This document shows, piece by piece, positions 1-64,000 of a DNA stretch of 64,000 nt. The number at the start of each line of letters is the position of its first letter. Within the stretch, counting starts at the first letter, position 1. The DNA is from Larkinella rosea. GTDB taxonomy: Bacteria; Bacteroidota; Bacteroidia; Cytophagales; Spirosomataceae. The notes under the pieces are model-generated. The model made no database searches, was not told the origin of the DNA, and saw only the letters and a list, made by a program, of their open reading frames with translations. A program made the translations under genes and the position numbers. The stretch is from contig NZ_RQJO01000007.1 in assembly GCF_003858635.1 (NCBI RefSeq), positions 1 to 64,000 on the forward strand, in the 5' to 3' direction.

Positions 1-927
1 GGCATCATTGACAGGTCGACTTTCCAGAGAGCTAACATGTTGGTAAGCCGAATTGCCCAGTACCAAAGCAAACCGTTTAGTAGGCATCGAAGCAAGTTCA
101 TTGATGAACTGCGGCTCTTGTTCCGTTACGGCTTCACGTGCTGATTCCTTGGTTTCATTTACTACCTGATTGATCAGCGTCGTCCAGCTAGCTGGTTCAC
201 CATCCTTTTTTTTATCATCATTAATTACTTTTTGAAAGGCATTTCGCCAGGCCAGATTCATCCATCCGCCTGTTGCATTGGAATAACTAAATTGACCTCG
301 TTTGCAACTAGAAACCAATAATCCTCCTTGAGTAGCCCTGAATAATTTCTGTATTCGTTGTGTATCATAGAGAATAGAGGTCTTCTTATCCAACGGGTTC
401 GCTAAACCAGTCGGACTGAACATATCAGATTGGCTGCCAGACTTGGTTCTGGCAATATGATCCTTGTTGCTGGCTTCTCCAATTACAATAGTCATGCGGG
501 CATTCAGCCCCTGTAGCTTTCTGTACACATTCAGCAGGCTCATCGCATTGGTTTCAATGTCTAAACCAGTATTGAAAACCAGGGAAGGGTATTCATTGAG
601 TTGATTATTAAAGCCGTGTCCAGCAAAATAGAAGAATATGACATCATCGGCTTCGGGTTTGAGAGCGGTAAGGATTTTATTGAGATTCGCCAGCCGAAAA
701 TTTGCCCCAATGTGCCCCGATACTGACAAGGCAAGTCCAGCCTGTTTGGCAATAACGGGAGCCAGATCCTGGGTTAAATAGTTATATGTTTTGCGATTGG
801 GTGAGCCAATATTGGGATCGTCGGTATCAGCAAAGACGATGAAGTGCAATGTTTGAGCCCGCAAAGGGTAGGAAAGCATCCCAATCAAACTATAAATAAG
901 TAGACAAACAAGGGGCTTAATTTTCAT
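1..927 (-). CDS. Secreted tandem caspase-like protein (peptidase C14 fold), C-terminus cut by window edge
   Basis: The minus-strand frame opens at 927 with a signal peptide (residues 1-24, ending PLRAQ) and stays open to base 1, so the C-terminus is outside the window. A first caspase-like domain follows (about 28-240), with FVFADTD-type strand 1 and the His motif YFAGHG (His104). At the place where C14 enzymes have DAC/DSC the sequence reads VIGEASN, so the catalytic Cys appears replaced by Ala and this copy may be inactive. A second domain begins just before the edge (RFALVLGNSAYQ, then PVNDA), the usual C14 start. The start codon overlaps the stop of the broken upstream SUMF1-like gene, so they formed an operon. 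Caspase plus SUMF1 pairings are common in filamentous and gliding bacteria. The role (regulated proteolysis, cell death or signalling) is not shown. Confidence 0.75.
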   Translation of the reverse strand, partial: MKIKPLVCLLIYSLIGMLSYPLRAQTLHFIVFADTDDPNIGSPNRKTYNYLTQDLAPVIAKQAGLALSVSGHIGANFRLANLNKILTALKPEADDVIFFYFAGHGFNNQLNEYPSLVFNTGLDIETNAMSLLNVYRKLQGLNARMTIVIGEASNKDHIARTKSGSQSDMFSPTGLANPLDKKTSILYDTQRIQKLFRATQGGLLVSSCKRGQFSYSNATGGWMNLAWRNAFQKVINDDKKKDGEPASWTTLINQVVNETKESAREAVTEQEPQFINELASMPTKRFALVLGNSAYQHVSSLESRPVNDA

Positions 928-1270
928 TTTTTTTGACTAGTTTGGAATACAAAGAATTATCTAATCGCTCAGCAGTAAAATTATAAAGTTTGTCCCTCTG
1001 TTCAGTAACGGTTGTGTTCTGGAACGCCAGCCCAGCTTCCAACCTTGCCAGGGGTTACGGAACAAACTCACCAACGGCTTAGCTCACCAATCTGGAGGAA
1101 AAGTCCAATTTCCTGAACTGAGAGACGATACGAACGCCGAAGTTGGCCACCATTGTTTTCTGCTACCCAACCAACCGCATCGGCCGTCTTTACGCCCGAA
1201 TACAAATACCCCTGGCTTTGAAGACCTTCCCCAGCCGCGTACTTCCATTCCGCTTCCGTGGGCAACTTTA
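917..1270 (-). pseudogene. Remnant of a formylglycine-generating-enzyme (SUMF1/FGE-sulfatase) domain gene
   Basis: On the minus strand a frame cut by a stop at about 1270 reads LPTEAEWKYAAG near 1265-1230, the hallmark motif of the FGE-sulfatase domain (RLPTEAEWEYAA in intact proteins), then GYLYSGV and GWVAENNGGQ, also typical. The frame then degenerates. A different frame carries a C-terminal tail from about 1056 to the stop at 917-919, which overlaps the start codon of the caspase-like gene. The N-terminal half of the domain and the RGGSW region are missing. This is the eroded upstream partner of the caspase gene, broken by deletion and frameshift. Confidence 0.7.
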
Positions 1271-1471
1271 TTTAAATTCTAATTTGAATCACCAAAATGA
1301 GACTATTTTTATGGTAGTAAACTAAATTTTATAGCCATTTTTCTCAAATCTAACATCTATGGAATGGTTTCCCAAAAGGTTATCAAAGCAAAAAAAAGAT
1401 TTTTGTAATCCATATTTAATTAGGGTGAGTTGACAATTAGGTAAATATGGGGCCGGTTTGCAACTTTGTTT

Positions 1472-1612
1472 ATGAACGTTATGAAATTACGGATGGAGTA
1501 TGTTTTTAGGGCTGCCGAATACGATTCATTAAAAACCGATGAAGTAATTAAACTAAAAAGCCTTTTGGAAGCCGGGGCTATCACTCAAGCGGAATTCAAT
1601 CATTTCTGTTGA
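1472..1612 (+). CDS. 46-residue SHOCT-like mini-protein
   Basis: A short frame from ATG 1472 to TGA 1612. The C-terminal half, KLKSLLEAGAITQAEFN, matches the SHOCT motif (leucine-rich helix, G-x-I-T, then a helix with E-F), a short C-terminal oligomerisation element. The N-terminal 25 residues are charged and unassigned. The stop codon touches the ATG of the nuclease gene at 1613, which suggests a two-gene transcript. It may instead be the surviving tail of a longer decayed gene, since SHOCT normally ends larger proteins. Confidence 0.45.
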   Translation: MNVMKLRMEYVFRAAEYDSLKTDEVIKLKSLLEAGAITQAEFNHFC

Positions 1613-2500
1613 ATGTTTTCACTGCCAATGAACCGCATTTCACTCTTTCTATTCATAATCCTTCTCCCAATTGCCTGTCATAAAGCAGACCAACCGGTTC
1701 CGGATTCAAGCCTGCCCACCCGCGACGCCAACCTGGCGCTCGGTAACCCCAGCAACGCCAACGCATCACAGGAAAACAACTACCTCATCGACCGGCCAGC
1801 GTACACGCTGAGCTACAACCGCAGCACCGGTATTGCTAACTGGTGTTCATGGCATTTGTCGAAAGCCTGGAAAGGATCGGCAAAGCGGTACGCGGGCATC
1901 TTCATTCCGGATCAGACGTTGCCCACCGGCTGGTACCAGGTTAGACACGACGATTATACCCTGAGCGGTTTTGACCGCGGCCACTTGTGTCCATCGGATG
2001 ATCGGGATTCCACCGCCGAGGAAAACCGGACCACCTTCTTTATGACCAACATCGTGCCCCAGGCTCCCAGACTTAACCGGGAGAGCTGGAACCAGTTGGA
2101 AAGCTACACCCGGAAGCTGATTGATGGTGGTAACGAAGCGTATATTATTGCCGGTACTTTTGGCAAAGGCGGAACTGGTGACAACGAAACTACCAGCACT
2201 ATAGCTGCCGGCAAAGTAACTGTTCCGGCAGCTATGTGGAAAGTGATCGTCGTGTTACCGGTAGGAAGTGACGACCTCGCCAGAATCACCGCTCAGACGC
2301 GGGTTATTGCGGTCTGGATTCCCAACTCCAACACGGCCGGTGAGCAGCCATGGATTAATTACCGGGTCAGTGTTGATGAGATCGAAAGCCGGACCGGTTA
2401 CGACCTGCTGGCCAATGTGGTGGATGCAATTGAGTCAGTGATTGAGAAGCAGGCAGACAAGGTTACGGTGCAGGAAGTGGAGATGTATCCGGTTTGGTGA
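1613..2500 (+). CDS. Secreted DNA/RNA non-specific endonuclease (NUC1 family), probable lipoprotein
   Basis: A 295-residue protein. The N-terminus is a lipoprotein signal with lipobox LLPIAC at about residue 22; Met6 (1628) is an alternative start. The ββα-metal nuclease core includes [11 protein letters not shown] with the catalytic His, then [11 protein letters not shown] and SWNQLE, which carry the Mg-binding Asn region. It therefore cleaves DNA and RNA without sequence specificity, at the cell surface or periplasm, for nutrient scavenging, competition or biofilm DNA turnover. The family is about 250-300 residues, so this copy is full length. It directly abuts the SHOCT-like ORF upstream. 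No immunity gene is evident, as expected for an exported enzyme. Confidence 0.9.
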
Positions 2501-2666
2501 CGGATTATCTATAAACTCCCGGTTCAATAACCCGTTAACAGAGCCAGTTTCCGTACCTTGATTGTTAGAATGAGTTTCCTTGCTTATCTGAACAACATTA
2601 TGATAATCAGTGGGATAATAAAGGGGGCCTTTTGCGGAAATTCAACCTCTCGTTTTATGGACTCAT

Positions 2667-3209
2667 GTGAATACCAATAACTTTTTTGGTAATTTGGGCA
2701 ACATAAGATTTGATTATACAACAGAAAACCCTTATGGGATGATGCAGAAAGGGTTAAAAACAGAAGTTAGCGAAGAGTTGAAGCGAATGATTCTTAAAGA
2801 ATGGGCATGGCTAATTGGAACAGATAAAGTAGTCGTAGCCATCACTAATTTGGGGGATGCCTTCTTCAGCGATAAGAGTGGTTGGATCTATTGGTTGGAT
2901 ACGGGAAGTGGCGAACTGGAAAAAGTTGCGGATAGCTTAGGCGATTTTGACGAATATTTGGCTGATCCGGAAACAAGTGATGTCTGGCTTTTAAGCAATC
3001 TGCTGAACGATCTCGAAGCCGCCGGTATACACTGCCAAGAACATGAAGTTTACAGCCCTAAACACCATCCCCTCATTTGCGGTGAGTACAAAGCCGATAA
3101 CTTTTATTGTATTGATGCACTGGAGCATTTTTCCTTGTCCAGCAGCATTCATTTCCAAATTAAGGATCTACCAGATGGGACACCTATTCAGTTTACTATT
3201 AACAGGTAA
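2667..3209 (+). CDS. DUF1851 / Tdi1-type immunity-like protein
   Basis: A 180-residue cytoplasmic protein. The middle has the pattern WLIGTDKVV...TNLGDAFF...GWIYWLDTGSGEL, and the C-terminal half has SPKHHPLICGEYKADNF...IDALEHF followed by a QIKDLPDGT tail. These resemble the DUF1851 family, which includes the C-terminal domain of the T6SS immunity protein Tdi1. The family assignment is by eye. No cognate toxin or T6SS gene is nearby, so a link to a polymorphic-toxin locus is only inferred from family and from the run of small unrelated genes that follows. Confidence 0.6.
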   Translation: MNTNNFFGNLGNIRFDYTTENPYGMMQKGLKTEVSEELKRMILKEWAWLIGTDKVVVAITNLGDAFFSDKSGWIYWLDTGSGELEKVADSLGDFDEYLADPETSDVWLLSNLLNDLEAAGIHCQEHEVYSPKHHPLICGEYKADNFYCIDALEHFSLSSSIHFQIKDLPDGTPIQFTINR

Positions 3210-3358
3210 AATTGGACGAAAGTATGCTATGCCTAGTTGGTCGGACATAGTTGAATAGTGGTTAATTTAAATAACATAAGTTTAGTTACAGAACTACAAC
3301 AATAGAAATGCAATTTCTTCAACAACCCCTCATTGGTATATAGTAAAAAAATGTCCGA

Positions 3359-3565
3359 ATGAAAAGCAGATACATTACTCGATTTGACCGGTTCTCAGTG
3401 ATGAATCATTGGCGGCACTGGCGTTACTATAGGCCCAGCCAGTGGGTGATTATCGGTATCCAACAATGGTGGAGCGGCCCGGAATCATACTGCTACAAAC
3501 TTTGCTTTTTCGGCATCGACCTCCACTTCTGGTTTAAACGCACTTTTATTCAATCCAGTAAATAA
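3359..3565 (+). CDS. Short Trp-rich hypothetical protein
   Basis: A 68-residue frame unusually rich in Trp, Tyr and His (HWRHWRYYRPSQWV, then QQWWSG), with the segment LCFFGIDLHFWF near the C-terminus. Composition is unlike a random shadow frame, and it lies in a run of small orphan genes. I do not recognise a family and no promoter or ribosome binding site settles the start. It may be a real small protein or a fragment of a larger one. Confidence 0.35.
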   Translation: MKSRYITRFDRFSVMNHWRHWRYYRPSQWVIIGIQQWWSGPESYCYKLCFFGIDLHFWFKRTFIQSSK

Positions 3566-3662
3566 ACCGTCCCAATCACAAACCACTCTTTTATTTGACT
3601 CACTTGCTTAGAATTGGTATTTAGTTAACTTGGGCAATGTAATTCGCACTGCTACAACAAAA

Positions 3663-4073
3663 ATGAACCGGCGATCACTACTTATCATTTGGCTTCTTTG
3701 CGAAGTTTATATCTGTTTTGGTCAGGCTACACCAAGCGATCTGTACCTGATTAAAAACATACATTCAGTAAATAATTGGAATATTATATATGCTTCAAAA
3801 CAAGATAGTCTATATAAAATAATTGTACGAAAGGAAAGCATAGCAGCACCCAATTGTCGTGAACTAGTTAAAGGGCATTACTACAATTTGGTCTTACATT
3901 CGAGAAGAGCTAACCCCCCAATTATAAACGGTACTAAAGTAGCGCCAGTAAATTACTTAGACGTTCACTGTTATAGTTATGATCAGCAAACAACTATATG
4001 CATTGAGCCGAAAAAGGGAATTTATGATTTATATATGGCGGAGAATATTCATGGATTATGTGTCATGCAGTAA
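3663..4073 (+). CDS. Small secreted hypothetical protein
   Basis: I place the start at Met 3663 because it begins a good signal peptide (NRRSLLIIWLLCEVYICFGQ, cleaved after FGQ); the frame is open from 3630. The mature part, about 115 residues, has two conserved-looking Cys (PNCRELVKG and VHCYSY) and ends GLCVMQ. No recognised domain. Its 3' end overlaps the convergent gene at 4049-4351 by 25 bases. It could be a periplasmic immunity-type protein, but nothing in the sequence proves this. Confidence 0.5.
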   Translation: MNRRSLLIIWLLCEVYICFGQATPSDLYLIKNIHSVNNWNIIYASKQDSLYKIIVRKESIAAPNCRELVKGHYYNLVLHSRRANPPIINGTKVAPVNYLDVHCYSYDQQTTICIEPKKGIYDLYMAENIHGLCVMQ

Positions 4074-4351
4074 AACTTTTCAAAGATGATGAATAGAAGA
4101 AAATCTAATCCACTCTTCGAATAGTTAATTACCATAAGTTTAGGTGTGAGCACAATTTTTGGTTGTTCATTATGTAAAAGCGTTAAATCCAAATCACCAT
4201 ATGCGGGTGAAAATGAACAATAAAGGGTTTCATTTTCAATTATCTTTTTGAAGGTTATAGTATTGTAGAACCAAGGAAGATCGGGATCTAAAACTTCAGG
4301 TTCTATTTCAAAAAAGCTTATCAATTCAAAATCCTCAGGAAATTCTTGCAT
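4049..4351 (-). CDS. Hypothetical acidic 100-residue protein
   Basis: An acidic protein with an N-terminus EFPEDFELISFFEIEPE and a predicted β-rich middle (FKKIIENETLYCSFSP, LDLTLLHNEQ). It resembles in size and composition the small cytoplasmic immunity proteins of polymorphic toxin loci, but no family was recognised. Convergent with and overlapping the preceding gene by 25 bases. AT-richer than the nuclease upstream, which fits recent acquisition. Confidence 0.5.
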   Translation of the reverse strand: MQEFPEDFELISFFEIEPEVLDPDLPWFYNTITFKKIIENETLYCSFSPAYGDLDLTLLHNEQPKIVLTPKLMVINYSKSGLDFLLFIIFEKFYCMTHNP

Positions 4352-4474
4352 TGCGATTTACAATAAATAGCCCATTCTAAGGCTATGTCATTACAAGTTC
4401 AATATGCTAATCATCTACTGAGTCAAGAAACCTCCGATTCACAAACCACTCGTTTGATGAACACGATTTTGGAC

Positions 4475-5071
4475 TTAGTTAAGCTTCATTGTCCATTTGC
4501 CTTCCATAATCATGCAATACAGTCCATTTTTGTAAAAATCTAACTTATTATTCTCCCGTTCAATGACATTAAAAAGGCCTTTCAAATATTCAGATTCAAT
4601 AAAATCTATATTGCTAATAAGTTCTTCTTCTGATTTGAAATCCTTGTAATATTTTCCGTTAAATGACACCAATTCGATGTCACCGTTAGCAAGAGCTTTT
4701 TGAAAAAGTATTTCAAATTTAGTAGTTCTGACAATGAGTGGATTTCCATCCAAATCCAATTCTATATTAACTACCCGACTTAAAGAAGAACCAAAAAATG
4801 TTTTGGCCATGTCACCAGCTTGATTCAACGTGGGAAGGTACAAGCAGACAGAATCAATCAGGTCTTCATATAGGTATTTATCTGCCCAAACTAAACCTCG
4901 CTGCATACATTCAAATTCGTCTTGAAAAATGGATGGTCTTATTTTGATAACATCTCCTACATGTACAGTCATTTGTAAGCGAAGCTTGGTCTTGTGGAAA
5001 GCTGAATTGTAGTTTACACGAAAGTAACTCTTTCTAAGTTGGACAACTGCCATTATCCATTTGCCAGTCAA
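4475..5071 (-). CDS. Hypothetical protein of about 200 residues
   Basis: The frame gives 198 residues; Met7 (MAVVQL) and Met34 (MTVHVG, 4972) are alternative starts. The C-terminal half is a helix-rich acidic stretch (KSEEELISNIDFIESEYLKG) ending in EGKWTMKLN. No transmembrane segment or signal peptide. Not recognised. Its neighbours are other small orphan genes of immunity-like size. A strong hairpin at 5110-5143 lies just upstream and separates it from the lipoprotein gene. Confidence 0.5.
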   Translation of the reverse strand: MTGKWIMAVVQLRKSYFRVNYNSAFHKTKLRLQMTVHVGDVIKIRPSIFQDEFECMQRGLVWADKYLYEDLIDSVCLYLPTLNQAGDMAKTFFGSSLSRVVNIELDLDGNPLIVRTTKFEILFQKALANGDIELVSFNGKYYKDFKSEEELISNIDFIESEYLKGLFNVIERENNKLDFYKNGLYCMIMEGKWTMKLN

Positions 5072-5109
5072 AATAACCTCCGATTCTCAGTCACATTACC
5101 GTCCCAATA

Positions 5110-5143
5110 AAACAGAGCCCCGCTAATCAGCAAGGCTCTGTTT
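5110..5143. terminator. Hairpin, likely bidirectional terminator
   Basis: A perfect 10-bp stem, AAACAGAGCC (5110-5119) against GGCTCTGTTT (5134-5143), with a 14-base loop and T runs on both sides. It lies between two minus-strand genes and can stop transcription leaving the lipoprotein at 5385-5738 only after readthrough, or plus-strand transcription. Confidence 0.6.
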
Positions 5144-5384
5144 ACCTACCATCTCTATTTCGAGGATGAAAGCACCTCCTTGGACTAGACAAGTTTTCTG
5201 GCAGGTACCTCAACTATAATTTCATTTATTTATTAACAAATAGTCCGACTAATAACATCACGACAAATTGCAGGCAAGGAGGAAAACTGTTTTTCGGAGG
5301 ATCCTGACTGGTCGTACTTAAATTAGGTAATCACTGCTAGTTTCAATACAACCAGGCAGCCTGTAAAAGGAATAGTTACTATCA

Positions 5385-5738
5385 TTAAATACCGCACCGG
5401 TATTCAATTTGAAATCCGGGTTTGGTAACCAGCAAACTCCGGTTATTTACATCCCCAAATCCTTGTATACTATTTCCTTTATAAAGACAGCCTGTTTGCC
5501 CCTGCGTGATGTCACCCGGCATCACTACCAATTTTTCACCACTCCCTCCAATTGGGTCATTCGTGCTTGTGTTAATGGTCACGAAAACCGCATAACCAGC
5601 GGTACAACTTGCTAACAAGGCTTCTACTTCAGAGCAGGTGTTTGGATCGTGGTCCTGAATACTGCAACTCCCAAATAACCCAATGAGAATGGCAAAGCAT
5701 AAAAAAGAATATGCGGCCCGTGTTAATTTTGTTTTCAT
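5385..5738 (-). CDS. Small lipoprotein of unknown function
   Basis: Start set at Met 5738 because it begins a classical lipoprotein signal (MKTKLTRAAYSFLCFAILIG, lipobox LFGSC); the frame upstream is non-specific. The mature protein, about 95 residues, has Cys residues in TCSEVEALLASC and TGCLYKG that could pair, and ends YRCGI. No family recognised. It stands alone, with non-coding sequence on both sides. Confidence 0.6.
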   Translation of the reverse strand: MKTKLTRAAYSFLCFAILIGLFGSCSIQDHDPNTCSEVEALLASCTAGYAVFVTINTSTNDPIGGSGEKLVVMPGDITQGQTGCLYKGNSIQGFGDVNNRSLLVTKPGFQIEYRCGI

Positions 5739-5981
5739 ACCGGTCAGTAATTGAGGTTTAGTAAGATGAGAGATAATTAGCGGTTCGCACTTATTAGGCA
5801 CCAATGCATCCTTGATGTGAGTCGTCCCATGCAAAAGGGTGTGGGTGCATGGGTGACGCGGTTAAGAACGAAGGTCAAAGATGCCTTTTTGCATGCTGAT
5901 AGACTGTCAGATTCGGGACATAATTCGTCGAATTGGGGACATTTAAAACACCGTCGATTGACAAACTTTGGCAGCAAAAAC

Positions 5982-6014
5982 AGAAAGGCGCAGATCACCG
6001 ACCTGCGCCTTTCT
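5982..6014. terminator. Hairpin terminator linked to a T9SS tail remnant
   Basis: A 12-bp perfect stem, AGAAAGGCGCAG (5982-5993) and CTGCGCCTTTCT (6003-6014), with a 9-base loop. On the minus strand it lies 18 bases after the stop codon of the T9SS sorting-domain remnant at 6032-6115, where a gene terminator would be. A weaker relative with the same GCAGATCACCGA core occurs at about 10674-10692 beside the second remnant. Confidence 0.65.
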
Positions 6015-6031
6015 AATTAACTTGGTGTATT

Positions 6032-6115
6032 CTAATGCTTCAACACCTTTACCGTGACGCTTTTCTGGCCACTGCTGACCCGCAGCAAAAGCAATCCTGC
6101 CGGTTGCTGGCCAAC
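6032..6115 (-). pseudogene. Orphan C-terminal tail of a T9SS-secreted protein
   Basis: The minus-strand frame ending at the TAG 6032-6034 reads QQPAGLLLLRVSSGQ then KSVTVKVLKH, the canonical end of a type IX secretion system type A sorting domain (xGxYxLRVxSGxxxxTxKVxK). Nothing upstream encodes the rest of the protein: the frame breaks where the Pycsar-effector gene ends (6119). It is the 3' end of a deleted surface or secreted protein. A near copy occurs at 10718-10780. Confidence 0.75.
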
Positions 6116-6118
6116 CAT

Positions 6119-6700
6119 TTAAATTTTGGACACCCAAAGCCAAACCCCAAACGAAACGACTGATGTTATCATCCCGAATAAGAACGCATTGTATGATAGA
6201 TGAAGCAACCTGTACTTCCGGTTTAAGATGACGCCTTGTGCGTAAAAATCCCGTAAAACGCTGCGATACAGGTAATCGTCGTCTTTAAGAACGGTCATCA
6301 TCGTCTCCTCGTATTCTTCAAGCGAAAGCGTAGTGAAATTACCAAAAAAAAGGAGCTGAGCCGTCCGGTTTTGGATAGTTTCCTTCGATACGTGCCCCCG
6401 AATGAGTCGGGGCCGGGTGGCTAGGACGGCAAAAACCGTAGTTGTCAAAGACGTTGACACTAAGAAGGTAATGGGTAACAGCAGATTTTGCCAGTATTCG
6501 ATATTACGGGCCATCGAGCCAATCAACAGGGAGAGAACAACCGTATTTATTGAAATCATAATGTTGGCTTTTCGATCAGCTAAACCGTTCTGCTGATGCA
6601 GATTAGCCGACATAATCCTGAAAAAACCATTAATGCCACTTTCGTGAAATTTCTCAGCCAGTAGGCCAGACTCAGCCGATGAAGAAGATAAAGACTGCAT
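6119..6700 (-). CDS. Pycsar-type membrane effector (DUF5706/PycTM), no cyclase nearby
   Basis: A 193-residue protein with the DUF5706 signature ADRKANIMISIN (residues 41-52), followed by two hydrophobic helices (about 47-62 and 72-94) and a third near the C-terminus (about 170-190). In Pycsar anti-phage systems PycTM effectors sense cCMP or cUMP made by a PycC cyclase and perforate the inner membrane. The central soluble part (LEEYEETMMTVLKDDDYLYRSVLRD) is usual for standalone members. No PycC-like cyclase lies in the window, so it may be an orphan, act with a distant cyclase, or be a non-defence relative. Convergent with nothing; a T9SS remnant lies immediately downstream. Confidence 0.75.
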   Translation of the reverse strand: MQSLSSSSAESGLLAEKFHESGINGFFRIMSANLHQQNGLADRKANIMISINTVVLSLLIGSMARNIEYWQNLLLPITFLVSTSLTTTVFAVLATRPRLIRGHVSKETIQNRTAQLLFFGNFTTLSLEEYEETMMTVLKDDDYLYRSVLRDFYAQGVILNRKYRLLHLSYNAFLFGMITSVVSFGVWLWVSKI

Positions 6701-7090
6701 GGTGTGCTGTTTATATGCATAAAAGGATGACCAGCCAGAATAAACCCACCCTTCAACCGCTTATTGCGAACACTTTTATCAAGCTTAATTAGGTAATGAT
6801 GTGTCGGACCAAAGACAGACACATACATGACTGAGCAAATACCTGATTCGCAATCCCGGGAAGAAGGGCAGACAGAAACCCAAATAAGTCCGACATCGCC
6901 TAAAGGGGCCGACCAACTGTGCCAGTTACCCCAGGTTAGAAATAGCGGCCCTGCCTCTTTCCATATCACCGACCACAAGAGGGGTCTGAATCAGATTAAG
7001 GTCTTACGGGCCATACAAAGCTAAGGATTGATACTTAAGTCGAATATTAACTTTTAGCCAGCAGTATTTATTTAAATTTAACATCCAAAT
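6701..7090. other. Non-coding stretch, nothing recognised
   Basis: About 390 bases between the Pycsar-type effector and the terminator at 7091. Short open frames exist on both strands, but their composition (scattered Ser, Pro and Cys, no domain) does not look coding. No tRNA, repeat or clear promoter was seen. Confidence 0.4.
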
Positions 7091-7125
7091 AACAAAACCC
7101 GACACAGCTCATGTCGGGTTTTGTT
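7091..7125. terminator. Strong bidirectional hairpin terminator
   Basis: A perfect 14-bp stem, AACAAAACCCGACA (7091-7104) and TGTCGGGTTTTGTT (7112-7125), with a 7-base loop and T-rich ends in both directions. It isolates the small gene at 7180-7398 from upstream transcription. Confidence 0.75.
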
Positions 7126-7179
7126 ACTGCCATTCGGATAAACTCGCTAGAGTCTCAGGGTTTAAGCACCTTCATTGTG

Positions 7180-7398
7180 ATGAATCGTCAGGCGTTAGCG
7201 ATGTCCGTAAAACAGCCAGGGCGGGAAGTGGATACAACCGAATGGATCACGATTGCGGAATACACCCGGCGGCACAACCTGAAGCGCACCAACGTTGTAA
7301 CTAACTGGATCGACCGGGGCCGCATTCCAGCCGAAGATGTGCGGACGTACTCCGAATTTAACAGCCTCCGCATGATCAAGCCCGTTCTTATGCAGTGA
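7180..7398 (+). CDS. Small putative DNA-binding protein (excisionase-like fold)
   Basis: The frame is open from 7111, but that part overlaps a terminator, so I place the start at 7180 (Met 7201 is possible). The core reads WITIAEYTRRHNLKRTNVVTNWIDRGRIPAEDV, the shape of a MerR/excisionase winged helix: W-x-T/S-x-x-E-Y/A-x-x-x-x, then a second helix and a conserved W-I-x-R-G-x-I-P. Such small proteins often accompany mobile elements. No target or partner is visible; the next gene is a histidine kinase 245 bases on. Confidence 0.5.
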   Translation: MNRQALAMSVKQPGREVDTTEWITIAEYTRRHNLKRTNVVTNWIDRGRIPAEDVRTYSEFNSLRMIKPVLMQ

Positions 7399-7643
7399 TT
7401 CAGAACGTCGATGGTCATTTCAAAGCTTTTTGAATAAAAAATCAGGGACTGAATATCATTCTGGTTGGGGCTCGCAACTGTAAAACTTAGAATCCTAATT
7501 TCAGGAATAACTGGCTACTTGCACTAGACTCAAAGGATACCATAAAAAAGGATTACGGAACGGTTCAATACCACCTCGACGCTTCCAATCAATATTTAGT
7601 TACTTTCGGCCCGAAAATAGCCCTGTAGATTTTTGCTTTTGCC

Positions 7644-9650
7644 ATGTCTACCCAATACTCACTTTTTGAACGTGTCAGCGAAGGCGTGTTTATACTGAAT
7701 CCCAATGGTTACATCAGCTACGCCAATTCAGTGGCCACAGCCCTTACTGGTTACCAGGTCCATGAATTGCTAAATCAACCGATTTCGTTGATTTACCCGA
7801 ATGAAAAGGATCTGATTAAAGCCCAGTATGAGCTAAGCCAGGCTGGCAGAAATGGAAAATTGATTACCCGGGGATGGAAAGTAAAAAAGGATCAGAGCGC
7901 ATTCTGGGCCGAAATGACCTTGACTCCCTTTTACGATGATGAACAGCAGGTCCTGATGGGCTATAGCTGTCTGCTTCGGGATGATTCAGACCGAAAGAAT
8001 CAACTGCTTGAGTTACGGGCAAGAGAAGAACAGTTTCGGCTAATGGTTGAAGGGGTCAGGGACTATGCTATTTTTATGCTGAATACCGAGGGCCATATTC
8101 AAACTTGGAACGAGGGAGCCAAACGTATTAAGGGTTACGTTACCAGTGAGATCATTGGCCAGCACTTTTCTATTTTCTATACCCGGGAAGATCTGGAAGA
8201 CGGAAAGCCCGAGCGGGAACTGAAGATTGCCATTCAAACCGGCAAGTACGAAGAAGAAGGCTGGCGCGTGCGAAAGAATGGAACGGTTTTCTGGGCCAAC
8301 GTGGTCATAACAGCACTCTTTAATGAATATAATCGACATATCGGTTTCTCCAAAGTCACCCGCGACCTAACCGAACGAAAACAAATTGAGGAGACCTTGC
8401 GCCAAAGCGAGGAGCGGTATCGTTCTCTGGTGGAGCAGGTGATCGACTATGGAATCTTCATGCTCGATGAGAAAGGTCGCATAGTGAGTTGGAACGGAGG
8501 TGCCCGACGAATCAACGGATACAGCGAAGAGGAGATTCTTGGTAAATACTTTACCATCTTTTATCCCGAAGAAGACCTGCTCAATGGCAAGCCTGCCATG
8601 GAATTAAAAATGGCCCGGGAAGTGGGCAAATATGAGGAAGAAGGCTGGCGGCTGCGGAAAGATGGCAGTCTGTTTTGGGCCAATATCCTGATTACGGCGG
8701 TTTATAATACCGCCGGGGTGCTCGTTGGGTTTTCCAAGGTAACGCGTGACCTGACCGAGCGAAAAGAGGCTGAAAGAGCATTACAGGAAAGCAACGACCG
8801 CTATCGTATGCTTGCGGAACAATTAAAACTTAGCAATAGTGACCTGGCAAACAGTAATGAAGAATTGGCGGCTAGTAACGAAGAATATGTGGCCCTTAAC
8901 GAGGAACTGGAAGAAGCAAACCGGCTATTAATTCGCTCGAATGAAAACCTCCAGACATTCGCGTATGTGGCTTCCCACGATTTACAGGAACCGCTGCGGA
9001 AGATTCAGCAGTTCGGTGATTTGCTCAAAGGCAATTACCGGGAAGGACTGGGGGATGGGATTAATTACCTGGAGCGTATGCAATCGGCTGCCAGTCGGAT
9101 GTCGCAGCTAATTAGGGACTTATTAAACTTTTCACGCATATCAACGCAGCTGCACATGAGTACGGCGGTTTCCCTTGCCGATATTGTTGATCAGGTTCTA
9201 ACAACCCTGGACATCGCAATTCAGGAAGCCCAGGCGCAGGTGACCGTCGAGCCATTGCCCACAGTGGGTGGGGATGCGACCCAACTGGGGCAATTGTTTC
9301 AGAACCTGATTGGCAATGCGCTTAAATTTCGCCGGACTGAGCTTGTTCCTCAAATTACAATCCGCTCCGCTAAGGTTCGGTATTTGGACTTACCGCCATC
9401 GGTGAAGCCCGTCCGGCCGGCGAATGAGTACTACCAAATAGATGTAATTGATAATGGGATTGGTTTTGATGAAAAATATGTAGATCGCATTTTTCAGGTA
9501 TTTCAGCGATTGCATGGTAAAGGTGAATTTGCTGGGACCGGAATCGGGTTGGCTATTTGTGAGCGGGTTGTTAACAACCACGGTGGAGTCATTAAAGCCA
9601 AAAGCCAGCTTGGGCAGGGATCCACTTTCTCGGTTTATTTGCCCAAATAA
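7644..9650 (+). CDS. Triple-PAS hybrid-free sensor histidine kinase
   Basis: A 668-residue soluble kinase. PAS 1 spans about 5-115, PAS 2 about 131-243 and PAS 3 about 256-374; PAS 2 and 3 are near duplicates (FSIFYTREDLEDGKPERELK versus FTIFYPEEDLLNGKPAMELK). A Glu/Asn-rich coiled coil (about 376-436) leads to HisKA with the phospho-acceptor His445 in YVASHDLQEPLRK. The ATPase domain has N-box NLIGNALKF (554-562), G1 DNGIGF (603-608) and G2 GTGIGLA (631-637). No membrane segment, so it senses a cytoplasmic cue. Its former partners are probably the damaged receiver genes at 9705 and 10232 and it has a decayed paralogue at 10836-11213. Confidence 0.93.
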   Translation: MSTQYSLFERVSEGVFILNPNGYISYANSVATALTGYQVHELLNQPISLIYPNEKDLIKAQYELSQAGRNGKLITRGWKVKKDQSAFWAEMTLTPFYDDEQQVLMGYSCLLRDDSDRKNQLLELRAREEQFRLMVEGVRDYAIFMLNTEGHIQTWNEGAKRIKGYVTSEIIGQHFSIFYTREDLEDGKPERELKIAIQTGKYEEEGWRVRKNGTVFWANVVITALFNEYNRHIGFSKVTRDLTERKQIEETLRQSEERYRSLVEQVIDYGIFMLDEKGRIVSWNGGARRINGYSEEEILGKYFTIFYPEEDLLNGKPAMELKMAREVGKYEEEGWRLRKDGSLFWANILITAVYNTAGVLVGFSKVTRDLTERKEAERALQESNDRYRMLAEQLKLSNSDLANSNEELAASNEEYVALNEELEEANRLLIRSNENLQTFAYVASHDLQEPLRKIQQFGDLLKGNYREGLGDGINYLERMQSAASRMSQLIRDLLNFSRISTQLHMSTAVSLADIVDQVLTTLDIAIQEAQAQVTVEPLPTVGGDATQLGQLFQNLIGNALKFRRTELVPQITIRSAKVRYLDLPPSVKPVRPANEYYQIDVIDNGIGFDEKYVDRIFQVFQRLHGKGEFAGTGIGLAICERVVNNHGGVIKAKSQLGQGSTFSVYLPK

Positions 9651-9704
9651 TACTTAATGGAACAATGATATACTGCGTCTTAACTTATTAACCAAACCGG
9701 CTTA

Positions 9705-10094
9705 TTAAGCGCATGGAATGGTTTCTATTAAATTGGCGGCAAGATTAATCAAATAGAGCCCATAGCAGGAGCCAGCCATCTTTCCAGTGCGATAGGCATA
9801 AATCCAACTGCATAAGCTGCGGTAATCGATGACCATGGGTGGTGCAGAGCATTGATGTAGATAATCCAATGATTCCAGTACACTATGAGTTACGATTAGT
9901 TCAGCCTGGCTAATTGTCTTATCAATAGCCAATTGAATAATTTGCTGTTCATCGACATCATCTTCAACCACCGGGATTGTGAATTTTTTGGGTTGTGAGC
10001 GGAAAGGGAAGTAGCAGTGGCCATCAGTAATGAGGATTGGAAGCGAAACCGCCGATGCCAGCTGATGATTGGCAATTTGTATTCGATTAGGCAA
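9705..10094 (-). pseudogene. Broken response-regulator receiver gene
   Basis: The minus-strand frame contains the start of a receiver domain, VVEDDVDEQQIIQLAI then LESLDYLHQ, so strand 1 with the acidic pair and helix 1 are present. After PPMVI the phospho-acceptor region is missing. A shifted frame then gives AYAVGFMP and ERWLAPAMGSI, which resembles the last helix of such regulators. This fits an internal deletion with frameshift removing the Asp and Thr. It converges on the histidine kinase and was probably a receiver of that system. Confidence 0.6.
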
Positions 10095-10231
10095 TGAGAG
10101 CGGTAAGCTAAATGAGTACCAACTTCAAGCTTCCCTGATGAAAATTAGAGCATTTTGGCAATATGACAAAACATTTGACATTCTAAACGCATTATAAACA
10201 AATAGTTGCTACCAGTTTCTTTCATGCCAAT

Positions 10232-10621
10232 ATGAAAAGTGGAATTGTGATAATTGACGATGATGACGAAGATGTATTGTTTTTTCGACTTATTTTCCAG
10301 GAATTACGTCCAGATACCGAACTGTTCTGGTATCCATCTGCCCCGACCTTTTTAGAAGCCTATACAGCTGGAACAAAATTCCGGTTGATTTTGCTGAATT
10401 ACCACTTACCAAATCAAACCGGAACGGATTGGCTGCCAACCTTTCTATCACATCCCTGCTGTCAGGGCATACCGGTAGTTATTATTGCCGGGATCGAATC
10501 AAAAAAGCATCAGCAGGAAGCAATTGAAGCTGGAGCAGCGGGTTTTTTAGTAAAGCCTAATTCACAGGAGGATCTGAAAAAGCTTGCCGAATACATCATC
10601 CATACATGGCTTACTAATTAG
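10232..10621 (+). CDS. Single-domain receiver with missing phospho-acceptor Asp
   Basis: A 129-residue CheY-like protein. The acidic pocket is present (IIDDDDED, residues 7-14) and the conserved Lys is kept (FLVKP, Lys108). The phospho-acceptor position is Asn56 (LILLNYHLP where LILLDYHLP is expected) and the Thr/Ser site is Ala86 (VVIIAG). It should not be phosphorylated in the usual way. Either it is a pseudo-receiver acting by constitutive binding, or it is decaying like its neighbours. No output domain. Confidence 0.8.
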   Translation: MKSGIVIIDDDDEDVLFFRLIFQELRPDTELFWYPSAPTFLEAYTAGTKFRLILLNYHLPNQTGTDWLPTFLSHPCCQGIPVVIIAGIESKKHQQEAIEAGAAGFLVKPNSQEDLKKLAEYIIHTWLTN

Positions 10622-10717
10622 TTCCACAGCGAGTAGAACACGCTTTTTACTCCAATTGACAAACCAGAACGACGCAGATCACCGATCAGCGTCGCCCCCA
10701 GTAAGATAATTTACCTG

Positions 10718-10780
10718 CTACTGCTTCAACACCTTTACCGTGACGCTTTTCAGGCCACTGGTGACCCGCAACAACATTTG
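10718..10780 (-). pseudogene. Second orphan T9SS sorting-domain tail
   Basis: The minus-strand frame ending at TAG 10718-10720 reads MLLRVTSGLKSVTVKVLKQ, almost identical to the end of the remnant at 6032-6115. The flanking hairpin with GCAGATCACCGA is also shared, so both come from the ends of paralogous secreted proteins. The rest of the gene is absent; upstream sequence is the decayed histidine kinase on the other strand. Confidence 0.7.
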
Positions 10781-10835
10781 GTAACTTAGCATTGGGGCCC
10801 ATGTAAAAGTAGAACCTCTACCAATGGTTTAGGTT

Positions 10836-11213
10836 TAGGGAGATACGACCCAACTGGGTCAGTCATTTCAAAACCTAATGAGTAATGCCCTTAAATTTCG
10901 CCGGACAGATGTAAAGCCACGAATTAGGTTCGTGCCATATACCACATTACCTTCCTAGATGAAACCCGCCTGCCAAGCGGATGAATACTAGCATATGGAA
11001 ATAACAGATAATGGGATCGGGTTTGATGAATAGCATTTAGGTTGCATAATTCAGGTCTTTCAGCGGCTGCACGGCAAGGGCAATTTCCCTAGACTGGGAT
11101 TGGATTAGCGATCTACGAAAAAGTGGTTACCGATCACGGCGGAACCATTACCGCTTCGAGTCAACCAGGCAGGGAGCAACTTTAATGTTTATTTACCGGT
11201 TACTAAACTGTAA
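10836..11213 (+). pseudogene. Decayed ATPase domain of a histidine kinase
   Basis: The plus strand reads GDTTQLGQSFQNLMSNALKFRRTD, then after an in-frame stop MEITDNGIGFDE, then VFQRLHGKGNFP and NFNVYLP near 11190. These match in order the N-box, G1 and G2 regions of the intact kinase at 7644-9650, but stops and frameshifts interrupt them. Only the last 125 codons of the ancestor remain. It shows that a second PAS kinase of the same family once lay here. Confidence 0.8.
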
Positions 11214-11428
11214 AGTATAATCCCTGAAGAAGCGTTAAAACTTGTATGACTATCCAGTTCCTCTTAAAGCTTCCCCGCCCATTGGTGTAAAAAGTTTCAT
11301 TCAGAGACTAGACCACCGATTTTATTTACTTGCGCCTCAACATAGCACCAGAGTTTAGCTAACCATTCAGTGTATAATCGGGTTAAGAGGGTAAAAACTC
11401 TTTTATCCCATTTGACATTTCCACCTCG

Positions 11429-11668
11429 ATGAAAACGATCTACTTAATTTCGCAAATACGTTTGAAGCCCGATGAGACGCGTGATGATTGCGCTGTTGGT
11501 TACGAACAAATTGGCTTTGTTGAAACGGAAGCAGAAGCAAAGCAGTTCTGTGATTCGGGATTAATGTACACTAATAAAGATTGCTGGGCTATTGATCTCG
11601 ACAGCCAACTGCCACAATTTATCTACAAACCCTTGGAAAAAGCCAAGCAACCATTCGCCGCGATTTGA
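11429..11668 (+). CDS. Small hypothetical protein
   Basis: A 79-residue cytoplasmic protein beginning KTIYLISQIRL, with the helical stretch VETEAEAKQFCDSG and ending in a basic tail. The alternation of β-strand and helix suggests a compact α/β fold. No family recognised. A Met start with upstream stop codons and natural composition support it as real. No operon partner. Confidence 0.5.
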   Translation: MKTIYLISQIRLKPDETRDDCAVGYEQIGFVETEAEAKQFCDSGLMYTNKDCWAIDLDSQLPQFIYKPLEKAKQPFAAI

Positions 11669-11969
11669 TTACCTGTGGTATCTCAGAAACAATTTTGGTA
11701 ATACCAGCCTCACAGGCGTTTCGACTGATCTCACGGCTCCTTCATTTCGTTGGATAATAACGATGAGTACCTTCTCCAGATCGTGCCGATGGTTGTGCAG
11801 TAGCTCAATCTGAATCGCCGTTTCGCTTTTCCCGTACCGGCGCTTGTACTACTTGCTTTCCTGAGGCTTTTCAATCCAGCAGGACAAAAGGATTTCACAT
11901 TAGCTCAATTCTGCTATCCGGACGGCGATCCACTTCGTATGCTTTCGTTGACTACTTTGTCATCCTATA
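11669..11969. other. Degenerate stretch, no supported gene
   Basis: Several short frames on both strands are interrupted by stops. A minus-strand frame near 11680-11850 looks partly protein-like but has no start and no recognisable domain. I see no repeat, RNA gene or promoter. Confidence 0.35.
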
Positions 11970-12191
11970 CTAATTTTTGATCATTGCCCACTCTTTCTCA
12001 AAATGGGGCATTAGCTCGAGTAGCTCATTTTCCAGTTCCTTCAAATCCTTGACCGAGTTTAATAGAAGATCCGTAATTCCTGGGTTCTGCAAAGCCTCGA
12101 AATAACACTTCCTCAGATGAACAAATCGAATGTTCGCCGGTTGTTTGGATGAATTGTTTCCGTAATACTTTATCTGAAAATTTTGTGAGTG
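11970..12191 (-). pseudogene. 3' fragment of an unidentified gene
   Basis: The minus-strand frame between a stop at 12192-12194 and the TAG at 11970-11972 encodes about 73 residues with no Met start near its beginning. The end is strongly helical and charged (LLNSVKDLKELENELLELM, then HFEKEWAMIKN), which is natural protein composition. It is probably the C-terminal remnant of a larger gene whose 5' part was replaced by the lipoprotein gene at 12231. Family unknown. Confidence 0.35.
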
Positions 12192-12230
12192 TTATTCAAT
12201 GCGCCGATTGATAGAAACAAGTTTCATACC

Positions 12231-13049
12231 ATGAATGATCAAATTTACGCTATTGGGTTTCGATTGGTATGGGCGGGTTGTTGGCTGGGAATGATAACCG
12301 GCGGATGTACGCGAATTCAGCACAGTCGTCGGAGCATTCAGGAACTGGACCAGACTTTTGTAGTGAACAGAAATCAGTCGTTGTTTTATTCTGATAAACA
12401 GAATCGTAACCAAAACAAAAGACTAACAAAACCGGTCACAGCAGCTCTCTACCTACAAAATGATACATTGTTTGTGGAATTGATAAAAACCTCATTACCG
12501 GCCAACGATGGCCGCCCTGAAACCATTGATGTATCGGATTCAACGCTTGTATTTTTTGTCAATGCCCGGCTAAAAAAAACAGCGGTTGACGAGAAAAGTG
12601 GCTGGTTTCAGTATCATTTCACCTCCTTCGATACGGACCTGATCACCATTCCTTTTAAATACAGAATCGGTCAGCAGAGGCAGCCAGCCGAGCTGATCAC
12701 AAGTGCCAATGCCGCGGTGTATATGGGTCTGCGTTACGACCAGGGATTTCAGCGGAATGTTTTTTACCACCACCAACAACGCTCTGAAATTCGGTCGTAT
12801 AGTATCGGTGCCGGAGGGTTGGTTGGAATTTCGGCAACGACAATTCGGCCCTTTTCGACGGCAAACCTGGTTCAGGATGAGTATGAAGGAGCGTGCCTGA
12901 GCTACGGTTTGGCGGCTATTTTTGGCTACAGGACGGTTAGTTTGGGACTGGCGCTTGGTTATGATTACCTTCTGGACAAAAACCGGACGATCTGGATGTA
13001 TCAAAACAAACCCTGGCTGGGCGTTACGGTCGGGTTAAATCTTAATTGA
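12231..13049 (+). CDS. Outer-membrane-type lipoprotein of unknown function
   Basis: Start set at 12231 (frame open from 12189), giving a signal sequence with lipobox MITGGC. Mature length about 250 residues. The second half has repeated aromatic/Gly strands (YSIGAGGLVGISATTI, LGLALGYDYLLD, LGVTVGLNLN at the C-terminus), like β-strands of an outer-membrane barrel. The N-terminal region is soluble. No named family recognised. It is followed closely by the iron-permease-family gene, but the 36-base gap and unrelated roles do not prove an operon. Confidence 0.6.
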   Translation: MNDQIYAIGFRLVWAGCWLGMITGGCTRIQHSRRSIQELDQTFVVNRNQSLFYSDKQNRNQNKRLTKPVTAALYLQNDTLFVELIKTSLPANDGRPETIDVSDSTLVFFVNARLKKTAVDEKSGWFQYHFTSFDTDLITIPFKYRIGQQRQPAELITSANAAVYMGLRYDQGFQRNVFYHHQQRSEIRSYSIGAGGLVGISATTIRPFSTANLVQDEYEGACLSYGLAAIFGYRTVSLGLALGYDYLLDKNRTIWMYQNKPWLGVTVGLNLN

Positions 13050-13085
13050 GTGAATATATTATTGGAGTATGTAAACTAAAACGGT

Positions 13086-13568
13086 ATGAAAATGGAAACG
13101 AAAAGGACCTCATCTGCAGGTTCTGGTAAAGGGTATCTTGAAAATTTTTCTTCCAAAGTTGCAAAAGCCGCAGGTTCATCTGCGGCCTTTTTATGGGCCC
13201 TAGGCACGGTCCTGGTCTGGGCGATAACCGGGCCGATCTTCAATTACTCGGAGGATTGGCAATTAGTGATCAATACCGGAACAACGATTGTCACTTTTTT
13301 AATGGTTTTTCTAATTCAGAAAGCACAGAATAAAGAATCGTTATCGGTGCAATTGAAGCTCAACGAATTGATAGCTGCTACGAAGGGTGCCAGTAACCGA
13401 CTGGTTGCCAGTGAAAACCTGAGCGAAGAAGAATTAAATATTCTCTATGACCACTACTGTGCAATGGCTGAGCTAACGAAAAGGACCTCGGATTTACGTC
13501 GGTCCCATTCCGTTGAGGAGGCTATAAAGGACACCCGAAAGAAATTGGAAGATGAAAACCAATCTTGA
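13086..13568 (+). CDS. Low-affinity iron permease family protein (PF04120)
   Basis: A 160-residue membrane protein. The N-terminal half has the family pattern FSSKVAKAAGSSAAFLWALG, followed by WAITGPIFNYSEDWQLVINTGTTI and VFLIQKAQNK with Glu/Gln at membrane ends. Two hydrophobic helices (about 33-52 and 62-82) are followed by a soluble helical tail. Family members are small two-helix proteins named after yeast Fet4, but transport by bacterial members is not established. It stands alone. Confidence 0.85.
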   Translation: MKMETKRTSSAGSGKGYLENFSSKVAKAAGSSAAFLWALGTVLVWAITGPIFNYSEDWQLVINTGTTIVTFLMVFLIQKAQNKESLSVQLKLNELIAATKGASNRLVASENLSEEELNILYDHYCAMAELTKRTSDLRRSHSVEEAIKDTRKKLEDENQS

Positions 13569-13638
13569 AAAACGTGAATGCTGGTAGATTTCCGTTGGGT
13601 CTGATAGATCCAATCCGCGTGGTGAAATTTCGGACCTG

Positions 13639-13851
13639 GTGTTAAATCTGCCTGGGCCCCAGCTTTACAATACCGAACAAGGCAGTTTGACCGTCGAATC
13701 CTCAACAACTATGCGTCAGGAAGGCACCTATTCGCCTTACCGGATCTGCGGCAATTTTAATGCACCACTGGGCGGGGATGGCACTGATATCACCAACAAA
13801 CACCCACAGGTGTCAGGCACATTTGATGTACTGGCCGTGGCCTCATTATAA
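13639..13851 (+). CDS. Doubtful short ORF or gene tail
   Basis: A 70-residue frame whose last part (GNFNAPLGGDGTD, QVSGTFDVLAVASL) looks like the C-terminal strands of a secreted lipoprotein, while the beginning has no signal peptide or domain. It ends just before the strong terminator at 13861. It may be a remnant whose 5' portion is lost. Low confidence as a functional gene. Confidence 0.25.
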   Translation: MLNLPGPQLYNTEQGSLTVESSTTMRQEGTYSPYRICGNFNAPLGGDGTDITNKHPQVSGTFDVLAVASL

Positions 13852-13860
13852 AATTAATAG

Positions 13861-13914
13861 AAAACCCGGACCGTGATCATACAAGGTGGGTAGGTGATCA
13901 CGACCCGGGTTTAT
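13861..13914. terminator. Terminator closing the phage-type operon
   Basis: A long hairpin: AAACCCGG then CGTGATCA on one side and TGATCACG then CCGGGTTT on the other, with one 2-base mismatch and a loop of about 16 bases, between 13862 and 13912. It lies 33 bases beyond the tape-measure stop codon on the minus strand, so it ends the 15-kb operon, and can also stop plus-strand transcription. Confidence 0.75.
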
Positions 13915-13946
13915 TTTGCTTTTAAGCAAATATTCAGCTTCTCGAA

Positions 13947-16900
13947 CTAACGGCTTAACAGATTTTGGTAATAGTTGGTTTTAGATTGGGCGCCAACCAG
14001 GGCAGTAGCAAAACCGTTTTTGTCAATCTGTATTTGCAACAACTCCTTTTTTTCGACGGCCCGTTGATTGGATTCAATTGCCTGACGAACACTGGCTAAG
14101 TCATCCCGTAAACCACTGACATCGAACACGGCACCGCCACTGTTGCCACTCAGTACATCCGCCGGTAAACCAATCTGCATACTGGCAATGGATTTCCAAT
14201 CGATCGGATTCATCAACTTAGGGTATTCGCTGGCCAGCTTTTCAAAGAATTTGGAACGGTTGACCAACTCCTCATTGCCGATTCCACCCAGTGCCTGATT
14301 CTGATCGACGGTCAATACCCGTTCTCCTCGGGTCAGCATGGCCGGTACCGTATCGATCCCATTGGCATGATTTCCTTCCCGATCGACGAATTCCGTACCA
14401 GTGACGAAGCCAATTCGTTTCAATTCCTCTTCCCGTGCTACGATATCATTGATGGTGGCGTTGATCCACTTTTTAATCACCTCTTCATCTGCCTTCAACG
14501 TTGCCAAATCATTTTTGAGCGATGTCGCATCCTGACCGGAGGACTCCGCAGCATTAACCTGGTTCTGTTTTTCCCTGATCTTCGACTGCTGTTCTTGCAG
14601 TTTTTGGTCAAATTGGGCTTTTTGTTGCTTCAACGATTCGATTTCAGCTGTCAATTGCTCCTGATGCTCCATCTTCTCAATAACCTCACTGCGACCACCG
14701 GTGCCATTGAGCGAATTAATTTGTTCCTCAATCTCGTTGATCGCATCATTGATTCGGTTCTTATTGATGAACCAGCGTTTACTGCGTAGCAGGGCTTGTT
14801 CAGCGCGCATTTCGGCAATCATGGTCTGTTTCTTGATGTCCAATATCTCAAATTCCAGTTCAATCCTCAGTTTGGCATAGGATCGGTTCTCCGCTTTAAT
14901 CTGCTCGGAGGTTTCCTTGTCCTTCGCCGCAATCTGGTCTTTGAGGGCATTGATCACCGCGGCCGTTTCTTCCTGATTCTTTTTGATCAGTTCCTGGGTC
15001 TCTTTATCCTTGGCTGCCATCTGATCTTTCAAAACCGAAACCGCATCGGCCGTCTCTTTTTCCAGCCCTTTGATTTTATCCGCTTCCTGCGCTTTGGCTT
15101 CCTGATTGGCCAGGCTGATTTCTTTGGTTTTATCCCCGATCGCCGTTTGATACTCCGCATGCTTGTCCGCAATCAGTTTTTCAAACGCATTCAGGATCTG
15201 AGTCCGTTCATCGGCGGAGGAAGCGCGTGCCAGTTCCCGCTGTTTGGCGGCTTCCAGGGCCGCTACTTCCCGGGCCTCGCCTTCGGCCAGCAGTTGAGAC
15301 CGGTAAATGGTATCTTCCTGCAAGCGAAGCTGCTTATCGGAATAAAACTGATTGGTTGCTTCTTTCTGGGCAGCCAGTTGCTTATTTAGCTCGTCGGTTT
15401 CGGCTTGTTTGGCCGCTTTGAAGTTATCGAGCTCGGTTTTTAACAAGTCAGCTTTGGCGTCACGGGCTTTCTCGGCTTCGGATATCTCCAGCTCTTTGGC
15501 CTGTTTGAAAGCCTCCATTTCCTGCTTGAGATACTCGATTTTCATATCCTTTAGCCGCTCAGCCTGTTCCAGTTTTTGCTGGACACCGGCAATCTCCATC
15601 TCGCTTTCCTTCTGAATCCGTTCCCGTTGCAACTGCTCCATGTCCTGAAGGAACTTCTTGATGTTGGTACCGGCATCGGCATTGATCTGAGCCACGCGCT
15701 GGGCATACCACAGTTGCAGGTCGAGCTTATCTTTCCCTTCGGCGATCCGCTTCTCTTCTTCGTAAAAGGCATGGATGATCTGCTCTTTCTGCGCATAGGT
15801 ACCCTGATAATTCGCCAATTCCAGATCTAACGCATTACGGTTCGCTTCCCGCATCGAATCATAGTAGTCCGTTGTCATATCCCGAATCCGTCCGTAGGCA
15901 TCGGCAATCGCCTGAAAGGTAGCAGCAATGGATTCGTTGATGGCGTTGACCACCGTTTGCAGGATCTGAACCGCCATGGCCACAATGGACATCGTGGTAT
16001 CAAACGAAAGCTTTTCGGTATCCTTTAATTCGGCTTTTGCGTTGGCAATCAGTTTTTTGGTTTCCCCGATTTTGACCTTCGTTTCCTCAATTTGCGCCTG
16101 GGTTCGACCCGCGCTTTGTTTATCCAGCTCCTCCAACTGAGTGAGGGTATTCTGATAGTCAGTGACCTGTTGCTGGGCTTTCTCCCGGCTTTTGCCGGTC
16201 AACAGGTCCAGGTTATTGATGACCGTTAGGATACCTTGTCCAAACTGGGCGACAATGGGATTGGTCTGCCCATAGAGGTCCATAATCTGCTTTATGGCAT
16301 TGTTGCGAAACTCTCGATCTTTTTCGATGTTCTGCTTCTCCAGTTCGTAGGTTTCCTGACGGATATGGCGAATTTTCTCTTCAGTAGAATTGATTAATTC
16401 GACGCCTTCACTCGCGGATTTAACCTGCTGTTGGGTGCGAGCGGTTTCGTATTTAGCCTCGGCTTCATTGCGTTGCTTAAGGGCTTTTTCGTAGACTTCC
16501 CCTTTCCCCTTTTCCGTGATGGTCACCTGATCCAGGTGTTTCTGAGCCGCATCCAGATTAATCTTCAATTGCACCAGAGCCTGCTCTTTGACCTCATCCG
16601 TAGCCTTTTTGCCATACTCTTTGATCAGGGCCAATCGCTCCTCCTGTGTTTTGGCACTACTGATGCGTTCCAGGATAGTCTCCGCTTCCAGCCGCTGAGC
16701 CGTTAGAACCTTAATAGCATCCTGATGCTTATTCTGAGCCTGGATGAGCTCCTGATTCTTAATCTCCTCATACTTCAGACGAAGTGCTTTGTGGTCAGGC
16801 TCGTATTTATCGATAATGGCCTTAATCTGTTTTTCCTTTTCTTCATAAGCAATCTTACTGCGATTGATCGTTTCGATTTCCGACTGCTCTTTCTTGTCCA

Positions 16901-19256
16901 GCAGCTGCATTTGTTGTTTCAACGATCGTTCGCCTGACTCCGCTTCCATCTTCTCGATGGCGATGTTGGTAGCACTGACGCTTTTTAGCTGAAGATCAGC
17001 TTTCAGGGCATCGATCTTCGGCTGGGTTTCCAGCACGACCTTCTCAATACGTTTGGCCTTTTCTTTCTCGGATATCTCCAGTTTGTTAATAGCATCAATC
17101 CGTATTTTCTGTTCGGCCTCCAGCAATTTCAATTGATCTTCCAGCGACCGCTCACCCGCCCTGGATTTGATCTTCATGATCTCAATGGCTTCATTACTGA
17201 CCTGTACTTTCTTCTTTTCCGTTGCCGAATTGGTAGCTGCGAACTCCTGTTCCCGGTGTTCACCGTTGGCTTTGGCTATAGCTGCCTTTTCGTCGGCATT
17301 AATCTTAATAATTTTCTCACTGTTGCCCTGAGCCTGTTGGCGTAACGCTTCGGCGGTCGCGTTGATCTGCCCGATTTCGGCAATCCGTTCCTTTTCTTTC
17401 TGGGCCTTGATTTTTTCAGCCGACTTGCCCAGTTCGTACTGAATTTTCTCCTGACCCGTGACAATCTCGTTAATGGTTTCCAGTGAAATCTGCCGATTGA
17501 GACCAAAAACCTGATCCATCAGACTACGGCTCTCATTGCGGAAGGCTTTTGACCCTTCGATCATGCCCCCTTGCCACATCTCCAGCAGGTTTTTCAGGCT
17601 CCCGCCGATCATGTTCTGCACATCCTGGGGCAGTTTGGCAATCAAAGCGGCTTCTTTCTCGAATAGCTCCCGTTGTTTGGTGGTCAGTGATTCGATTCGG
17701 TACGCATCCCGGGCCAGATTGATCCGCTCCTGATAGCTGATGTTGACCTGATCCAGAATCATCTTCAACTGACTGTTGCTCGTTTTTTCGGAATCCAGCC
17801 CCCGGAAGTACTCCGGATACTTGGCAATTAACAGGTCAAGGGCATCTTTTCGCAGCGAGGTGCCTTCGGCAGCCGACATCGCGCGTTGTGCCAGACCCAT
17901 CAATTCAGACTGTTCTTTTTTAACCTGGTATTCCATCTCACCCATCGTGGCCGTTACGTCCTGCGTAGCCGCATCCAGCGCCAGAATACCGGTAATCACG
18001 GTACCGATGATCGAGACAATCAAACCGAGCGGATTGGCGGAAAGGGCTGCCCATAATCCCCGGGTGGCTGTCGTAGCGGCCAATTGCGCTGCGGTCAGGG
18101 TATTCTGTTGGGTCGTGACCCGTTGGACAATCAGTAAATACGCGCCATAAACCACCTGTGCGGTTGCCTTTACCGCAGTCAAGGCAGTGGATGCAGTATT
18201 CTGGGCAATGGTGGCCAGTCGCCAGGTGGTAAAGGCGGAAATAATCGCAGTGATGGTCGTCGTCGTCCGCTTAATCGCACTATCGGAGCCCATCAGGGCC
18301 GTAATCAAGTCCCCGGTGGTCTTGATACCGGCCTTCAACTCATCTTCAAAGAAATCACCAATACGAGCCTTCGCTACGAAAAACGTGTCCGCTAAGTTGG
18401 AAACCTGACCGCCCAACGTCTTGCTCTGGAGCTGCATCATATTATAATAGCGTCCGCCGACTTCCGAGGTTTGCATAATGGCTTTCTGCACATCCGATGC
18501 CATGATTTGATGCGCCTGCGCCAGCTTGATGACCTCCTCCTTGGGTTTCTTCATCGAATCCGCCAACAAATCATACAGCGGAATACCAGCCTCGACGAAC
18601 TGCCGGGTTTCCGTTCCCATCAATTTACCCAGGTTCATCACCTGGCCATAGGCTAAGGTCAGCTGGGGCAGTTTATCCTTGCCAACCGCGGCTGCCATGT
18701 TGCCCAATGCCTCAACCGTCGGAATGAGGTCCTTCGTAGCAATATTGTAAGCCTTGAGTTTGACGACGTTTTCGGCTACCTCGTCGAGGGAGAAGGGCGT
18801 TTTCTTGGCCAGGGCCACAATGTCATTGAATAAGACCGTCGATTCCTTTTTCGAACCGAGCATGACATCGAGGGAAATTTTCAGCGAGTCGATCCTGGTT
18901 TTGGCATCGATAACGTCCATGCCAAAATTCTTAATCTCGTTGATCGTAAATGCAGTGCCCACCAACGTCGCGAAGTCCCGGACCTGCCTGTTGATTTTGT
19001 CAAACGTTTTATCAACGTTCTTCAGCTCGTCATCGCTCTGTTTGACCGCCGATCGCTGTTTGCCTAACGCATCGGTGACGCCACTGATGGCTTTGATCTG
19101 GGCTTCCGATTGGGCCCGCTGTTCGCCGGTTTGAATGGCGATTTGCTGCGCCAGCAGCCGGGTTAATTTGATCAGTTCATTATACTGATCGGCAACAACA
19201 GGCAATTCAGACGTGGCCTGAATCCGCAGCCTGATATTCTCTTCTCTGACGGACAT
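13947..19256 (-). CDS. Phage tail tape measure protein
   Basis: A 1769-residue protein. The N-terminal tape-measure domain is at about 95-330, with FFVAKARIGDFFEDELKAG near its end. A hydrophobic region with several membrane-like helices follows at about 330-430, as in TMPs that form a channel during DNA injection. From about 640 to 1580 it is nearly continuous coiled coil, and a C-terminal domain has the typical NGIDTVPAMLTRGERVL motif. TMP length sets tail length, and this size implies a long siphovirus-like tail. It is intact over 5.3 kb, which argues against long neutral decay. Unusually, the operon ends here: the tail tip, baseplate and fibre genes that normally follow are absent. Confidence 0.93.
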   Translation of the reverse strand: MSVREENIRLRIQATSELPVVADQYNELIKLTRLLAQQIAIQTGEQRAQSEAQIKAISGVTDALGKQRSAVKQSDDELKNVDKTFDKINRQVRDFATLVGTAFTINEIKNFGMDVIDAKTRIDSLKISLDVMLGSKKESTVLFNDIVALAKKTPFSLDEVAENVVKLKAYNIATKDLIPTVEALGNMAAAVGKDKLPQLTLAYGQVMNLGKLMGTETRQFVEAGIPLYDLLADSMKKPKEEVIKLAQAHQIMASDVQKAIMQTSEVGGRYYNMMQLQSKTLGGQVSNLADTFFVAKARIGDFFEDELKAGIKTTGDLITALMGSDSAIKRTTTTITAIISAFTTWRLATIAQNTASTALTAVKATAQVVYGAYLLIVQRVTTQQNTLTAAQLAATTATRGLWAALSANPLGLIVSIIGTVITGILALDAATQDVTATMGEMEYQVKKEQSELMGLAQRAMSAAEGTSLRKDALDLLIAKYPEYFRGLDSEKTSNSQLKMILDQVNISYQERINLARDAYRIESLTTKQRELFEKEAALIAKLPQDVQNMIGGSLKNLLEMWQGGMIEGSKAFRNESRSLMDQVFGLNRQISLETINEIVTGQEKIQYELGKSAEKIKAQKEKERIAEIGQINATAEALRQQAQGNSEKIIKINADEKAAIAKANGEHREQEFAATNSATEKKKVQVSNEAIEIMKIKSRAGERSLEDQLKLLEAEQKIRIDAINKLEISEKEKAKRIEKVVLETQPKIDALKADLQLKSVSATNIAIEKMEAESGERSLKQQMQLLDKKEQSEIETINRSKIAYEEKEKQIKAIIDKYEPDHKALRLKYEEIKNQELIQAQNKHQDAIKVLTAQRLEAETILERISSAKTQEERLALIKEYGKKATDEVKEQALVQLKINLDAAQKHLDQVTITEKGKGEVYEKALKQRNEAEAKYETARTQQQVKSASEGVELINSTEEKIRHIRQETYELEKQNIEKDREFRNNAIKQIMDLYGQTNPIVAQFGQGILTVINNLDLLTGKSREKAQQQVTDYQNTLTQLEELDKQSAGRTQAQIEETKVKIGETKKLIANAKAELKDTEKLSFDTTMSIVAMAVQILQTVVNAINESIAATFQAIADAYGRIRDMTTDYYDSMREANRNALDLELANYQGTYAQKEQIIHAFYEEEKRIAEGKDKLDLQLWYAQRVAQINADAGTNIKKFLQDMEQLQRERIQKESEMEIAGVQQKLEQAERLKDMKIEYLKQEMEAFKQAKELEISEAEKARDAKADLLKTELDNFKAAKQAETDELNKQLAAQKEATNQFYSDKQLRLQEDTIYRSQLLAEGEAREVAALEAAKQRELARASSADERTQILNAFEKLIADKHAEYQTAIGDKTKEISLANQEAKAQEADKIKGLEKETADAVSVLKDQMAAKDKETQELIKKNQEETAAVINALKDQIAAKDKETSEQIKAENRSYAKLRIELEFEILDIKKQTMIAEMRAEQALLRSKRWFINKNRINDAINEIEEQINSLNGTGGRSEVIEKMEHQEQLTAEIESLKQQKAQFDQKLQEQQSKIREKQNQVNAAESSGQDATSLKNDLATLKADEEVIKKWINATINDIVAREEELKRIGFVTGTEFVDREGNHANGIDTVPAMLTRGERVLTVDQNQALGGIGNEELVNRSKFFEKLASEYPKLMNPIDWKSIASMQIGLPADVLSGNSGGAVFDVSGLRDDLASVRQAIESNQRAVEKKELLQIQIDKNGFATALVGAQSKTNYYQNLLSR

Positions 19257-19362
19257 ACCGGGTTTGGTTTACGGTGGTGATGTCCGATTCGGGTTAATCA
19301 ATTGGTTCGGTTGGTGTCGATTCATAACCAGCTACGACTCGCTGCGGTATTTTCAATTTGGG

Positions 19363-19698
19363 TTACTCTTCCCGGCTGGACTGTTGCCGGTTCTGTTTGG
19401 CCAGGGCCTGCTCTATTTCGGTGGCTTTTCGGCGCTCATCTCTGACCCATCCGGCGATGTAGCTGTGGTACTTCTCAACAGTACATCGATCAAACCAGTC
19501 CAGGCGAGCAGGGTCTCCACCCGCAATTCGATAATGCGTATCGTAGCGGGCGTCAGACCAAATTGCGGTGACTTGAGCAGGGTGATCTTCCAGTCCAATA
19601 GCTCCTGTAGGTTCAGCTTGTTGATAAAGCTCAGGGTATCTTCGCTGGCAAGCCGCTGAGAGGGTACGAAATGACTGAGTGGCCTGCTCAAAAAAAAA
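19363..19698 (-). other. Possible -1 frameshift extension of the tail-chaperone-like gene
   Basis: On the minus strand the upstream chaperone-like gene contains nine consecutive T (A9 at 19690-19698 on the plus strand) in phase TTT TTT TTG. From this tract the -1 frame stays open for over 100 codons, passes the zero-frame stop at 19413 and ends at 19363-19365. It includes DWFDRCTVEKYHSYIAGW and a charged end ERRKATEIEQALAKQNRQQ. Many tailed phages make a second chaperone form by -1 slippage just upstream of the tape-measure gene. The zero frame aligns with its paralogue, so both frames could be used. Open shadow frames are common in this sequence, so this is suggestive only. Confidence 0.4.
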
Positions 19699-20168
19699 GC
19701 ATAAAGCATCGGATGCTGCATCCAGGCGGCAATCTTCTGCCGATTCAACTCCGAATCGACGACGGCCGGGTCTTCCTGCTCAGAGAAAAACCAGATGGCT
19801 GCCAGCTCATACACCTGGGCGATATCCATGCCGAATTCCCGGCGTTGCTGCATGCGTTCAATCGTGGTCAGGGCAAACCGAATGGTATCTTCCGCTTCCT
19901 CGGGCTCCTCACTCAGCCGGGCCATGGCAGTCCGGATTTGATCCTTCATCGCAACGATTGCGGTGGTCAGCATCTCATCGGACAGCTTCAGACTATCGTG
20001 TTTCCGCAGCAGATCGCCCAGACTGTGGAAGCGGCCCATCGCCATATCAATGCCGCTGTTATTGGCCTGGTAATAGGTGACGCCATCGATGACGAAGGGT
20101 TTACCGTCCGGCCAAACGACGGGCTGGATTTGCCCGTTTTCCAGTGCTTCTTTAAAGGCTTTGATCAT
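19413..20168 (-). CDS. Tail-assembly-chaperone-like phage protein, copy 2
   Basis: A 251-residue protein paralogous to the gene just upstream (20198-20917) along its whole length: both have F-IDG/DN-YY near 25, HDSLKL/VNDEMLTT, a helical pair ending ERMQQRREF or ERLQQRREF, SEEEDP or SEQEDP with VVD and IVD, and a common C-terminal third. No enzyme motif. Two unknown genes immediately upstream of a tape measure occupy the place of tail assembly chaperones, so I infer that role. It carries a T9 tract that could allow -1 slippage. Confidence 0.6.
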   Translation of the reverse strand: MIKAFKEALENGQIQPVVWPDGKPFVIDGVTYYQANNSGIDMAMGRFHSLGDLLRKHDSLKLSDEMLTTAIVAMKDQIRTAMARLSEEPEEAEDTIRFALTTIERMQQRREFGMDIAQVYELAAIWFFSEQEDPAVVDSELNRQKIAAWMQHPMLYAFFLSRPLSHFVPSQRLASEDTLSFINKLNLQELLDWKITLLKSPQFGLTPATIRIIELRVETLLAWTGLIDVLLRSTTATSPDGSEMSAEKPPK

Positions 20169-20197
20169 TTTTGTTGATTACACAAGTGGACTATTCA

Positions 20198-20917
20198 TTA
20201 CGAATGGGATGGATACCGACCCGACTTCATGTCATCGATTAGTTGCTGGTAATGCTTTAGATTGGACATGCGGTCACCAATCAGGGCCCTGGTTTCGTCG
20301 GATAACTCAAAGGGCACCGCCTTTTTCTGAATGATGCTTAAATCGATCAGCTCATCATCATTCATCGATTGCAGCTTTCCCAGATTCTGCGGATCCGTTA
20401 ATTCGTTAAGAGGCACAAACCGATCGATCTGGAGTCTTAAAAACTGGGGATACAGCTCGGTATGTTGAATCCAGTGATTGATCTTGCGCCGGTTGATTAC
20501 CGGATCGACGATTCGGGGGTCCTCTTCTTCGGATAGGTAAAACACACTGACGATATCGAAGACTTCCGCCACGTCGAGGGCAAATTCCCGGCGTTGCTGC
20601 AACCGTTCCAGGGTATTGAGCGCACTGGCCAGGTTGTCCATTACCTGAACCGGATCCCGATTGATCTGCGCCATCGCCGTGCGCAGCTGATCCCGCATAA
20701 TGGCTAATGAGGTCGTCAGCATTTCATCATTCACTTTCAGCGAATCATGCAGGCGCAGCGTATCGGTAAACGCATGAAACCGGTTTTTGAACAGGTTCAT
20801 GCCGGCCTCAGTGACTTCGTAATACTGGATATTATCGATAAAAAACGACTGGCCACCCGGCAGCGTAGCGGATTTAATCAGCCCTTCTTCCAGGGCATTT
20901 CGAAAATAGTGATCCAT
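20198..20917 (-). CDS. Tail-assembly-chaperone-like phage protein, copy 1
   Basis: A 239-residue paralogue of the following gene, with the same arrangement of an N-terminal β-hairpin (SFFIDNIQYYEVTEAG), a long helical middle (MRDQLRTAMAQINRDP, LERLQQRREFALDVAEV) and an acidic linker FYLSEEEDPRIVDPV. No slippery tract was seen here. It follows the small terminase by 41 bases with no remnant of large terminase, portal or capsid genes. The duplication suggests the two proteins form a heteromer or act on different steps of tail assembly. Confidence 0.6.
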   Translation of the reverse strand: MDHYFRNALEEGLIKSATLPGGQSFFIDNIQYYEVTEAGMNLFKNRFHAFTDTLRLHDSLKVNDEMLTTSLAIMRDQLRTAMAQINRDPVQVMDNLASALNTLERLQQRREFALDVAEVFDIVSVFYLSEEEDPRIVDPVINRRKINHWIQHTELYPQFLRLQIDRFVPLNELTDPQNLGKLQSMNDDELIDLSIIQKKAVPFELSDETRALIGDRMSNLKHYQQLIDDMKSGRYPSHS

Positions 20918-20958
20918 GATGGGTTGAATAAAAAGTGAAAAATGAGTTGAGGACAGGT

Positions 20959-21486
20959 TTATCTCATCGAATATTCTGCTTTCTCTTCCCGTATGTCAAT
21001 GATAATAGCACCGGTTAGCTCATCCCGACGAATAAACCGGGTTCCGTTCCCGGTCAAATCGACGGCGGGTCTATCCCGCCATAGCTGAGGCTGCCGGTTC
21101 GTCAGCCAGAACTTCAGGGCTGTTACATCGGGTGGATAGGATTTGATGGTCTCCCGTTTTACGATTTCCTGTTGATAATCACCGATCGATACCACAAAAA
21201 ACCGGGTTTCCGGATGCTCGTAACCGATTGCTCTTTGAAATAGAGCCCGGGCAACTTTCGCGTCAGCCACCATTTTACCCTGTTTAACCGCATCTGAAAA
21301 GCCCGTATAGCGACGTCTCCAGTAATAAATCGTGGAAACCCCTACGTCAAAAAAATGGGCCAACTCCTTGTCGGTAGCCCCTAGCAGGCAGTAATGGTAG
21401 GCTAGTTGCGCATACGTTTCCTGATACTTCGACGGCCGACCGCCCTGGTTATTTCGAGCATAGGTATTTCCCCCGGGAGCGGGCAT
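20959..21486 (-). CDS. Phage terminase small subunit-like protein
   Basis: A 175-residue protein. An N-terminal helix-turn-helix region reads GRPSKYQETYAQLAYHYC then GATDKELAHFFDVGVSTIYYW, the standard beginning of this TerS family. The middle (VARALFQRAIGYEHPE) and the end (VTALKFWLTNRQPQLWRD) also match. TerS recognises the pac or cos site and recruits the large terminase. No TerL follows. TerS without TerL is a feature of phage-inducible satellites, which use their TerS to redirect a helper's packaging. Confidence 0.85.
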   Translation of the reverse strand: MPAPGGNTYARNNQGGRPSKYQETYAQLAYHYCLLGATDKELAHFFDVGVSTIYYWRRRYTGFSDAVKQGKMVADAKVARALFQRAIGYEHPETRFFVVSIGDYQQEIVKRETIKSYPPDVTALKFWLTNRQPQLWRDRPAVDLTGNGTRFIRRDELTGAIIIDIREEKAEYSMR

Positions 21487-21493
21487 AGTCTGG

Positions 21494-21739
21494 TTAGATT
21501 TTGATGTGATAAAAAGCTTTTGCCTGCCGGAGCCGCTCCTGTCCTTCCAGAATCAGAGCGGCATTCTCCTTGCGAAGTCGGCGCCGTTCGGGGGGATCCT
21601 GCTCGTGGATAAAGGGCATCACTTGCAGGTGGTTGATGATCCGTTCATACTCGGAAAGCAACAGATACAGTTGAGGGTCATCAATCACATAGCGTTTTCG
21701 AGTGCCACCAACCGATAAACCCGTCGTGGGCGGATTCAA
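21494..21739 (-). CDS. Small phage protein before TerS
   Basis: An 81-residue basic helical protein located 7 bases upstream of the terminase gene, clearly in the same transcript. The first 20 residues are flexible; the rest forms two helices (YLLLSEYERIINHLQ and LRKENAALILEGQERLRQA). No family recognised. It is the first gene after the 0.78-kb non-coding region. Confidence 0.55.
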   Translation of the reverse strand: MNPPTTGLSVGGTRKRYVIDDPQLYLLLSEYERIINHLQVMPFIHEQDPPERRRLRKENAALILEGQERLRQAKAFYHIKI

Positions 21740-21853
21740 TGCTGCGGCGGCTGATCATGAAAGGAGTCGTTATCAACTGGCCGCAGCCGGAAAGAGCTTG
21801 AAATAGATTTCATACAGTCGTTTTTACGGTGGTTCGTATTTGTTCGCATTCAA

Positions 21854-21957
21854 TGTTGACAAATACATGTACAAGTACGCAAAAATGTCTCCAAACTGGA
21901 AATAATTGTCAACAAATGGGCAGGTTATTTCGCATTTGGTCGCCATGGCTGTTGACA
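21854..21957. repeat. Three TGTTGAC boxes, two forming an inverted pair
   Basis: TGTTGACAA at 21854-21862 and its reverse complement TTGTCAACA at 21906-21914 face each other; a third copy, CTGTTGACAG, lies at 21949-21958. The first and third are each followed by a GTAC-rich stretch (ACATGTACAAGTAC and GTACGTACAC). They sit in the non-coding region between TerS and the upstream gene and may be binding sites for an element-coded regulator. The plus-strand open frame through here does not look like a protein. Confidence 0.4.
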
Positions 21958-22225
21958 GGTACGTACACAGATTCCCGTGCGCGTTTTTATGAACGGACAA
22001 AACGTAACATGCTCATTAATTCGGTCTGTTTATTTCAGGCTTTACTACGCGCGCGCGTATGGACTGGGAAAACTCTTCATTTGGCTGCAAATGCCCTTTT
22101 TAGCAACGCGTTTCGGTCAGTCAAGTTGGCTGTTTGTCCGATAAAGCCCATCGCTCTGTAGCTGCGGATTGAATCGGGCAGATGGTGGCAATATGGCTCA
22201 ACCTTTGAAGCCGACGAAAAGCAGC

Positions 22226-22523
22226 GTGATGTCAAGTTTTGTCAAGTTTTTGAATACTGCTTCCTTCAGCTAAATCAGTTCTGATGTTACGTTTTGTTAC
22301 GTTTCTGGTATCGGGAAAATGAAGGTGATGTTAGGTTTTGTTAGGTTTTTGTAGAGCGCACATTCATCTGACCTTAACAAATCTTAACAGCTTTGCAGGT
22401 GGAGAACCAATCTGACCTGAGGTTTTCTGAGGTTTTTGCTCCTGTCTCTTTTTTCGTAAACCCGGAGAGTTCCTTTTTAGGGGCTCCGAAAACGCCATGT
22501 GATGTAAACAAATGTCAACTTTT
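22226..22523. repeat. Phased array of six paired 10-bp repeats with variable core
   Basis: Six 25-bp units start at 22226, 22281, 22325, 22368, 22412 and 22499. Each begins with [G/C]TGA[T/C], followed at once by two tandem 10-mers. The 10-mer is identical or nearly so within a unit but different between units: GTCAAGTTTT, GTTACGTTTT, GTTAGGTTTT, CTTAAC plus AAAT or AGCT, CTGAGGTTTT, and GTAAACAAAT with GTCAACTTTT. Unit spacing is 43-44 bp for the middle ones, 55 for the first and 87 (about twice 44) for the last. The 10-bp and 44-bp periods place all copies on one face of the helix. Position inside a packed operon suggests a replication origin, partition or operator region. Confidence 0.7.
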
Positions 22524-23077
22524 TACTCATTTTTGATCAGAATCCGATCGTTTTTACCCCACCGATGTACCGGAATGGTCGTGTTATTGATCACATAAAG
22601 GGCATCATAGGCCGCTTGACCGATTGATTTAACACCGTTGATTGGCGTATAGATTGCCTTATCCGGAATACGTACCAGGATGAAATCATCATTCCAACTG
22701 AAGCCAACGAAGGGTTGCCAACGAACCGGGTTATCCTGTTGATGTTGATAACCGATGAGTTGATCGATGGCCATCCGCTCGACCGAAGGAAGTTGACGTA
22801 GCCTTACTCGCTGATAGAAATTACGGAACATATCTTTTGGATAATACAACTGGACAGTCCCTTCTTTGTGGCAAAGCTTCCAATCGCCGGGGCGTTTGGC
22901 AAAGTGCAGGCCTTCCACCATACCGGCAGCATAGCCCGTGCTCAGGAGCAAATAGGTTGGGTCAGCCTTCAGTTCGATGGCCAGTTTTCGAGCTTCGGCG
23001 TGAGCTGCCTGAATTTGATGTTGGATCGCCCACAGTTTCTCAAATACTGGGGTTCCCTTTTTGATGATGTATCGCAT
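22523..23077 (-). CDS. Hypothetical phage protein
   Basis: A 184-residue basic cytoplasmic protein from the early operon. It starts RYIIKKGTPVFEKLW, has an amphipathic helix QIQAAHAEARKLAIEL and a β-rich C-terminus with YTPINGVKSIGQAAYDALY. No recognised domain. Its stop codon overlaps the last unit of the repeat array, so the array starts exactly where the early gene block ends. It may act on that DNA, but this is only inferred from position. Confidence 0.55.
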   Translation of the reverse strand: MRYIIKKGTPVFEKLWAIQHQIQAAHAEARKLAIELKADPTYLLLSTGYAAGMVEGLHFAKRPGDWKLCHKEGTVQLYYPKDMFRNFYQRVRLRQLPSVERMAIDQLIGYQHQQDNPVRWQPFVGFSWNDDFILVRIPDKAIYTPINGVKSIGQAAYDALYVINNTTIPVHRWGKNDRILIKNE

Positions 23078-23140
23078 AACAGCTTCCTTTCATTTGATCT
23101 TTGACAGTATTGTACGGGTTCATTCAATTACCGATGGACT

Positions 23141-23371
23141 TTATACGTCACGCACCGGATCGGCTTCGGCTTCGGATTCGTACCACTGAAGTCGTTCCAG
23201 TGAAGCCAGGGCAAGCTTCGGATTGGCTTCATCGATCGCTTTCCGGGCCCGTTGCATATCGTGTTTGAGAAACAAGGCGGCTTTCTTTCCCTGTGCCCGG
23301 GTGACCTGGGGGATCAGGCCCGAAACCCGCACGATCTCATTTTCCAGTAATTCAATCATTTCGCTCATCAA
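23141..23371 (-). CDS. Small phage protein
   Basis: A 76-residue helical protein (EMIELLENEIVRVSGLI, KKAALFLKHDMQRARKAI) with an acidic end (ESEAEADPVRDV). It begins 8 bases after the antirepressor gene stop, so the two are cotranscribed. Not recognised. Confidence 0.5.
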   Translation of the reverse strand: MMSEMIELLENEIVRVSGLIPQVTRAQGKKAALFLKHDMQRARKAIDEANPKLALASLERLQWYESEAEADPVRDV

Positions 23372-23379
23372 AGTCAGGA

Positions 23380-24342
23380 TTAAAAAGGCTGGTCGTCGTC
23401 ATCATCGGTTTCTACCTCTCCGGGGGCTAAAGGGCCACCACCGGGCGGATTGGGAGTTGGTTTAAAATGGTGAGTAACCACCGATAACACCTTATCCAGA
23501 AACCCATGTCGTTCGGCTACATCCAGGTACGTTTCCGAATTAGTCCGCTTGTAAGCCTTGACATTGATGTTATAGATGTACAGCAGTTTGTGATAGATCT
23601 GGGGGTACACCTGATCCTGCTGCAACCGGTTGATATGGCAGTAATCATTGACCAGCTCGCGGATCCGGCTGCGGACTGTCTGCTGTGGTGGTGGATTAAC
23701 CGATTTGTTCATGCCCATGAACTGCACCGCACTTTGCTGCTGAATGGAGACCATTTGACTCATTTGAGCCTGTAATGCGTTGATTTGTTGTTCGTGTTCG
23801 ACCAGGAGTTTAGCCGCCTGCAAAATCACTTGCGCAGGTGTTAAATCAGAATCAGGCAGCTCGGCAATCGGTCGCTTACGGCTAATTTCGTTGGAAGAGG
23901 TCGTCTCCGTTGGCGGGAAAAGTTCCAGGCTACGGCCGTGGGCATCTTTCAAGCCTTCCAGATTCACCGGTACCTCATTCAACTGGTCGCCAAAGTCGGT
24001 GGTCATGCCTTCTTTTTGCAACCTTTCGGCTACCGCAGCCAACTGTTGGCGATAAATACCTTCCGGATCCCGTTCGTATGCGGCCAAATGTTGAGCGGTT
24101 TCCACCGTCAGCACATAGTCAACCCGGCCTCTGAAAAGCTTTTTGAGTGAGAAGTGCCGGTCATGGACCAGATCAAATTTGTCGACCCGGTGATTGAACC
24201 AGTCGGGAAAATAGCGGTCGTTTTTGTTTTGAAAGGAGGCATACAGCCGACGGGCAGAAATAACGGCTTTTTGACCATGAAACAGCACGTAGTCGGGCCA
24301 CGAAATCGGTGGGTTCGTTTGATTCGATTCAGAAGTGGTCAT
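23380..24342 (-). CDS. Phage antirepressor (AntA-like N-terminus, ORF6C-like C-terminus)
   Basis: A 320-residue protein. Residues about 28-110 match the AntA/AntB pattern: VISARRLYASF, then DWFNHRVDKF, then DYVLTVETAQHLA. A Gln-rich coiled coil (about 185-205) follows. The C-terminal part, about 225-295 (RIRELVNDYC...VYPQIYHKLLYIYNINVK...FLDKVLSV), resembles ORF6C, a DNA-binding tail of phage antirepressors. Such proteins relieve repression by binding the CI-type repressor or DNA during induction. In the same operon as the Cro-like and DnaB genes. Confidence 0.7.
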   Translation of the reverse strand: MTTSESNQTNPPISWPDYVLFHGQKAVISARRLYASFQNKNDRYFPDWFNHRVDKFDLVHDRHFSLKKLFRGRVDYVLTVETAQHLAAYERDPEGIYRQQLAAVAERLQKEGMTTDFGDQLNEVPVNLEGLKDAHGRSLELFPPTETTSSNEISRKRPIAELPDSDLTPAQVILQAAKLLVEHEQQINALQAQMSQMVSIQQQSAVQFMGMNKSVNPPPQQTVRSRIRELVNDYCHINRLQQDQVYPQIYHKLLYIYNINVKAYKRTNSETYLDVAERHGFLDKVLSVVTHHFKPTPNPPGGGPLAPGEVETDDDDDQPF

Positions 24343-24368
24343 GATGAATGATCGTTTAAGGGGTGGAG

Positions 24369-25790
24369 TTAAAAACCGACTGATCCTTCGGGAAGGGGCG
24401 CATAAACCAACGTGCCGTCGGGCTGATTGGTGGGATAAAGCCGCAGTTGTTCCCGGTTGTCAACCAGTGAGTTCGTAGCGGCATCGACATAAACATAGGC
24501 TGTACCCACCCGGCCGTTGCGGTTCTTGCACACAATCATCTCCAGCGATTGATCCAGTTTAACCTCGACGCCCAGCTCTTCGGCTTTTTGCAGTTCATAG
24601 TAGTCAGGCCGGTAGAGAAGTATGACAACGGAGGCATCCTGTTCCAATTGGCCCGTCGAGCGAAGGCCCGATATCTGGGGCCGCTTGTCCTCCTTCTTTT
24701 CGTTTTCCCGGTTGAGCTGCGAGAGTTCGATGATGGGGATTTTGATCCGGCGCTGGAGTTTCTTCAGCTTTTTGCTGACCTGACTGGCCACTTCGTATTC
24801 GCCTTTTTGGGTGCGGTCTTCCACCAGTTGCACGTAGTCGATGATGGCCAGCTCAATTTGATGGCGACGGTGCCAATCGATTAACAGGTTGCGGATGTCC
24901 TCAATATCCCGCGGCTCATCATCGTAGAAGTAGATGGGCAGCTTCTCCATTTCACCCGCAAACTGATGGATCTGCTGAAACTGTTGTCGGGTGATCTTGC
25001 CCTGGAGAATGTCCTCGTAGGGAATAAACAAGGCATCGGCAAACGCCCGAATGATCAACTCATCGGCATCGACCTCCAGACTAAAATAGGCGACGGGCTT
25101 ACCCGACCGGGCGGCAGCCATCGCGGTAAATACCCCCACAATGGTTTTGCCCATGCCCGGCCTTCCGGCAATCAGAATGATGCCATTTTGCCAGCCGCCA
25201 AAATGGCTATTCAGTTTTCGAAGTCCGGTATCTACCCCGGAAATGCCATTGGGTTTATTCATGGCATTTTCAATTCGCTTCAGGGATTTGCCAATAAAGT
25301 GGCTGATGGTTTTTTCCTTGCCGATGGTCAGGCCGGTTGAAATCACATCGGCCAGCCGATTGACCTGGGTTGATAGCGCATCGGCTAATTCGCCACCCGC
25401 GTAGGCAGCAGTCTGAATCTGCTGTGTCCCCAGAATAGCCTGGCGACGAATCCACAAATCCCGCAGATACAAACAATCCCGTCCACTTTCGATGATTTGA
25501 CCCTCTATGTCCAGCCCGTCCAGTTGGAGGTTGTATGCCGCCAGTTTTTTAAAATTACCGGATTGCTTGAGCGATTTGAGCACGGTTCCTATACGGACTT
25601 GCTGCCCATTCTCAAAAAGGGCGTGAATGGTTTGGGCCATGAGTTTATAGCCCTCATGGGTAAAAACGTCGCCCTGGAGCAGAACAGGCCAGTAGTCGTT
25701 GAGCAGCCTGGGAGACGCAAACAGGGATGCAACCACCGCCCGTTCGATCGACACATCATGGGGCAATACATCAAAGGATTTTGCTTTCAT
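24369..25790 (-). CDS. dnaB: Replicative DNA helicase, DnaB family
   Basis: A 473-residue helicase of normal length. The N-terminal primase-interaction domain (about 10-120) begins PHDVSIERAVVASLF. The RecA-like motor has Walker A IAGRPGMGKT (207-216), FSLEVDADELI, Walker B LAIIDYVQLV and the arginine-finger region SQLNRENEKKEDKRPQISGLR. It unwinds DNA at the replication fork of the element. The start codon overlaps the upstream stop (ATGA), so translation is coupled. This is the phage copy, not the chromosomal dnaB. Confidence 0.93.
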   Translation of the reverse strand: MKAKSFDVLPHDVSIERAVVASLFASPRLLNDYWPVLLQGDVFTHEGYKLMAQTIHALFENGQQVRIGTVLKSLKQSGNFKKLAAYNLQLDGLDIEGQIIESGRDCLYLRDLWIRRQAILGTQQIQTAAYAGGELADALSTQVNRLADVISTGLTIGKEKTISHFIGKSLKRIENAMNKPNGISGVDTGLRKLNSHFGGWQNGIILIAGRPGMGKTIVGVFTAMAAARSGKPVAYFSLEVDADELIIRAFADALFIPYEDILQGKITRQQFQQIHQFAGEMEKLPIYFYDDEPRDIEDIRNLLIDWHRRHQIELAIIDYVQLVEDRTQKGEYEVASQVSKKLKKLQRRIKIPIIELSQLNRENEKKEDKRPQISGLRSTGQLEQDASVVILLYRPDYYELQKAEELGVEVKLDQSLEMIVCKNRNGRVGTAYVYVDAATNSLVDNREQLRLYPTNQPDGTLVYAPLPEGSVGF

Positions 25791-26071
25791 GACTGGGGAT
25801 GGTTAAGCGGATAGGTTGGAAAAACGATACCGGATAGTTCGAATGTGAGCTTTTCCTCTTCCAACTCGTCGGCGTTGATTGCTTCACGGAAAATCGTTCT
25901 CAGATGCGTTGACGTCCGAAGAGTCTTTTTAGATTTGATCAACTCGGCCAGGTAATCCCAGACTTCGCGGCCTTTCAGATCGGGTGGGATGGGGATATTG
26001 TGGGAATAAGCGCCATTGGGAAGCTTTTTCGAGTGCTCCGGTATCCGGGCGTTCTTTGCAGCGGTATTCAT
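25787..26071 (-). CDS. Small phage protein between replication genes
   Basis: A 94-residue protein overlapping its neighbours by 4 bases at both ends (ATGA), so tightly coupled to DnaB and the DUF4373 protein. It has an extended Pro-rich first third (PNGAYSHNIPIPPDLKG) and a helical rest (VWDYLAELIKSKKTLRTST). By position it could be a helicase loader, but it lacks AAA+ motifs and the role is not shown. Confidence 0.55.
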   Translation of the reverse strand: MNTAAKNARIPEHSKKLPNGAYSHNIPIPPDLKGREVWDYLAELIKSKKTLRTSTHLRTIFREAINADELEEEKLTFELSGIVFPTYPLNHPQS

Positions 26072-26961
26072 GTAATTTCCAGTTTAGAGCGTTTGATTTG
26101 TGTGCCATTGGACGGTGATACGGCACTTTTGATCTGGGTGATGATCTGGTTGAACTTCTCATTGAAGTTGGCCATGTCCCGAAACTGGTAGAAGGGCGGC
26201 AGTCTGGTCGACTCGGTGAGCAATCGTTTCAAGGCATCGATGCATTCGCCATCGGTCGGATCACGGTTGAATCGTTTTTTAACGGCAGCGCGAAGTTTTA
26301 CCCCTAGCTTTTTAGCGTGGGCGCCATCTTTGGCATCCCAGTAGTAATCCGGAAACTTCTCTTCGATGACCAGTTTGATTTGATGAGTCAGCGTATACGT
26401 TTTTTCGCCTGATTCTTCATCGTCATTTTTGCCTTCTGCATTTTTTGAAGTTGATTTTGAAGGCAAAGCCGCAACTGCGGCAGAAGAATTATTACTTTCC
26501 TTTTCCTTTTTAGATATATCGTTAGATATATCTTTTCCTTTTCCTTTTGTGTACTTTTCCGGGGGTTTTCCGCCGGAAAACTCAGAATCGCCTTCTGCTT
26601 TGCGTATACGGTCTTTTTTGCGTCTGTTAGCTACCTCTGTAAGCCTGCTTTTAATACCATTTGAGGTCAATACCTGCCGTTGCTCGAAGGTGCTTTTATC
26701 GAATAATCCGATTTCCAGCATGGTTCCAATCATTGTCCGTAGGTTTTCCTCGGGTATTCCATACTTTTTTCCGAGGGTTTTCCAGCGGAAAACTAACGAC
26801 ATGTCCAATTCGCCATCCTGAGTCTGGTAGATTTCCTGTAGCAGCTTGATGTAAAGAGCAAATCCAATCAAATCGTGGACTGCTTCCAGCATCTCTACTT
26901 TATCATCCATTTGGCAGTCGAGCGGGAAGTACTCCAGGCCGATTTTAGCGGGACGCGCCAT
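26068..26961 (-). CDS. DUF4373 (Lin1244/Lin1753-like) phage replication protein
   Basis: A 297-residue protein. The N-terminal domain (about 5-125) shows the family signs: GLEYFPLDCQMDDKVEMLEA, LIGFALYIKLLQEIY, and LTEVANRRKK. A low-complexity Ser/Lys/Glu linker (about 130-195) leads to a helical C-terminal domain with DYYWDAKDGAHAKKL and FNRDPTDGECIDALKRLL, common in replisome organisers. Family members sit beside helicase genes in phages of Bacillota and Bacteroidota and are thought to recognise the origin. Upstream of DnaB in the same transcript. Confidence 0.8.
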   Translation of the reverse strand: MARPAKIGLEYFPLDCQMDDKVEMLEAVHDLIGFALYIKLLQEIYQTQDGELDMSLVFRWKTLGKKYGIPEENLRTMIGTMLEIGLFDKSTFEQRQVLTSNGIKSRLTEVANRRKKDRIRKAEGDSEFSGGKPPEKYTKGKGKDISNDISKKEKESNNSSAAVAALPSKSTSKNAEGKNDDEESGEKTYTLTHQIKLVIEEKFPDYYWDAKDGAHAKKLGVKLRAAVKKRFNRDPTDGECIDALKRLLTESTRLPPFYQFRDMANFNEKFNQIITQIKSAVSPSNGTQIKRSKLEIT

Positions 26962-27039
26962 ACGTTACGTTTTTTGATCGAGGTTGTAAAATCCAACGGG
27001 TAGGAGCTCCGTCGTCCGAAGTAGATAATCCACTGGCCG

Positions 27040-27621
27040 TTAAAATGACAGGGTGTAATGCCGATCAATGGAGCCGTAGGGGCGGTCCTTCTGCGGTACC
27101 CGATAGGGGCGCTCACAATCCGCATAGTAGGAGTAAAAACAGGTCGGTGAAAGCCGGATGTTGTCAATCAGATTCAGGCCAAACAGCTCCCGCAGGGTTT
27201 CGTACTGATTGACTACTTCATCGATCTGCTCTTCGGCAAAGGGCTGTTCGTTGGTCGACCAGGTGGATGTACACAGAATCACATCCGTAACGCCCAGCAC
27301 CTTCGCTCGTTTGATCACCGAACCCAGTGCGATGATATGGTTGTACCCCCTTTGCTGCATCAACCGCTGCACTTCCACTACCTTGAAGTTCTTTAAATAG
27401 GCGACGTATACATAGTAGCGGCTGGTGGGTGGATAGCATTTACCAGCGGCCATAAAAATCAGGGAAGCCTCAAAAGAGGACCGGCAATGACCTCCAGTAA
27501 TCGATAGCGGGTTGATTACTGAATTGGCTGGCCGTTGCAAATCGGATTTGGAATTGGACGTTTTGAGGGAGGCATCGAATGGCATCGAAGCGGGCATGCG
27601 AAAGGAAATGGCAGTATTCAT
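27040..27621 (-). CDS. Hypothetical phage protein
   Basis: Start placed at Met 27621 because the sequence upstream overlaps the next gene and looks non-coding; length 193. The N-terminal 50 residues are Ser/Asn-rich and likely flexible. The C-terminal α/β part contains YYVYVAYLKNFKVVEVQRLM, VIKRAKVLGVTDVILCTS and YETLRELFGLNLIDNIRLSP. The latter recalls the order of RadC/JAB proteins in phages, but the metal-binding HxH and Ser/Asp are not present, so this is weak. Function unknown. Confidence 0.5.
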   Translation of the reverse strand: MNTAISFRMPASMPFDASLKTSNSKSDLQRPANSVINPLSITGGHCRSSFEASLIFMAAGKCYPPTSRYYVYVAYLKNFKVVEVQRLMQQRGYNHIIALGSVIKRAKVLGVTDVILCTSTWSTNEQPFAEEQIDEVVNQYETLRELFGLNLIDNIRLSPTCFYSYYADCERPYRVPQKDRPYGSIDRHYTLSF

Positions 27622-27682
27622 GTTTTGCTTAGTTTGAAAGGTAAAGTTTTTGTTGCGTAGTCTGGATGATGAAATCCCCGGT

Positions 27683-28039
27683 TTACACGATGAGGCCGTC
27701 GACAATATGGGTCACCTGCCAGATTCGACGAATGGCATGCAGGGGCACGTTCCACTTGTAATGGTTTCTATTGTCAGGGTGGAGATGAAGCAGTGCTGTT
27801 TCAAGCAGTTGGTTCTCCTTCAGCCGCATGATGATCGGCGAAAATCCTTCATTTGTTTCTACGCAAATCACAGTGTTGTTGATGGTCGGCCACTGCGCCG
27901 GTGGTACCTCATGGGCTCTTACTTTCCATCCCGGCTTAAGAGTCGGAAGCATGTTTTTGGCACGAACCGTAAAAAAAGCAGCTTCGGTGTCGGGCATTTG
28001 CAGTGGATGATTTGTTGGAATTTGAAATAGAGTTGTCAT
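27683..28039 (-). CDS. S24/LexA-like fold protein lacking the catalytic Ser
   Basis: A 118-residue protein with the layout of a peptidase S24 domain: NMLPTLKPGWKVRAHEV, WPTINNTVICVETNEG, IIMRLKENQLLE, and LHPDNRNHY followed by IRRIWQV. Where S24 has the nucleophile (GDSMEPTLKPG) this has AKNMLPTL, so Ser is replaced by Asn. There is no helix-turn-helix domain. It could bind the CI-like S24 repressor and alter its dimerisation, which would fit its place between cro-like and antirepressor genes, but this is inference. Confidence 0.6.
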   Translation of the reverse strand: MTTLFQIPTNHPLQMPDTEAAFFTVRAKNMLPTLKPGWKVRAHEVPPAQWPTINNTVICVETNEGFSPIIMRLKENQLLETALLHLHPDNRNHYKWNVPLHAIRRIWQVTHIVDGLIV

Positions 28040-28080
28040 GAAAAGAAGGGTATAAGGTTGTAAAAAGTCATTTTCAGAAG

Positions 28081-28431
28081 CTAAGAAGCTGGATGACTTC
28101 TGGGTGTTTTGGCGCGAAATTCACGTGCAGGTGGAGCCTCCATAGAGTTTTTTACCTTCAGGCTGTGCCGCTCTGCAAACCGGATGATATCCGATTTTTT
28201 AAAGCGTTTGACCTTTCGGCCGTAGGCGACAATGTTCTCCTCCATAAGCATGAGCCGGGCCGTCTTTTTGTCGACATCGAAGTACCAGCAGACCCATTCC
28301 CAGGTGACCAGTTTATCTTCCTTCAAAGCCAGTAATTCACGCTCCGATTCGATCAGCCGTTTGGCGGTGTCTTTAAAATCCTGAAGCCATTGCTCCACGG
28401 CTTCGGCGGGTATAACTGCAATGCTGTTCAT
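28081..28431 (-). CDS. Putative phage DNA-binding protein
   Basis: A 116-residue protein. An N-terminal coiled coil (QWLQDFKDTAKRLIESEREL) precedes LVTWEWVCWYFDVDKKTARLMLM and RKVKRFKKSDIIRFA, the layout of a winged helix-turn-helix with a C-terminal basic strand, as in excisionases and small regulators. The tail is basic and unstructured. It starts 3 bases after the stop of the Cro-like gene, so it is the second gene of the early operon. Confidence 0.6.
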   Translation of the reverse strand: MNSIAVIPAEAVEQWLQDFKDTAKRLIESERELLALKEDKLVTWEWVCWYFDVDKKTARLMLMEENIVAYGRKVKRFKKSDIIRFAERHSLKVKNSMEAPPAREFRAKTPRSHPAS

Positions 28432-28434
28432 AGC

Positions 28435-28698
28435 TTACACAGTTAAAGAATGCTGAGACTTGACTGGACGTTTAATCTTGCGCTTGATCAGTTTTGTAAG
28501 CATTGATTCTTCCTCTTCCAGTTTAGCCAGCCCATCCAGAAAGGCGTCAATTTTCTTTTTATCGCAGTCTTTCCCCTTTAGAACATTGTGGGCGAAGGGC
28601 TCGGATACCCCACCCAGTTCGGCGGCTTTCTTGATACCGCCATCGGTTGCGTCCAGCCTTTGACGAATTACAACCAGTTCATCTTTGCTTAATTCCAT
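28435..28698 (-). CDS. Cro-like helix-turn-helix protein
   Basis: An 87-residue protein and the first gene of the minus-strand operon, divergent from the CI-like repressor. The region IKKAAELGGVSEPFAHNVLKGKDCD has the shape of a helix-turn-helix (A-x-x-x-G-V-S), preceded by a basic helix. Position and size fit a Cro-type repressor acting on the shared promoter region 28699-28835. Confidence 0.6.
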   Translation of the reverse strand: MELSKDELVVIRQRLDATDGGIKKAAELGGVSEPFAHNVLKGKDCDKKKIDAFLDGLAKLEEEESMLTKLIKRKIKRPVKSQHSLTV

Positions 28699-28740
28699 GC
28701 TTTTCGTATGTTTATCGTTAAGTCGGCGTTGTGTCGCCGT

Positions 28741-28835
28741 TTACTAAATATTGTTGGTCAAAGTTAGCCTAAATTGTCTAATATTGTCAAGTTTTTATTG
28801 ATATATCTTTGCAATTTTTGTTTAACATTTTATAA
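28741..28835. promoter_or_regulatory. Divergent lysogeny-switch promoters and operators
   Basis: Rightward: TATCTTTG (28804-28811) matches the Bacteroidota -7 element TAnnTTTG, with TTG at 28784-28786 upstream, giving transcription of the repressor. Leftward: TAACTTTG on the minus strand (28759-28766), with TTGAC on the minus strand near 28784-28788. The two -33 regions therefore overlap in TTGTCAAGTTTTT (28784-28796). ATTGTCTA and ATTGTCAA stand as direct repeats 10 bp apart at 28773 and 28783, a likely operator. The 13-mer TTGTCAAGTTTTT recurs at 22239-22251 in the paired-repeat array. Promoter calls are by eye. Confidence 0.55.
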
Positions 28836-29567
28836 ATGATTGATTTTCAGTTGGAACCGAGAGAAGCCGTCAAGAAAATTGTAATAGCTAGGGATATTAC
28901 TAACCGGGATTTGGCAAGAATGGTAGGTATGTCTGAACAGAGTTTGTCCAAAATGCTTAATGGGACAATCTCTCTTACCGATAGAAGCTTAGCTAAAATT
29001 AGCCAAGTGCTAAATATCCCTTTTGAAGTTTTAAGGTACGGTGAGAATGTAGAAAATTTTCTTTTGGAGGTCCCAACTGGAGTTAAGGAAAATGCAACTG
29101 AAGAAAAAAATAAAAAGAAAAACCCAGCTTCAAAAAATAATTCACTGACCTTATACGATGTCAGTCAAGAGGGGATACCCTTTTACAATGTGGATGTATT
29201 CGCCGGAGATGTTGAGTCTTTCACCGATGGGCCCGAACTCCCAGATAGCTATTTGATCCTACCAGGTGTAAAAGACTGCCAATTCAGTTGCCGGGTATCC
29301 GGTGACAGTATGTATAATAAGATTAAACCCGGCGCCATCATTGCCTGCCGGGAGATTTATGATAAAAGCATTATTGCTTTCGGAGAGGTTCACTTGGTTA
29401 TTACTACTGAGCAAAAGCTCGTCAAATACGTCCGCAAACATCCAACGGACAAAACATTGGTAATCCTTCGAAGCCACAATCCAGAGCATGACGACATAGA
29501 GGTGCCTATTGATAAAATCGTCAGATTGTATTTGGTAAAGGTGATTGTTAATCAAGAGCAGATGTAA
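28836..29567 (+). CDS. CI-type phage repressor with S24 autoprotease domain
   Basis: A 243-residue repressor. The N-terminal XRE helix-turn-helix spans about 8-66 (NRDLARMVGMSEQSLSKMLNG). A Lys/Asn-rich linker (about 85-105) leads to the S24 peptidase domain (about 115-240) with catalytic Ser158 in VSGDSMYNKIKPG and Lys197 in KLVKYVRKH. A candidate self-cleavage site is Ala123-Gly124 (DVFAGDV). This architecture lets RecA filaments trigger cleavage and induction after DNA damage. Transcribed rightward from the divergent promoter, with defence genes downstream in the same direction. Confidence 0.88.
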   Translation: MIDFQLEPREAVKKIVIARDITNRDLARMVGMSEQSLSKMLNGTISLTDRSLAKISQVLNIPFEVLRYGENVENFLLEVPTGVKENATEEKNKKKNPASKNNSLTLYDVSQEGIPFYNVDVFAGDVESFTDGPELPDSYLILPGVKDCQFSCRVSGDSMYNKIKPGAIIACREIYDKSIIAFGEVHLVITTEQKLVKYVRKHPTDKTLVILRSHNPEHDDIEVPIDKIVRLYLVKVIVNQEQM

Positions 29568-29806
29568 ATTTAAACCTAAGCATGTCTGCTTATTTTACCG
29601 AATACGAAGTAAGTAAAATCTCTTTTAACTACGATCCAAACTTTTTGTATGTTTATTGTAGAGTCAAAGTTAAGTAGAAACTGTGATTCTGATTTAGTGA
29701 TTAAGACTTGATGTGTTCAATTTAGATAAAGTCAAGTTTAATTTGAATATTGAAAAGTGAATTTCTTAATTATAATGTTTCTTAGATTATATAAGAGTAA
29801 AAAAAT

Positions 29807-30904
29807 ATGAATTTAGAACATGCATTGATTTCAATTAAGCCTAGGGAAGTATCTGGTTCGCGTGTAGATGAAAGATATTTTTATCAAAAAGATGTTTCGC
29901 TATTTACAATGGTAGAATACTATAATTCAATGGATAATTTTGTGTTTCTATTTGATTTCCATGATGACTTAGCGATACTTGATTCTGATATTGCACCTAC
30001 AAGGATTCAGTTTTTTCAAATAAAATCTAAAAGTAAAGGTTCTTGGACCACCTCCTCACTTATTAAATCAGATAAAAAGCAGTCATTTTTAAGCAAATTA
30101 TATTCTAATAAAGTACTTTTTGGTGATTATTTAGAAAGTATGTATTTTATAAGTAATGCTAGATACAATATAAAGTTAGAAAATGGCGATGAATCTGAGT
30201 CAAAATTTGAAATAAATGCAATCGATATAAATAAAAACGATATAAATAAAATTAATTTAAAAATCAAAGAAGAGTTGAGCTTGCATTTCAATCCTGAATT
30301 TGAGAAAAATACTTTTTTTAAAGTTTCCAAGTTAAGCTTAGTAGATAGTAAAGGACATTGCAAAGGTGCGTTATGTGAATTACTTAACTTGATAAATCCA
30401 GGAAATTTTCCAAATATTAATTTAACTTATGATAAAATATTAAATGAAATAAGGATTAAGACCGATTGTGTGTTAAGCGATTACGAAATAAAAGATTTGA
30501 AGTCAGCAATTAATAAAAAGGGTATATCTAAAGGCTATTTTACTAAATTACTTATTGCTGCTTGCCCTTATAAGAATTTTGACCTAGAATGGAATGAAAT
30601 AGAAAATAAACTTCTGAGCTGTAATATAGGTTATGCTAGCATCAAAAAGATAAAAGTAAATTTTCGTGAACTTTATATACAAAGTTTGTATTCGCAAAGT
30701 GATATTCCATTTTCAAAAGTAATTGAATTTGTTAAGGAGTGTGTCAAAAAAATTTATAATCTCAATAATGGTTCCACTGAAAAATTAAATTATTTTGACT
30801 TGTCAGAGCATATTTACAATATGTATTATCAAGATTTACCTTATAAACATTTTGATCCTGGATTAATTAAAGCAATGGTATTAAAATATTTAAATAATGA
30901 ATAA
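29807..30904 (+). CDS. DUF4297/Cap4-type nuclease effector (Lamassu LmuA-like)
   Basis: A 365-residue protein with AT-rich codon use. The N-terminal domain (about 15-200) has the DUF4297 layout: SGSRVDERYFYQKDVSLFTM, VFLFDFHDDLAIL (Asp53/Asp54), then RIQFFQIKSKSKGSWT, where FxQxKS is the Q-x-K end of a PD-(D/E)XK active site. Cap4/DUF4297 nucleases cut double-stranded DNA non-specifically when activated. The C-terminal part, about 210-365, is helical and unassigned and may bind the ATPase. Followed after 47 bases by the SMC-like ATPase, the pairing of Lamassu-Cap4 and of ABC-three-component systems. Confidence 0.72.
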   Translation: MNLEHALISIKPREVSGSRVDERYFYQKDVSLFTMVEYYNSMDNFVFLFDFHDDLAILDSDIAPTRIQFFQIKSKSKGSWTTSSLIKSDKKQSFLSKLYSNKVLFGDYLESMYFISNARYNIKLENGDESESKFEINAIDINKNDINKINLKIKEELSLHFNPEFEKNTFFKVSKLSLVDSKGHCKGALCELLNLINPGNFPNINLTYDKILNEIRIKTDCVLSDYEIKDLKSAINKKGISKGYFTKLLIAACPYKNFDLEWNEIENKLLSCNIGYASIKKIKVNFRELYIQSLYSQSDIPFSKVIEFVKECVKKIYNLNNGSTEKLNYFDLSEHIYNMYYQDLPYKHFDPGLIKAMVLKYLNNE

Positions 30905-30951
30905 CGGAGACTTTAGAAGATTAATCAGGAACCTTAGATCAAACCGCAACA

Positions 30952-32658
30952 ATGCAAAGTTTCTTCATATCGGAAATGCTATTACTTTCTCAAAAGGAAA
31001 AGAAAGCCAAAAGAGTAATATTCGACTTGAGAAGGACAATAATATTGGGGAAGAATCACACGGGTAAATCATCTTTGATTAAAAGTATATACTGGGCATT
31101 TGGGGCAGAACCAATACTGCATCCAAACTTTAAAAAAGCATTAGTAATAGTGCTTATTAGGTTTAATATCAATGGGATTAAATATGAGATATTAAGAGAT
31201 GGAAATAGATATTCCGTATTCGATGGCAATAATGGAAGTCTGATAGCAACTTTTAATTCTGTCGCAAGAGAGCTAGCTCCTTATTTTTCCGAACTATTTA
31301 ATTTTAAACCGCTATTACAAAATAATATCAATGAATTTGTAATTCCACCTCCTACATTCTTATTCTTGCCATTTTATATAGACCAAGATAATAGTTGGAC
31401 AAAAAGTTGGTATTCTTTTAATCGTTTACAATATATAAAAGAATACAGGTCAGAACTTGTCTTATATCATTCTGGTACTAGGCCGAATGAATACTATCAA
31501 ACGAAAAAAGAATTAGAAGGTTACGTAAATAGAATAAATGAGTTAGAAAAAGAAAGGAAAGTTACTGAAAGTATTATTAAGCAAATGCAAAAGGATTTTC
31601 TTCAACTTAGTTTTAATATTAATATTGAAATTTTTAAAGATGAGATAAAAGATTTATTAGTTGAATGCGAAGTGCTAAAAAAAACTGAGGAAGACTTGAA
31701 ATATACGTTGCGAGATTTATATACAGTTAAAGCAAGCGTAGAATCACAGTTAGAAATAGTAAAACAAGCTTTAAACGAATCAAAAAAAGATTTAGATTTT
31801 ATATCCCATGACTTGCCTTTCCATGTAGATTGCCCAACTTGTGGTGCTCAATACGAAAATTCATTTGCTGAAAGATTTGCAATTGCAGATGATGCGGAAA
31901 GATGCAGAGAATTAATGATAGAATTGACTAAAGATCAATATACTATTAATAAAAAAATTGAAGAAGAAAATCTTGCATTTATTAATACTTCTGCGCAAAC
32001 TAAAGTCATTGAAACCATTTTGGAGCAAAAAAAAGGAGAATTGAAGTTTAAAGATGTAATTGATAATTTTGGAAAGAATGAGCTGAAATCGGTATTTATA
32101 AATCGGATTAACAGTTTAAACGAAGAATTATTTGAAAATGCTACTAAGCATAAAGAGCTTTCTGGCATTTTAAAGGCATTAGAAGGTAAGGATCGAAAAG
32201 AAGAAATAGTTTATTATTACAGAAGCACGTTAAGTAAATTTTTAAGGCAATTAGATGTTCATTCAATTGGTGAAGAGTCTTATAAAACTTTAAACAATGT
32301 AATTGAAAATGCCGAAACAGGTAGTTCTCGGCCTCGGGCTTTAATTGCATACTACTTCACTTTTTTTTACGTTATGGCAAAGTACTCGACTTCCACATTT
32401 TGCCCTATTATTATTGATTCTCCAAATCAACAAGATCAAGATGTTGAGCATATTGATGAGATTTTGAAATTCATCAGTAAGATGCAGCCTGATAATTCAC
32501 AAATGATTTTGGGAGTGGCAGAATTATATGACATGGATTTTAACGGGAAGATAATAGAACTTAAAGAAAAATATAGTTTACTTCAAAAAGACGAGTATGA
32601 AGATATAAATAAAGAAATGTCTCCCTATTTGGAAAGTACGTGGCTTCGTCTCTTTTAA
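30952..32658 (+). CDS. SMC/Rad50-like ATPase with zinc-hook CxxC (Lamassu LmuB-like)
   Basis: A 568-residue protein. Walker A GKNHTGKS (33-40) lies in an ABC-type head domain. Two coiled coils (about 185-285 and 325-410) flank a hook-like CPTCG (Cys294, Cys297). The C-terminal head has the signature-like TGSSRPRALIAYYF (456-469) and Walker B PIIIDSPNQQDQD (Asp489). This resembles LmuB and DUF3732 ATPases of ABC-3C systems. Such sensors detect abnormal DNA and activate the partner nuclease. The ATG lies inside a short alternative frame starting at 30897. There is no room for the middle component usual in ABC-3C. Confidence 0.78.
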   Translation: MQSFFISEMLLLSQKEKKAKRVIFDLRRTIILGKNHTGKSSLIKSIYWAFGAEPILHPNFKKALVIVLIRFNINGIKYEILRDGNRYSVFDGNNGSLIATFNSVARELAPYFSELFNFKPLLQNNINEFVIPPPTFLFLPFYIDQDNSWTKSWYSFNRLQYIKEYRSELVLYHSGTRPNEYYQTKKELEGYVNRINELEKERKVTESIIKQMQKDFLQLSFNINIEIFKDEIKDLLVECEVLKKTEEDLKYTLRDLYTVKASVESQLEIVKQALNESKKDLDFISHDLPFHVDCPTCGAQYENSFAERFAIADDAERCRELMIELTKDQYTINKKIEEENLAFINTSAQTKVIETILEQKKGELKFKDVIDNFGKNELKSVFINRINSLNEELFENATKHKELSGILKALEGKDRKEEIVYYYRSTLSKFLRQLDVHSIGEESYKTLNNVIENAETGSSRPRALIAYYFTFFYVMAKYSTSTFCPIIIDSPNQQDQDVEHIDEILKFISKMQPDNSQMILGVAELYDMDFNGKIIELKEKYSLLQKDEYEDINKEMSPYLESTWLRLF

Positions 32659-32816
32659 TAAAAAAATATTTTTTTATGATATTTGCCTACATTAAGTACC
32701 TATAATAATTAAGGTAATATTAATAAGTTCTTTATAATCTATAATTTTTTTGAATTTTTTTTTGATTATAACGTATATGGCTTATTCCTAGATTAAAATT
32801 TAACTTTGATTTAATT

Positions 32817-33035
32817 ATGATTGTTGACAAATATTGGCTTGCTCTCAACTGTCCCAAATGTAACTATACAAATGGGGTACAAATTATCAGTGTTATGCTG
32901 GAGGAGACGACCATATGTCATAATTGTAAGGTAAAGATCAAATTGCAGGATACAATTGCATCTGTCTACACGGAAATTCGTAGTGCCGAACATACTTGGA
33001 ACGATTTATTAGACACTATCAAGAATTTTAAATAA
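32817..33035 (+). CDS. Small zinc-ribbon protein
   Basis: A 72-residue protein with two CxxC knuckles: CPKC at residues 13-16 and CHNC at 34-37, separated by about 18 residues, a classic zinc ribbon. The C-terminal half is a helical tail (EIRSAEHTWNDLLDTIKNF). It stops 3 bases before the next gene, a PD-(D/E)XK nuclease, so both are made together. It likely binds nucleic acid or bridges the nuclease to its target. AT-rich like its neighbours. Confidence 0.65.
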   Translation: MIVDKYWLALNCPKCNYTNGVQIISVMLEETTICHNCKVKIKLQDTIASVYTEIRSAEHTWNDLLDTIKNFK

Positions 33036-33038
33036 CCT

Positions 33039-34010
33039 ATGTATTACACCCACCGATTGAGAAGTAACTTACAAGAATGGCGTAACCGGCTATATAAGTC
33101 TAATTATGAGAATTTTGGTAGTAATCTATCGTTTTTTCGTAAAAGACTTGAAGAGACAGCCCTTCTTAAAAGTATTCTGGCAAATGCAGTCACCGAGCAC
33201 CATATTGGTGTCAACGACTTAGATAAAATGATAAAAAGTGGTGTAAAACTTGATGAAGAACCTTATCAAACGACAAATGAGGCTAGGTTAGCTGCTGTAT
33301 TATATCAAAGGCTTAATCACTGGTTCGCCAGCAGTCATCATCATTATAATCTGCTCGGTTACAGTAATTCTTTTGATGAAAAACTAAGACGTTTTTTAGA
33401 AACCGAAATTGAACCGATTATTAAATACCTACAGGACAGCTTAGAGGAGGTTAATTTTACATTGTATCTGTTAGAGAAGTATAAAGCTCGAACAGAGTGG
33501 TTCACTCGCCAGAACCTAGTAACGAAATACCAAACAGCAACGAAGAGTTACGAGGAAATTTTTGAAGACGATTTGCGTTTGTTTTTATTCGATCAGGGAG
33601 TTGACTATCCTTTTTCAACCCCTAAATCATCATCAGGTCGAGCCGATATTATTGGCAATTTGGATACTAACGATCCATTAGTACTTGAGATTAAAGTATA
33701 TGATACTGCTAAGGCATATCGTAAAAACCGCGTTATTGATGGTTTTGGACAGATAGTTAAGTACGCAAATGATTATAATAAGGATGTCGGATATCTAGTC
33801 GTGTTCAATCTAGATAATATTGAGATTAAAATTGTAAATGCCGAGCCTAATGCAAATGAAGCATTTCCAAATAGAGTAATGTTTAATGACAAAACCTATT
33901 TTATCTTATTTATCAACCTCAACTCTGACCGAACAGCTAGTAAACAGGGCAAAATAAAAGTTGAAGAAATTAGGGAAGAAGAGCTTTTTGAACAAGTAAA
34001 AGCTGAATAA
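33039..34010 (+). CDS. PD-(D/E)XK superfamily nuclease
   Basis: A 323-residue protein. The N-terminal 165 residues are helical with no known domain. The C-terminal domain shows the restriction-endonuclease core: motif I Glu in SYEEIFEDDLRLFL (about 170-184), Asp203 in SGRADIIG, the ExK Glu217/Lys219 in PLVLEIKVYD, and a following helix with FGQIVKYANDY. These are the catalytic residues of a metal-dependent DNA nuclease. No ATPase, methylase or specificity domain is fused. Coupled with the zinc-ribbon protein and next to the Lamassu-like pair, so an anti-phage role is likely but unproven. Confidence 0.72.
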   Translation: MYYTHRLRSNLQEWRNRLYKSNYENFGSNLSFFRKRLEETALLKSILANAVTEHHIGVNDLDKMIKSGVKLDEEPYQTTNEARLAAVLYQRLNHWFASSHHHYNLLGYSNSFDEKLRRFLETEIEPIIKYLQDSLEEVNFTLYLLEKYKARTEWFTRQNLVTKYQTATKSYEEIFEDDLRLFLFDQGVDYPFSTPKSSSGRADIIGNLDTNDPLVLEIKVYDTAKAYRKNRVIDGFGQIVKYANDYNKDVGYLVVFNLDNIEIKIVNAEPNANEAFPNRVMFNDKTYFILFINLNSDRTASKQGKIKVEEIREEELFEQVKAE

Positions 34011-34029
34011 TGAGATATAAATTACCTAA

Positions 34030-35382
34030 ATGAAAATTCGCTACATTGGTTTTTTCGTGTTGGTCCTCAGCTATTTCCATGCTTTCCCTCAACTAACGAA
34101 AAAGTCTGGTACACCCGCTAGTAATCAGTCTGCTAAGGAAATCTTACCCCAATTCGTCAACGCCTCCGATTCGACTTTTACCTGGAATTTGACACTGCGG
34201 GTCAATTCTCCTCAGGGCACCTTCATTGCACTTTCCCTGCAATCTCAAACCTGGCGGACCATCCCCTGGAAACATCAGTTATACATCTTCTTTCCTGCTT
34301 CGACTTCTTCCCAAACAGGATTTCTCACCTTACAGATGGACTTCGATGCCAATCAGGCTCAAGCCGGCCTTCAACAACTTGCCCAAGCTACCGGTGTTCC
34401 CTGTGCTATCCTATGCGATATTCCGAATCAACCCTTATTTGATGGTAAAGAGGAGGAAGAACTGCTCAATTATACGTTTGAACAGTTCCTTTCGACTAAA
34501 GATACGACCTGGCCATTGCTGTTACCTATGGTAAAAGCAACAGTTCGGGCTATGGATGTGTTGCAGACAGCCAGCCAACAACATCACCTGCCATTGCTCA
34601 ATCGGTTTATTGTGGCCGGCCATTCCAAACGCGGGCATACCGCCTGGCTAACAGCCGCTGTTGACCAACGTGTAGCCGGTCTCATTGCTCAGGGGTTCAA
34701 TACCTTGAACTCAGCGGCCCAAATTCCGCATTATTTTGCCACCTATGGGGCGTTGGATCAATCAGCTTTGGCAGCTAAACGCGTCATAGAACAAATCATA
34801 ACTCCGGCTGGTCAACAGCTCTTGCAGATCGTCGATGCTTACAATTATCGTCAGCAATTAACAATGCCTAAGCTGGTCATTGTCGGAACGAATGATGACT
34901 ATACGCCCGTAGACGCGCTGAATCTTTATTGGCCCGGTTTATCAGGTAGTAAGTCGGTGCTATCTTTATCCAACACAGGGCATGTCGGAGCCAATCACGA
35001 TGCCCGGCTTTATCCGTCGGCGCATGCCTTCATTGAGCGTGTTGCCCATGGAAAGCCCATGCCGATCGTAGAAAGCAAACTCGATTCAACCCCTCAGGGG
35101 TATCGATTGATTGTTACTACAAAAGACTCCGCAGTATCGGCTCGCGTTTGGATTGCTCATTCGTCAACGCGCGATTTTCGAAACGCCAACTGGGAAATGA
35201 AACCAGTTACACTACTAACTTCCGCCACTGGCCAAAAAGAGATTCCAATCCGGCAACAATATCAATTTGACTTAGAAAAGCCTGCCTCGGGGCATCAGGC
35301 CATCATTGCCGAAGTGGAGTTTGAATATTCTTCTAGGCGGTTTTGGCTGTCAACGATTCCCTATATACCAACTGGAAAGTAG
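34030..35382 (+). CDS. Secreted PhoPQ-activated protein family (PqaA-like α/β-hydrolase)
   Basis: A 450-residue protein with signal peptide (FFVLVLSYFHAFPQ). The catalytic core has the nucleophile Ser199 in VAGHSKRGHTAWL (family GASKRGWT), an acid in VIVGTNDDYTPVDA and His in SNTGHVG. The C-terminal β domain (about 340-450) is typical of PF10142. In Salmonella and Dictyostelium relatives the substrate is unclear; a hydrolase role is inferred from the triad. It starts 19 bases after the nuclease gene but is host-like in composition, so the AT-rich island ends here. Confidence 0.8.
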   Translation: MKIRYIGFFVLVLSYFHAFPQLTKKSGTPASNQSAKEILPQFVNASDSTFTWNLTLRVNSPQGTFIALSLQSQTWRTIPWKHQLYIFFPASTSSQTGFLTLQMDFDANQAQAGLQQLAQATGVPCAILCDIPNQPLFDGKEEEELLNYTFEQFLSTKDTTWPLLLPMVKATVRAMDVLQTASQQHHLPLLNRFIVAGHSKRGHTAWLTAAVDQRVAGLIAQGFNTLNSAAQIPHYFATYGALDQSALAAKRVIEQIITPAGQQLLQIVDAYNYRQQLTMPKLVIVGTNDDYTPVDALNLYWPGLSGSKSVLSLSNTGHVGANHDARLYPSAHAFIERVAHGKPMPIVESKLDSTPQGYRLIVTTKDSAVSARVWIAHSSTRDFRNANWEMKPVTLLTSATGQKEIPIRQQYQFDLEKPASGHQAIIAEVEFEYSSRRFWLSTIPYIPTGK

Positions 35383-35931
35383 TTTAACCTTCCGATTCAT
35401 AACAAACATCGGGGCCGGGTAAGCGGAATCAGACAAATCAATAGAGGAATGCTTGCATAAAACGGTCCAGAGCGGACTTATCGCCCCCTTGCTATCGGCC
35501 GAAAAACAGTACTGCCCCCGGTTCCAGGCGTAAAAAGCAATGGTTTTTCCAATTAGCCGAATATACCCAAGGTCAGTGCTCACCCGCGATTGCTGCGGCT
35601 GACTGAGCTTTTCCTTTTGCACTTCAGCCCGTATCGTACGGCGGATTTCGTCGACGTCTTCCCGGTTTTCTGCCAGACTGAATAGCATAAAAATTTCCTG
35701 TTCCCCTGATTTGTACAACGCTTCTCCATCGAGGCCGGGTTGGGGCTCTTTGAAACTGATACGAGCGAAATCCGCGACTTTTGCCGGTAGGAGGTGTGTA
35801 AATCGGGTGCTTTTAGGTATTGGCTTTTTCTGATCCAGGTAGGAAGGGTGGTCGGGAACCTGAGCAATTAGGGTCGGGTTGGCGAAGCTCAAAGCCGCCA
35901 GTGGGAGAATTAAATAACGAAGAATCTGCAT
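35350..35931 (-). CDS. Secreted hypothetical protein
   Basis: A 193-residue protein with a signal peptide (ILRYLILPLAALSFANPTLIAQ). The mature part contains ARISFKEPQPGLDGEALY, an acidic helix (ENREDVDEIRRTIRAEVQKE) and paired Cys (QYCFSAD, LCKHSS). No domain recognised. Tail-to-tail overlap of 33 bases with the PqaA-like gene. Confidence 0.55.
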   Translation of the reverse strand: MQILRYLILPLAALSFANPTLIAQVPDHPSYLDQKKPIPKSTRFTHLLPAKVADFARISFKEPQPGLDGEALYKSGEQEIFMLFSLAENREDVDEIRRTIRAEVQKEKLSQPQQSRVSTDLGYIRLIGKTIAFYAWNRGQYCFSADSKGAISPLWTVLCKHSSIDLSDSAYPAPMFVMNRKVKLLSSWYIGNR

Positions 35932-36483
35932 GGTCTTTCGGCCAAAAATACGGGAATCGACGAGCAGACCCGAGCGCTAATCAATACATGGTTAGAATCA
36001 GTCAATACCAGGACGTTGTGAGCAACTATTTATAATTTATAAACTTTGCCTATCCTACAGCCCGATGATCTAAAGTGTAATCTGATTTTACCTTATATAG
36101 TAGTCACATCTCAAGTTAGCGATAAAGTAGATATTTTTCCTTCAGTTTCTTGAAAGTGGTCAAGCTCGGCTCCCAGCTGGCCCGGATTTCTTTCTCCAGT
36201 TGTCCTTGCATGATCTGTTTCCAAAAAAAAAATCTTGTTTAATTTATAAAAAGGGCAACCTTGGCAGAAAAAACTACTCTAAAAATTTGGGAGATTCCAA
36301 GGTCTGGGAACCAGCGGCATGCCCATTTTCACCAGTTACCAACGGGTTTCCGCCAATTGCAAGGTATCATTTCAGCTTACGATCAGATCCTGCCAATTTT
36401 GCATCGGCAATACAAAAAAATGCCAAAGCGGGATGCCTAGCACTCCCAACAACTTATTCTCACATCATTTAAACTAGTATCGT
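35932..36483. other. Non-coding stretch before the RiPP-like gene
   Basis: About 550 bases. The only longer open frame (36200-36472) has no recognisable domain and an unnatural composition, so I do not call it. No hairpin of note or repeat. The promoter of the small gene at 36484 must lie here but no convincing TAnnTTTG box was identified. Confidence 0.4.
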
Positions 36484-36621
36484 ATGAAAAAGCAAAAAAT
36501 CACACCCAAATTCGACAAATGTGTTTCAATTTCTAAAGACAAAGCACAGCAAATTATGGGGGGAGCGACGCCCTTCAAGGCTAAAAAGCCGGTAATGTTC
36601 CATTGCCATCTTGAACCCTAG
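36484..36621 (+). CDS. RiPP-precursor-like peptide with GG leader
   Basis: A 45-residue ORF, too short for usual gene finding. It starts MKKQKITPKFDKCVSISKD and has AQQIMGGATPF, the leader layout of Bacteroidota natural-product precursors (leader with a double-glycine cleavage site). The core after GG would be ATPFKAKKPVMFHCHLEP, with one Cys. A rho-independent terminator follows at 36667-36694, supporting a discrete transcript. No LanB/LanC, radical SAM, YcaO or C39-peptidase ABC transporter gene lies in the window, so processing would need genes elsewhere. Confidence 0.5.
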   Translation: MKKQKITPKFDKCVSISKDKAQQIMGGATPFKAKKPVMFHCHLEP

Positions 36622-36666
36622 TAATCACTTGATAGCCCGCCACGCGCCTAGGAATAAAAGCCAAAA

Positions 36667-36694
36667 GCAGCCAATCTAGATCCGGATTGGCTGC
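36667..36694. terminator. Hairpin terminator after the RiPP-like gene
   Basis: A perfect 10-bp stem, GCAGCCAATC (36667-36676) and GATTGGCTGC (36685-36694), with an 8-base loop, 46 bases beyond the stop codon of the mini-gene. A T-rich stretch follows a little later. Confidence 0.6.
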
Positions 36695-36997
36695 TCAATC
36701 GTTCGATTTTATGTTTTATTGGTCATAGACATCATAAATCATGGATCCTCAAAGAATCGGCAAATGCTTTTGGCGAAATGATCACAAGTTTCATTATGTG
36801 GATTCATTTGTAAAACTTTCACTGATTAATCCAAGTCAACATCTAAGTTGAGTCTCCGGATGGCGACCAAAGGTGGCATTCCTAAACTTTGGTTGCGCAT
36901 TACCGACTAGGATTAAAAGACTTACAGGCTGCATACCTCAATTGGATCAGCAGATGATGAAAGAATCAATTTAATTTTTAATTATAACAACGTACTC
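36695..36997. other. Intergenic region, nothing recognised
   Basis: About 300 bases without a protein-like frame, repeat or hairpin. The promoter for the lipoprotein gene at 36998 is expected here but was not identified with confidence. Confidence 0.35.
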
Positions 36998-37441
36998 ATG
37001 AACATTAAAATACCTTTTTCGACTTTCCGCGCTGTTTGGCTCATACTATTCGTGGCCTATTCGTTTACAGCTTGTAAAAATGATACCGATCCGGCTCCGG
37101 CTCCTGATCTGGCCACTCAAACCGCTGGTTTGTATACGTATTCCGAATTAGCCTATAGCACCAAAACGGTGTCTGCCGACCATACCAATCTGAAAGGAAC
37201 GATTACCATAACTCGTCAAACGGAAACAACGGTTAGCCTCGATGTCAAAATCCGGGTAAAAAGTGATGGCTCAGACTTTATGGTTGTCACGGTCGATGAT
37301 GTGGAACTGATGGAAACTAGTAGCGGCACCTTTGCCTTACACTATGACGGTGAACATGTAGGGATGGTAAAAGGCAACACTGTAAAAATTGAAGGTATTG
37401 ATGAAGAGCAGGTAAAATTTACAATTACGGCTATCAAGTAA
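36998..37441 (+). CDS. Small lipoprotein, β-sandwich type
   Basis: A 147-residue lipoprotein with lipobox SFTAC at about residue 26. The mature part is short repeated strands (GTITITRQTETTVSLDVKI, GMVKGNTVKIEG) ending VKFTITAIK. Its pattern GLYTYSEL-x-SGT/KGT-x-VDDVEL-x-E parallels the lipoprotein at 51446-51898 (TYTLTSFRY, SGTVKLS, IDQVEVRKTSEAYGLYVDG), so the two are paralogues. Probably on the periplasmic face of the outer membrane or the cell surface. Function unknown. Confidence 0.65.
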   Translation: MNIKIPFSTFRAVWLILFVAYSFTACKNDTDPAPAPDLATQTAGLYTYSELAYSTKTVSADHTNLKGTITITRQTETTVSLDVKIRVKSDGSDFMVVTVDDVELMETSSGTFALHYDGEHVGMVKGNTVKIEGIDEEQVKFTITAIK

Positions 37442-37770
37442 CTTTTAACTCTTTTGTTCATAACCGGTTTGGATTCTCCACTCAGCTGTTTTATGGTAAC
37501 GTAATTTGAAGGTTTAGCTTGTGCGGACACTTACCGAACGATCACATGCTAACAACAATCAAGTTCCTGGTTAGGCCTAAATCCTTAGATGCAGGGTAAT
37601 CGAAATATGGGATATAAATCTATTTTTTATTCATTACAGCAATAGTGTGGATGTCTATCGATCTCATTTTCAGAACTGAATGTCGTGACACTTGAATTTT
37701 GAAACATTGGTAAACAAAAAGGTGTGTTGGGTTTTAGGAAATAGAGTGATATGCCAATTTGCGCTGTTTT
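37442..37770. other. Intergenic region, no gene seen
   Basis: About 330 bases, AT-rich towards the right. A minus-strand short frame overlaps the lipoprotein gene end and is a shadow. Nothing else recognised before the inverted repeat at 37771. Confidence 0.35.
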
Positions 37771-37824
37771 CTAATTAATGTCTTGAGCCAGCCAAGCTTT
37801 AAGTTAGCTCAAGACATTAATTAG
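37771..37824. terminator. Long perfect inverted repeat, probable terminator
   Basis: An 18-bp perfect inverted repeat, CTAATTAATGTCTTGAGC (37771-37788) and its complement (37807-37824), with an 18-base spacer. It lies 10 bases beyond the stop codon of the minus-strand lipoprotein gene. The stem is longer than a usual terminator and ends in T-rich sequence on either strand. Confidence 0.6.
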
Positions 37825-37833
37825 AAGATTCAG

Positions 37834-39156
37834 TTATTGATTTATCCTGATTCGGAATTTACCCTCAATAGATTTGTTACGCAACTGTGCCCCTGGGCAG
37901 TAACCGCCCAAATTGTAAAACGTTCCGGTTAGTCGACCCCGGATGTATTCCGCCCCGTTAACCTCTTCGACCTGAAGAATGGTCACCTCTCCGTTTGAGA
38001 CCCAAGGTACTAGTGCTTTGCAATCATACTGGGCCGACACCCAACCATCGAAACCGCCATAGCTATGGGAGAATTCTGCCCAGGCACCCGTCGTGGCTTT
38101 CTTGCCGTAGGCATACTTCCCATGAGGTTTAATCAGGCTTACATCATTTAACAATATGTTTAGTGACTGCGAGGGCGATTCGTTCCAACCAGCGATATGG
38201 ATAACATTGTTAGTGCGCATGTAGGAAAGGGTGCCCCAGTTAAAGGGCTCTCCGCCAAAGGTGCCGGTAAAGTAATCTTTGCCGATCAGGATGCGCTTCA
38301 ATAAATACAGTTTTTTTGTACTGTTTTTGAAGGTAACTTCCGCCACCACTGTTATGGGATCGCTGGGGGGATAAGTGCGAGGTGCCGTATAGGCTGCCTT
38401 GTAGAGATCAATACCCTGACCTAGTTCCGTACCAGTGGATCGAATCGTCCCGTTTGCATCTCCACCCACTACTGACCATTTGACCACATCAATGATGAGT
38501 GATTCATTATTTCCGTTACCCTGACCGGGAGTTTCAGGCAACGGGACTACCGTAACGGGGTTCGACACTTCCAGATTCGTCGAGGCCCCCAATTCCACAT
38601 AGGAGTCTTTTACCGGACCACCTTCCAGGTCAATCCATTTCAGCCGGGCCATTTCGAATGGGGACCAGTCGCTGAAGTGCGCCATGGATACCGTAATCTG
38701 CCGGGCCACAGTGTCGACGCTAACACCCGAGACCCCTGACCAACTCTTATCGCTACCTTGGAATGCCACCCCAAACACATCCGGATCGTTAACTGATATG
38801 TCGGCTTTCTCATATTGGAAGCTTAGTGTTGCCCGTTTGGCAAATTGCGTGCCATCGGGCGAAAAACGATAGGCCAAGCCCACCCCGTTTGGGGCGTGGT
38901 TCGTAATCGGCTGGATGGTAATGGAGGTAGCCTTGCTAAGTGCTCCGGCGGGTAGCGTTAGCTTTACTTTGCCATCGACTGAAGCAAGCGTACCGCCTTC
39001 CGGCCCAATGGTTTTACTGATAGACTGGCCCTGTGGCTGCCCAACTTCGGTCGGGCGGCCTGTTGGAGTAGGGTCAATTTCGTTCTGACCTTGTTTACAG
39101 CCGACAAGGCCACTCATTAGAGCCCAACCAACCAGTAGGTAGTAACTTGGTTTCAT
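37834..39156 (-). CDS. Lipoprotein with ZU5-like domain
   Basis: Start at Met 39156 (frame open to 39210) gives a 440-residue protein with lipobox SGLVGC. Residues about 50-165 match the ZU5-like pattern often found in Bacteroidota lipoproteins: GPEGGTLASVDGKVKLTLPAGAL, ATSITIQPIT, and GLAYRFSPDGTQFAKRATLSFQY. The C-terminal part (about 300-440) has a different β domain ending GKFRIRIN. Probably a cell-envelope binding or adhesion protein. Stands alone, with the inverted repeat as terminator. Confidence 0.72.
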   Translation of the reverse strand: MKPSYYLLVGWALMSGLVGCKQGQNEIDPTPTGRPTEVGQPQGQSISKTIGPEGGTLASVDGKVKLTLPAGALSKATSITIQPITNHAPNGVGLAYRFSPDGTQFAKRATLSFQYEKADISVNDPDVFGVAFQGSDKSWSGVSGVSVDTVARQITVSMAHFSDWSPFEMARLKWIDLEGGPVKDSYVELGASTNLEVSNPVTVVPLPETPGQGNGNNESLIIDVVKWSVVGGDANGTIRSTGTELGQGIDLYKAAYTAPRTYPPSDPITVVAEVTFKNSTKKLYLLKRILIGKDYFTGTFGGEPFNWGTLSYMRTNNVIHIAGWNESPSQSLNILLNDVSLIKPHGKYAYGKKATTGAWAEFSHSYGGFDGWVSAQYDCKALVPWVSNGEVTILQVEEVNGAEYIRGRLTGTFYNLGGYCPGAQLRNKSIEGKFRIRINQ

Positions 39157-39210
39157 TGTTTTAAAGTTTAGTCGTAGTTGTTTACGGCTCAAAAATGAGG
39201 AGTAGGCCAT

Positions 39211-39384
39211 TTCTACGCTATTATGAGTTCGGTGGAATGTCTAAACTGCATGGTTAAGCGTCATTTACAGGCCATGTGGCAATCATGACTTTTTCAAACG
39301 ATGCTCATCTTAACAGGTCTACTTGAAAATTGACGGGCGAAAAGTTGTTAATTGTTCTTTCCGGGTTCCTTACTACATTACATC
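39211..39384. promoter_or_regulatory. Divergent promoter region
   Basis: This gap separates the ZU5-like lipoprotein gene (leftward) from the DUF4386 pseudogene (rightward), so promoters for both should lie here. No convincing TAnnTTTG box was identified by eye. Confidence 0.3.
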
Positions 39385-40082
39385 ATGAATCCACCGGTCC
39401 AAATTCCTATCCAAAAGGTTGCCTTAATCGCCGGACTTGCCGTGCTAGTTATGGTCATTGCGATTCCCTTTGCTGAGTTTGCAGTCTAACAAAAGCTGGT
39501 TATTCTCGGTAAACCTGCCGAAACCGTCCAAAACATCATAGCAAATCAAACCCTTTTCAGGACTGGCATCTTTTGCTATCTGATCACTTTTCTGTGTGAT
39601 ATTGTGGCCGCCTGGGCACTCTATATTTCCTAAAATCCGTGCATGCGCAACTCTCGTTATTGACTGCCTGGATTCGAGTCGTCTATACGGCAGTTAACTT
39701 GACAATACTGTTGAATCTAATTACCGTTCTCAGGTTATTGACGACATCTGACTTCCTTGCTGAAGTTGGTGAGAGTCAATTGTAAACTCAGGTGATATTT
39801 TCGCATAGGGCCTTTCGAAGTGGCTGGTCTTTCACTTTTATCATTTTTGGAATTTACCTGGGGCTGCTGGGGTATCTGGTTTTTCGCTCGGGCTACATTC
39901 CCAAACTGATGGGAGCCTTACTGATCATTGCCGGTTCAGGCTAACTGATCGACAATGTTAGACCTTTTCTATTTCCTGGCTTTACCATCAATTCTACCCT
40001 CATCCCGATTACCGGTTCATTCGAAGTGGTATTTGTGTTTTGGCTTCTAATCAGGGGCACAAGGATTCCGAATCCGATGTAA
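39385..40082 (+). pseudogene. DUF4386 family membrane protein, broken
   Basis: From ATG 39385 the frame reads QKVALIAGLAVLVMVIAIPFAEF and then a stop, continuing past it with QTLFRTGIFCYLITFLCDIVAAWALYIS, another stop and frame change, then LTAWIRVVYTAVNLTILLNL and later FIIFGIYLGLLGYLVFRSGYIPKLMGALLIIAG, another stop, and a final segment ending at the TAA 40080-40082. The order of helices is that of DUF4386 multi-pass membrane proteins. At least three stops and a frameshift show it is dead. Confidence 0.85.
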
Positions 40083-40273
40083 TTTTATAATAAAGACGCT
40101 GCTGTGACCGTCTTAAAATAATACCTCTAATCATCCCAATATTAGGTCTCTGACGAGCTCGATACCTAGCCGAAATATCCGAAAATTGAGCCAAAGTTTA
40201 GCCGGAAGTGCATGATTATCAGTTAAAAAACAATAAATTTAGTACCGCCATTGACCAGTAAACAACAGCAAGA

Positions 40274-40762
40274 ATGGACCCTCAGGAAAACAAATCACCC
40301 AGACTATCTAATGCCATCTTGATTGGTCAACTTCAACCCGAGCACATTGCCGAAATCCCATTTGTCAGCAAGGAGATTGTGCCCGCATTCATCGAAAACG
40401 GGTTTGGTGTCATTGAATATTCGTACCCATATTTCTTAGGCAGTAAAAATCAAGTGAAAATTACCCACAAGCATATTGTTTATGAAGCAATCGACGATTC
40501 GATGAAGCCCAGCATTAAACAAGGCGATAAAATATTAGGCTACTTTATCGGAAAGGAGGAACTGGAATCCATCAACGAGGGAATGTATATTCTGATTTTC
40601 AATGATCAACTGATGATGCGCCGGATCCGGGAGAATACACTTAGCACAAATGGAACACGGCTTCTATACACCGACAATGATCAGCTAGCTCCGAAGGTCG
40701 CTTTTCTGGGTGATATTTCAGAAGTCTGGAACGCGATAGGAAGTAATGTGTCAGTACCTTAA
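40274..40762 (+). CDS. S24-like protein without HTH domain
   Basis: A 162-residue protein. The last 90 residues follow the LexA/CI S24 layout: YEAIDDSMKPSIKQGDKILG (DSM with a candidate Ser), GMYILIFNDQLMMRRIREN and LLYTDNDQLAPKVAFLGDISEVW. The usual general-base Lys (in V-x-x-K-R) is Arg-Arg here, so autoproteolysis is doubtful. The N-terminal 60 residues contain no helix-turn-helix. Such proteins are common in Cytophagales; the role is unknown. Possible modulators of phage-type repressors. Confidence 0.6.
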   Translation: MDPQENKSPRLSNAILIGQLQPEHIAEIPFVSKEIVPAFIENGFGVIEYSYPYFLGSKNQVKITHKHIVYEAIDDSMKPSIKQGDKILGYFIGKEELESINEGMYILIFNDQLMMRRIRENTLSTNGTRLLYTDNDQLAPKVAFLGDISEVWNAIGSNVSVP

Positions 40763-40871
40763 CCTAAATCGTGCTTTTCTCAATTAATCAACGATTACCA
40801 ATTCAATCGACGTACAAGATAGAATCAAGCCGCTCTATAATTGATTTGATTGCATGCAGCTACTTCTAATG

Positions 40872-41489
40872 TTATCTGCTTTTATTTAATCCCCTAAAAT
40901 TATATATCAAACCTACCTGCCAGTTATAATTAATAAATTTAAACCGGGTCCCGGTTATCGGTAGGGGTCCTGTTTCATTATGAGCCGTTAAGGCTCGGGA
41001 AGAACCAACGTTAATTTCCATTCGCTTAAACCGATAACTCAAGCGCCCCGAAACACACCACTCCAGTGGAATTGAATTTGGCCAGGCCGACCGTCTGGCC
41101 AGCAATGAATTCAATTCTGGTCCGACATAGAAACTTAGATGATTCGTGGGCTTAACACCAATGGTCGGCGTTAGGCCCAAATAATTATAGGTATTGATTG
41201 ATTTCGCTATTCGTATTCCCTTTCGCTGATAATTAATTTCGAAACGTATTTCCAACATTGCATTCAATGGCCGGCTGTAAGCGGTGCCTACATAATAACT
41301 AGGCAGTGGCCGAATCTCGGTCAAGTAAACGGCCGCCTGAATAGGTTCTCGTTTCAGTGTAGCATTGGAATGTAAATAGCCCGCCCGAATGAGCCAGTAA
41401 GGCTTCGACGATTGGGCCAGTAAGGGCACCATTTTAAACAGATAAAAAAAACATAAAATCCAGTAGGTTCTATTAATTTTTTTCTTCAT
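40872..41489 (-). CDS. Outer-membrane β-barrel-like protein
   Basis: Start at Met 41489 (frame open to 41537): 205 residues with a signal peptide (ILCFFYLFKMVPLLAQ). Alternating aromatic strands (YYVGTAYSRPLNAMLEIRFEINYQRKG, LSFYVGPELNSLL, WQVGLIYNFRG) fit a small 8-strand barrel. Divergent from a second barrel-type gene at 41540, only 50 bases away, so they share a promoter region. Confidence 0.6.
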   Translation of the reverse strand: MKKKINRTYWILCFFYLFKMVPLLAQSSKPYWLIRAGYLHSNATLKREPIQAAVYLTEIRPLPSYYVGTAYSRPLNAMLEIRFEINYQRKGIRIAKSINTYNYLGLTPTIGVKPTNHLSFYVGPELNSLLARRSAWPNSIPLEWCVSGRLSYRFKRMEINVGSSRALTAHNETGPLPITGTRFKFINYNWQVGLIYNFRGLNKSR

Positions 41490-41539
41490 AGTTATATTAA
41501 CATATAATCGAATGCTGGCAGTATAAATACTAACCAACC

Positions 41540-42292
41540 ATGTTCAGGTTCATTTTTGCTTACTGCCTAGTTAGTGTGGGTGGATTCGTACAAATGACGT
41601 TTGCGCAACCCGCCTACTACCAAACGAACCAGACGCTGACCGATTCTAGTACATTTCAATCTCTTCCGACTCCTTTACCTAAGGCCAATACCTTCTTAAA
41701 GATAGGGTCGACTCTCCCTTTACTTAGGCAGAGCAGTTTTACAGGCTATTATGCCATGCTTGGCCTCGAAGCTGTTGTCGAACAAAAAATAGTCGGTGGG
41801 CTAACCGTCGTCGGTGGGTTGGAAACGAATTTCGGTCTAACATTGGACGGACGAGGTGCCAAGTATTTTAGTTTAGAAGTACCAATTGCCTTGCGTTATT
41901 ATTTCTCACTAACCCACCGTGAAAAACAGCGTCCTGATCGGCATAGCTTTTTTAGCCCGTATGTAGCTATTCAGACCTACAATGTTCTCTACTCCAACCT
42001 AATCTATTCACCCGAAGGAAGCCTATCGGATTTGCAGCGGTACAAAAGAAAAAAACTTGAGAGTACAATCACTAACAGTGGTAGTGTTGGAGATCAGTTT
42101 ATATGGCTGGACTATGCGGTTGTACAACTCGGGACTCAACACCGGATTCTCAATAAGTATTACCTGGATATCAATGTATTAATTCCTGTTGGTGCATTAG
42201 CCTATAGTAAGGGTGATTGGACATTAGCCATGCCTCCATTGATAAATGTAAAGTTTGGCGTGGGTTATTGGCGCAAATACGCTATGCCCTAG
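41540..42292 (+). CDS. Outer-membrane β-barrel-like protein
   Basis: A 250-residue protein with signal peptide (FIFAYCLVSVGGFVQMTFAQ). Strand-like segments include FTGYYAMLGLEAVVEQKIVG, GLTVVGGLETNFGL, VPIALRYYFSL and a C-terminal VKFGVGYWRKY. A charged loop (YKRKKLESTITNSG) interrupts. No named family. Divergent partner of the preceding barrel gene. Confidence 0.6.
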   Translation: MFRFIFAYCLVSVGGFVQMTFAQPAYYQTNQTLTDSSTFQSLPTPLPKANTFLKIGSTLPLLRQSSFTGYYAMLGLEAVVEQKIVGGLTVVGGLETNFGLTLDGRGAKYFSLEVPIALRYYFSLTHREKQRPDRHSFFSPYVAIQTYNVLYSNLIYSPEGSLSDLQRYKRKKLESTITNSGSVGDQFIWLDYAVVQLGTQHRILNKYYLDINVLIPVGALAYSKGDWTLAMPPLINVKFGVGYWRKYAMP

Positions 42293-42433
42293 TTAAAATA
42301 ACAAGAAACCTTAGTAATTCATTTTAGATATTTTCATTTCTCTAAGTGACTCACTTTCCCAAAAATGACATAACAAGATAGTATTCTCTTTTCCTTTTAT
42401 CCTATTTTATTTATTACTTAAACTCTTACTGTT

Positions 42434-43540
42434 ATGAAAAAAATTATCTATTGCATTTTTAGTTTTGCGGTTTTACTGATTGCTACCAATGGTTGTCAAA
42501 ACTCAATTGAAACTGCTGTCAAACAACCAGAGAACCAGGTTTCCATCAAAGCAAAAGGCGATCGTATTGGCATTAAGCAGAGTGATCAACTGAAAGATTT
42601 GACAGTGAAGGGGGATTACGAAGTGCGAAATGGTATTCTTCACTTCAAGGACGTGAATAGTTATCATTCCACTGAAGATTATTTGGAAAAGTTATCAACT
42701 GAGCAGCGAGTTATTTTTTCGCGCCAGATTGGTTTTACCTCGCTTCTGGATGTAGATAACCGTGCTAATGCACTTTTTGAACAGGCAAAAAACCAGGATG
42801 AGTTTGTAAAGTTGTTGCGCGATTATCAGGACCTCTACCAACTGGAAAATGAAATGGTTAAACCAAACTTTAATTTACAGCATGCCAGTGTATTAAACCG
42901 GCAGGGCATGGTCTATATTGGTAAAGTTTTGTACCGCTTCACGAAGGATGAGGAAATTATCGTCTTCGATGGCGATATAAATAAGGCTTTACAAGCCAAC
43001 ACGAATAAATATGTTAAAAAGGTTTCACTAAGTGGTAATAGTAATCCGAATGGAAGGCCGATGGCATCCTGCTCAAGATTTTATCATGAAAATGCCAGTT
43101 CGGATCGAAAAGGCACTTGTGAAACGACCTTTAAGTGGGAACTTGAGCTACTGGAGGGAACAGGTTATTCACCTGGGGATGTTTGGTATGTACAACAAGT
43201 CATCTATACGGTAGGGCTCCCCTACAAGAAAAATTGGTTGGGAAGTTGGGTCAGGTATTCGACTGGTAATACCTTGGATACCCGGTATCAATTTGACTTT
43301 ACTTCCCCGGTCACCAACGGAGGGGTGCCTTTCAGTGCCTCTGTGAATTATATGTATAGCAACACCTGGGACAGTATTGACTATCGCTATCTTCTGAACT
43401 CTAGTACGGAGGTATTTGGATACGAATTACCCCAATGGCAGACTTGGACAGGAACTCTCCACGAGGATACTCCCACGATGGGCTACTATGTCAATGGAGG
43501 AATAGGAAATGATCGGAAAGTTCTTTTAAAGTGCCCTTAA
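42434..43540 (+). CDS. Large lipoprotein of unknown function (DUF4848-like)
   Basis: A 368-residue lipoprotein with lipobox ATNGC at about residue 21. The part GILHFKDVNSYHSTEDYLEKL, followed by the helical region FTSLLDVDNRANALFEQAKN and LNRQGMVYIGKVLYRFTKD, is like Bacteroidota DUF4848 proteins. The last 150 residues are a β domain with several Trp (GDVWYVQQVIYTVG, PQWQTWTGTLHEDT) and a final Cys. A strong terminator follows. Confidence 0.6.
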   Translation: MKKIIYCIFSFAVLLIATNGCQNSIETAVKQPENQVSIKAKGDRIGIKQSDQLKDLTVKGDYEVRNGILHFKDVNSYHSTEDYLEKLSTEQRVIFSRQIGFTSLLDVDNRANALFEQAKNQDEFVKLLRDYQDLYQLENEMVKPNFNLQHASVLNRQGMVYIGKVLYRFTKDEEIIVFDGDINKALQANTNKYVKKVSLSGNSNPNGRPMASCSRFYHENASSDRKGTCETTFKWELELLEGTGYSPGDVWYVQQVIYTVGLPYKKNWLGSWVRYSTGNTLDTRYQFDFTSPVTNGGVPFSASVNYMYSNTWDSIDYRYLLNSSTEVFGYELPQWQTWTGTLHEDTPTMGYYVNGGIGNDRKVLLKCP

Positions 43541-43564
43541 CATCAATCTTAGAAAATTGATCGT

Positions 43565-43607
43565 CATACATAAACTCCATTCAGTCCCTAAGTGGAGTTT
43601 ATGTATG
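43565..43607. terminator. Strong hairpin terminator
   Basis: A perfect 15-bp stem, CATACATAAACTCCA (43565-43579) and TGGAGTTTATGTATG (43593-43607), with a 13-base loop, 25 bases after the lipoprotein stop. Confidence 0.7.
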
Positions 43608-43809
43608 AAACGCACAACCTTGGCTGATAAATTGTTGCTCAGAAAATTTTGTATTAATCACCACTTTGGCTAACACGTCGAGTCTATTACATATTCAAAC
43701 GATAGTGATGTTGAGAGAAGCCAGATTGTTCTATTCGTCGAAACCTTATTTTAGTGAGATGAATCCATTATCGAGCTCACTATGTAACAGCTATGAAAAA
43801 TGGCAGTTT

Positions 43810-45090
43810 TCAATCCATAAATACTGCATCCATCGCATCATTGACATCGGATTGCCGTAATTCTTTCAAATAGATTTCAGTCGTAGCAAACTTGCTATGC
43901 CCTAACGCAGCTGATATTTTGCGCTTATCAGCCACACGCTCATCAGCCAGGTTTGCGAAGCTGTGACGGGCAATGTGAGTAGATAGATTGAGCTCAAGTC
44001 CAGCCTTTTTAGCAATCCGTTTCAAAGCTTTATTGACTATTTCGGTTTTGCTTTCTATCTGTTTAAAAAGCCGCTCTTTATTTTCCTGATCCGATAGATT
44101 GGGTAAGTCGACGTATTTGGCAAGCCAGGGCAGTAGAAATGACCCCTCAACGGAATTCTGATAGTATTCAACCAGAATGCGCGCGCGTCCGGATAATCGC
44201 ACCGCAATCAGGTCTGAGGTTTTCATTGAAACATACTCCAGATATAGCCCATCGGCGCGTAAATGAAGATCCGCTTTCTTCCAAAGCAGGGCATCGGAGA
44301 TTCGGCTTCCATACGCATAAAATTGTAATAGGAAGGTGTTACGGGCATCAGCATCCCGACCTTCCAGCTCCAAATCTTCTAAAATCCGGATCTGTTCGGA
44401 CGTCAGTTTGGGTTTACGAACGCGAACCTCTTTAAATTCAAGGAATCGCATTGGATCAGCGGTGGTCAACCGGCGCTTTCTGGCATCATTAAAAAGGGTT
44501 GTTAGAAAAGCCATTCGACGGTGCATCGTATTCGCCGATTTGGTACCGTTCTTTTTAAGCCACTCGGACCAGTTCAGTACCCACTTTTCAGTGATGTCAT
44601 CCATCAGCAGGTCCTTCACTTTGTAACCAGGCTGTTCCCATTTTCCCAGATCATTGCCCAGGAAGGCTGCCAGTTTTCTTAAATGCCCGAGGTATTTCTC
44701 AGCGGTATGAATCTGTCCTTTCTGACGACACTTTTCAACATAAACCTTCCCGTGAGCGAGCAACATACTTAGCTCAGGCATATCGCCACCGCTGCCGGTT
44801 AAAATATAGGCGGGATCGATTGGTAATTTTCTCCGCTCGACATCAAGTAGTCTTTTCTCAGCATCATGCAGGGCTTCGGTAATCTTTTCGTTAAGGTCCA
44901 GATGAAAGGGGTGGTTGCGTTTGACCCGCCCAACTTCAGCATCAAAAAACCTGGGAGCTACTTTCAGAAGAACCCGACGTTTCCAGATCGTACCACCTGG
45001 CCGGGAAACAATACACTGAAGCATAACCGGTTGAGTTCCATCTTTGTGCTGTTTGCTGTGAAGGACGATTTTGAGGGAAACGTGGCTCAT
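43810..45090 (-). CDS. Tyrosine recombinase/integrase (Bacteroidota mobile element type)
   Basis: Start at Met 45090 (frame open to 45123): 426 residues. The N-terminal arm-binding domain (about 3-90) starts SLKIVLHSKQHKDGTQPVML; a SAM-like core-binding domain spans about 105-215. The catalytic domain has Arg263 (YGSRISDALLW), Lys290, His372 and Arg375 (HIARHSFANL), His398 (LGHSK) and nucleophile Tyr407 (ATTEIYLKEL), all present. It integrates and excises a mobile element by site-specific recombination. It lies 14 kb from the CI repressor, so whether it belongs to the phage-type element or to a second one is not settled. Confidence 0.92.
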   Translation of the reverse strand: MSHVSLKIVLHSKQHKDGTQPVMLQCIVSRPGGTIWKRRVLLKVAPRFFDAEVGRVKRNHPFHLDLNEKITEALHDAEKRLLDVERRKLPIDPAYILTGSGGDMPELSMLLAHGKVYVEKCRQKGQIHTAEKYLGHLRKLAAFLGNDLGKWEQPGYKVKDLLMDDITEKWVLNWSEWLKKNGTKSANTMHRRMAFLTTLFNDARKRRLTTADPMRFLEFKEVRVRKPKLTSEQIRILEDLELEGRDADARNTFLLQFYAYGSRISDALLWKKADLHLRADGLYLEYVSMKTSDLIAVRLSGRARILVEYYQNSVEGSFLLPWLAKYVDLPNLSDQENKERLFKQIESKTEIVNKALKRIAKKAGLELNLSTHIARHSFANLADERVADKRKISAALGHSKFATTEIYLKELRQSDVNDAMDAVFMD

Positions 45091-45220
45091 ATTGGTTGCA
45101 AAATAGTTGCAACGAAAATACAATTATTTACCCTAAAAGAATATCATAGAATAGCTAAAAGCTGTATCAATCTGGCCAGAGTTACTATTCAAATTCTATA
45201 GCAGGTTATAATATAACAAA

Positions 45221-45279
45221 TGCAGTTCCTCTTCCTCTGCTGGAGCCCTCGATGACGGAAGTTGTCGGGGCTTTTTTGT
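45221..45279. other. Possible attachment site with terminator beyond the integrase
   Basis: Upstream of the integrase gene, TGCAGTTCCTCTTCCTCTGC (45221-45240) resembles the T-arm and acceptor end of a tRNA gene, and is followed by AGCCCTCGATGAC...GTTGTCGGGGCT and six T (45244-45278), a terminator. Many elements of this type integrate in the 3' end of tRNA genes, leaving such a copy at the far end. No complete tRNA and no second copy was found in the window. Confidence 0.3.
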
Positions 45280-45356
45280 TTAAATGAAACGAAATTATTT
45301 ATTTTGATTCCACTTCAAAAAAATAAGAAAATATTTATTTTGAATAATGATAAAAT

Positions 45357-45926
45357 ATGATTGACTGGAAAACAATAGTGTATTCAATTTTTGGCTCGGC
45401 TACTATATCTGCCGGGGTGATATACATTCTTAAGAAAGGGTTTGATAAGGCTATAGATTCTAAATTTGCACATATAGAAAATGAAAATAAATTAGAGTTA
45501 GTAGAAATAAAACGGCGCCAATCTATGATTTTTGATAAGATATTTGAAGCTGAAAAAAATCTGTTATCTGCAGTTTATGAATCAAGAAATATAATCAAAA
45601 ATGACATTATAAGATTAATTGAAGTTGGAGATTTTTCTACAACTATAGATATGATAAAAAAGATTGAGAATAGTGAATCAATTGTTTCTGAAATCCTAGT
45701 AAAAGATAGAATACTATTAGATGATGAAATTTTTAAAAAATCCCATAGGTTTAAGCATATTTTATATGATTTGTATGTTGCAATTAAATTAATCACAAAT
45801 GTTGATGTAACTCCCAATGAAAATTCTATTCTTGAGATCAAGACATTAGCTGTTGAGGCTGATGATATTTATGATACAATTACTAATCTTATCAAAAAAC
45901 ATTATGAAAGATTCAATAGAGTATAA
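45357..45926 (+). CDS. Membrane-anchored coiled-coil protein in AT-rich island
   Basis: A 189-residue protein. One N-terminal membrane helix (VYSIFGSATISAGVIYIL, about 9-26) precedes a long helical cytoplasmic part (DSKFAHIENENKLELVEIKRR, then several helices to the end). No catalytic motif. The 3' end overlaps the next gene, a receiver-domain protein, by 23 bases, so both are translated in coupling. It may serve as a membrane platform for signalling. Codon use is AT-rich compared with flanks. Confidence 0.55.
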   Translation: MIDWKTIVYSIFGSATISAGVIYILKKGFDKAIDSKFAHIENENKLELVEIKRRQSMIFDKIFEAEKNLLSAVYESRNIIKNDIIRLIEVGDFSTTIDMIKKIENSESIVSEILVKDRILLDDEIFKKSHRFKHILYDLYVAIKLITNVDVTPNENSILEIKTLAVEADDIYDTITNLIKKHYERFNRV

Positions 45927-46326
45927 GACGATACTTATTGTTGAAGATGAAGTTATTAACATTAAAATAGACAGATATGCTATTAGTAGATATTTTGTCG
46001 ATATTAATATATTAACAGCTACTAATTTAGGAGATGCAGCAAGAGTAGTTAATCAAAATCACATTGATGCAATAATTTTAGATACTATTTTCCCCGAGGG
46101 GGAAAATAATTTAATACCATTAGAGTATAAAGTACGTCCGGGTATTTTATTCTTAAGACACATACGTAATCTTAATGAGCTCAAAAATATCCCTGTCTTG
46201 TGTACTTCCAGAGGTATTGATAAAGTATTAATCTCTGAAATTAATAGTCTTGACGCAAGTTTTATTATGAGACCTTATAATGTGACAGAATTTGTAAATA
46301 TTCTAATTGAAATGTTGTATAGGTAG
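45904..46326 (+). CDS. Single-domain response-regulator receiver
   Basis: Start at Met 45904, which overlaps the preceding gene by 23 bases. A 140-residue receiver domain: acidic residues VEDE (13-16), phospho-acceptor Asp60 (AIILDTIFP), Thr101 (VLCTSRG), but the conserved Lys is Arg123 (FIMRPYN). An insertion GENNLIPLEYKVRPG sits after the Asp loop. No output domain. Receiver next to a membrane coiled-coil protein is unusual. No histidine kinase is nearby. Confidence 0.7.
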   Translation: MKDSIEYKTILIVEDEVINIKIDRYAISRYFVDINILTATNLGDAARVVNQNHIDAIILDTIFPEGENNLIPLEYKVRPGILFLRHIRNLNELKNIPVLCTSRGIDKVLISEINSLDASFIMRPYNVTEFVNILIEMLYR

Positions 46327-46500
46327 AGGATGTATGAATTGTCTTGCTCAATTATCCGTAGTAAGTAATTGAGATAATAACTAGCTAGATTAGATTTTTG
46401 CTACATGAGAAAGTCCTTGATCTGTGACTTCACTGGCCTTGGGTTTAGGCCGATGCTTCGAAAATTCTAATTTTATTTAATAATATCTTAATCCAATTAT

Positions 46501-47277
46501 ATGTTAATTATGGAAAATGAACTTATAAATAATCAATTGATTAATCCTGAGGATGAGATTAACTCAATTATTTTCGATGCTCTAGAAGCTATACTTGATT
46601 CGACAATGGAAGATGGCATGCTTAAAGAAATGCCAATTATAGGAATTGCTACCAAAATACTTAATGCAGGTAAACTTGTTAGAGATAGAATATTTTATAA
46701 TAAAGTCGTTAAATTTTTTAAAAATATCGGTCACTATTCAGACAAAGAAAAGGCTGATTTTTTTGAACGACACAACAAGGATGAAAGTGCCAGACAACGA
46801 CTTGGTGAACAAATTGTAATTTACCTTGATAAATTTGACAATCTAGAAAAACCTGTACTATTAGCAAAAGCTTATGGAGCTTATATTCAAGGCAAAATAT
46901 CATTTCCTGAGTTTCTAGATTTGGGGAATTTAATTTCAATAATTAAAACACATTATCTTTCTGAAATTGCAGTGATTTTAGTCTTCGCAACTGATCTAGA
47001 TTATAAGTCGCTACCAATTGGTGATACATTTAAGAGGTTCTTACCATTTTGTGAGCAAGAATGGTTATTAGAAAGAAATGATGAAATTAATGAAGATAAT
47101 TATGGACATAGAATGATCACTGATAAGGCTATTCTAATACCAATTGTTAAATACAAATCGACGAAATTAGCAAGAAATTTCTCCAGTTATATAATAAACG
47201 ATATTTATGAAGTAGAACGTCAAAGAATAAATGAGCACTATAAAAATGTTTATATAAACCCTAATAATCTTAGGTAG
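46501..47277 (+). CDS. Unknown protein of AT-rich island
   Basis: A 258-residue protein (Met 46510 is an alternative start). After an acidic N-terminus a short hydrophobic helix follows: LKEMPIIGIATKILNAGKLVRDRIFYNKVVKFFKNI (about 41-78), then KEKADFFERHNKD, LGEQIVIYLDKFDNLEKPVLLAKAYGAYIQGKISFPEFL, and a C-terminal β/helix part. I have the impression that this general pattern (M-x-x-I-P-I-x-G-x-x-x-K..., then LLLLLDRLDDxEKPELL) recurs in bacteria as an unnamed family. It might be a membrane-acting effector, but this is not shown. Separated from the receiver by 174 bases. Confidence 0.5.
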   Translation: MLIMENELINNQLINPEDEINSIIFDALEAILDSTMEDGMLKEMPIIGIATKILNAGKLVRDRIFYNKVVKFFKNIGHYSDKEKADFFERHNKDESARQRLGEQIVIYLDKFDNLEKPVLLAKAYGAYIQGKISFPEFLDLGNLISIIKTHYLSEIAVILVFATDLDYKSLPIGDTFKRFLPFCEQEWLLERNDEINEDNYGHRMITDKAILIPIVKYKSTKLARNFSSYIINDIYEVERQRINEHYKNVYINPNNLR

Positions 47278-47379
47278 TTTCCTTAGATTTTATTCTATGT
47301 TCCCGCTCAGGTGTTGAGAATACTCCAATCCGCAGGGCTAAATCCGCGGCCCGGGTCTTCACAGACCAAAAAACTCGAG

Positions 47380-47988
47380 TTAAGAATCAGTCTGTGATGA
47401 TGCATAGCTAACGAATAAAAATATATAACCCACAAACGGCAAAAACATCCCCGTCTGTTTTCGATATTCCCCATACTCATCCGGAAATAACTGTACCATC
47501 CGGTTTTCTTCTTTTTTGGCGCTGTACAGAAAATAACCGCCATAGAGCAGCAGCCAGATCAGCCACATGAAACCGGCGGTCACCAGACAGCTGAACATTG
47601 CCAGCAAAATACCGGTGTAGATCGGGTGGCGAATCCGCCGGTACGGCCCCGTGGTGATCAGATCCGGTTTTTCTTTCACCGACATCGGCATGCCCCAGTT
47701 CCGGCCCAGGTGCGTGCGGGCCCAGATGGCAAACGCAACCCCTGCCGCGCACATTACACACCCGATGGATTGAAAAACCGGGGTGCGCGGAAAAACCGGG
47801 TAGTCGGCCAGCGGGCGGTACGTAAAATGAATCGTCAGAAACCGAATTACCGCAATCGCCATGATCAACCGGGTCAGCGCACGGTCGTCGGGATTCGTGT
47901 CGTCGAGGGTCTTTTTGGCGGTCCGGCTGAAGAAAAACCAGACGCTGAAAAAAATAAACCAGCAGATGGAGATAATCAGGTTATACAT
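47380..47988 (-). CDS. Isoprenylcysteine carboxyl methyltransferase-family membrane protein
   Basis: A 202-residue protein with about five membrane helices (from IISICWFIFFSVWFFFS on). The family core ICMT/PEMT motif is clear: FAIWARTHLGRNW, then LITTGPYRRIRHPIYTGILL (SAM-binding RHP), and KKEENRMVQLFPDEYGEYRKQ. It transfers a methyl group from S-adenosylmethionine; the substrate in bacteria is generally not prenylated protein and is unknown here. Marks the return of ordinary G+C. Confidence 0.85.
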   Translation of the reverse strand: MYNLIISICWFIFFSVWFFFSRTAKKTLDDTNPDDRALTRLIMAIAVIRFLTIHFTYRPLADYPVFPRTPVFQSIGCVMCAAGVAFAIWARTHLGRNWGMPMSVKEKPDLITTGPYRRIRHPIYTGILLAMFSCLVTAGFMWLIWLLLYGGYFLYSAKKEENRMVQLFPDEYGEYRKQTGMFLPFVGYIFLFVSYASSQTDS

Positions 47989-48088
47989 ATCCTGCGAAGG
48001 GTTGGACTTTCCTTAAAACGAATGACCTGGGCCGGTGTTCCAACGCCCGCTCGCAAAACCGGGTCTTGCTGAAAAAACCGTGATGCCC

Positions 48089-48517
48089 ATGAAAACCGTT
48101 CTGCCCCTCGTTTGCTTTCTTCTCGTTCTGTTTGGTTGCGAAAAAGCCGAGATCGGTACCGGTACCGACTGTACGGATTACCTCACCAATCGGCTGCTGG
48201 CCGAAAATCAGATTCGGGGCGAGTGGCAACTGGCGCGAGTAAGCTCGATTGCTCCGAATCCAACGGTGCCGGATGTCCGGCTGGTCATTGATCGAAACCG
48301 GATCACGGTGTGGGAAAATGGGACCCAAACGAATCGGTTTCGCTACCTGATTGTGAAAAACCGCTCCAAAGAACTGCTCCTCTGGACGGATGCCCAACCG
48401 CAAAACACCGCCTGGCACCTTCACAACGCCCGCTTGCTGCTGTGCAAAAACCGCCTGTTTCTGGACGATGGTATAGCGCTCGATGGACCCGGGTATGATT
48501 TCCACCGCACCCGGTAA
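48089..48517 (+). CDS. Small lipoprotein
   Basis: Start at Met 48089 (Met 48083 equally possible; frame open from 48035). Lipobox LVLFGC. About 142 residues with a short lipocalin-like design (IRGEWQLARVSSIAP, VRLVIDRNRITVWENG, FRYLIVKN, ELLLWTD). Ends immediately against the stop codon of the convergent lipoprotein gene, with no bases between. Function unknown. Confidence 0.6.
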   Translation: MKTVLPLVCFLLVLFGCEKAEIGTGTDCTDYLTNRLLAENQIRGEWQLARVSSIAPNPTVPDVRLVIDRNRITVWENGTQTNRFRYLIVKNRSKELLLWTDAQPQNTAWHLHNARLLLCKNRLFLDDGIALDGPGYDFHRTR

Positions 48518-49540
48518 TTAGCGGTTCGTCCGCTCAAAAACCAGCTGGTCGGTCAGCACGTACGTTTGGGTAGTCGACGACTTTTGATCATCGGAGTCGG
48601 TTGACGTACTGATCGTGAGCTTGTTGCCGGCGAAGGCCGAGTTGATCGTCTTCACGTATTCCACCTGATCGGCGTAATAAACCGGTTCCCGGAACCGAAT
48701 TTTGGGCGAAGCGCCGTACGGCACCAGCCAGGCTTCGGTTTCGTTCCCGTTGTCGTAGGCCACCACCAGCACTTTCCCGCGGTCCGTTGCCAAAACCGTG
48801 TCGAGCACGCATACCTTCGCGTTCGGCGCATTCCGCTTGTCTTCCGAAACAAGGCTTCCCAGCTCCAGCCGCGCGAACTCGTCGGCGGAGAGGGCAGGGC
48901 GGTTTTCCAGTTGGGCCGTCACGTATTTCTCGTTCAGCGTAAGCGGTTTGAACGAAACGCCGGAGGGGGTGGAGCCAACGCCCATGTCGCACTCGATGCT
49001 GGTAATGAGCCATTTGCCGTTTTCTTTTTTCAGCGAAATGTTCCGTTCCATCGGACTATCGAACGATTTGCCAACGAGCGTGGCCATCACCCGGTCGTCG
49101 CCCACCTTCCGGAACCGGACGGGCGAAGTGGTCCAGAAGGCCGGTTCCCAGTCCTGCGCGCAGAAATACCTGTCGGCATCCAGACAGGACGGCACATCGT
49201 CGACGGCTTCCTTCAGCCACAGCTGGCTGCACTGTCGGTAGAACGCAAGTTCCGCAGCAACAAATTCGTCGCTCACAAAACCGCTCCCTTTGAAATGCGC
49301 CAGGTACCGGTCCAGTTTTGGCTGAATGAGTTTGAGGTGTTTGCCCCGGTCGTCCGTGAAATCGATGCGGTGGGTTGTGTCCTGCGAAAACGCGGTGTAC
49401 CAGCGGTAAAAACCGTGCACGGCATCGGCAATGGCGGCTGAGTCGGAAGCGGTTTCGGTCGCAGCCGTGTTTGTGGACGAACGTTGCTGACAGGCACAAA
49501 AAACCGCGAGTGCGAGGAAAAAAAGATAAAGGGATTTCAT
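48518..49540 (-). CDS. Lipoprotein with DUF3828-like domain
   Basis: Start at Met 49540 gives a lipoprotein signal with lipobox AVFCAC. Mature length about 320. The N-terminal part, AIADAVHGFYRWYTAFSQDT, FVAAELAFYRQCSQLWL, DADRYFCAQDWEPAFW, and NISLKKENGKWLITSIEC, fits DUF3828-type proteins (NTF2-like). The C-terminal half is a separate β domain with LVVAYDNGNETEAWLVP. Exported; role unknown. Confidence 0.65.
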   Translation of the reverse strand: MKSLYLFFLALAVFCACQQRSSTNTAATETASDSAAIADAVHGFYRWYTAFSQDTTHRIDFTDDRGKHLKLIQPKLDRYLAHFKGSGFVSDEFVAAELAFYRQCSQLWLKEAVDDVPSCLDADRYFCAQDWEPAFWTTSPVRFRKVGDDRVMATLVGKSFDSPMERNISLKKENGKWLITSIECDMGVGSTPSGVSFKPLTLNEKYVTAQLENRPALSADEFARLELGSLVSEDKRNAPNAKVCVLDTVLATDRGKVLVVAYDNGNETEAWLVPYGASPKIRFREPVYYADQVEYVKTINSAFAGNKLTISTSTDSDDQKSSTTQTYVLTDQLVFERTNR

Positions 49541-49657
49541 GTTTTTAAGAACAGGCTGCTGACGGAATCGGCGCGAACCCGGAATCGGTGGCTGCATCGA
49601 TCAGTATTGAGCCTGAGTACGTTACGGTTTGTGTTTACGAAGCTTGGAAGGACAAAC

Positions 49658-49742
49658 TTACTGAATCCCTTTCTCAGTTGGCGCATAGCCAAACCGCTTT
49701 TTAAACGCATGGCCAAAATGGACGGGATTTTCGAAACCCCGC
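49658..49742 (-). pseudogene. 3' fragment of an AraC-family regulator
   Basis: The minus-strand frame ending at TAA 49658-49660 reads GFENPVHFGHAFKKRFGYAP followed by TEKGIQ, the end of the second helix-turn-helix of AraC/XylS regulators. The sequence upstream of GFENP does not continue the domain, so a breakpoint lies near 49742. The 400 bases between it and the lipoprotein gene at 50165 hold short frames without recognisable domains. Confidence 0.7.
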
Positions 49743-50164
49743 CCGTTACAGGGGCTCTTTTTCCGGAAAGACCGATTTCGCTACTTATAATGCCATTTCT
49801 GCCGGTGGGAGAAAACCGTTGCCTGCCCTACACACATCAGCTGCCTAACGGCAGGAAGGGAATGCGTTTGGCGGAGAAAATTTTTGCCTTCGAAATCCGG
49901 TCCGAAATCGAGCAAAACTTCGCCGATTCAACGGATTATGGCAAGAAGGTGAAGCACAACGGGCCGAACTATTCATCGACGGATGGCAGCCCGTTGGGGA
50001 AAAAGGATACCCTCGAATCAAGCCCTGATTGAGGTTGGAGATTCAATTCCAAATAACTGAAGAATATATGAAACTTTATTCGTGAAATATTGGGTGTACA
50101 AGTAATTGTTACTAGTTTTGGGGTCATATTTTATGTTTTCATCCTGTCAACCTCCTCAATTACC

Positions 50165-50719
50165 ATGAAAATGAAGCAGTACCTGCTCGTGACGGGCCTG
50201 GTTATCACAACGATGTTCGGCTGTTCCAAATCAAAAGATTCGGTTACACCGGATAACACCACCGATTTGCTGGTTCGCAAATGGTCCATTACCGAGCTTA
50301 GTGTTAAAACCGACGCCAAAACGTACGCCATTCCTTCTGTTGAAGGCGGAACCTTTTTTGGCGATGACAATACCGTAACGTTTAACAGGGACAACACCTA
50401 TTCGGTCGTCGATGGGGGTAAATCCGCAACTGGGGGCACCTGGAAGTTGTCAGGCGACAATAAAACCTTGTCGTTGACGGATGTTGATAAAGTAACGACG
50501 CCGTTTACCGTGAACACCCTGACGAGTACGACTATCGAATTGGCTACCAAAAGTGTGGACATGCTGAAAGCGAATCCAACGGAAGAGGAGCAAAGTATCT
50601 CGTTTGCGGCCCTGCTGCTCCTGTTTACGATCGATAAAGACAACGGGGGCACGGTTGACTTCTCGAAAGAACCCGACCCAAAAACCGTTCAACTGGTTTT
50701 AAAAGGCAAAGGAATGTAA
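50165..50719 (+). CDS. Lipocalin-like lipoprotein
   Basis: Start at Met 50165 (frame open from 50090). Lipobox TTMFGC, then 165 mature residues with the lipocalin-like pattern LLVRKWSITELSVKTD, FFGDDNTVTFNRDNTYSV and GGTWKLSGDNKTLSLTD, usual for Bacteroidota lipocalin_5-like lipoproteins. Ligand unknown. A very good terminator follows. Confidence 0.7.
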   Translation: MKMKQYLLVTGLVITTMFGCSKSKDSVTPDNTTDLLVRKWSITELSVKTDAKTYAIPSVEGGTFFGDDNTVTFNRDNTYSVVDGGKSATGGTWKLSGDNKTLSLTDVDKVTTPFTVNTLTSTTIELATKSVDMLKANPTEEEQSISFAALLLLFTIDKDNGGTVDFSKEPDPKTVQLVLKGKGM

Positions 50720-50736
50720 AAACCGGTTTTTAGGGG

Positions 50737-50767
50737 GTGTCGGATTTTCGAATCCGACACTTTTTTT
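50737..50767. terminator. Rho-independent terminator
   Basis: GTGTCGGATT, UUCG loop, AATCCGACAC (50737-50760) followed by seven T. A 10-bp stem closed by the stable TTCG tetraloop, 18 bases after the lipoprotein stop codon. Confidence 0.9.
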
Positions 50768-50800
50768 GTGCCTGATGGGTAAAGGAAAGGCAATCCCCAC

Positions 50801-51403
50801 TCATTTGATTTTGAATCCGTAGGAAATCCCGAGCGACACCACGCCACTGCCCCGCGCAAAGCTGGTGCAGTAGCTGGCGTTGACATCCAGAAACCGGCCC
50901 TGCGGCAGCGGCAGCATGTAGCCCACGCCCGGTTCGACGCGCAGGCTGGTACGCATGACCTCACTGGCACCCACATCCGCGCCCACCAGCGCGTCGGCAT
51001 GCAAACGGTCGGTCAGGTAGGCGCGCGGACCCACGCAAAGGGGAACGCTGATGCCCGTCGTCCGCGCATTCATCATGGCATAATTGACGTATAGCGTATT
51101 GAACCCAAAGCCCGAAATCGGATTGTAACCGTAGCCCAGGTACGAATAGGGATTCAGCGAGGAGAAGTTAATGAGAAAAACCTCAACGCCTGCCTTGGCC
51201 GTGACGGCGAAAACCGGGGTCAGCGGATACTGAAACTGTCCGACGGCCCCAACCCCGAACGTAATCGGGTTGTAGCGACCCACGCCACGTTCCAGCGTCA
51301 CACCGCCGAAAACGATTTTGTCGGCAGCCTGACCGAAGGTTTTGGGCAAATGACCTCCCGTCAGGAGGCCACCGAACAGCAACGAAATCAGCAGCTTTTT
51401 CAT
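50801..51403 (-). CDS. Outer-membrane β-barrel-like protein
   Basis: A 200-residue protein with signal peptide (KLLISLLFGGLLTGG...FGQ). Gly- and aromatic-rich strands: ITFGVGAVGQFQYPL, FAVTAKAGVEVFL, HADALVGADVGA, and a C-terminal GVVSLGISYGFKIK, ending in the aromatic/charged terminus of β-barrels. Length fits an 8-strand barrel. No named family. Next to a lipoprotein gene in the same direction. Confidence 0.6.
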   Translation of the reverse strand: MKKLLISLLFGGLLTGGHLPKTFGQAADKIVFGGVTLERGVGRYNPITFGVGAVGQFQYPLTPVFAVTAKAGVEVFLINFSSLNPYSYLGYGYNPISGFGFNTLYVNYAMMNARTTGISVPLCVGPRAYLTDRLHADALVGADVGASEVMRTSLRVEPGVGYMLPLPQGRFLDVNASYCTSFARGSGVVSLGISYGFKIK

Positions 51404-51445
51404 CGATTCAGAACGAATAGGGATGCGGATACAGACTGGAACGAC

Positions 51446-51898
51446 TTATTTTTTAGCGACAAAGCTCAGCGCCAGACTTTCTTTGGTCTGCGGATCGGTT
51501 TCAGACAAATTGAAAATGATGTTACTGCCGTCGGCATCCGCTACCAGATCACCATCCACGTACAAACCGTAGGCTTCGCTGGTTTTCCGGACTTCCACCT
51601 GGTCGATGTCGATGTTGGCATCCTGCTGACCGGTTACTTTCAGGACCAGGGAAAACGCAACGTGGTCGTCATCGGACGAGGGACTTAGTTTGACCGTGCC
51701 GGAAATGGTTTGGCCGCTTTGGGTGTACGGCATTTTCGGGAGATTGATCTCGTCCGAACCCGACGCATACCGGAAGGACGTCAGCGTATACGTTCCGGCA
51801 ACTGCCTGAGCGGGGCTTTTCGGTTGAACATCGGTTTCGGCTTTTTTACAGGCTCCAAAAACCGTGAGGGCGAACAGGAAAAGAATGAGCTTTTTCAT
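51446..51898 (-). CDS. Small lipoprotein, paralogue of 36998-37441
   Basis: Start at Met 51898 (frame open to 51970). Lipobox VFGAC, then 130 residues with strands GTYTLTSFRYASG, SGTVKLSPSSDDDHVAFSLVL and IDIDQVEVRKTSEAYGLYVDGD. Order and wording match the lipoprotein at 36998 (GLYTYSELAY, KGTITITRQ, VDDVELMETSSGTFAL), so they share ancestry. Function unknown. Confidence 0.65.
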   Translation of the reverse strand: MKKLILFLFALTVFGACKKAETDVQPKSPAQAVAGTYTLTSFRYASGSDEINLPKMPYTQSGQTISGTVKLSPSSDDDHVAFSLVLKVTGQQDANIDIDQVEVRKTSEAYGLYVDGDLVADADGSNIIFNLSETDPQTKESLALSFVAKK

Positions 51899-52011
51899 GC
51901 GATTGGCTATGTTTTGCGAGTTTGACTGAGGCAAAACTACCCGCCGGAATCGGAGCCGACAATACCGCATTTGTATGATTTTCAGATGAGGGCGGAGGGG
52001 GAAAACGCGCT

Positions 52012-52647
52012 CTATTTTCGCCCCAGATACTTGTTGACCGCTTCCACTCTGGAGTGGACCTGCAACTTTTCGTAGATATTAAAAATGTGTTTGCGCACCG
52101 TTGTCGGGCTCACAAACAACTCGGTTGCGACTTCCTTGTGGCTGTGGCCTTTCGCCAGACGGTCCAGAATTTCCCGTTCGCGGGTTGTCAGCACGTCGAG
52201 TTCGTTGCTGGCCGACGGGCTGACGTGGAAGGAACCCGCAATTTTCCGGGCGATGGTGCTGCTCATGGGCGCTCCGCCTTCGTGCAACTCCGTAATGGCT
52301 TCGAGGAGCTTGTGGGGTGGGCTTCGTTTCAGAATATAGGCCGTGGCGCCCGCTTTGAGGGCATCGAACACGGTTTCGTCTTCGTCATACACCGTACACA
52401 TCATAAACTGCGTCTGCGGACAGCGGGGTTTCAGCTGGCGGACGCACTCAATCCCGTTCATGCCCGGCAGATCGATGTCCATCAAAACCACATCCACCGG
52501 CTCCCGGGTCAACTGGTCGAGGGCATCCTCCGCCGTTTCAAACGTTAACCGGCATACAAAACCGTCGGCTCCGTCGACCAGAATGGCCAGCGATTGCCGA
52601 ATGGCTTCCTTGTCTTCCACAATGGCAACTGAAATAGAGGTTTTCAT
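52012..52647 (-). CDS. NarL/LuxR-family response regulator
   Basis: A 211-residue regulator. Receiver domain: acidic VEDKE (10-14), phospho-acceptor Asp57 (VVLMDIDLPG), Lys107 (YILKRSPP). DNA-binding LuxR helix-turn-helix at the C-terminus (about 145-205): LTTREREILDRLAKGHSHKEVA then SPTTVRKHIFNIYEKL. It would act as phosphorylated dimer on promoters. No histidine kinase gene adjoins it. Confidence 0.92.
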   Translation of the reverse strand: MKTSISVAIVEDKEAIRQSLAILVDGADGFVCRLTFETAEDALDQLTREPVDVVLMDIDLPGMNGIECVRQLKPRCPQTQFMMCTVYDEDETVFDALKAGATAYILKRSPPHKLLEAITELHEGGAPMSSTIARKIAGSFHVSPSASNELDVLTTREREILDRLAKGHSHKEVATELFVSPTTVRKHIFNIYEKLQVHSRVEAVNKYLGRK

Positions 52648-52895
52648 CCGGCAATATTGGGCTAATTTTTACTGGAAAACCATACTACATTTGCAGTATT
52701 TTGTCCGAAACGGATTTGGGGAATGGCGCATGAGGTTCGACGTGTTCTCCGGCTGGTTTGGCCACTGAAATGTACGGATTCGCTGCCGGATGGCAAAACC
52801 GGTTGGACCGACGGAATAGCCGGAAGGGCCCAACAAAACGACCCGACAGTGGCCAAAACGGACAACCAGCGGGTCGCTTGCAGGGGTGTTTAAAC

Positions 52896-53066
52896 TTACT
52901 CTTCCCGAATCACCTGTTTGACCTGTTCGGCCAGTTCCGGAGTAACGGTTACGCCGTGAACCGCCGAAGCGTGTTCGGCCACTTGTTGGAGTACTTCCGT
53001 TTCGGTAGTGGCTTTGACGACGCCTTCGCAGTCGAAGCCCAGATCGCGGCAATGGACGGTTTTCAT
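52896..53066 (-). CDS. DUF1059 small protein
   Basis: A 56-residue frame that standard length cut-offs miss. It reads KTVHCRDLGFDCEGVVKAT at the start, with TETEVLQQVAEHASAVHGV and an EQVKQVIREE end. This is the DUF1059 pattern (two Cys in HCRDLGFDC, then HA-x-x-H-G). Possibly metal or redox linked. The gene lies 20 bases downstream of the DsrE-family gene and is probably cotranscribed. Confidence 0.8.
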   Translation of the reverse strand: MKTVHCRDLGFDCEGVVKATTETEVLQQVAEHASAVHGVTVTPELAEQVKQVIREE

Positions 53067-53086
53067 GATCGTGCGGTTTTGAGTGG

Positions 53087-53536
53087 TTAATAGGTGAGAA
53101 TGCGGTCACTTTCGGCCGCCAGTTTGACCAGGACGGTGGGCAGCGCGAATTCTGCGGGTTTATCTTTTAAATCGGCCTCGGTCATTCCCCGGGCCTTCGA
53201 AGAGTTGCCGGACAGATAAAACCGCCCGTTTCCTTTGACAATTGCGTCGTAGTGTTCACGAAGTTTTCCGGTTCCCAAACCGCTTAGTTCGTTAAGCGTC
53301 TGGTCCTGCAACAGCCTGACGCCGTCGCCCGCCAGAAACAACGAAACCGTATGCCCTTCTTCCAGGGCGGTTTTGGCCACCAGAAAAGCCAGTGCGGCCC
53401 GGGTCGCATCCTGGCTTTGCGTGACATGAATGAGAAATTTTAGTTTTGGTGAATTCATGGGTCGGGAAGGCGATTGCGCGTAAAGTGTAGTAGTGGATAA
53501 TAGCCAGACAATCAATAGAATAGCGTATGTTTTCAT
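53087..53536 (-). CDS. Exported DsrE-family protein
   Basis: Start at Met 53536: 149 residues with a signal peptide (TYAILLIVWLLSTTTLYAQ). The mature part has the DsrE fold: KLKFLIHVTQSQDATRAALAFLVAKTALEEGHTVSLFLAGDGVRLL, and a C-terminal EFALPTVLVKLAAESDRILTY. The DsrE active-site Cys is not present, so it is not a sulfur-transfer enzyme in the standard way. Neighbours: DUF1059 downstream, Crp-family regulator upstream. Confidence 0.8.
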   Translation of the reverse strand: MKTYAILLIVWLLSTTTLYAQSPSRPMNSPKLKFLIHVTQSQDATRAALAFLVAKTALEEGHTVSLFLAGDGVRLLQDQTLNELSGLGTGKLREHYDAIVKGNGRFYLSGNSSKARGMTEADLKDKPAEFALPTVLVKLAAESDRILTY

Positions 53537-53616
53537 CCTGCTTTGCAAATTGGTCAGGACAAAAATAGGGCAGGACACCGCCCGAAAACGGTATCAAAAG
53601 TTACACAACTCAAAAT

Positions 53617-54246
53617 TTATTTTAGCTGGATATAGCCCCGGAACAGTTTGACCTTCCCCTGTTGCTCGAAGCTTTTCAGGATGCGGGAAATCACGACCCG
53701 GGTGGTGCCGAGTTCGTAGGCCAGATTCTGGTGAGAAATGACGATTTTGGAGGAATGGTCTTTTTGGGACCGGTTTTTCAGGTACGTTAATATCCGTTTG
53801 TCGATGGGGTCGAAGGCAACGCTCTCGAACGAGTCCAGTAATTCATCGTACCGGCTGCGAAACGTCTGAATCAGAAACGCATTCCAGGACGAGTATTTCA
53901 ACTGCCAGTCGTTGACGAGCCGGGTTGGAAATACAAAAATCTCCGACGGTTTTGTCGCCACGCCGTAGGAGGTGCTGGTCTGGCTGAAATACGCGGCCGA
54001 AAGCGACATCATGCACGTCTGACCCTCCCGAACGTAATAAAGCAAAATTTCCCGGTCTTCCTTTTGTTGAAAAACCCGAATTTCACCCTTAATGACAATG
54101 GGCAAAAAGTCCAGAAACTGACCTTCGCGAACAATCGTATCGTCTTTGTCGACGGTAATAAATTTCCCGTGGGTAAGCATCTCCTGACGCAAACCTGATT
54201 CGGTAAAAGCGCCGGGGAGTTTGGCCAGTAAATCGATTGTATCCAT
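53617..54246 (-). CDS. Crp/Fnr-family transcription regulator
   Basis: Start at Met 54246 because the domain starts here (TIDLLAKLPGAFTESG); the frame upstream to 54573 is not protein-like. 209 residues. Cyclic-nucleotide-binding-like β-barrel (about 20-130): VREGQFLDFLPIVIKGEIRVFQ. C-terminal winged HTH (about 155-205): HQNLAYELGTTRVVISRILKSFEQQGKVKL. No Fe-S Cys cluster. It lies upstream of the DsrE/DUF1059 genes in the same direction and may regulate them. Confidence 0.9.
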   Translation of the reverse strand: MDTIDLLAKLPGAFTESGLRQEMLTHGKFITVDKDDTIVREGQFLDFLPIVIKGEIRVFQQKEDREILLYYVREGQTCMMSLSAAYFSQTSTSYGVATKPSEIFVFPTRLVNDWQLKYSSWNAFLIQTFRSRYDELLDSFESVAFDPIDKRILTYLKNRSQKDHSSKIVISHQNLAYELGTTRVVISRILKSFEQQGKVKLFRGYIQLK

Positions 54247-54460
54247 TGAAACGGGCGGCTGCGAACAGAGAAAGGATTGCCAAAAAACGGTACTGGAATG
54301 CCCCGTGATTTTCTTCGGAACAAACAACCGTATTCTCAAAGATAGAAAGTACCAGGCAGATTTTTTACGTATCGGTATGATTATCTGAGCGATAATCCTG
54401 CCGCACGCAACCGGTTTTTGGGTGCAGGTGTCATTTCCGGGACAAAACCGTACGACGGAA

Positions 54461-55540
54461 TCAATTCCCTTTCGGATTTTGAAGCAATTCCTTCGATATA
54501 CCGACGTAATACAGATCAAAACCACCCGCTCCGCCGGGCCGGTTGGAAGAAAACAGCAACAGATCGTTCTCAAACTGTTCAGCTCTCATGGCAACGGGAC
54601 GGTATTCATCGGAGGAGGTATTGATCGTCGGACCAAAATTGATCGGCGCCGACCAGGTTCCGTTTTCCCAGCGGGAATAGTACAGGTCAAAACCACCAAA
54701 ACCACCCGGTCGGTTGGAAGTAAAGACCAACAGCGGGCCGTTGATGTAGGGGCATTTATCGTCGGCCGGGCTATTTAACACCGCAATGGGTTCGGGTCTG
54801 GCCGCAGCTTCGGGCCTGGACTGCAGGCTGGCAACCAGATTTTCCGGAGAAACCGGTACCGCGAACAAGTCAAATGACCCACTGCGGTCGGAGGTGAATA
54901 AAAGCTGATCGCCCGATTCGGTCAGCGTCGGGTAGGCATCCTGCTGAGCTGAATTAATTAGATTGACCTTAAACGGTCCGTCGCCTTCATAGGCGTGGGA
55001 AGCCGTGTGGTAGGGCGTATAGAAGACACCGTAAACATCCAGATTTCCCGTCGAATCGCTGGCGTACATGAACAGCTCACGCTCCGGATTTTTATACGTC
55101 CGGACAAAGGGCCCCAGTTCGTTGCCGCCCGTATTGATGCGCCGGAACAGGTGAAAATCAAAGTTGCCGATGTAGGTTTTGGGAGGCATATAGCCGTAGG
55201 TTTCGGGACCACCCGATAGGCGATCCGCCCGGCGGTACCACTTGCCACTGGTCTGGTCGAAGCTGATCGTAACCCGATAATCCATGATGTCGAAGCTCTG
55301 TTTGACGTCTGGCCGGAACGTATTGCTGCGATCCGACGAAAAGTAAAAATTCATGCCCGCACCCAAGGTGGGCGGTCCCGCCGAATTGTAATCGTTCCAG
55401 TAGGTGTTCAGTTCGGAAAAATTGGTTGGCTCGGTTGGTAAACTGGCGGTTTTGAAATTGATGGTGCGTTCGGTGTAAATGAATGGACACCCCATCAGGA
55501 GGCAGCTAAGCAGCAGGATCGGAACCAGAGACATTTTCAT
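54461..55540 (-). CDS. PD40 β-propeller lipoprotein
   Basis: A 359-residue lipoprotein with lipobox LLMGC. The last 170 residues hold three PD40 (TolB-like) blades: [33 protein letters not shown] and [19 protein letters not shown], plus an earlier FYFSSDRSN. Such proteins form a propeller for protein or glycan binding. Common in Bacteroidota as OmpA- or T9SS-linked lipoproteins. Alone in the transcript. Confidence 0.8.
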
Positions 55541-55649
55541 AGTCAGACGGAAAGCGGGAAGGGTTGACGATTTACCTGACGGACCCCTAAATTACGAAAA
55601 GAGTTGGTCTCGGATTGATAAATAGAGGAGCGCCAATGGAAGACGGTTT

Positions 55650-56480
55650 TCAGAAGGTATACGCAACCGCCAGTCCGCGCTGACCGCGCAGGGAAAATTG
55701 AGGCTGAAACGACAACCGGTCGGTTTTTCGGCTGAGTTTATGCAATTGCGGAACCCCGATTCCGACGGCGGCACCTACCAGAAAACCGGTCATGACATCG
55801 GTCCGGAAATGTTTGCCGGCTTCCATCCGATTAACGCCAACCAGAATCGGCGGCACCGCAGCTGCCGAAAAAATGGCGATTCGTTTCCAACCCCTGATGT
55901 GGTAAAAATCCGTCAGCACTTTGGCCCCAAAAAACATCGCCGTGGTGCTGAACGATACGTGTCCGCTGTAGAACGAATTGCTTTTGGCATTTCCGGTTTT
56001 GTCGTCAATCAGAAGCCCGGGATTGTAGGTGAGCGGTCGGGCCCGCCGGACAGAAAAAGCGGTAGCGAAATACAGCAGGTTGTTTACGGCGTGGGCGGTG
56101 GTGTATAACGTTACGACATCCAGCCCATTTTGACGAACTCGCTTGCTGAGAATCAGCAGGATTGGGGAGGCAATCGAGATATTCAAAAACCGGTCGGATC
56201 GTTTTTGAGCCGCGTCGAACCGGTTGGGGTCCATAAACGCAACCGGACGATCGAATGCGTTGATGTGTGCGGGGTTCAGTTGAGACACTTCGTCGGCGTT
56301 GAGTTTCGCATACCGATCCAGTTGCCGATACCCAAAAAAGGACGTGCCCAGCACCACCAGCGACGCGGGCAGTTCGTAGGATCGATGCACCCGGTAAGGG
56401 GAACGGACTGTACTGTCGGATTGGCCGAAGGAAATCGAGGTATGGAGAAGCAAAATCAGCAGCGATAGGTATCCGTTCAT
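55650..56480 (-). CDS. PAP2-family phosphatase, membrane bound
   Basis: Start at Met 56480 (signal LLILLLHTSISFG): 276 residues with hydrophobic helices in the middle. The PAP2 motifs are SFYSGHVSFSTT (motif 2 SGH) and MEAGKHFRTDVMTGFLVGAA (motif 3, with catalytic His and Asp). Motif 1 is degenerate. It would dephosphorylate a lipid phosphate such as undecaprenyl pyrophosphate or phosphatidic acid on the outer leaflet. Stands alone. Confidence 0.82.
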   Translation of the reverse strand: MNGYLSLLILLLHTSISFGQSDSTVRSPYRVHRSYELPASLVVLGTSFFGYRQLDRYAKLNADEVSQLNPAHINAFDRPVAFMDPNRFDAAQKRSDRFLNISIASPILLILSKRVRQNGLDVVTLYTTAHAVNNLLYFATAFSVRRARPLTYNPGLLIDDKTGNAKSNSFYSGHVSFSTTAMFFGAKVLTDFYHIRGWKRIAIFSAAAVPPILVGVNRMEAGKHFRTDVMTGFLVGAAVGIGVPQLHKLSRKTDRLSFQPQFSLRGQRGLAVAYTF

Positions 56481-56591
56481 GGGTCGGTCTCTGGAAAACA
56501 GGACAACAAGTATATCACTTTTTGCGACATACAACGGTATACCTATTTCTAAAAACCGGTATTAAAACCTAAGTCGCCCGTTTCAGATACA

Positions 56592-57482
56592 TTATAACGC
56601 GTAATAATCGTAAGGCGGTATCTTTTCGGGGATCGTCTCAAAACCGGTCATGGTTTTCAGGTTGATCTCGATGTTGCGGGCGATGGTTGTCACCGGTGTA
56701 TCGGTCGGTGTATTTTCAAACGGATTCTGTAATTGAATACCACTCTTTTCGAGCAGCAGAAACGCACAGGAAATCAGGGTGACCAGCGGTACGTCGAGGT
56801 AAAAAAGATCGGCTTCGAAGCAAAAGGGCAGGATAGCGGCAAAAAGATAAATAAATACCCGCAGGTTGAAGGTCGTCGTTCGGGGGAAAGGGGTGTTTTT
56901 GATCCGTTCGCAGCGTCCCATTGAGTCGGTCAGGTTATTGAGGGAAGTGCTAAGGTGAAGCATCTGAAAATCAGAAATTTGTCCTTCCCGAAACAACTGA
57001 CTGATGGCCAAACCGTGGTCGGCCAAAAGAGCGTTGGGAATGTTGTCGGCCAGCAGAATTCGGTCGACGGCGGCCTGCGGCAGAAACTCCAGCAACCGGC
57101 TCCGGATTTCGTGCCCCCGCAGGGAGTCGCCCAGCACAAAGCACCAGGCACACTGGCGCAACACGAAGGAATGGATCAGCGTCTGCTGGTTGGGCAGGAA
57201 CATCTGCAGTTGCCGGATAAAGCTGCGGCTATCGTTGACGATGGCCCCCCAAATAATCCGGGCTTCCCACCAGCGATCGTAAGCCTGATTCATCCGAAAA
57301 CCCAGCAGCAGCGAAATACAGGTGCCTAACAAAGCCGGGATGGCGATCGGGATGGTCAGGTACCAGAGTTGAAAAAAAAACTTGGTCAGCACAACCACAT
57401 TGGCAAACAGGAAAACCAGCAGGGCTTCCCGACGAATTCGCCGAATTAAAAACGTAAACGGTATCGGTTTTTCAAGCAGCAT
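56592..57482 (-). CDS. Bestrophin-family anion channel
   Basis: A 296-residue protein with four hydrophobic regions. N-terminal part FLIRRIRREALLVFLFANVVV; family motif RMNQAYDRWWEARIIWGAIVNDSRSFIRQL (about 63-92); and a later VFIYLFAAILPFCFEADLFYLDVPLV. Bacterial bestrophins are pentameric ion channels. A hairpin at 57511-57544 lies in the 5' region. Confidence 0.88.
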   Translation of the reverse strand: MLLEKPIPFTFLIRRIRREALLVFLFANVVVLTKFFFQLWYLTIPIAIPALLGTCISLLLGFRMNQAYDRWWEARIIWGAIVNDSRSFIRQLQMFLPNQQTLIHSFVLRQCAWCFVLGDSLRGHEIRSRLLEFLPQAAVDRILLADNIPNALLADHGLAISQLFREGQISDFQMLHLSTSLNNLTDSMGRCERIKNTPFPRTTTFNLRVFIYLFAAILPFCFEADLFYLDVPLVTLISCAFLLLEKSGIQLQNPFENTPTDTPVTTIARNIEINLKTMTGFETIPEKIPPYDYYAL

Positions 57483-57510
57483 ACGGTTTTTGTCCAGTTA
57501 CAACCAAAAA

Positions 57511-57544
57511 CAAAGCCAGACGACCGAAGTCACCTGGCTTTTTA
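57511..57544. terminator. Hairpin with T run, upstream of bestrophin gene
   Basis: AAGCCAG (57513-57519) pairs with CTGGCTT (57534-57540), followed by further T on the plus strand, so it would stop plus-strand transcription; on the minus strand it would be in the 5' leader of the bestrophin gene. The stem is short. Confidence 0.4.
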
Positions 57545-57925
57545 CTACCGCATACGAAACGGTTATTTTTCAATCAGGTACTTTTTACAGTATCTCCGTT
57601 TAGCAGCGGTCAATGCAAGTAAAACGAAGCCTGCGGGCAATTGTTTAAAAAGTTAGTCCGACTCAAGAAAAAACAGGATGGCTAAGTGATTAACTAGTTT
57701 AAAATCAATGCATTATACTCTCATTTTTTTGCTTTTACCCAATTGTTTACGATTGATATTTTTTTGACGTTTACGGATGCACGTTTCTTCTCTTTTCAGC
57801 GGAAAGGCGGTTTTTAAAGACCTGGGCGGGCCGTAAAATTGAATTTTATTATTTTTTCATACAACATTCCAACGATTTTTCGATCATCTGTGTCTATGTA
57901 GGTAAATCATTTTATCTATCCTACC
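57545..57925. other. Intergenic region, no gene
   Basis: About 380 bases, AT-rich near 57700-57900. Contains the promoters for the diverging genes, but no unambiguous box could be chosen. No repeat or RNA gene recognised. Confidence 0.35.
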
Positions 57926-58792
57926 ATGCAAACCATTTTACGATATTTAGCCATTGTCACCCTGATTGCCGTCATCGACTCCTGCGCCGTAAGGGATCAT
58001 TTGGTCCCCGAAACCAACTCCTGCCAAACTACTGAATTTATGGGCCTGCTGGATTACTACCTGATTCCGCCCGGCGAAACCGTGCAAATTGGCCAAACCG
58101 TCACCAGCCATCAGTTCGCTACCATTCCGGTCATTGACATCCTTAAGGTCGGTGATCTTTCTTTTGCGGTCGGATACCCGAATTATTTCATCACGTATGA
58201 ATACGATTCGGAAGGCCGGGTGAAGAAAAAAGCCTATGGAGGCCCCCTGTACAGCAAAGAACGTTCTACGTCGGAGTATACCTACGAACCGGGTAAGGTG
58301 ACGGAAACCTACACGGTTTACAATTTTAGGCCCGAACCTTACGTAGAAACCCGGATTCATATGCTGAATAGTGACGGGGTGGAAGAAAAAGATAATCTGA
58401 CATTTGTGAATGGATTTATCACGGAAGAACGGTATTCCGGGTATACCATACGAAATACGGTACAGAATGGAAATATTGTAAAGAAAGAGTATACCTCGAC
58501 CGATCCGCAGGGGCAGGTCGGATTAGCGACGTATGAGTTTGATCTTTCCAAACCGAATCCCATTCCCGCCTTTTTCCCGATATTTGCCGCTCCTTCGCCT
58601 TTTAAGCTCAATCAAAACATGTTGACCCGGGTGATTGACGACTCCGATACAAGGGATAATGTCGATCCGTATATTATTGAATACCAGTATATTAAAACAG
58701 ATTTGGGTGTCTATGAAGTACAAATAGTGCACAAACCCAATGACGATCGGATTACTTACAATATCAACGGATACAAGCAGTCCTGTCAATAA
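57926..58792 (+). CDS. Lipoprotein of unknown function
   Basis: A 288-residue lipoprotein, lipobox AVIDSC. β-rich, with the YD-repeat-like phrase ITYEYDSEGRVKKKAYGGPLY and EYTYEPGKVTETYTVYNF in the middle and Cys near both ends (NSCQTT, KQSCQ). A family of Cytophagales lipoproteins has this look, but no name is known. Followed by a strong terminator. Confidence 0.6.
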   Translation: MQTILRYLAIVTLIAVIDSCAVRDHLVPETNSCQTTEFMGLLDYYLIPPGETVQIGQTVTSHQFATIPVIDILKVGDLSFAVGYPNYFITYEYDSEGRVKKKAYGGPLYSKERSTSEYTYEPGKVTETYTVYNFRPEPYVETRIHMLNSDGVEEKDNLTFVNGFITEERYSGYTIRNTVQNGNIVKKEYTSTDPQGQVGLATYEFDLSKPNPIPAFFPIFAAPSPFKLNQNMLTRVIDDSDTRDNVDPYIIEYQYIKTDLGVYEVQIVHKPNDDRITYNINGYKQSCQ

Positions 58793-58805
58793 TCAGATGA
58801 GTATA

Positions 58806-58848
58806 AAACGCAAAGAAGCGCCTTCTGACGGGGCGCTTCTTTGCGTTT
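58806..58848. terminator. Very strong hairpin terminator, bidirectional
   Basis: A perfect 17-bp stem, AAACGCAAAGAAGCGCC (58806-58822) and GGCGCTTCTTTGCGTTT (58832-58848), with a 9-base loop, between the convergent genes at 57926 and 58872. Confidence 0.85.
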
Positions 58849-58871
58849 AAATGAATTGGAGTAGCGTACAT

Positions 58872-59081
58872 CTATTCTTCCCGAAGCATCGCAATTCCTT
58901 TCATGAGCGACGTATAGGCCAGATAGGTAAACAGGATAACACTTCCAATTTTGGCCACGACCGCCATCGTACCGTACTGATCGATCATCCGTGCGGCTTC
59001 CTCGTTGGCGTAAACCTGGACCGACATGTAAACGAAAGTGAAAGAGAGCAGGATCAAACCAATGCCAGCGGCTTTTTTCAT
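58872..59081 (-). CDS. Small two-helix membrane protein
   Basis: A 69-residue protein with two membrane helices (AAGIGLILLSFTFVYMSVQVY and MAVVAKIGSVILFTYLAYTSLM) and a charged C-terminus. No named family. Convergent with the lipoprotein gene across the terminator. Confidence 0.55.
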   Translation of the reverse strand: MKKAAGIGLILLSFTFVYMSVQVYANEEAARMIDQYGTMAVVAKIGSVILFTYLAYTSLMKGIAMLREE

Positions 59082-59482
59082 GACGAATCCGAACAGTTAG
59101 AACTCTAAGATAGGATTTAATAGGAACTTACAAGTGGTTTTTATCCGGTTTTGCTTGGAAGTTTGCCCATCTTTTGTGTAACTAGCCCCATGAGAACGAG
59201 TGTAAAATCGATCCCCTGAAGGGCTGTTCCGCTTGCTCTACTGGTTTTTAACGAAACGACAGATACTGTCAGAGTTGTGCTTCGTATTGAACTAAACCGT
59301 TTGCTCAACGTTTACCATTATTCAATACGAACAGGATGAACATGTTCGGTAATTATTAGTTATATATATAATATACAATGAATTGCATATAAAATATAGG
59401 GTAAATTTTGTTGGTTAATTAAGTGAGGAATCAGTGAATAGCTATTTTCAACCTGGGTTATGTATCCCCAATTATCGGTAAT
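59082..59482. other. Intergenic region with one inverted repeat
   Basis: About 400 bases. An inverted repeat, TTCGTATTGAA (59281-59291) and TTCAATACGAA (59321-59331) with a 29-base loop, could be an attenuator or operator for the gene at 59483. No protein-like frame. Confidence 0.4.
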
Positions 59483-59743
59483 ATGTGGCTTTATTTCAAC
59501 GTTCGGTACCCGCACGGAAAACGGCGTTCGTTTCATCTTTATTCTGAAGAGATCGAGCAGTTAATGGAAGCAGTTAATTACGTTGTATCTTCCGGCAGTC
59601 GACTGCTTTCGGTTTACCTGATCGATGAAGAAGGCCGACGAACGGACCTTCCGGTAATCGCGTTTGATGGCGCGCCCATGCAGGATTGGATGCGCAAACT
59701 GGAAACCGAATACGATCTGGTCCTGACATCACCGCTGGTATGA
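59483..59743 (+). CDS. Small hypothetical protein
   Basis: An 86-residue α/β protein starting WLYFNVRYPHGKRRSFHLYSEEIEQLMEAV and ending with a helix DWMRKLETEYDLVL. No family recognised; composition is natural and the start has no overlap. Located 213 bases upstream of the MsrA gene. Confidence 0.5.
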   Translation: MWLYFNVRYPHGKRRSFHLYSEEIEQLMEAVNYVVSSGSRLLSVYLIDEEGRRTDLPVIAFDGAPMQDWMRKLETEYDLVLTSPLV

Positions 59744-59955
59744 TGTGCCGGATGATCAAATCGCTTCAAAGGGTTACTTCTGGTTGGCCGCTATCATTTT
59801 CAGGTATTCCGCCATCAATACGATGCGGTTTCAGGAAACGGATGAGTGAATGAGGGGTTACCCATTGAAAAAATTGGGGAAGAGTGACCCGTGGGCAGCA
59901 CCAGCGAACGAGCTGGCAAGGGAATTTGTTCAGAAGGAATAAACCAATCTTGGCT

Positions 59956-60606
59956 ATGAAATCCTTCAAAAATGCAGTGTTAGGGTTACTATTTCTGATC
60001 GGCTGTACACCGGCGCAGACGCAGGATACAACGCCCGCCAAACTACCGGCCTTAAAACCGGGGGAGGCCGTTGCCACATTTGCCGGCGGTTGCTTCTGGG
60101 CGCAGGAAGAAGGGTTCGATCAACTGAAGGGTGTTCGGGAGGTGATCTCGGGCTATGCCGGGGGCTCGGTAAAAAATCCGACGTATACACAGGTGGGAAC
60201 GGATGAAACCGGTCATGCCGAATCGGTGCAGGTTTATTACGATCCCGGGGTCATCAGTTACAAAGACTTACTCGATGCGTTTTTCGCGGGTCACGATCCG
60301 ACGACGCTTAACCGGCAGGGGCCTGATGTGGGACGTGATTATCGTTCAGTCGCTTTTTACCGCACACCGGCCGAAAAACAGGCGATTGAGGCTGCCATTC
60401 AGCGAACGAATGATTCCAAACACTACAGAAATCCGGTGGTAACGGAAGTGTTGCCGCTGAAGGAATTCTACCCGGCGGAAAATTTTCACCAGAATTATTT
60501 CAAACTCCATCCCAATCAGCCGTACATCCGCAACGTGTCGCTACCCAAGGTTGAAAAGCTGCGGAAGGCGATGAAGGGGAAGCTGAAAAACGAAGCCAAT
60601 TCCTGA
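59956..60606 (+). CDS. msrA: Peptide methionine sulfoxide reductase MsrA, lipoprotein form
   Basis: Start at Met 59956 (frame open from 59884): 216 residues with lipobox LFLIGC. The MsrA domain has the catalytic Cys46 in AGGCFWAQE, then EVISGYAGGSVKNPTYTQVGT, HAESVQVYYDP and GPDVGRDYRSVAFY. The enzyme reduces methionine-S-sulfoxide in proteins, here in the envelope. C-terminal Lys/Leu tail. A large inverted repeat follows. Confidence 0.95.
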   Translation: MKSFKNAVLGLLFLIGCTPAQTQDTTPAKLPALKPGEAVATFAGGCFWAQEEGFDQLKGVREVISGYAGGSVKNPTYTQVGTDETGHAESVQVYYDPGVISYKDLLDAFFAGHDPTTLNRQGPDVGRDYRSVAFYRTPAEKQAIEAAIQRTNDSKHYRNPVVTEVLPLKEFYPAENFHQNYFKLHPNQPYIRNVSLPKVEKLRKAMKGKLKNEANS

Positions 60607-60610
60607 CCGG

Positions 60611-60676
60611 GTTTACCGTCTTCAGTGGCTGACGAGTTCTTGTTGAAGCTTGCGTCGGCCACTGAAGACGGTAAAC
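60611..60676. terminator. Long inverted repeat after msrA
   Basis: A 19-bp perfect stem, GTTTACCGTCTTCAGTGGC (60611-60629) and its complement (60658-60676), extended after one mismatch by GACG/CGTC, with an 18-base loop. It lies 4 bases after the stop codon and separates convergent genes. The stem is longer than a normal terminator and has no T run. Confidence 0.55.
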
Positions 60677-60685
60677 GGAATACGG

Positions 60686-60991
60686 TCATTTATCCTTCTC
60701 AATTTCTATCGTCAGATCGTCGATGTCTCCCTCATAAGCGAGGGAATTGGAGCGGTTTTCTGCCGTGTTAATGGAGGTGTGCGTATCGGTGTACAACATC
60801 GTGTCGAGGGCTTCGTCACCACCTTTGTTGTAGGCATCCTCCGGACCTAAGCCCAGGTCGGTGTACATGGGCGCCGTGTCGGCTTCGGAAAGAGGTGGAA
60901 TTTCGTCCTCATCTTCTACAGCCCGAGGTCGCAGGTTTTGGGCGGCTTGCGGAGATTGGGTGTCACCATCTCCTTTGTTCGGTTTTTCCAT
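60686..60991 (-). CDS. Acidic low-complexity hypothetical protein
   Basis: A 101-residue, strongly acidic protein without hydrophobic segments (VEDEDEIPPLSEADTAPMYTDL, YEGDIDDLTIEIEKDK). Looks intrinsically disordered. No family. It begins 76 bases after the end of the transferase gene on the same strand. Confidence 0.5.
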   Translation of the reverse strand: MEKPNKGDGDTQSPQAAQNLRPRAVEDEDEIPPLSEADTAPMYTDLGLGPEDAYNKGGDEALDTMLYTDTHTSINTAENRSNSLAYEGDIDDLTIEIEKDK

Positions 60992-61067
60992 ACGAGATCA
61001 TTTCTGATGATGGAAGTATAACAACCGAATCGCTCTATTGTTGGAAAACGCCGGACAACGGATGTTT

Positions 61068-62276
61068 TTACAAGTACCTCAGAATGTTTTTTCCGGAAAA
61101 AGCATTGGCCAACTGGCTGAGGTAGAGTCCTTTCCGTCGTGGTTTGTCAATAGCCTGCACCCGAGCCCGCATTTTCAGGAAAACACCCATGGTCATGTAA
61201 AGGAAAAACATCCCAATCAGAATGAACAGTGAAACGGTGTTGGAAATGTCGCGGTGGAAAAGAAAAAACAAAATCGTATTCAACAGCGAAATGGAGCACA
61301 GGACGGCCGTAGCGGCTGCGTGCGACAGACCGTTATCGACAATAATGTGGTGCATGTGGTTCCGGTCGGCGGAAAAGGGCGAACGCCCGGCCATGATCCG
61401 AACCAGAAAAACCCGCAGGGTATCAAAAATCGGAACAATCAGAATCACAATGGCGATGATTGGCGCGTTGAAAAACGAGGTGGGATCGAACCGGAAGGAA
61501 TTGTTCAGGTTGATAAACCGTACGGCAAAAAACGACAGCAGAAAGCCCAGAATGAGCGAACCGGTATTACCCATGAAAATCTTGCTGGTGTGCGAAAAAT
61601 TAAACCGCAGAAAACCAACCAATGCGCCGGACAACGTAAAGGCAAGACAGGCCATGGCAAAGTGGTTCGTGAGCAGAAACCAGCCGCCGAACGTCAGACT
61701 CGCGAGGGTCGAAATGGCCCCGGCCAACCCGTCAATGCCGTCGATTAGGTTGATGGCGTTGATAATGGTAATAAAGATCAGGCAGGTAATCAGGATTGAA
61801 AACACATCATTGATGTGGTACATTCCAAAAATACCGTATAAATAGTCGATGCGCAGTTTTCCGAAGAAAATCAGAATTAACGACGGTAGGACCTGGAAGA
61901 AGATTTTCTTGTTCGGGTCGATGCCCACCATATCGTCTTTGATTCCGATAAAGAACAAAATCGACATGCCGACAATGGAAAGGTTCGTCCGGTAAATGTC
62001 GGTCTGGTCGATGGCTGGCCAGAGAAAATAACTGATCAAAATAGCAGCAAAAATAGCAATACCGCCAAAGGTTGGCGTAGCGGTTTTATGGGAACTCCGC
62101 ACACCGGGCTTCTCCATGAGAAACTTCAGCTCCGAAATTTTAATAACGACCGGAATGGAAACAACAGCGACAAAACAGGCGACCAGAAAGGAAAGAAGAC
62201 ATTGATAAAGCCCCAACTGGAACAGATCGTCCGTCAATTTATTTTGGATATAAGAAAGAAGCAATTCCAGATTCAT
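61068..62276 (-). CDS. MraY/WecA-type undecaprenyl-phosphate sugar-1-phosphate transferase
   Basis: A 402-residue membrane protein with about eleven helices. Motifs: HKTATPTFGGIAIF near residue 62-75, FFIGIKDDMVGIDP with the catalytic Asp pair, NAINLIDGIDGLAGA (Mg-binding), FMGNTGSLILGF, and the C-terminal loop SADRNHMHHIIVD. These are those of the WecA subfamily that starts polysaccharide or O-antigen synthesis by moving a HexNAc-1-phosphate to undecaprenyl phosphate. Followed on the same strand by glycosyltransferase and acetyltransferase genes. Confidence 0.9.
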   Translation of the reverse strand: MNLELLLSYIQNKLTDDLFQLGLYQCLLSFLVACFVAVVSIPVVIKISELKFLMEKPGVRSSHKTATPTFGGIAIFAAILISYFLWPAIDQTDIYRTNLSIVGMSILFFIGIKDDMVGIDPNKKIFFQVLPSLILIFFGKLRIDYLYGIFGMYHINDVFSILITCLIFITIINAINLIDGIDGLAGAISTLASLTFGGWFLLTNHFAMACLAFTLSGALVGFLRFNFSHTSKIFMGNTGSLILGFLLSFFAVRFINLNNSFRFDPTSFFNAPIIAIVILIVPIFDTLRVFLVRIMAGRSPFSADRNHMHHIIVDNGLSHAAATAVLCSISLLNTILFFLFHRDISNTVSLFILIGMFFLYMTMGVFLKMRARVQAIDKPRRKGLYLSQLANAFSGKNILRYL

Positions 62277-62414
62277 AATGGCAGGTGTGATGATACGTTA
62301 GCTATAAAATCACATAGAGAGAGTATAAATGTTACCGTTTAAAGCTTTTCGTACAATCAAAAATGACTTAATGGTATAGAAAATTTATCATGCGGTGCAA
62401 AAGACGGTTATTTT

Positions 62415-63167
62415 TCACAGCTTTGGTAATAGCTGGTCAATTTTTCTTAATGGTTTAAGCAAAAGTGTAAAAAAGTAAGGACGCAGGCCGTTTAACTTCC
62501 ATCCCTGGCGATCCTCGCGGTTCGCCCGCCAGCGGTGTTTGAGGGTCGCGTTACTCATGCCGCCCGACCGCATTGTCACCAGTACTTCGGGCAGATAACT
62601 GAGTTTAATTTTGTGTTTATGGATGAACCGCAACAGCAATTCATAGTCTGATGAACTTTTAAGTTTGAGCGTGTAACCACCCAATTCTTCGTAAACCGAC
62701 CGTCGGATAAAACAGGTCGGGTGAGGAGGCATCCAGCCCCATAAAAAAGCCCCTTCCTTGTATTCGCCCACTTTCCAGTAGCGGTCAATTTTCTCCTTAT
62801 TTTGCTGATTTACGTAAATCACATCACCGTATACGGCATCGCAATGTGTGCGCTCAATTAAGGAGACAACTTTTTCGACCACCTGGTTGTGGGTATAAAA
62901 GTCATCGGCGTTGATTAACCCAATAAAATCGCCGGTTGCCATCCGAATTCCTTTGTTGATGGCGTCGTATAACCCTTTGTCGGGCTCCGACACAAAACGG
63001 GAAATGCGCGAACCGTAGGACCGTACGATGTCGGCGGTGTTATCCTTTGATTTGCCGTCGATGACGATGTATTCAATATCGGAATAAGTCTGGTTCAGCA
63101 CCGATTCGATGCTGTCCCGAATCGTAGCCGCGCCATTATACACAACAGTTATGATGGTGATTTTCAT
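62415..63167 (-). CDS. Family 2 glycosyltransferase
   Basis: A 250-residue GT-A enzyme. Start KITIITVVYNGAATIRDSIESVLNQ, nucleotide-binding region VIDGKSKDNT, and metal/nucleotide DxD region LINADDFY (about 85-92). The C-terminal part HRWRANREDRQGWKLNG then a hydrophobic helix. It transfers a sugar to a growing lipid-linked polysaccharide. The start overlaps the stop of the acetyltransferase (ATGA), so they are coupled. Confidence 0.92.
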   Translation of the reverse strand: MKITIITVVYNGAATIRDSIESVLNQTYSDIEYIVIDGKSKDNTADIVRSYGSRISRFVSEPDKGLYDAINKGIRMATGDFIGLINADDFYTHNQVVEKVVSLIERTHCDAVYGDVIYVNQQNKEKIDRYWKVGEYKEGAFLWGWMPPHPTCFIRRSVYEELGGYTLKLKSSSDYELLLRFIHKHKIKLSYLPEVLVTMRSGGMSNATLKHRWRANREDRQGWKLNGLRPYFFTLLLKPLRKIDQLLPKL

Positions 63168-63739
63168 GAAATTTCGCGGTTTTTAACCCAAATGGCGGGA
63201 TTCCCCTGGTAGATCCCGTAGGCTTCGAGGGATTTTGTGGCAACGGCTCCCACCGAAAGAATGGAATGAGAATGGCAGGTTATGCCGGGGCAAACCACGG
63301 ATTTGGCTCCAATCCAGACGCCATTTTCCAGATGTATGGATTTAACAAACAAATCGAACGTCCGGTTTCGGTAATTGTGGTTACCGGTTTCCAGCATGGC
63401 ACCCTGCGAAATACAGACGTGATTACCGATGGTCACGGGTGCTAGGTTGTCGATCCAGACGCCTTCGCCGATCCAGACATAATCGCCGATGGTCAGCATC
63501 CAGGGAAATTTGATAGTTACAGCGGGTTTGATGGCAAAACCGGCACCGATTTTAGCCCCAAAGAGCGTCAAAATCCACTTTTTAATCCGCACGGGGATCG
63601 GTGCATAGGAGTTGATGAACACAGAACTGACCAAAAACCACAGGATGATTTTCCATTTCGGTCCCGGATTCCACCAGCTATTGTCGTAAACCGAGAGGTC
63701 AGTGCTGGCCCGGCCGTTCGGCCAGGAGGTCTTTTCCAT
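63164..63739 (-). CDS. WcaF-like hexapeptide-repeat acetyltransferase
   Basis: Start at Met 63739 (Met 63760 possible): about 191 residues. The N-terminus TSWPNGRASTDLSVYDNSWW is like that of colanic-acid acetyltransferase WcaF, then a left-handed β-helix of hexapeptide repeats (IGAGFAIKPAVTIKFPWMLTIG, VTIGNHVCISQGAMLETGNH with the catalytic His, VWIGAKSVVCPGI). It adds acetyl groups to a capsular or exopolysaccharide sugar. Overlaps both neighbours. Confidence 0.9.
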   Translation of the reverse strand: MEKTSWPNGRASTDLSVYDNSWWNPGPKWKIILWFLVSSVFINSYAPIPVRIKKWILTLFGAKIGAGFAIKPAVTIKFPWMLTIGDYVWIGEGVWIDNLAPVTIGNHVCISQGAMLETGNHNYRNRTFDLFVKSIHLENGVWIGAKSVVCPGITCHSHSILSVGAVATKSLEAYGIYQGNPAIWVKNREIS

Positions 63740-64000
63740 ATTCTGTTCGGAAAAAATCAATAATTGCTTGTTTATCAGTGCCTACACGGTAGTAGACTTC
63801 GTACAGTTTGGCGTCGACCAGAAACCGGTACCAGAGTCCCTGCAAAAAGTGCCACATCAATCCCGGACGTCCGTCGATCAATCCGAGCCGGACAAAGTAC
63901 CGGTAGAAAAAGTACAGAAACGGCCGGGTAAAGAGCGGTAACGACGCATACCGCAGCTTCAGATACCGCTTTCGCTGTTCCTGCGTACCGAACAATTTGG
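63699..64000 (-). CDS. C-terminal part of a family 2 glycosyltransferase, N-terminus beyond window
   Basis: The frame reaches the right edge without a good start (the only one near it would be TTG 63995). The visible 100 residues, YLKLRYASLPLFTRPFLYFF, RYFVRLGLIDGRPGLMWHFLQGLWYRFLVDAKLYE, are typical of the end of GT2 enzymes of the WaaE/KdtX type that act on lipopolysaccharide or capsular sugars. The 3' end overlaps the acetyltransferase start by 41 bases. Confidence 0.75.
   Translation of the reverse strand, partial: KLFGTQEQRKRYLKLRYASLPLFTRPFLYFFYRYFVRLGLIDGRPGLMWHFLQGLWYRFLVDAKLYEVYYRVGTDKQAIIDFFRTEYGKDLLAERPGQH

Follow-up and report, generated by a model that had tools for sequence, protein, structure and literature searches.

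A phased array of paired 10-bp repeats in a Larkinella rosea prophage may be a packaging-recognition signal resembling a repeat inside terS genes

The array and its prophage surroundings

Six paired 10-bp repeats lie in non-coding DNA of a probably defective prophage of Larkinella rosea, within the 64,000-nucleotide stretch analysed here (the window). The neighbouring genes are read leftward, from a Cro-like gene recognised by eye through the replication functions and AntA to a gene for a 184-aa protein, whose stop codon is overlapped by unit 6 of the array (Table 1). TerS follows the array after a gap of about 740 bp that holds no convincing gene except a possible 81-aa ORF. The same gap contains two 41-nt direct repeats that are 71% alike (21833-21969), with TGTTGACANNTACNTRYACA plus an inverted TTGTCAACA between them.

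Table 1. Array units and other features of the prophage, in window positions
Feature	Position	Strand	Description
Unit 1	22226..22251	+	GTGAT, then GTCAAGTTTT twice; 24 nt exactly shared with L177, a viral PF03592 terS gene
Unit 2	22281..22306	+	CTGAT, then GTTACG pair; no exact match of at least 15 nt among the loci compared
Unit 3	22325..22350	+	GTGAT, then GTTAGGTTTT twice; 25 nt exactly shared with the non-coding array L161, 24 nt with terS of phage R3.3
Unit 4	22368..22393	ambiguous	CTTAAC pair (plus) or GTTAAG pair (minus); 19-nt exact match, in L161 only among the loci compared
Unit 5	22412..22437	+	CTGAC, then CTGAGGTTTT twice; 20 nt exactly common to several terS loci; BLASTN matches in terS of Javan570 and TP712
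Unit 6	22499..22524	+	GTGAT, then GTAAAC/GTCAAC pair with one mismatch between the words; no exact match of at least 15 nt among the loci compared
Degenerate inverted half-unit	21997..22010	-	Complementary to 14 nt of unit 2
Unit-like site	28776..28795	+	GTCTAATATT/GTCAAGTTTT (joined); overlaps the -33 parts of putative divergent cI/early promoters; may be the site of a shared regulator
Cro-like gene (by eye)	28435-28698	leftward
Replication initiator	26068-26961	leftward	Lin1244_N domain
DnaB	24369-25790	leftward
AntA	23380-24342	leftward
184-aa gene	22523..23077	-	pI 9.6; 3' end at array unit 6
TerS gene	20959..21486	-	PHROG 309 type, like CUS-3 and Acinetobacter phage TerS
Tape measure protein	13947-19256	leftward

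The window TerS gave no PF03592 match, and none of the three terminase profiles searched (PF03592, PF03237 and PF04466) matched anywhere in the genome. TerS is followed directly by tail-side genes (20198-21486). In the G139 prophage, whose tape measure protein is 80% identical to that of the window over 758 residues, terS (PF03592) and the tail-side genes are 5.6 kb apart and a PF04466 large terminase lies within that stretch; in G110 and G111 the terS distance is likewise close to 6 kb. We regard the element as a mosaic that is probably defective, or else satellite-like. The 184-aa protein matched no Pfam or PHROG family, and its predicted fold (mean pLDDT 86) matched no PDB entry at E 0.001 or better and one uncharacterised viral protein. 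Single-protein scans of viral contigs with the 184-aa gene, cI and a 251-aa gene recovered the window's own record only, and the cI protein scan of genome contigs gave no match.

Several further features of this region and its relatives deserve mention. Two adjacent genes that are 41% identical to each other (19413-20917) stand just before the tape measure gene, with related genes present in 18 of the 221 other family genomes, and in the G139 prophage a gene for a LytTR DNA-binding domain (L063 5642-6340) directly follows the large terminase. Inside the replication-initiator gene, TTAGATATATCG occurs about twice together with pyrimidine hexamers (26496-26548), a possible origin. Beside cI lies an A+T-rich island (29000-34000, G+C 26-35%) with genes for a Cap4-type nuclease and an AAA/SMC-like protein, which may form a defence module. 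At 1613-3209 the gene after that of a DNA/RNA non-specific endonuclease encodes a T6SS Tdi1-type immunity domain.

A recount confirmed the six units at the starts reported by the first-pass annotation, with spacings of 55, 44, 43, 44 and 87 bp, and bore out its description of a constant frame around a word that is free between units yet equal within the pair. The two words of a pair agree at 35 of 36 positions, the best value among all 720 re-pairings (mean 23), which indicates that equality within pairs exceeds what a shared consensus would give. All six units consist of exactly two copies, with similar leaders and near-constant spacing, and the spacers between them look unrelated by eye. The pair is perfect in four units (at 22230, 22285, 22329 and 22417), and no other perfect non-simple 10-bp tandem pair exists in the 64 kb; Tandem Repeats Finder detected four of the six pairs. 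No such pair arose in any of 20 dinucleotide shuffles of the whole window, and of 2000 local shuffles of 22201-22530, 1999 had no perfect 10-bp pair and one had a single pair. In 141 other, partly overlapping loci (972,062 bases) we counted eight perfect 10-bp pairs, no two within 200 bp, and no period-10 cluster. The whole Larkinella rosea genome (8.17 Mb, 18 contigs) yielded four exact matches to the unit pattern, all in the array, two one-mismatch matches elsewhere and no second array. For unit-like sites in 21740-22215, the best score was reached by 77 of 1000 shuffles.

Unit 4 can be read in either direction. Its half-site score is higher on the minus strand (14.8, GTTAAG ATTT GTTAAG) than on the plus strand (13.2), and the whole-unit matrix, which was trained with unit 4 as plus, gives 24.5 for plus and 8.6 for minus. 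The array stretch has a G+C content of 0.396 vs 0.493 for the prophage. Predicted curvature of the best array stretch is matched or exceeded by 0.13% of window positions at 31 bp, 1.1% at 63 bp, 0.44% at 125 bp and 11% at 250 bp, percentages that are uncorrected for taking the best of many; intrinsic bending would be expected of an SPP1-type pac.

The paired repeat in terS genes and other elements

When viral contigs were searched with the degenerate pattern TGAYSTNANGTTTTSTNANGTTT, 49 stretches were obtained, one of which was the window's own record. Of the 48 others, 38 lie inside terS genes on the coding strand, as judged by reading the translations rather than by HMM. Their proteins are of the GYSxKTA...ENLTKPDIKxYI kind, with the site at the ENLxK[PL]xI codons, and 12 of the 12 proteins aligned match PF03592. 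The words are identical in 24 of the 48 stretches, the search pattern itself fixing part of them. When the array was compared by BLASTN with 50,697 phage records, 23 were returned at E up to 10. An annotated terS lies beneath the match in six of these, representing four distinct phages reached through units 3 and 5, and the unannotated gene under the match in phage R3.3 proved to be a PF03592 terS. Of the remaining 17 records, four show a weaker match that falls on TerL; the others, some of them bearing no relation to TerS, match other or unannotated genes. The E-values were weak, 0.03 to 4, so the link to terS rests on where the matches fall. Random 30-mers of the prophage compared with the same loci gave matches of 14 nt or less in 118 of 120 cases, the other two being 17 and 27 nt.

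The array and the terS pair share the 10-bp period, the word STNANS, an A/T linker and equal words. Units 1, 3 and 5 share 20-24 nt of exact sequence with terS genes, and units 2 and 6 resemble the terS pair in geometry only. Word identity is 6/6 in the terS genes of phages phig1e, TP712 and R3.3, 5/6 in Javan570, 4/6 in A118, 3/6 in A500 and 2/6 in Ray17; TP712, R3.3 and Javan570 had themselves been found through the array search. The motif is absent from terS of Streptococcus phage P0093. Ray17, which from its ENLQKP motif we take to be an SPP1-like phage, has no pair in its terS, so the terS pair should not simply be identified with the known SPP1 repeats. A second non-coding array was found in L161, L183 and L189, which carry one identical copy of about three units directly upstream of a gene start, on a contig that also carries a tape measure gene. 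Comparison of the L161 array with phages gave 161 records; among those listed, P335 was examined and lacks the pair.

The first-pass annotation had named the lack of the array in related elements as a result that would speak against it. Such a lack was indeed observed, since upstream of TerS the array is absent from 29 family and nine viral loci, which have scattered imperfect pairs only (1.5 kb scanned per locus, except 1431 bp and 610 bp in two; 36 family TerS matches, 30 with a locus, one of them the window's own); yet an element of the same type was later found elsewhere, in terS genes and in L161. The eight other loci of the 184-aa gene likewise have scattered imperfect pairs and no array, and the 3 kb around the array had no match to phage sequences at E 1e-5.

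Wider pattern searches gave a similar picture. Across 222 family genomes the unit pattern formed a cluster (five matches) only in G000; the other matches were 31 single ones in 30 genomes, none equal-worded, and a reversed control pattern gave 16. A narrower pattern in 395 class genomes found four other single matches, none with equal words. The double-unit pattern matched genome contigs eight times, seven being simple or longer repeats, palindromes or unclear by eye, and in viral contigs it matched the window's record and five others resembling simple or longer repeats; an earlier version of the pattern had two other matches, neither equal-worded. Two plasmid records from Latilactobacillus share 22 nt of unit 3. 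An imperfect pair in satellite Javan98 (E 4) was given no weight. The same applies to the look-alike pairs of L112 (Porphyromonadaceae), a single duplicated locus, in which TGATGTAAAC/TGATGTGAAC pairs of the same geometry stand upstream of duplicated genes (1908-1956 and 4608-4688), with A replaced by G in both halves from one unit to another.

Constraint on the terS repeat at the DNA level

One half of the terS pair reads (N)-L-T and the other K-P-D, and the halves, being 10 bp apart, are in different reading frames. The terS genes were collected by profile or peptide, and thus codon choice was not selected directly. From 110 loci (L205-L314), 82 terS genes fitted the sequence rule of the script and 28 loci were dropped, leaving 62 distinct sites. 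Thirteen of the 62 came from a PF03592 search of family genomes (30 loci of 42 matches) and the remainder from the top 80 among at least 586 viral relatives of A2. As the starting terS of this A2-centred viral set had first been found by a DNA pattern, the 62 sites are a non-random sample.

Word identity was 6/6 in 20 of these 62 sites, where resampling of synonymous codons gave a mean of 0.45 (maximum 4 in 1000 resamplings), and summed word identity was 300 vs 173 +/- 8.3. Because the viral set was centred on a pattern-found terS, the family genes found by HMM were tested alone; four of 17 reached 6/6 vs 0.09, with a sum of 70 vs 39.5 +/- 4.2. The viral set alone (53 distinct) had 15 sites at 6/6 vs 0.36 and a sum of 241 vs 142.1 +/- 7.6. 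This split into 17 and 53 used another rule, and no locus in it matches the pattern TGAYSTNANGTTTTSTNANGTTT. After clustering at <70% identity, 39 clusters gave a sum of 187 vs 107.7 +/- 6.1, with fully identical words in 12 of 39. In these clusters the z-score was 13 at period 10 and at most 3.0 at the other periods tested, and no other position from about -25 to +29 codons exceeded z 4.

The two copies also covary. In 46 of 62 sites the Leu codon ends in the base with which the codon after Pro begins. Wherever the codon after Lys has T as its second base (coding for Leu, in one case Val), T also starts the Leu codon (10 of 10); 13 further T-first Leu codons pair with C as the second base of the codon after Lys. 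Synonymous choice in the 39 clusters leaves a footprint, with AAC for N in 38 of 39 (expected 18.3), A at T/R in 30 (expected 14.0), AAA for K in 36 (expected 22.5) and T at P/L in 32 (expected 13.9). Chi-square values are 19 to 40 at N, T/R, K and P/L and below 10 at the other codons from -8 to +12. On our reading of the codon table, each strongly constrained base is a base that the protein fixes in the other copy, suggesting that equality of the copies is kept as much as a consensus.

General mutational homogenisation is an unlikely cause, because in 744 other ORFs observed identity equals the expectation in windows with equal coding-given similarity (4.52 vs 4.47 and 4.99 vs 4.96 expected). 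In terS (60 sites) it was 7.42 vs 4.69 expected, and 9/10 was reached in 14 of 60 sites but in only three of 12,748 comparable windows of other ORFs. Slippage by 10 bp within terS is disfavoured since gain or loss would shift the frame. Elsewhere in the same terS loci, only four pair-like sites occur in 265,701 bases. The codon data show that the terS element is held at the DNA level to a degree that the protein does not call for, and their simplest reading is selection on the DNA repeat.

Candidate functions of the array

The best explanation for the likeness appears to be that the array is a non-coding, multi-copy version of the element inside PF03592-type terS genes, and we see about an even chance that it is a pac-like, TerS-binding array. 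If so, two neighbouring HTH subunits of a TerS ring would read the two equal copies, one helical turn apart, and units spaced near multiples of 11 bp would let one or several TerS rings assemble, the array serving as a packaging-recognition region upstream of the late genes. Identical subunits arranged in a ring, with one contact to the DNA at each turn, would favour a common word in adjacent copies. Variation of the words between units could mean that TerS responds chiefly to shape and spacing, or that the preferred word varies from one TerS protein to another. The earlier suggestion that the binding protein requires two equal half-sites gains independent support from the terS comparison, which points to selection on equal halves. 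A free word repeated twice would be a possible reason why no fixed TerS consensus stands out, and the equal-word terS repeat together with the six-copy array offers a concrete candidate packaging site.

Published accounts describe related arrangements. In SPP1, pac overlaps promoters, a ribosome site and the DNA-binding-domain region of gene 1, and TerS binds to pacL and pacR (PMC6316719). The DNA-binding domains of SF6 TerS bind weakly and with little sequence preference, and the HTH ring has been proposed to choose bent DNA (PMC4737164). In P22 pac is a 22-bp sequence within the TerS gene, TerS binding is generally weak in vitro, and DNA recognition by TerS was termed elusive and controversial in a 2022 review (PMC9611059). 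Weak preference of the SF6 type and weak binding in vitro do not by themselves explain equal words. In the literature searched, largely outside subscription journals, no listed title or abstract opening describes an equal-word 10-bp repeat in terS or such an array.

The array resembles an SPP1-type pac in having direct repeats upstream of or within terS, and the PF03592 terS repeat in having a 10-bp equal-word pair in the same sequence frame. It differs from an SPP1-type pac in its six copies of differing words, its non-coding location, which does not overlap the DNA-binding-domain part of terS, and the lack of a PF03592 TerS in the same element, the window TerS being of PHROG 309. We therefore do not class it as an SPP1-type pac, because its own TerS belongs to another family and the site lies outside terS; both points weigh against the pac reading as a whole.

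A more elaborate version of the packaging hypothesis, which we think unlikely, is that a satellite-like element offers paired sites as a "packaging address book", so that terminases of different helper phages would package it. It was suggested by the three units that carry words and 20-24 nt seen in terS of other phages, and by the adjacency of TerS and tail-side genes in a genome with no PF03237 or PF04466 large terminase. The same reading includes a general rule, by which the recognition site of many PF03592 terS genes would be written over their own DNA-binding-domain codons as an equal-word 10-bp repeat, and changes in the protein (K-P to K-L, and at the position following Pro) would accompany the DNA repeat.

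Regulatory roles were weighed against packaging. A late-activator array resembling those of Ltr/Alt (PMC13123087), with the 184-aa protein as candidate activator, is possible though doubtful. Like the repeats of Ltr, Alt and RinA, the array is made of direct repeats and separates the last early gene from the late genes, the basic 184-aa protein (pI 9.6) is encoded directly upstream of it, and the L161 array likewise precedes a gene start; however, no homologous regulator was found and no promoter recognised, with neither TTG-N17-23-TAnnTTTG nor bare TAnnTTTG, the promoter types scanned, in 21480-23100. The 184-aa protein has no Pfam, PHROG or significant PDB fold match, its eight relatives lack the array, and the presence of this kind of element within the coding part of terS would be left unexplained. 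We consider quite unlikely a repressor or stoperator array, in which a CI-like or Cro-like protein would bind the units and a similar site at the early promoter. Examples of oriented stoperators are known (PMC9283540), and the mycobacteriophage ones resemble the array in forming several intergenic sites of largely one orientation, which five or six of the six units share here; moreover, the site at 28776 in the cI intergenic region is the best half-site-pair match outside the array in 64 kb. This site is suggestive at most, since it was picked after the scan, shuffled versions of the intergenic region attain its score in 12 of 2000 cases, and two other places score higher with the whole-unit matrix. 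A single asymmetric 13-bp consensus unites stoperators, whereas the six units have different words, and the cI relatives in G138 and G134 have palindromic-looking operators by eye and no array. Head-to-tail binding to two direct half-sites about one helical turn apart is known from the lambda CII site and the PhoP box (PMC9986795, PMC3335776), each of which uses one word with limited variation, in contrast to the word that changes with every unit of the array.

It is very unlikely that local duplication without function produced the array, with slippage making the words and the likeness to terS arising by chance or from remnants of terS fragments. Each pair does look like an exact or near-exact tandem duplication, and a degenerate remnant lies nearby (21997-22010), but slippage accounts poorly for exactly two copies in all six units with a similar leader and near-constant spacing. 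Nor does it fit that two different units reach terS independently, when 118 of 120 random prophage 30-mers match the same loci over no more than 14 nt, or that 744 ORFs show no homogenisation at 10-bp spacing. The proposal that the units are kept alike by local duplication thus becomes less likely, from the frame argument and the ORF comparison inside genes and for the array by analogy. Type III toxin-antitoxin repeats, CTnDOT arm sites and OmpR-type boxes were considered and dropped; positions 21000-29000 match no Rfam family up to E 1, as a structured RNA array such as a type III antitoxin might.

A signal recognised in packaging may explain the array better than an ordinary origin does. A replication origin or partition site of the element, both entertained in the first-pass annotation, is highly improbable: several repeats do lie in a non-coding stretch of low G+C, but they have no common word, the initiator gene lies 3.5 kb away and holds its own short repeats, and no par genes (ParA/ParB-like) were seen among the ORFs scanned, a part of those in the window. 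Iteron origins share with the array several short repeats in a gene gap and differ in having one shared word beside replication genes, neither of which the array has. Such iteron-like repeats were seen in L068 (13224-13349), where the 9-bp TTAAGGTGA recurs in both orientations in the gap between helicase-like and primase-like ORFs, likely an origin.
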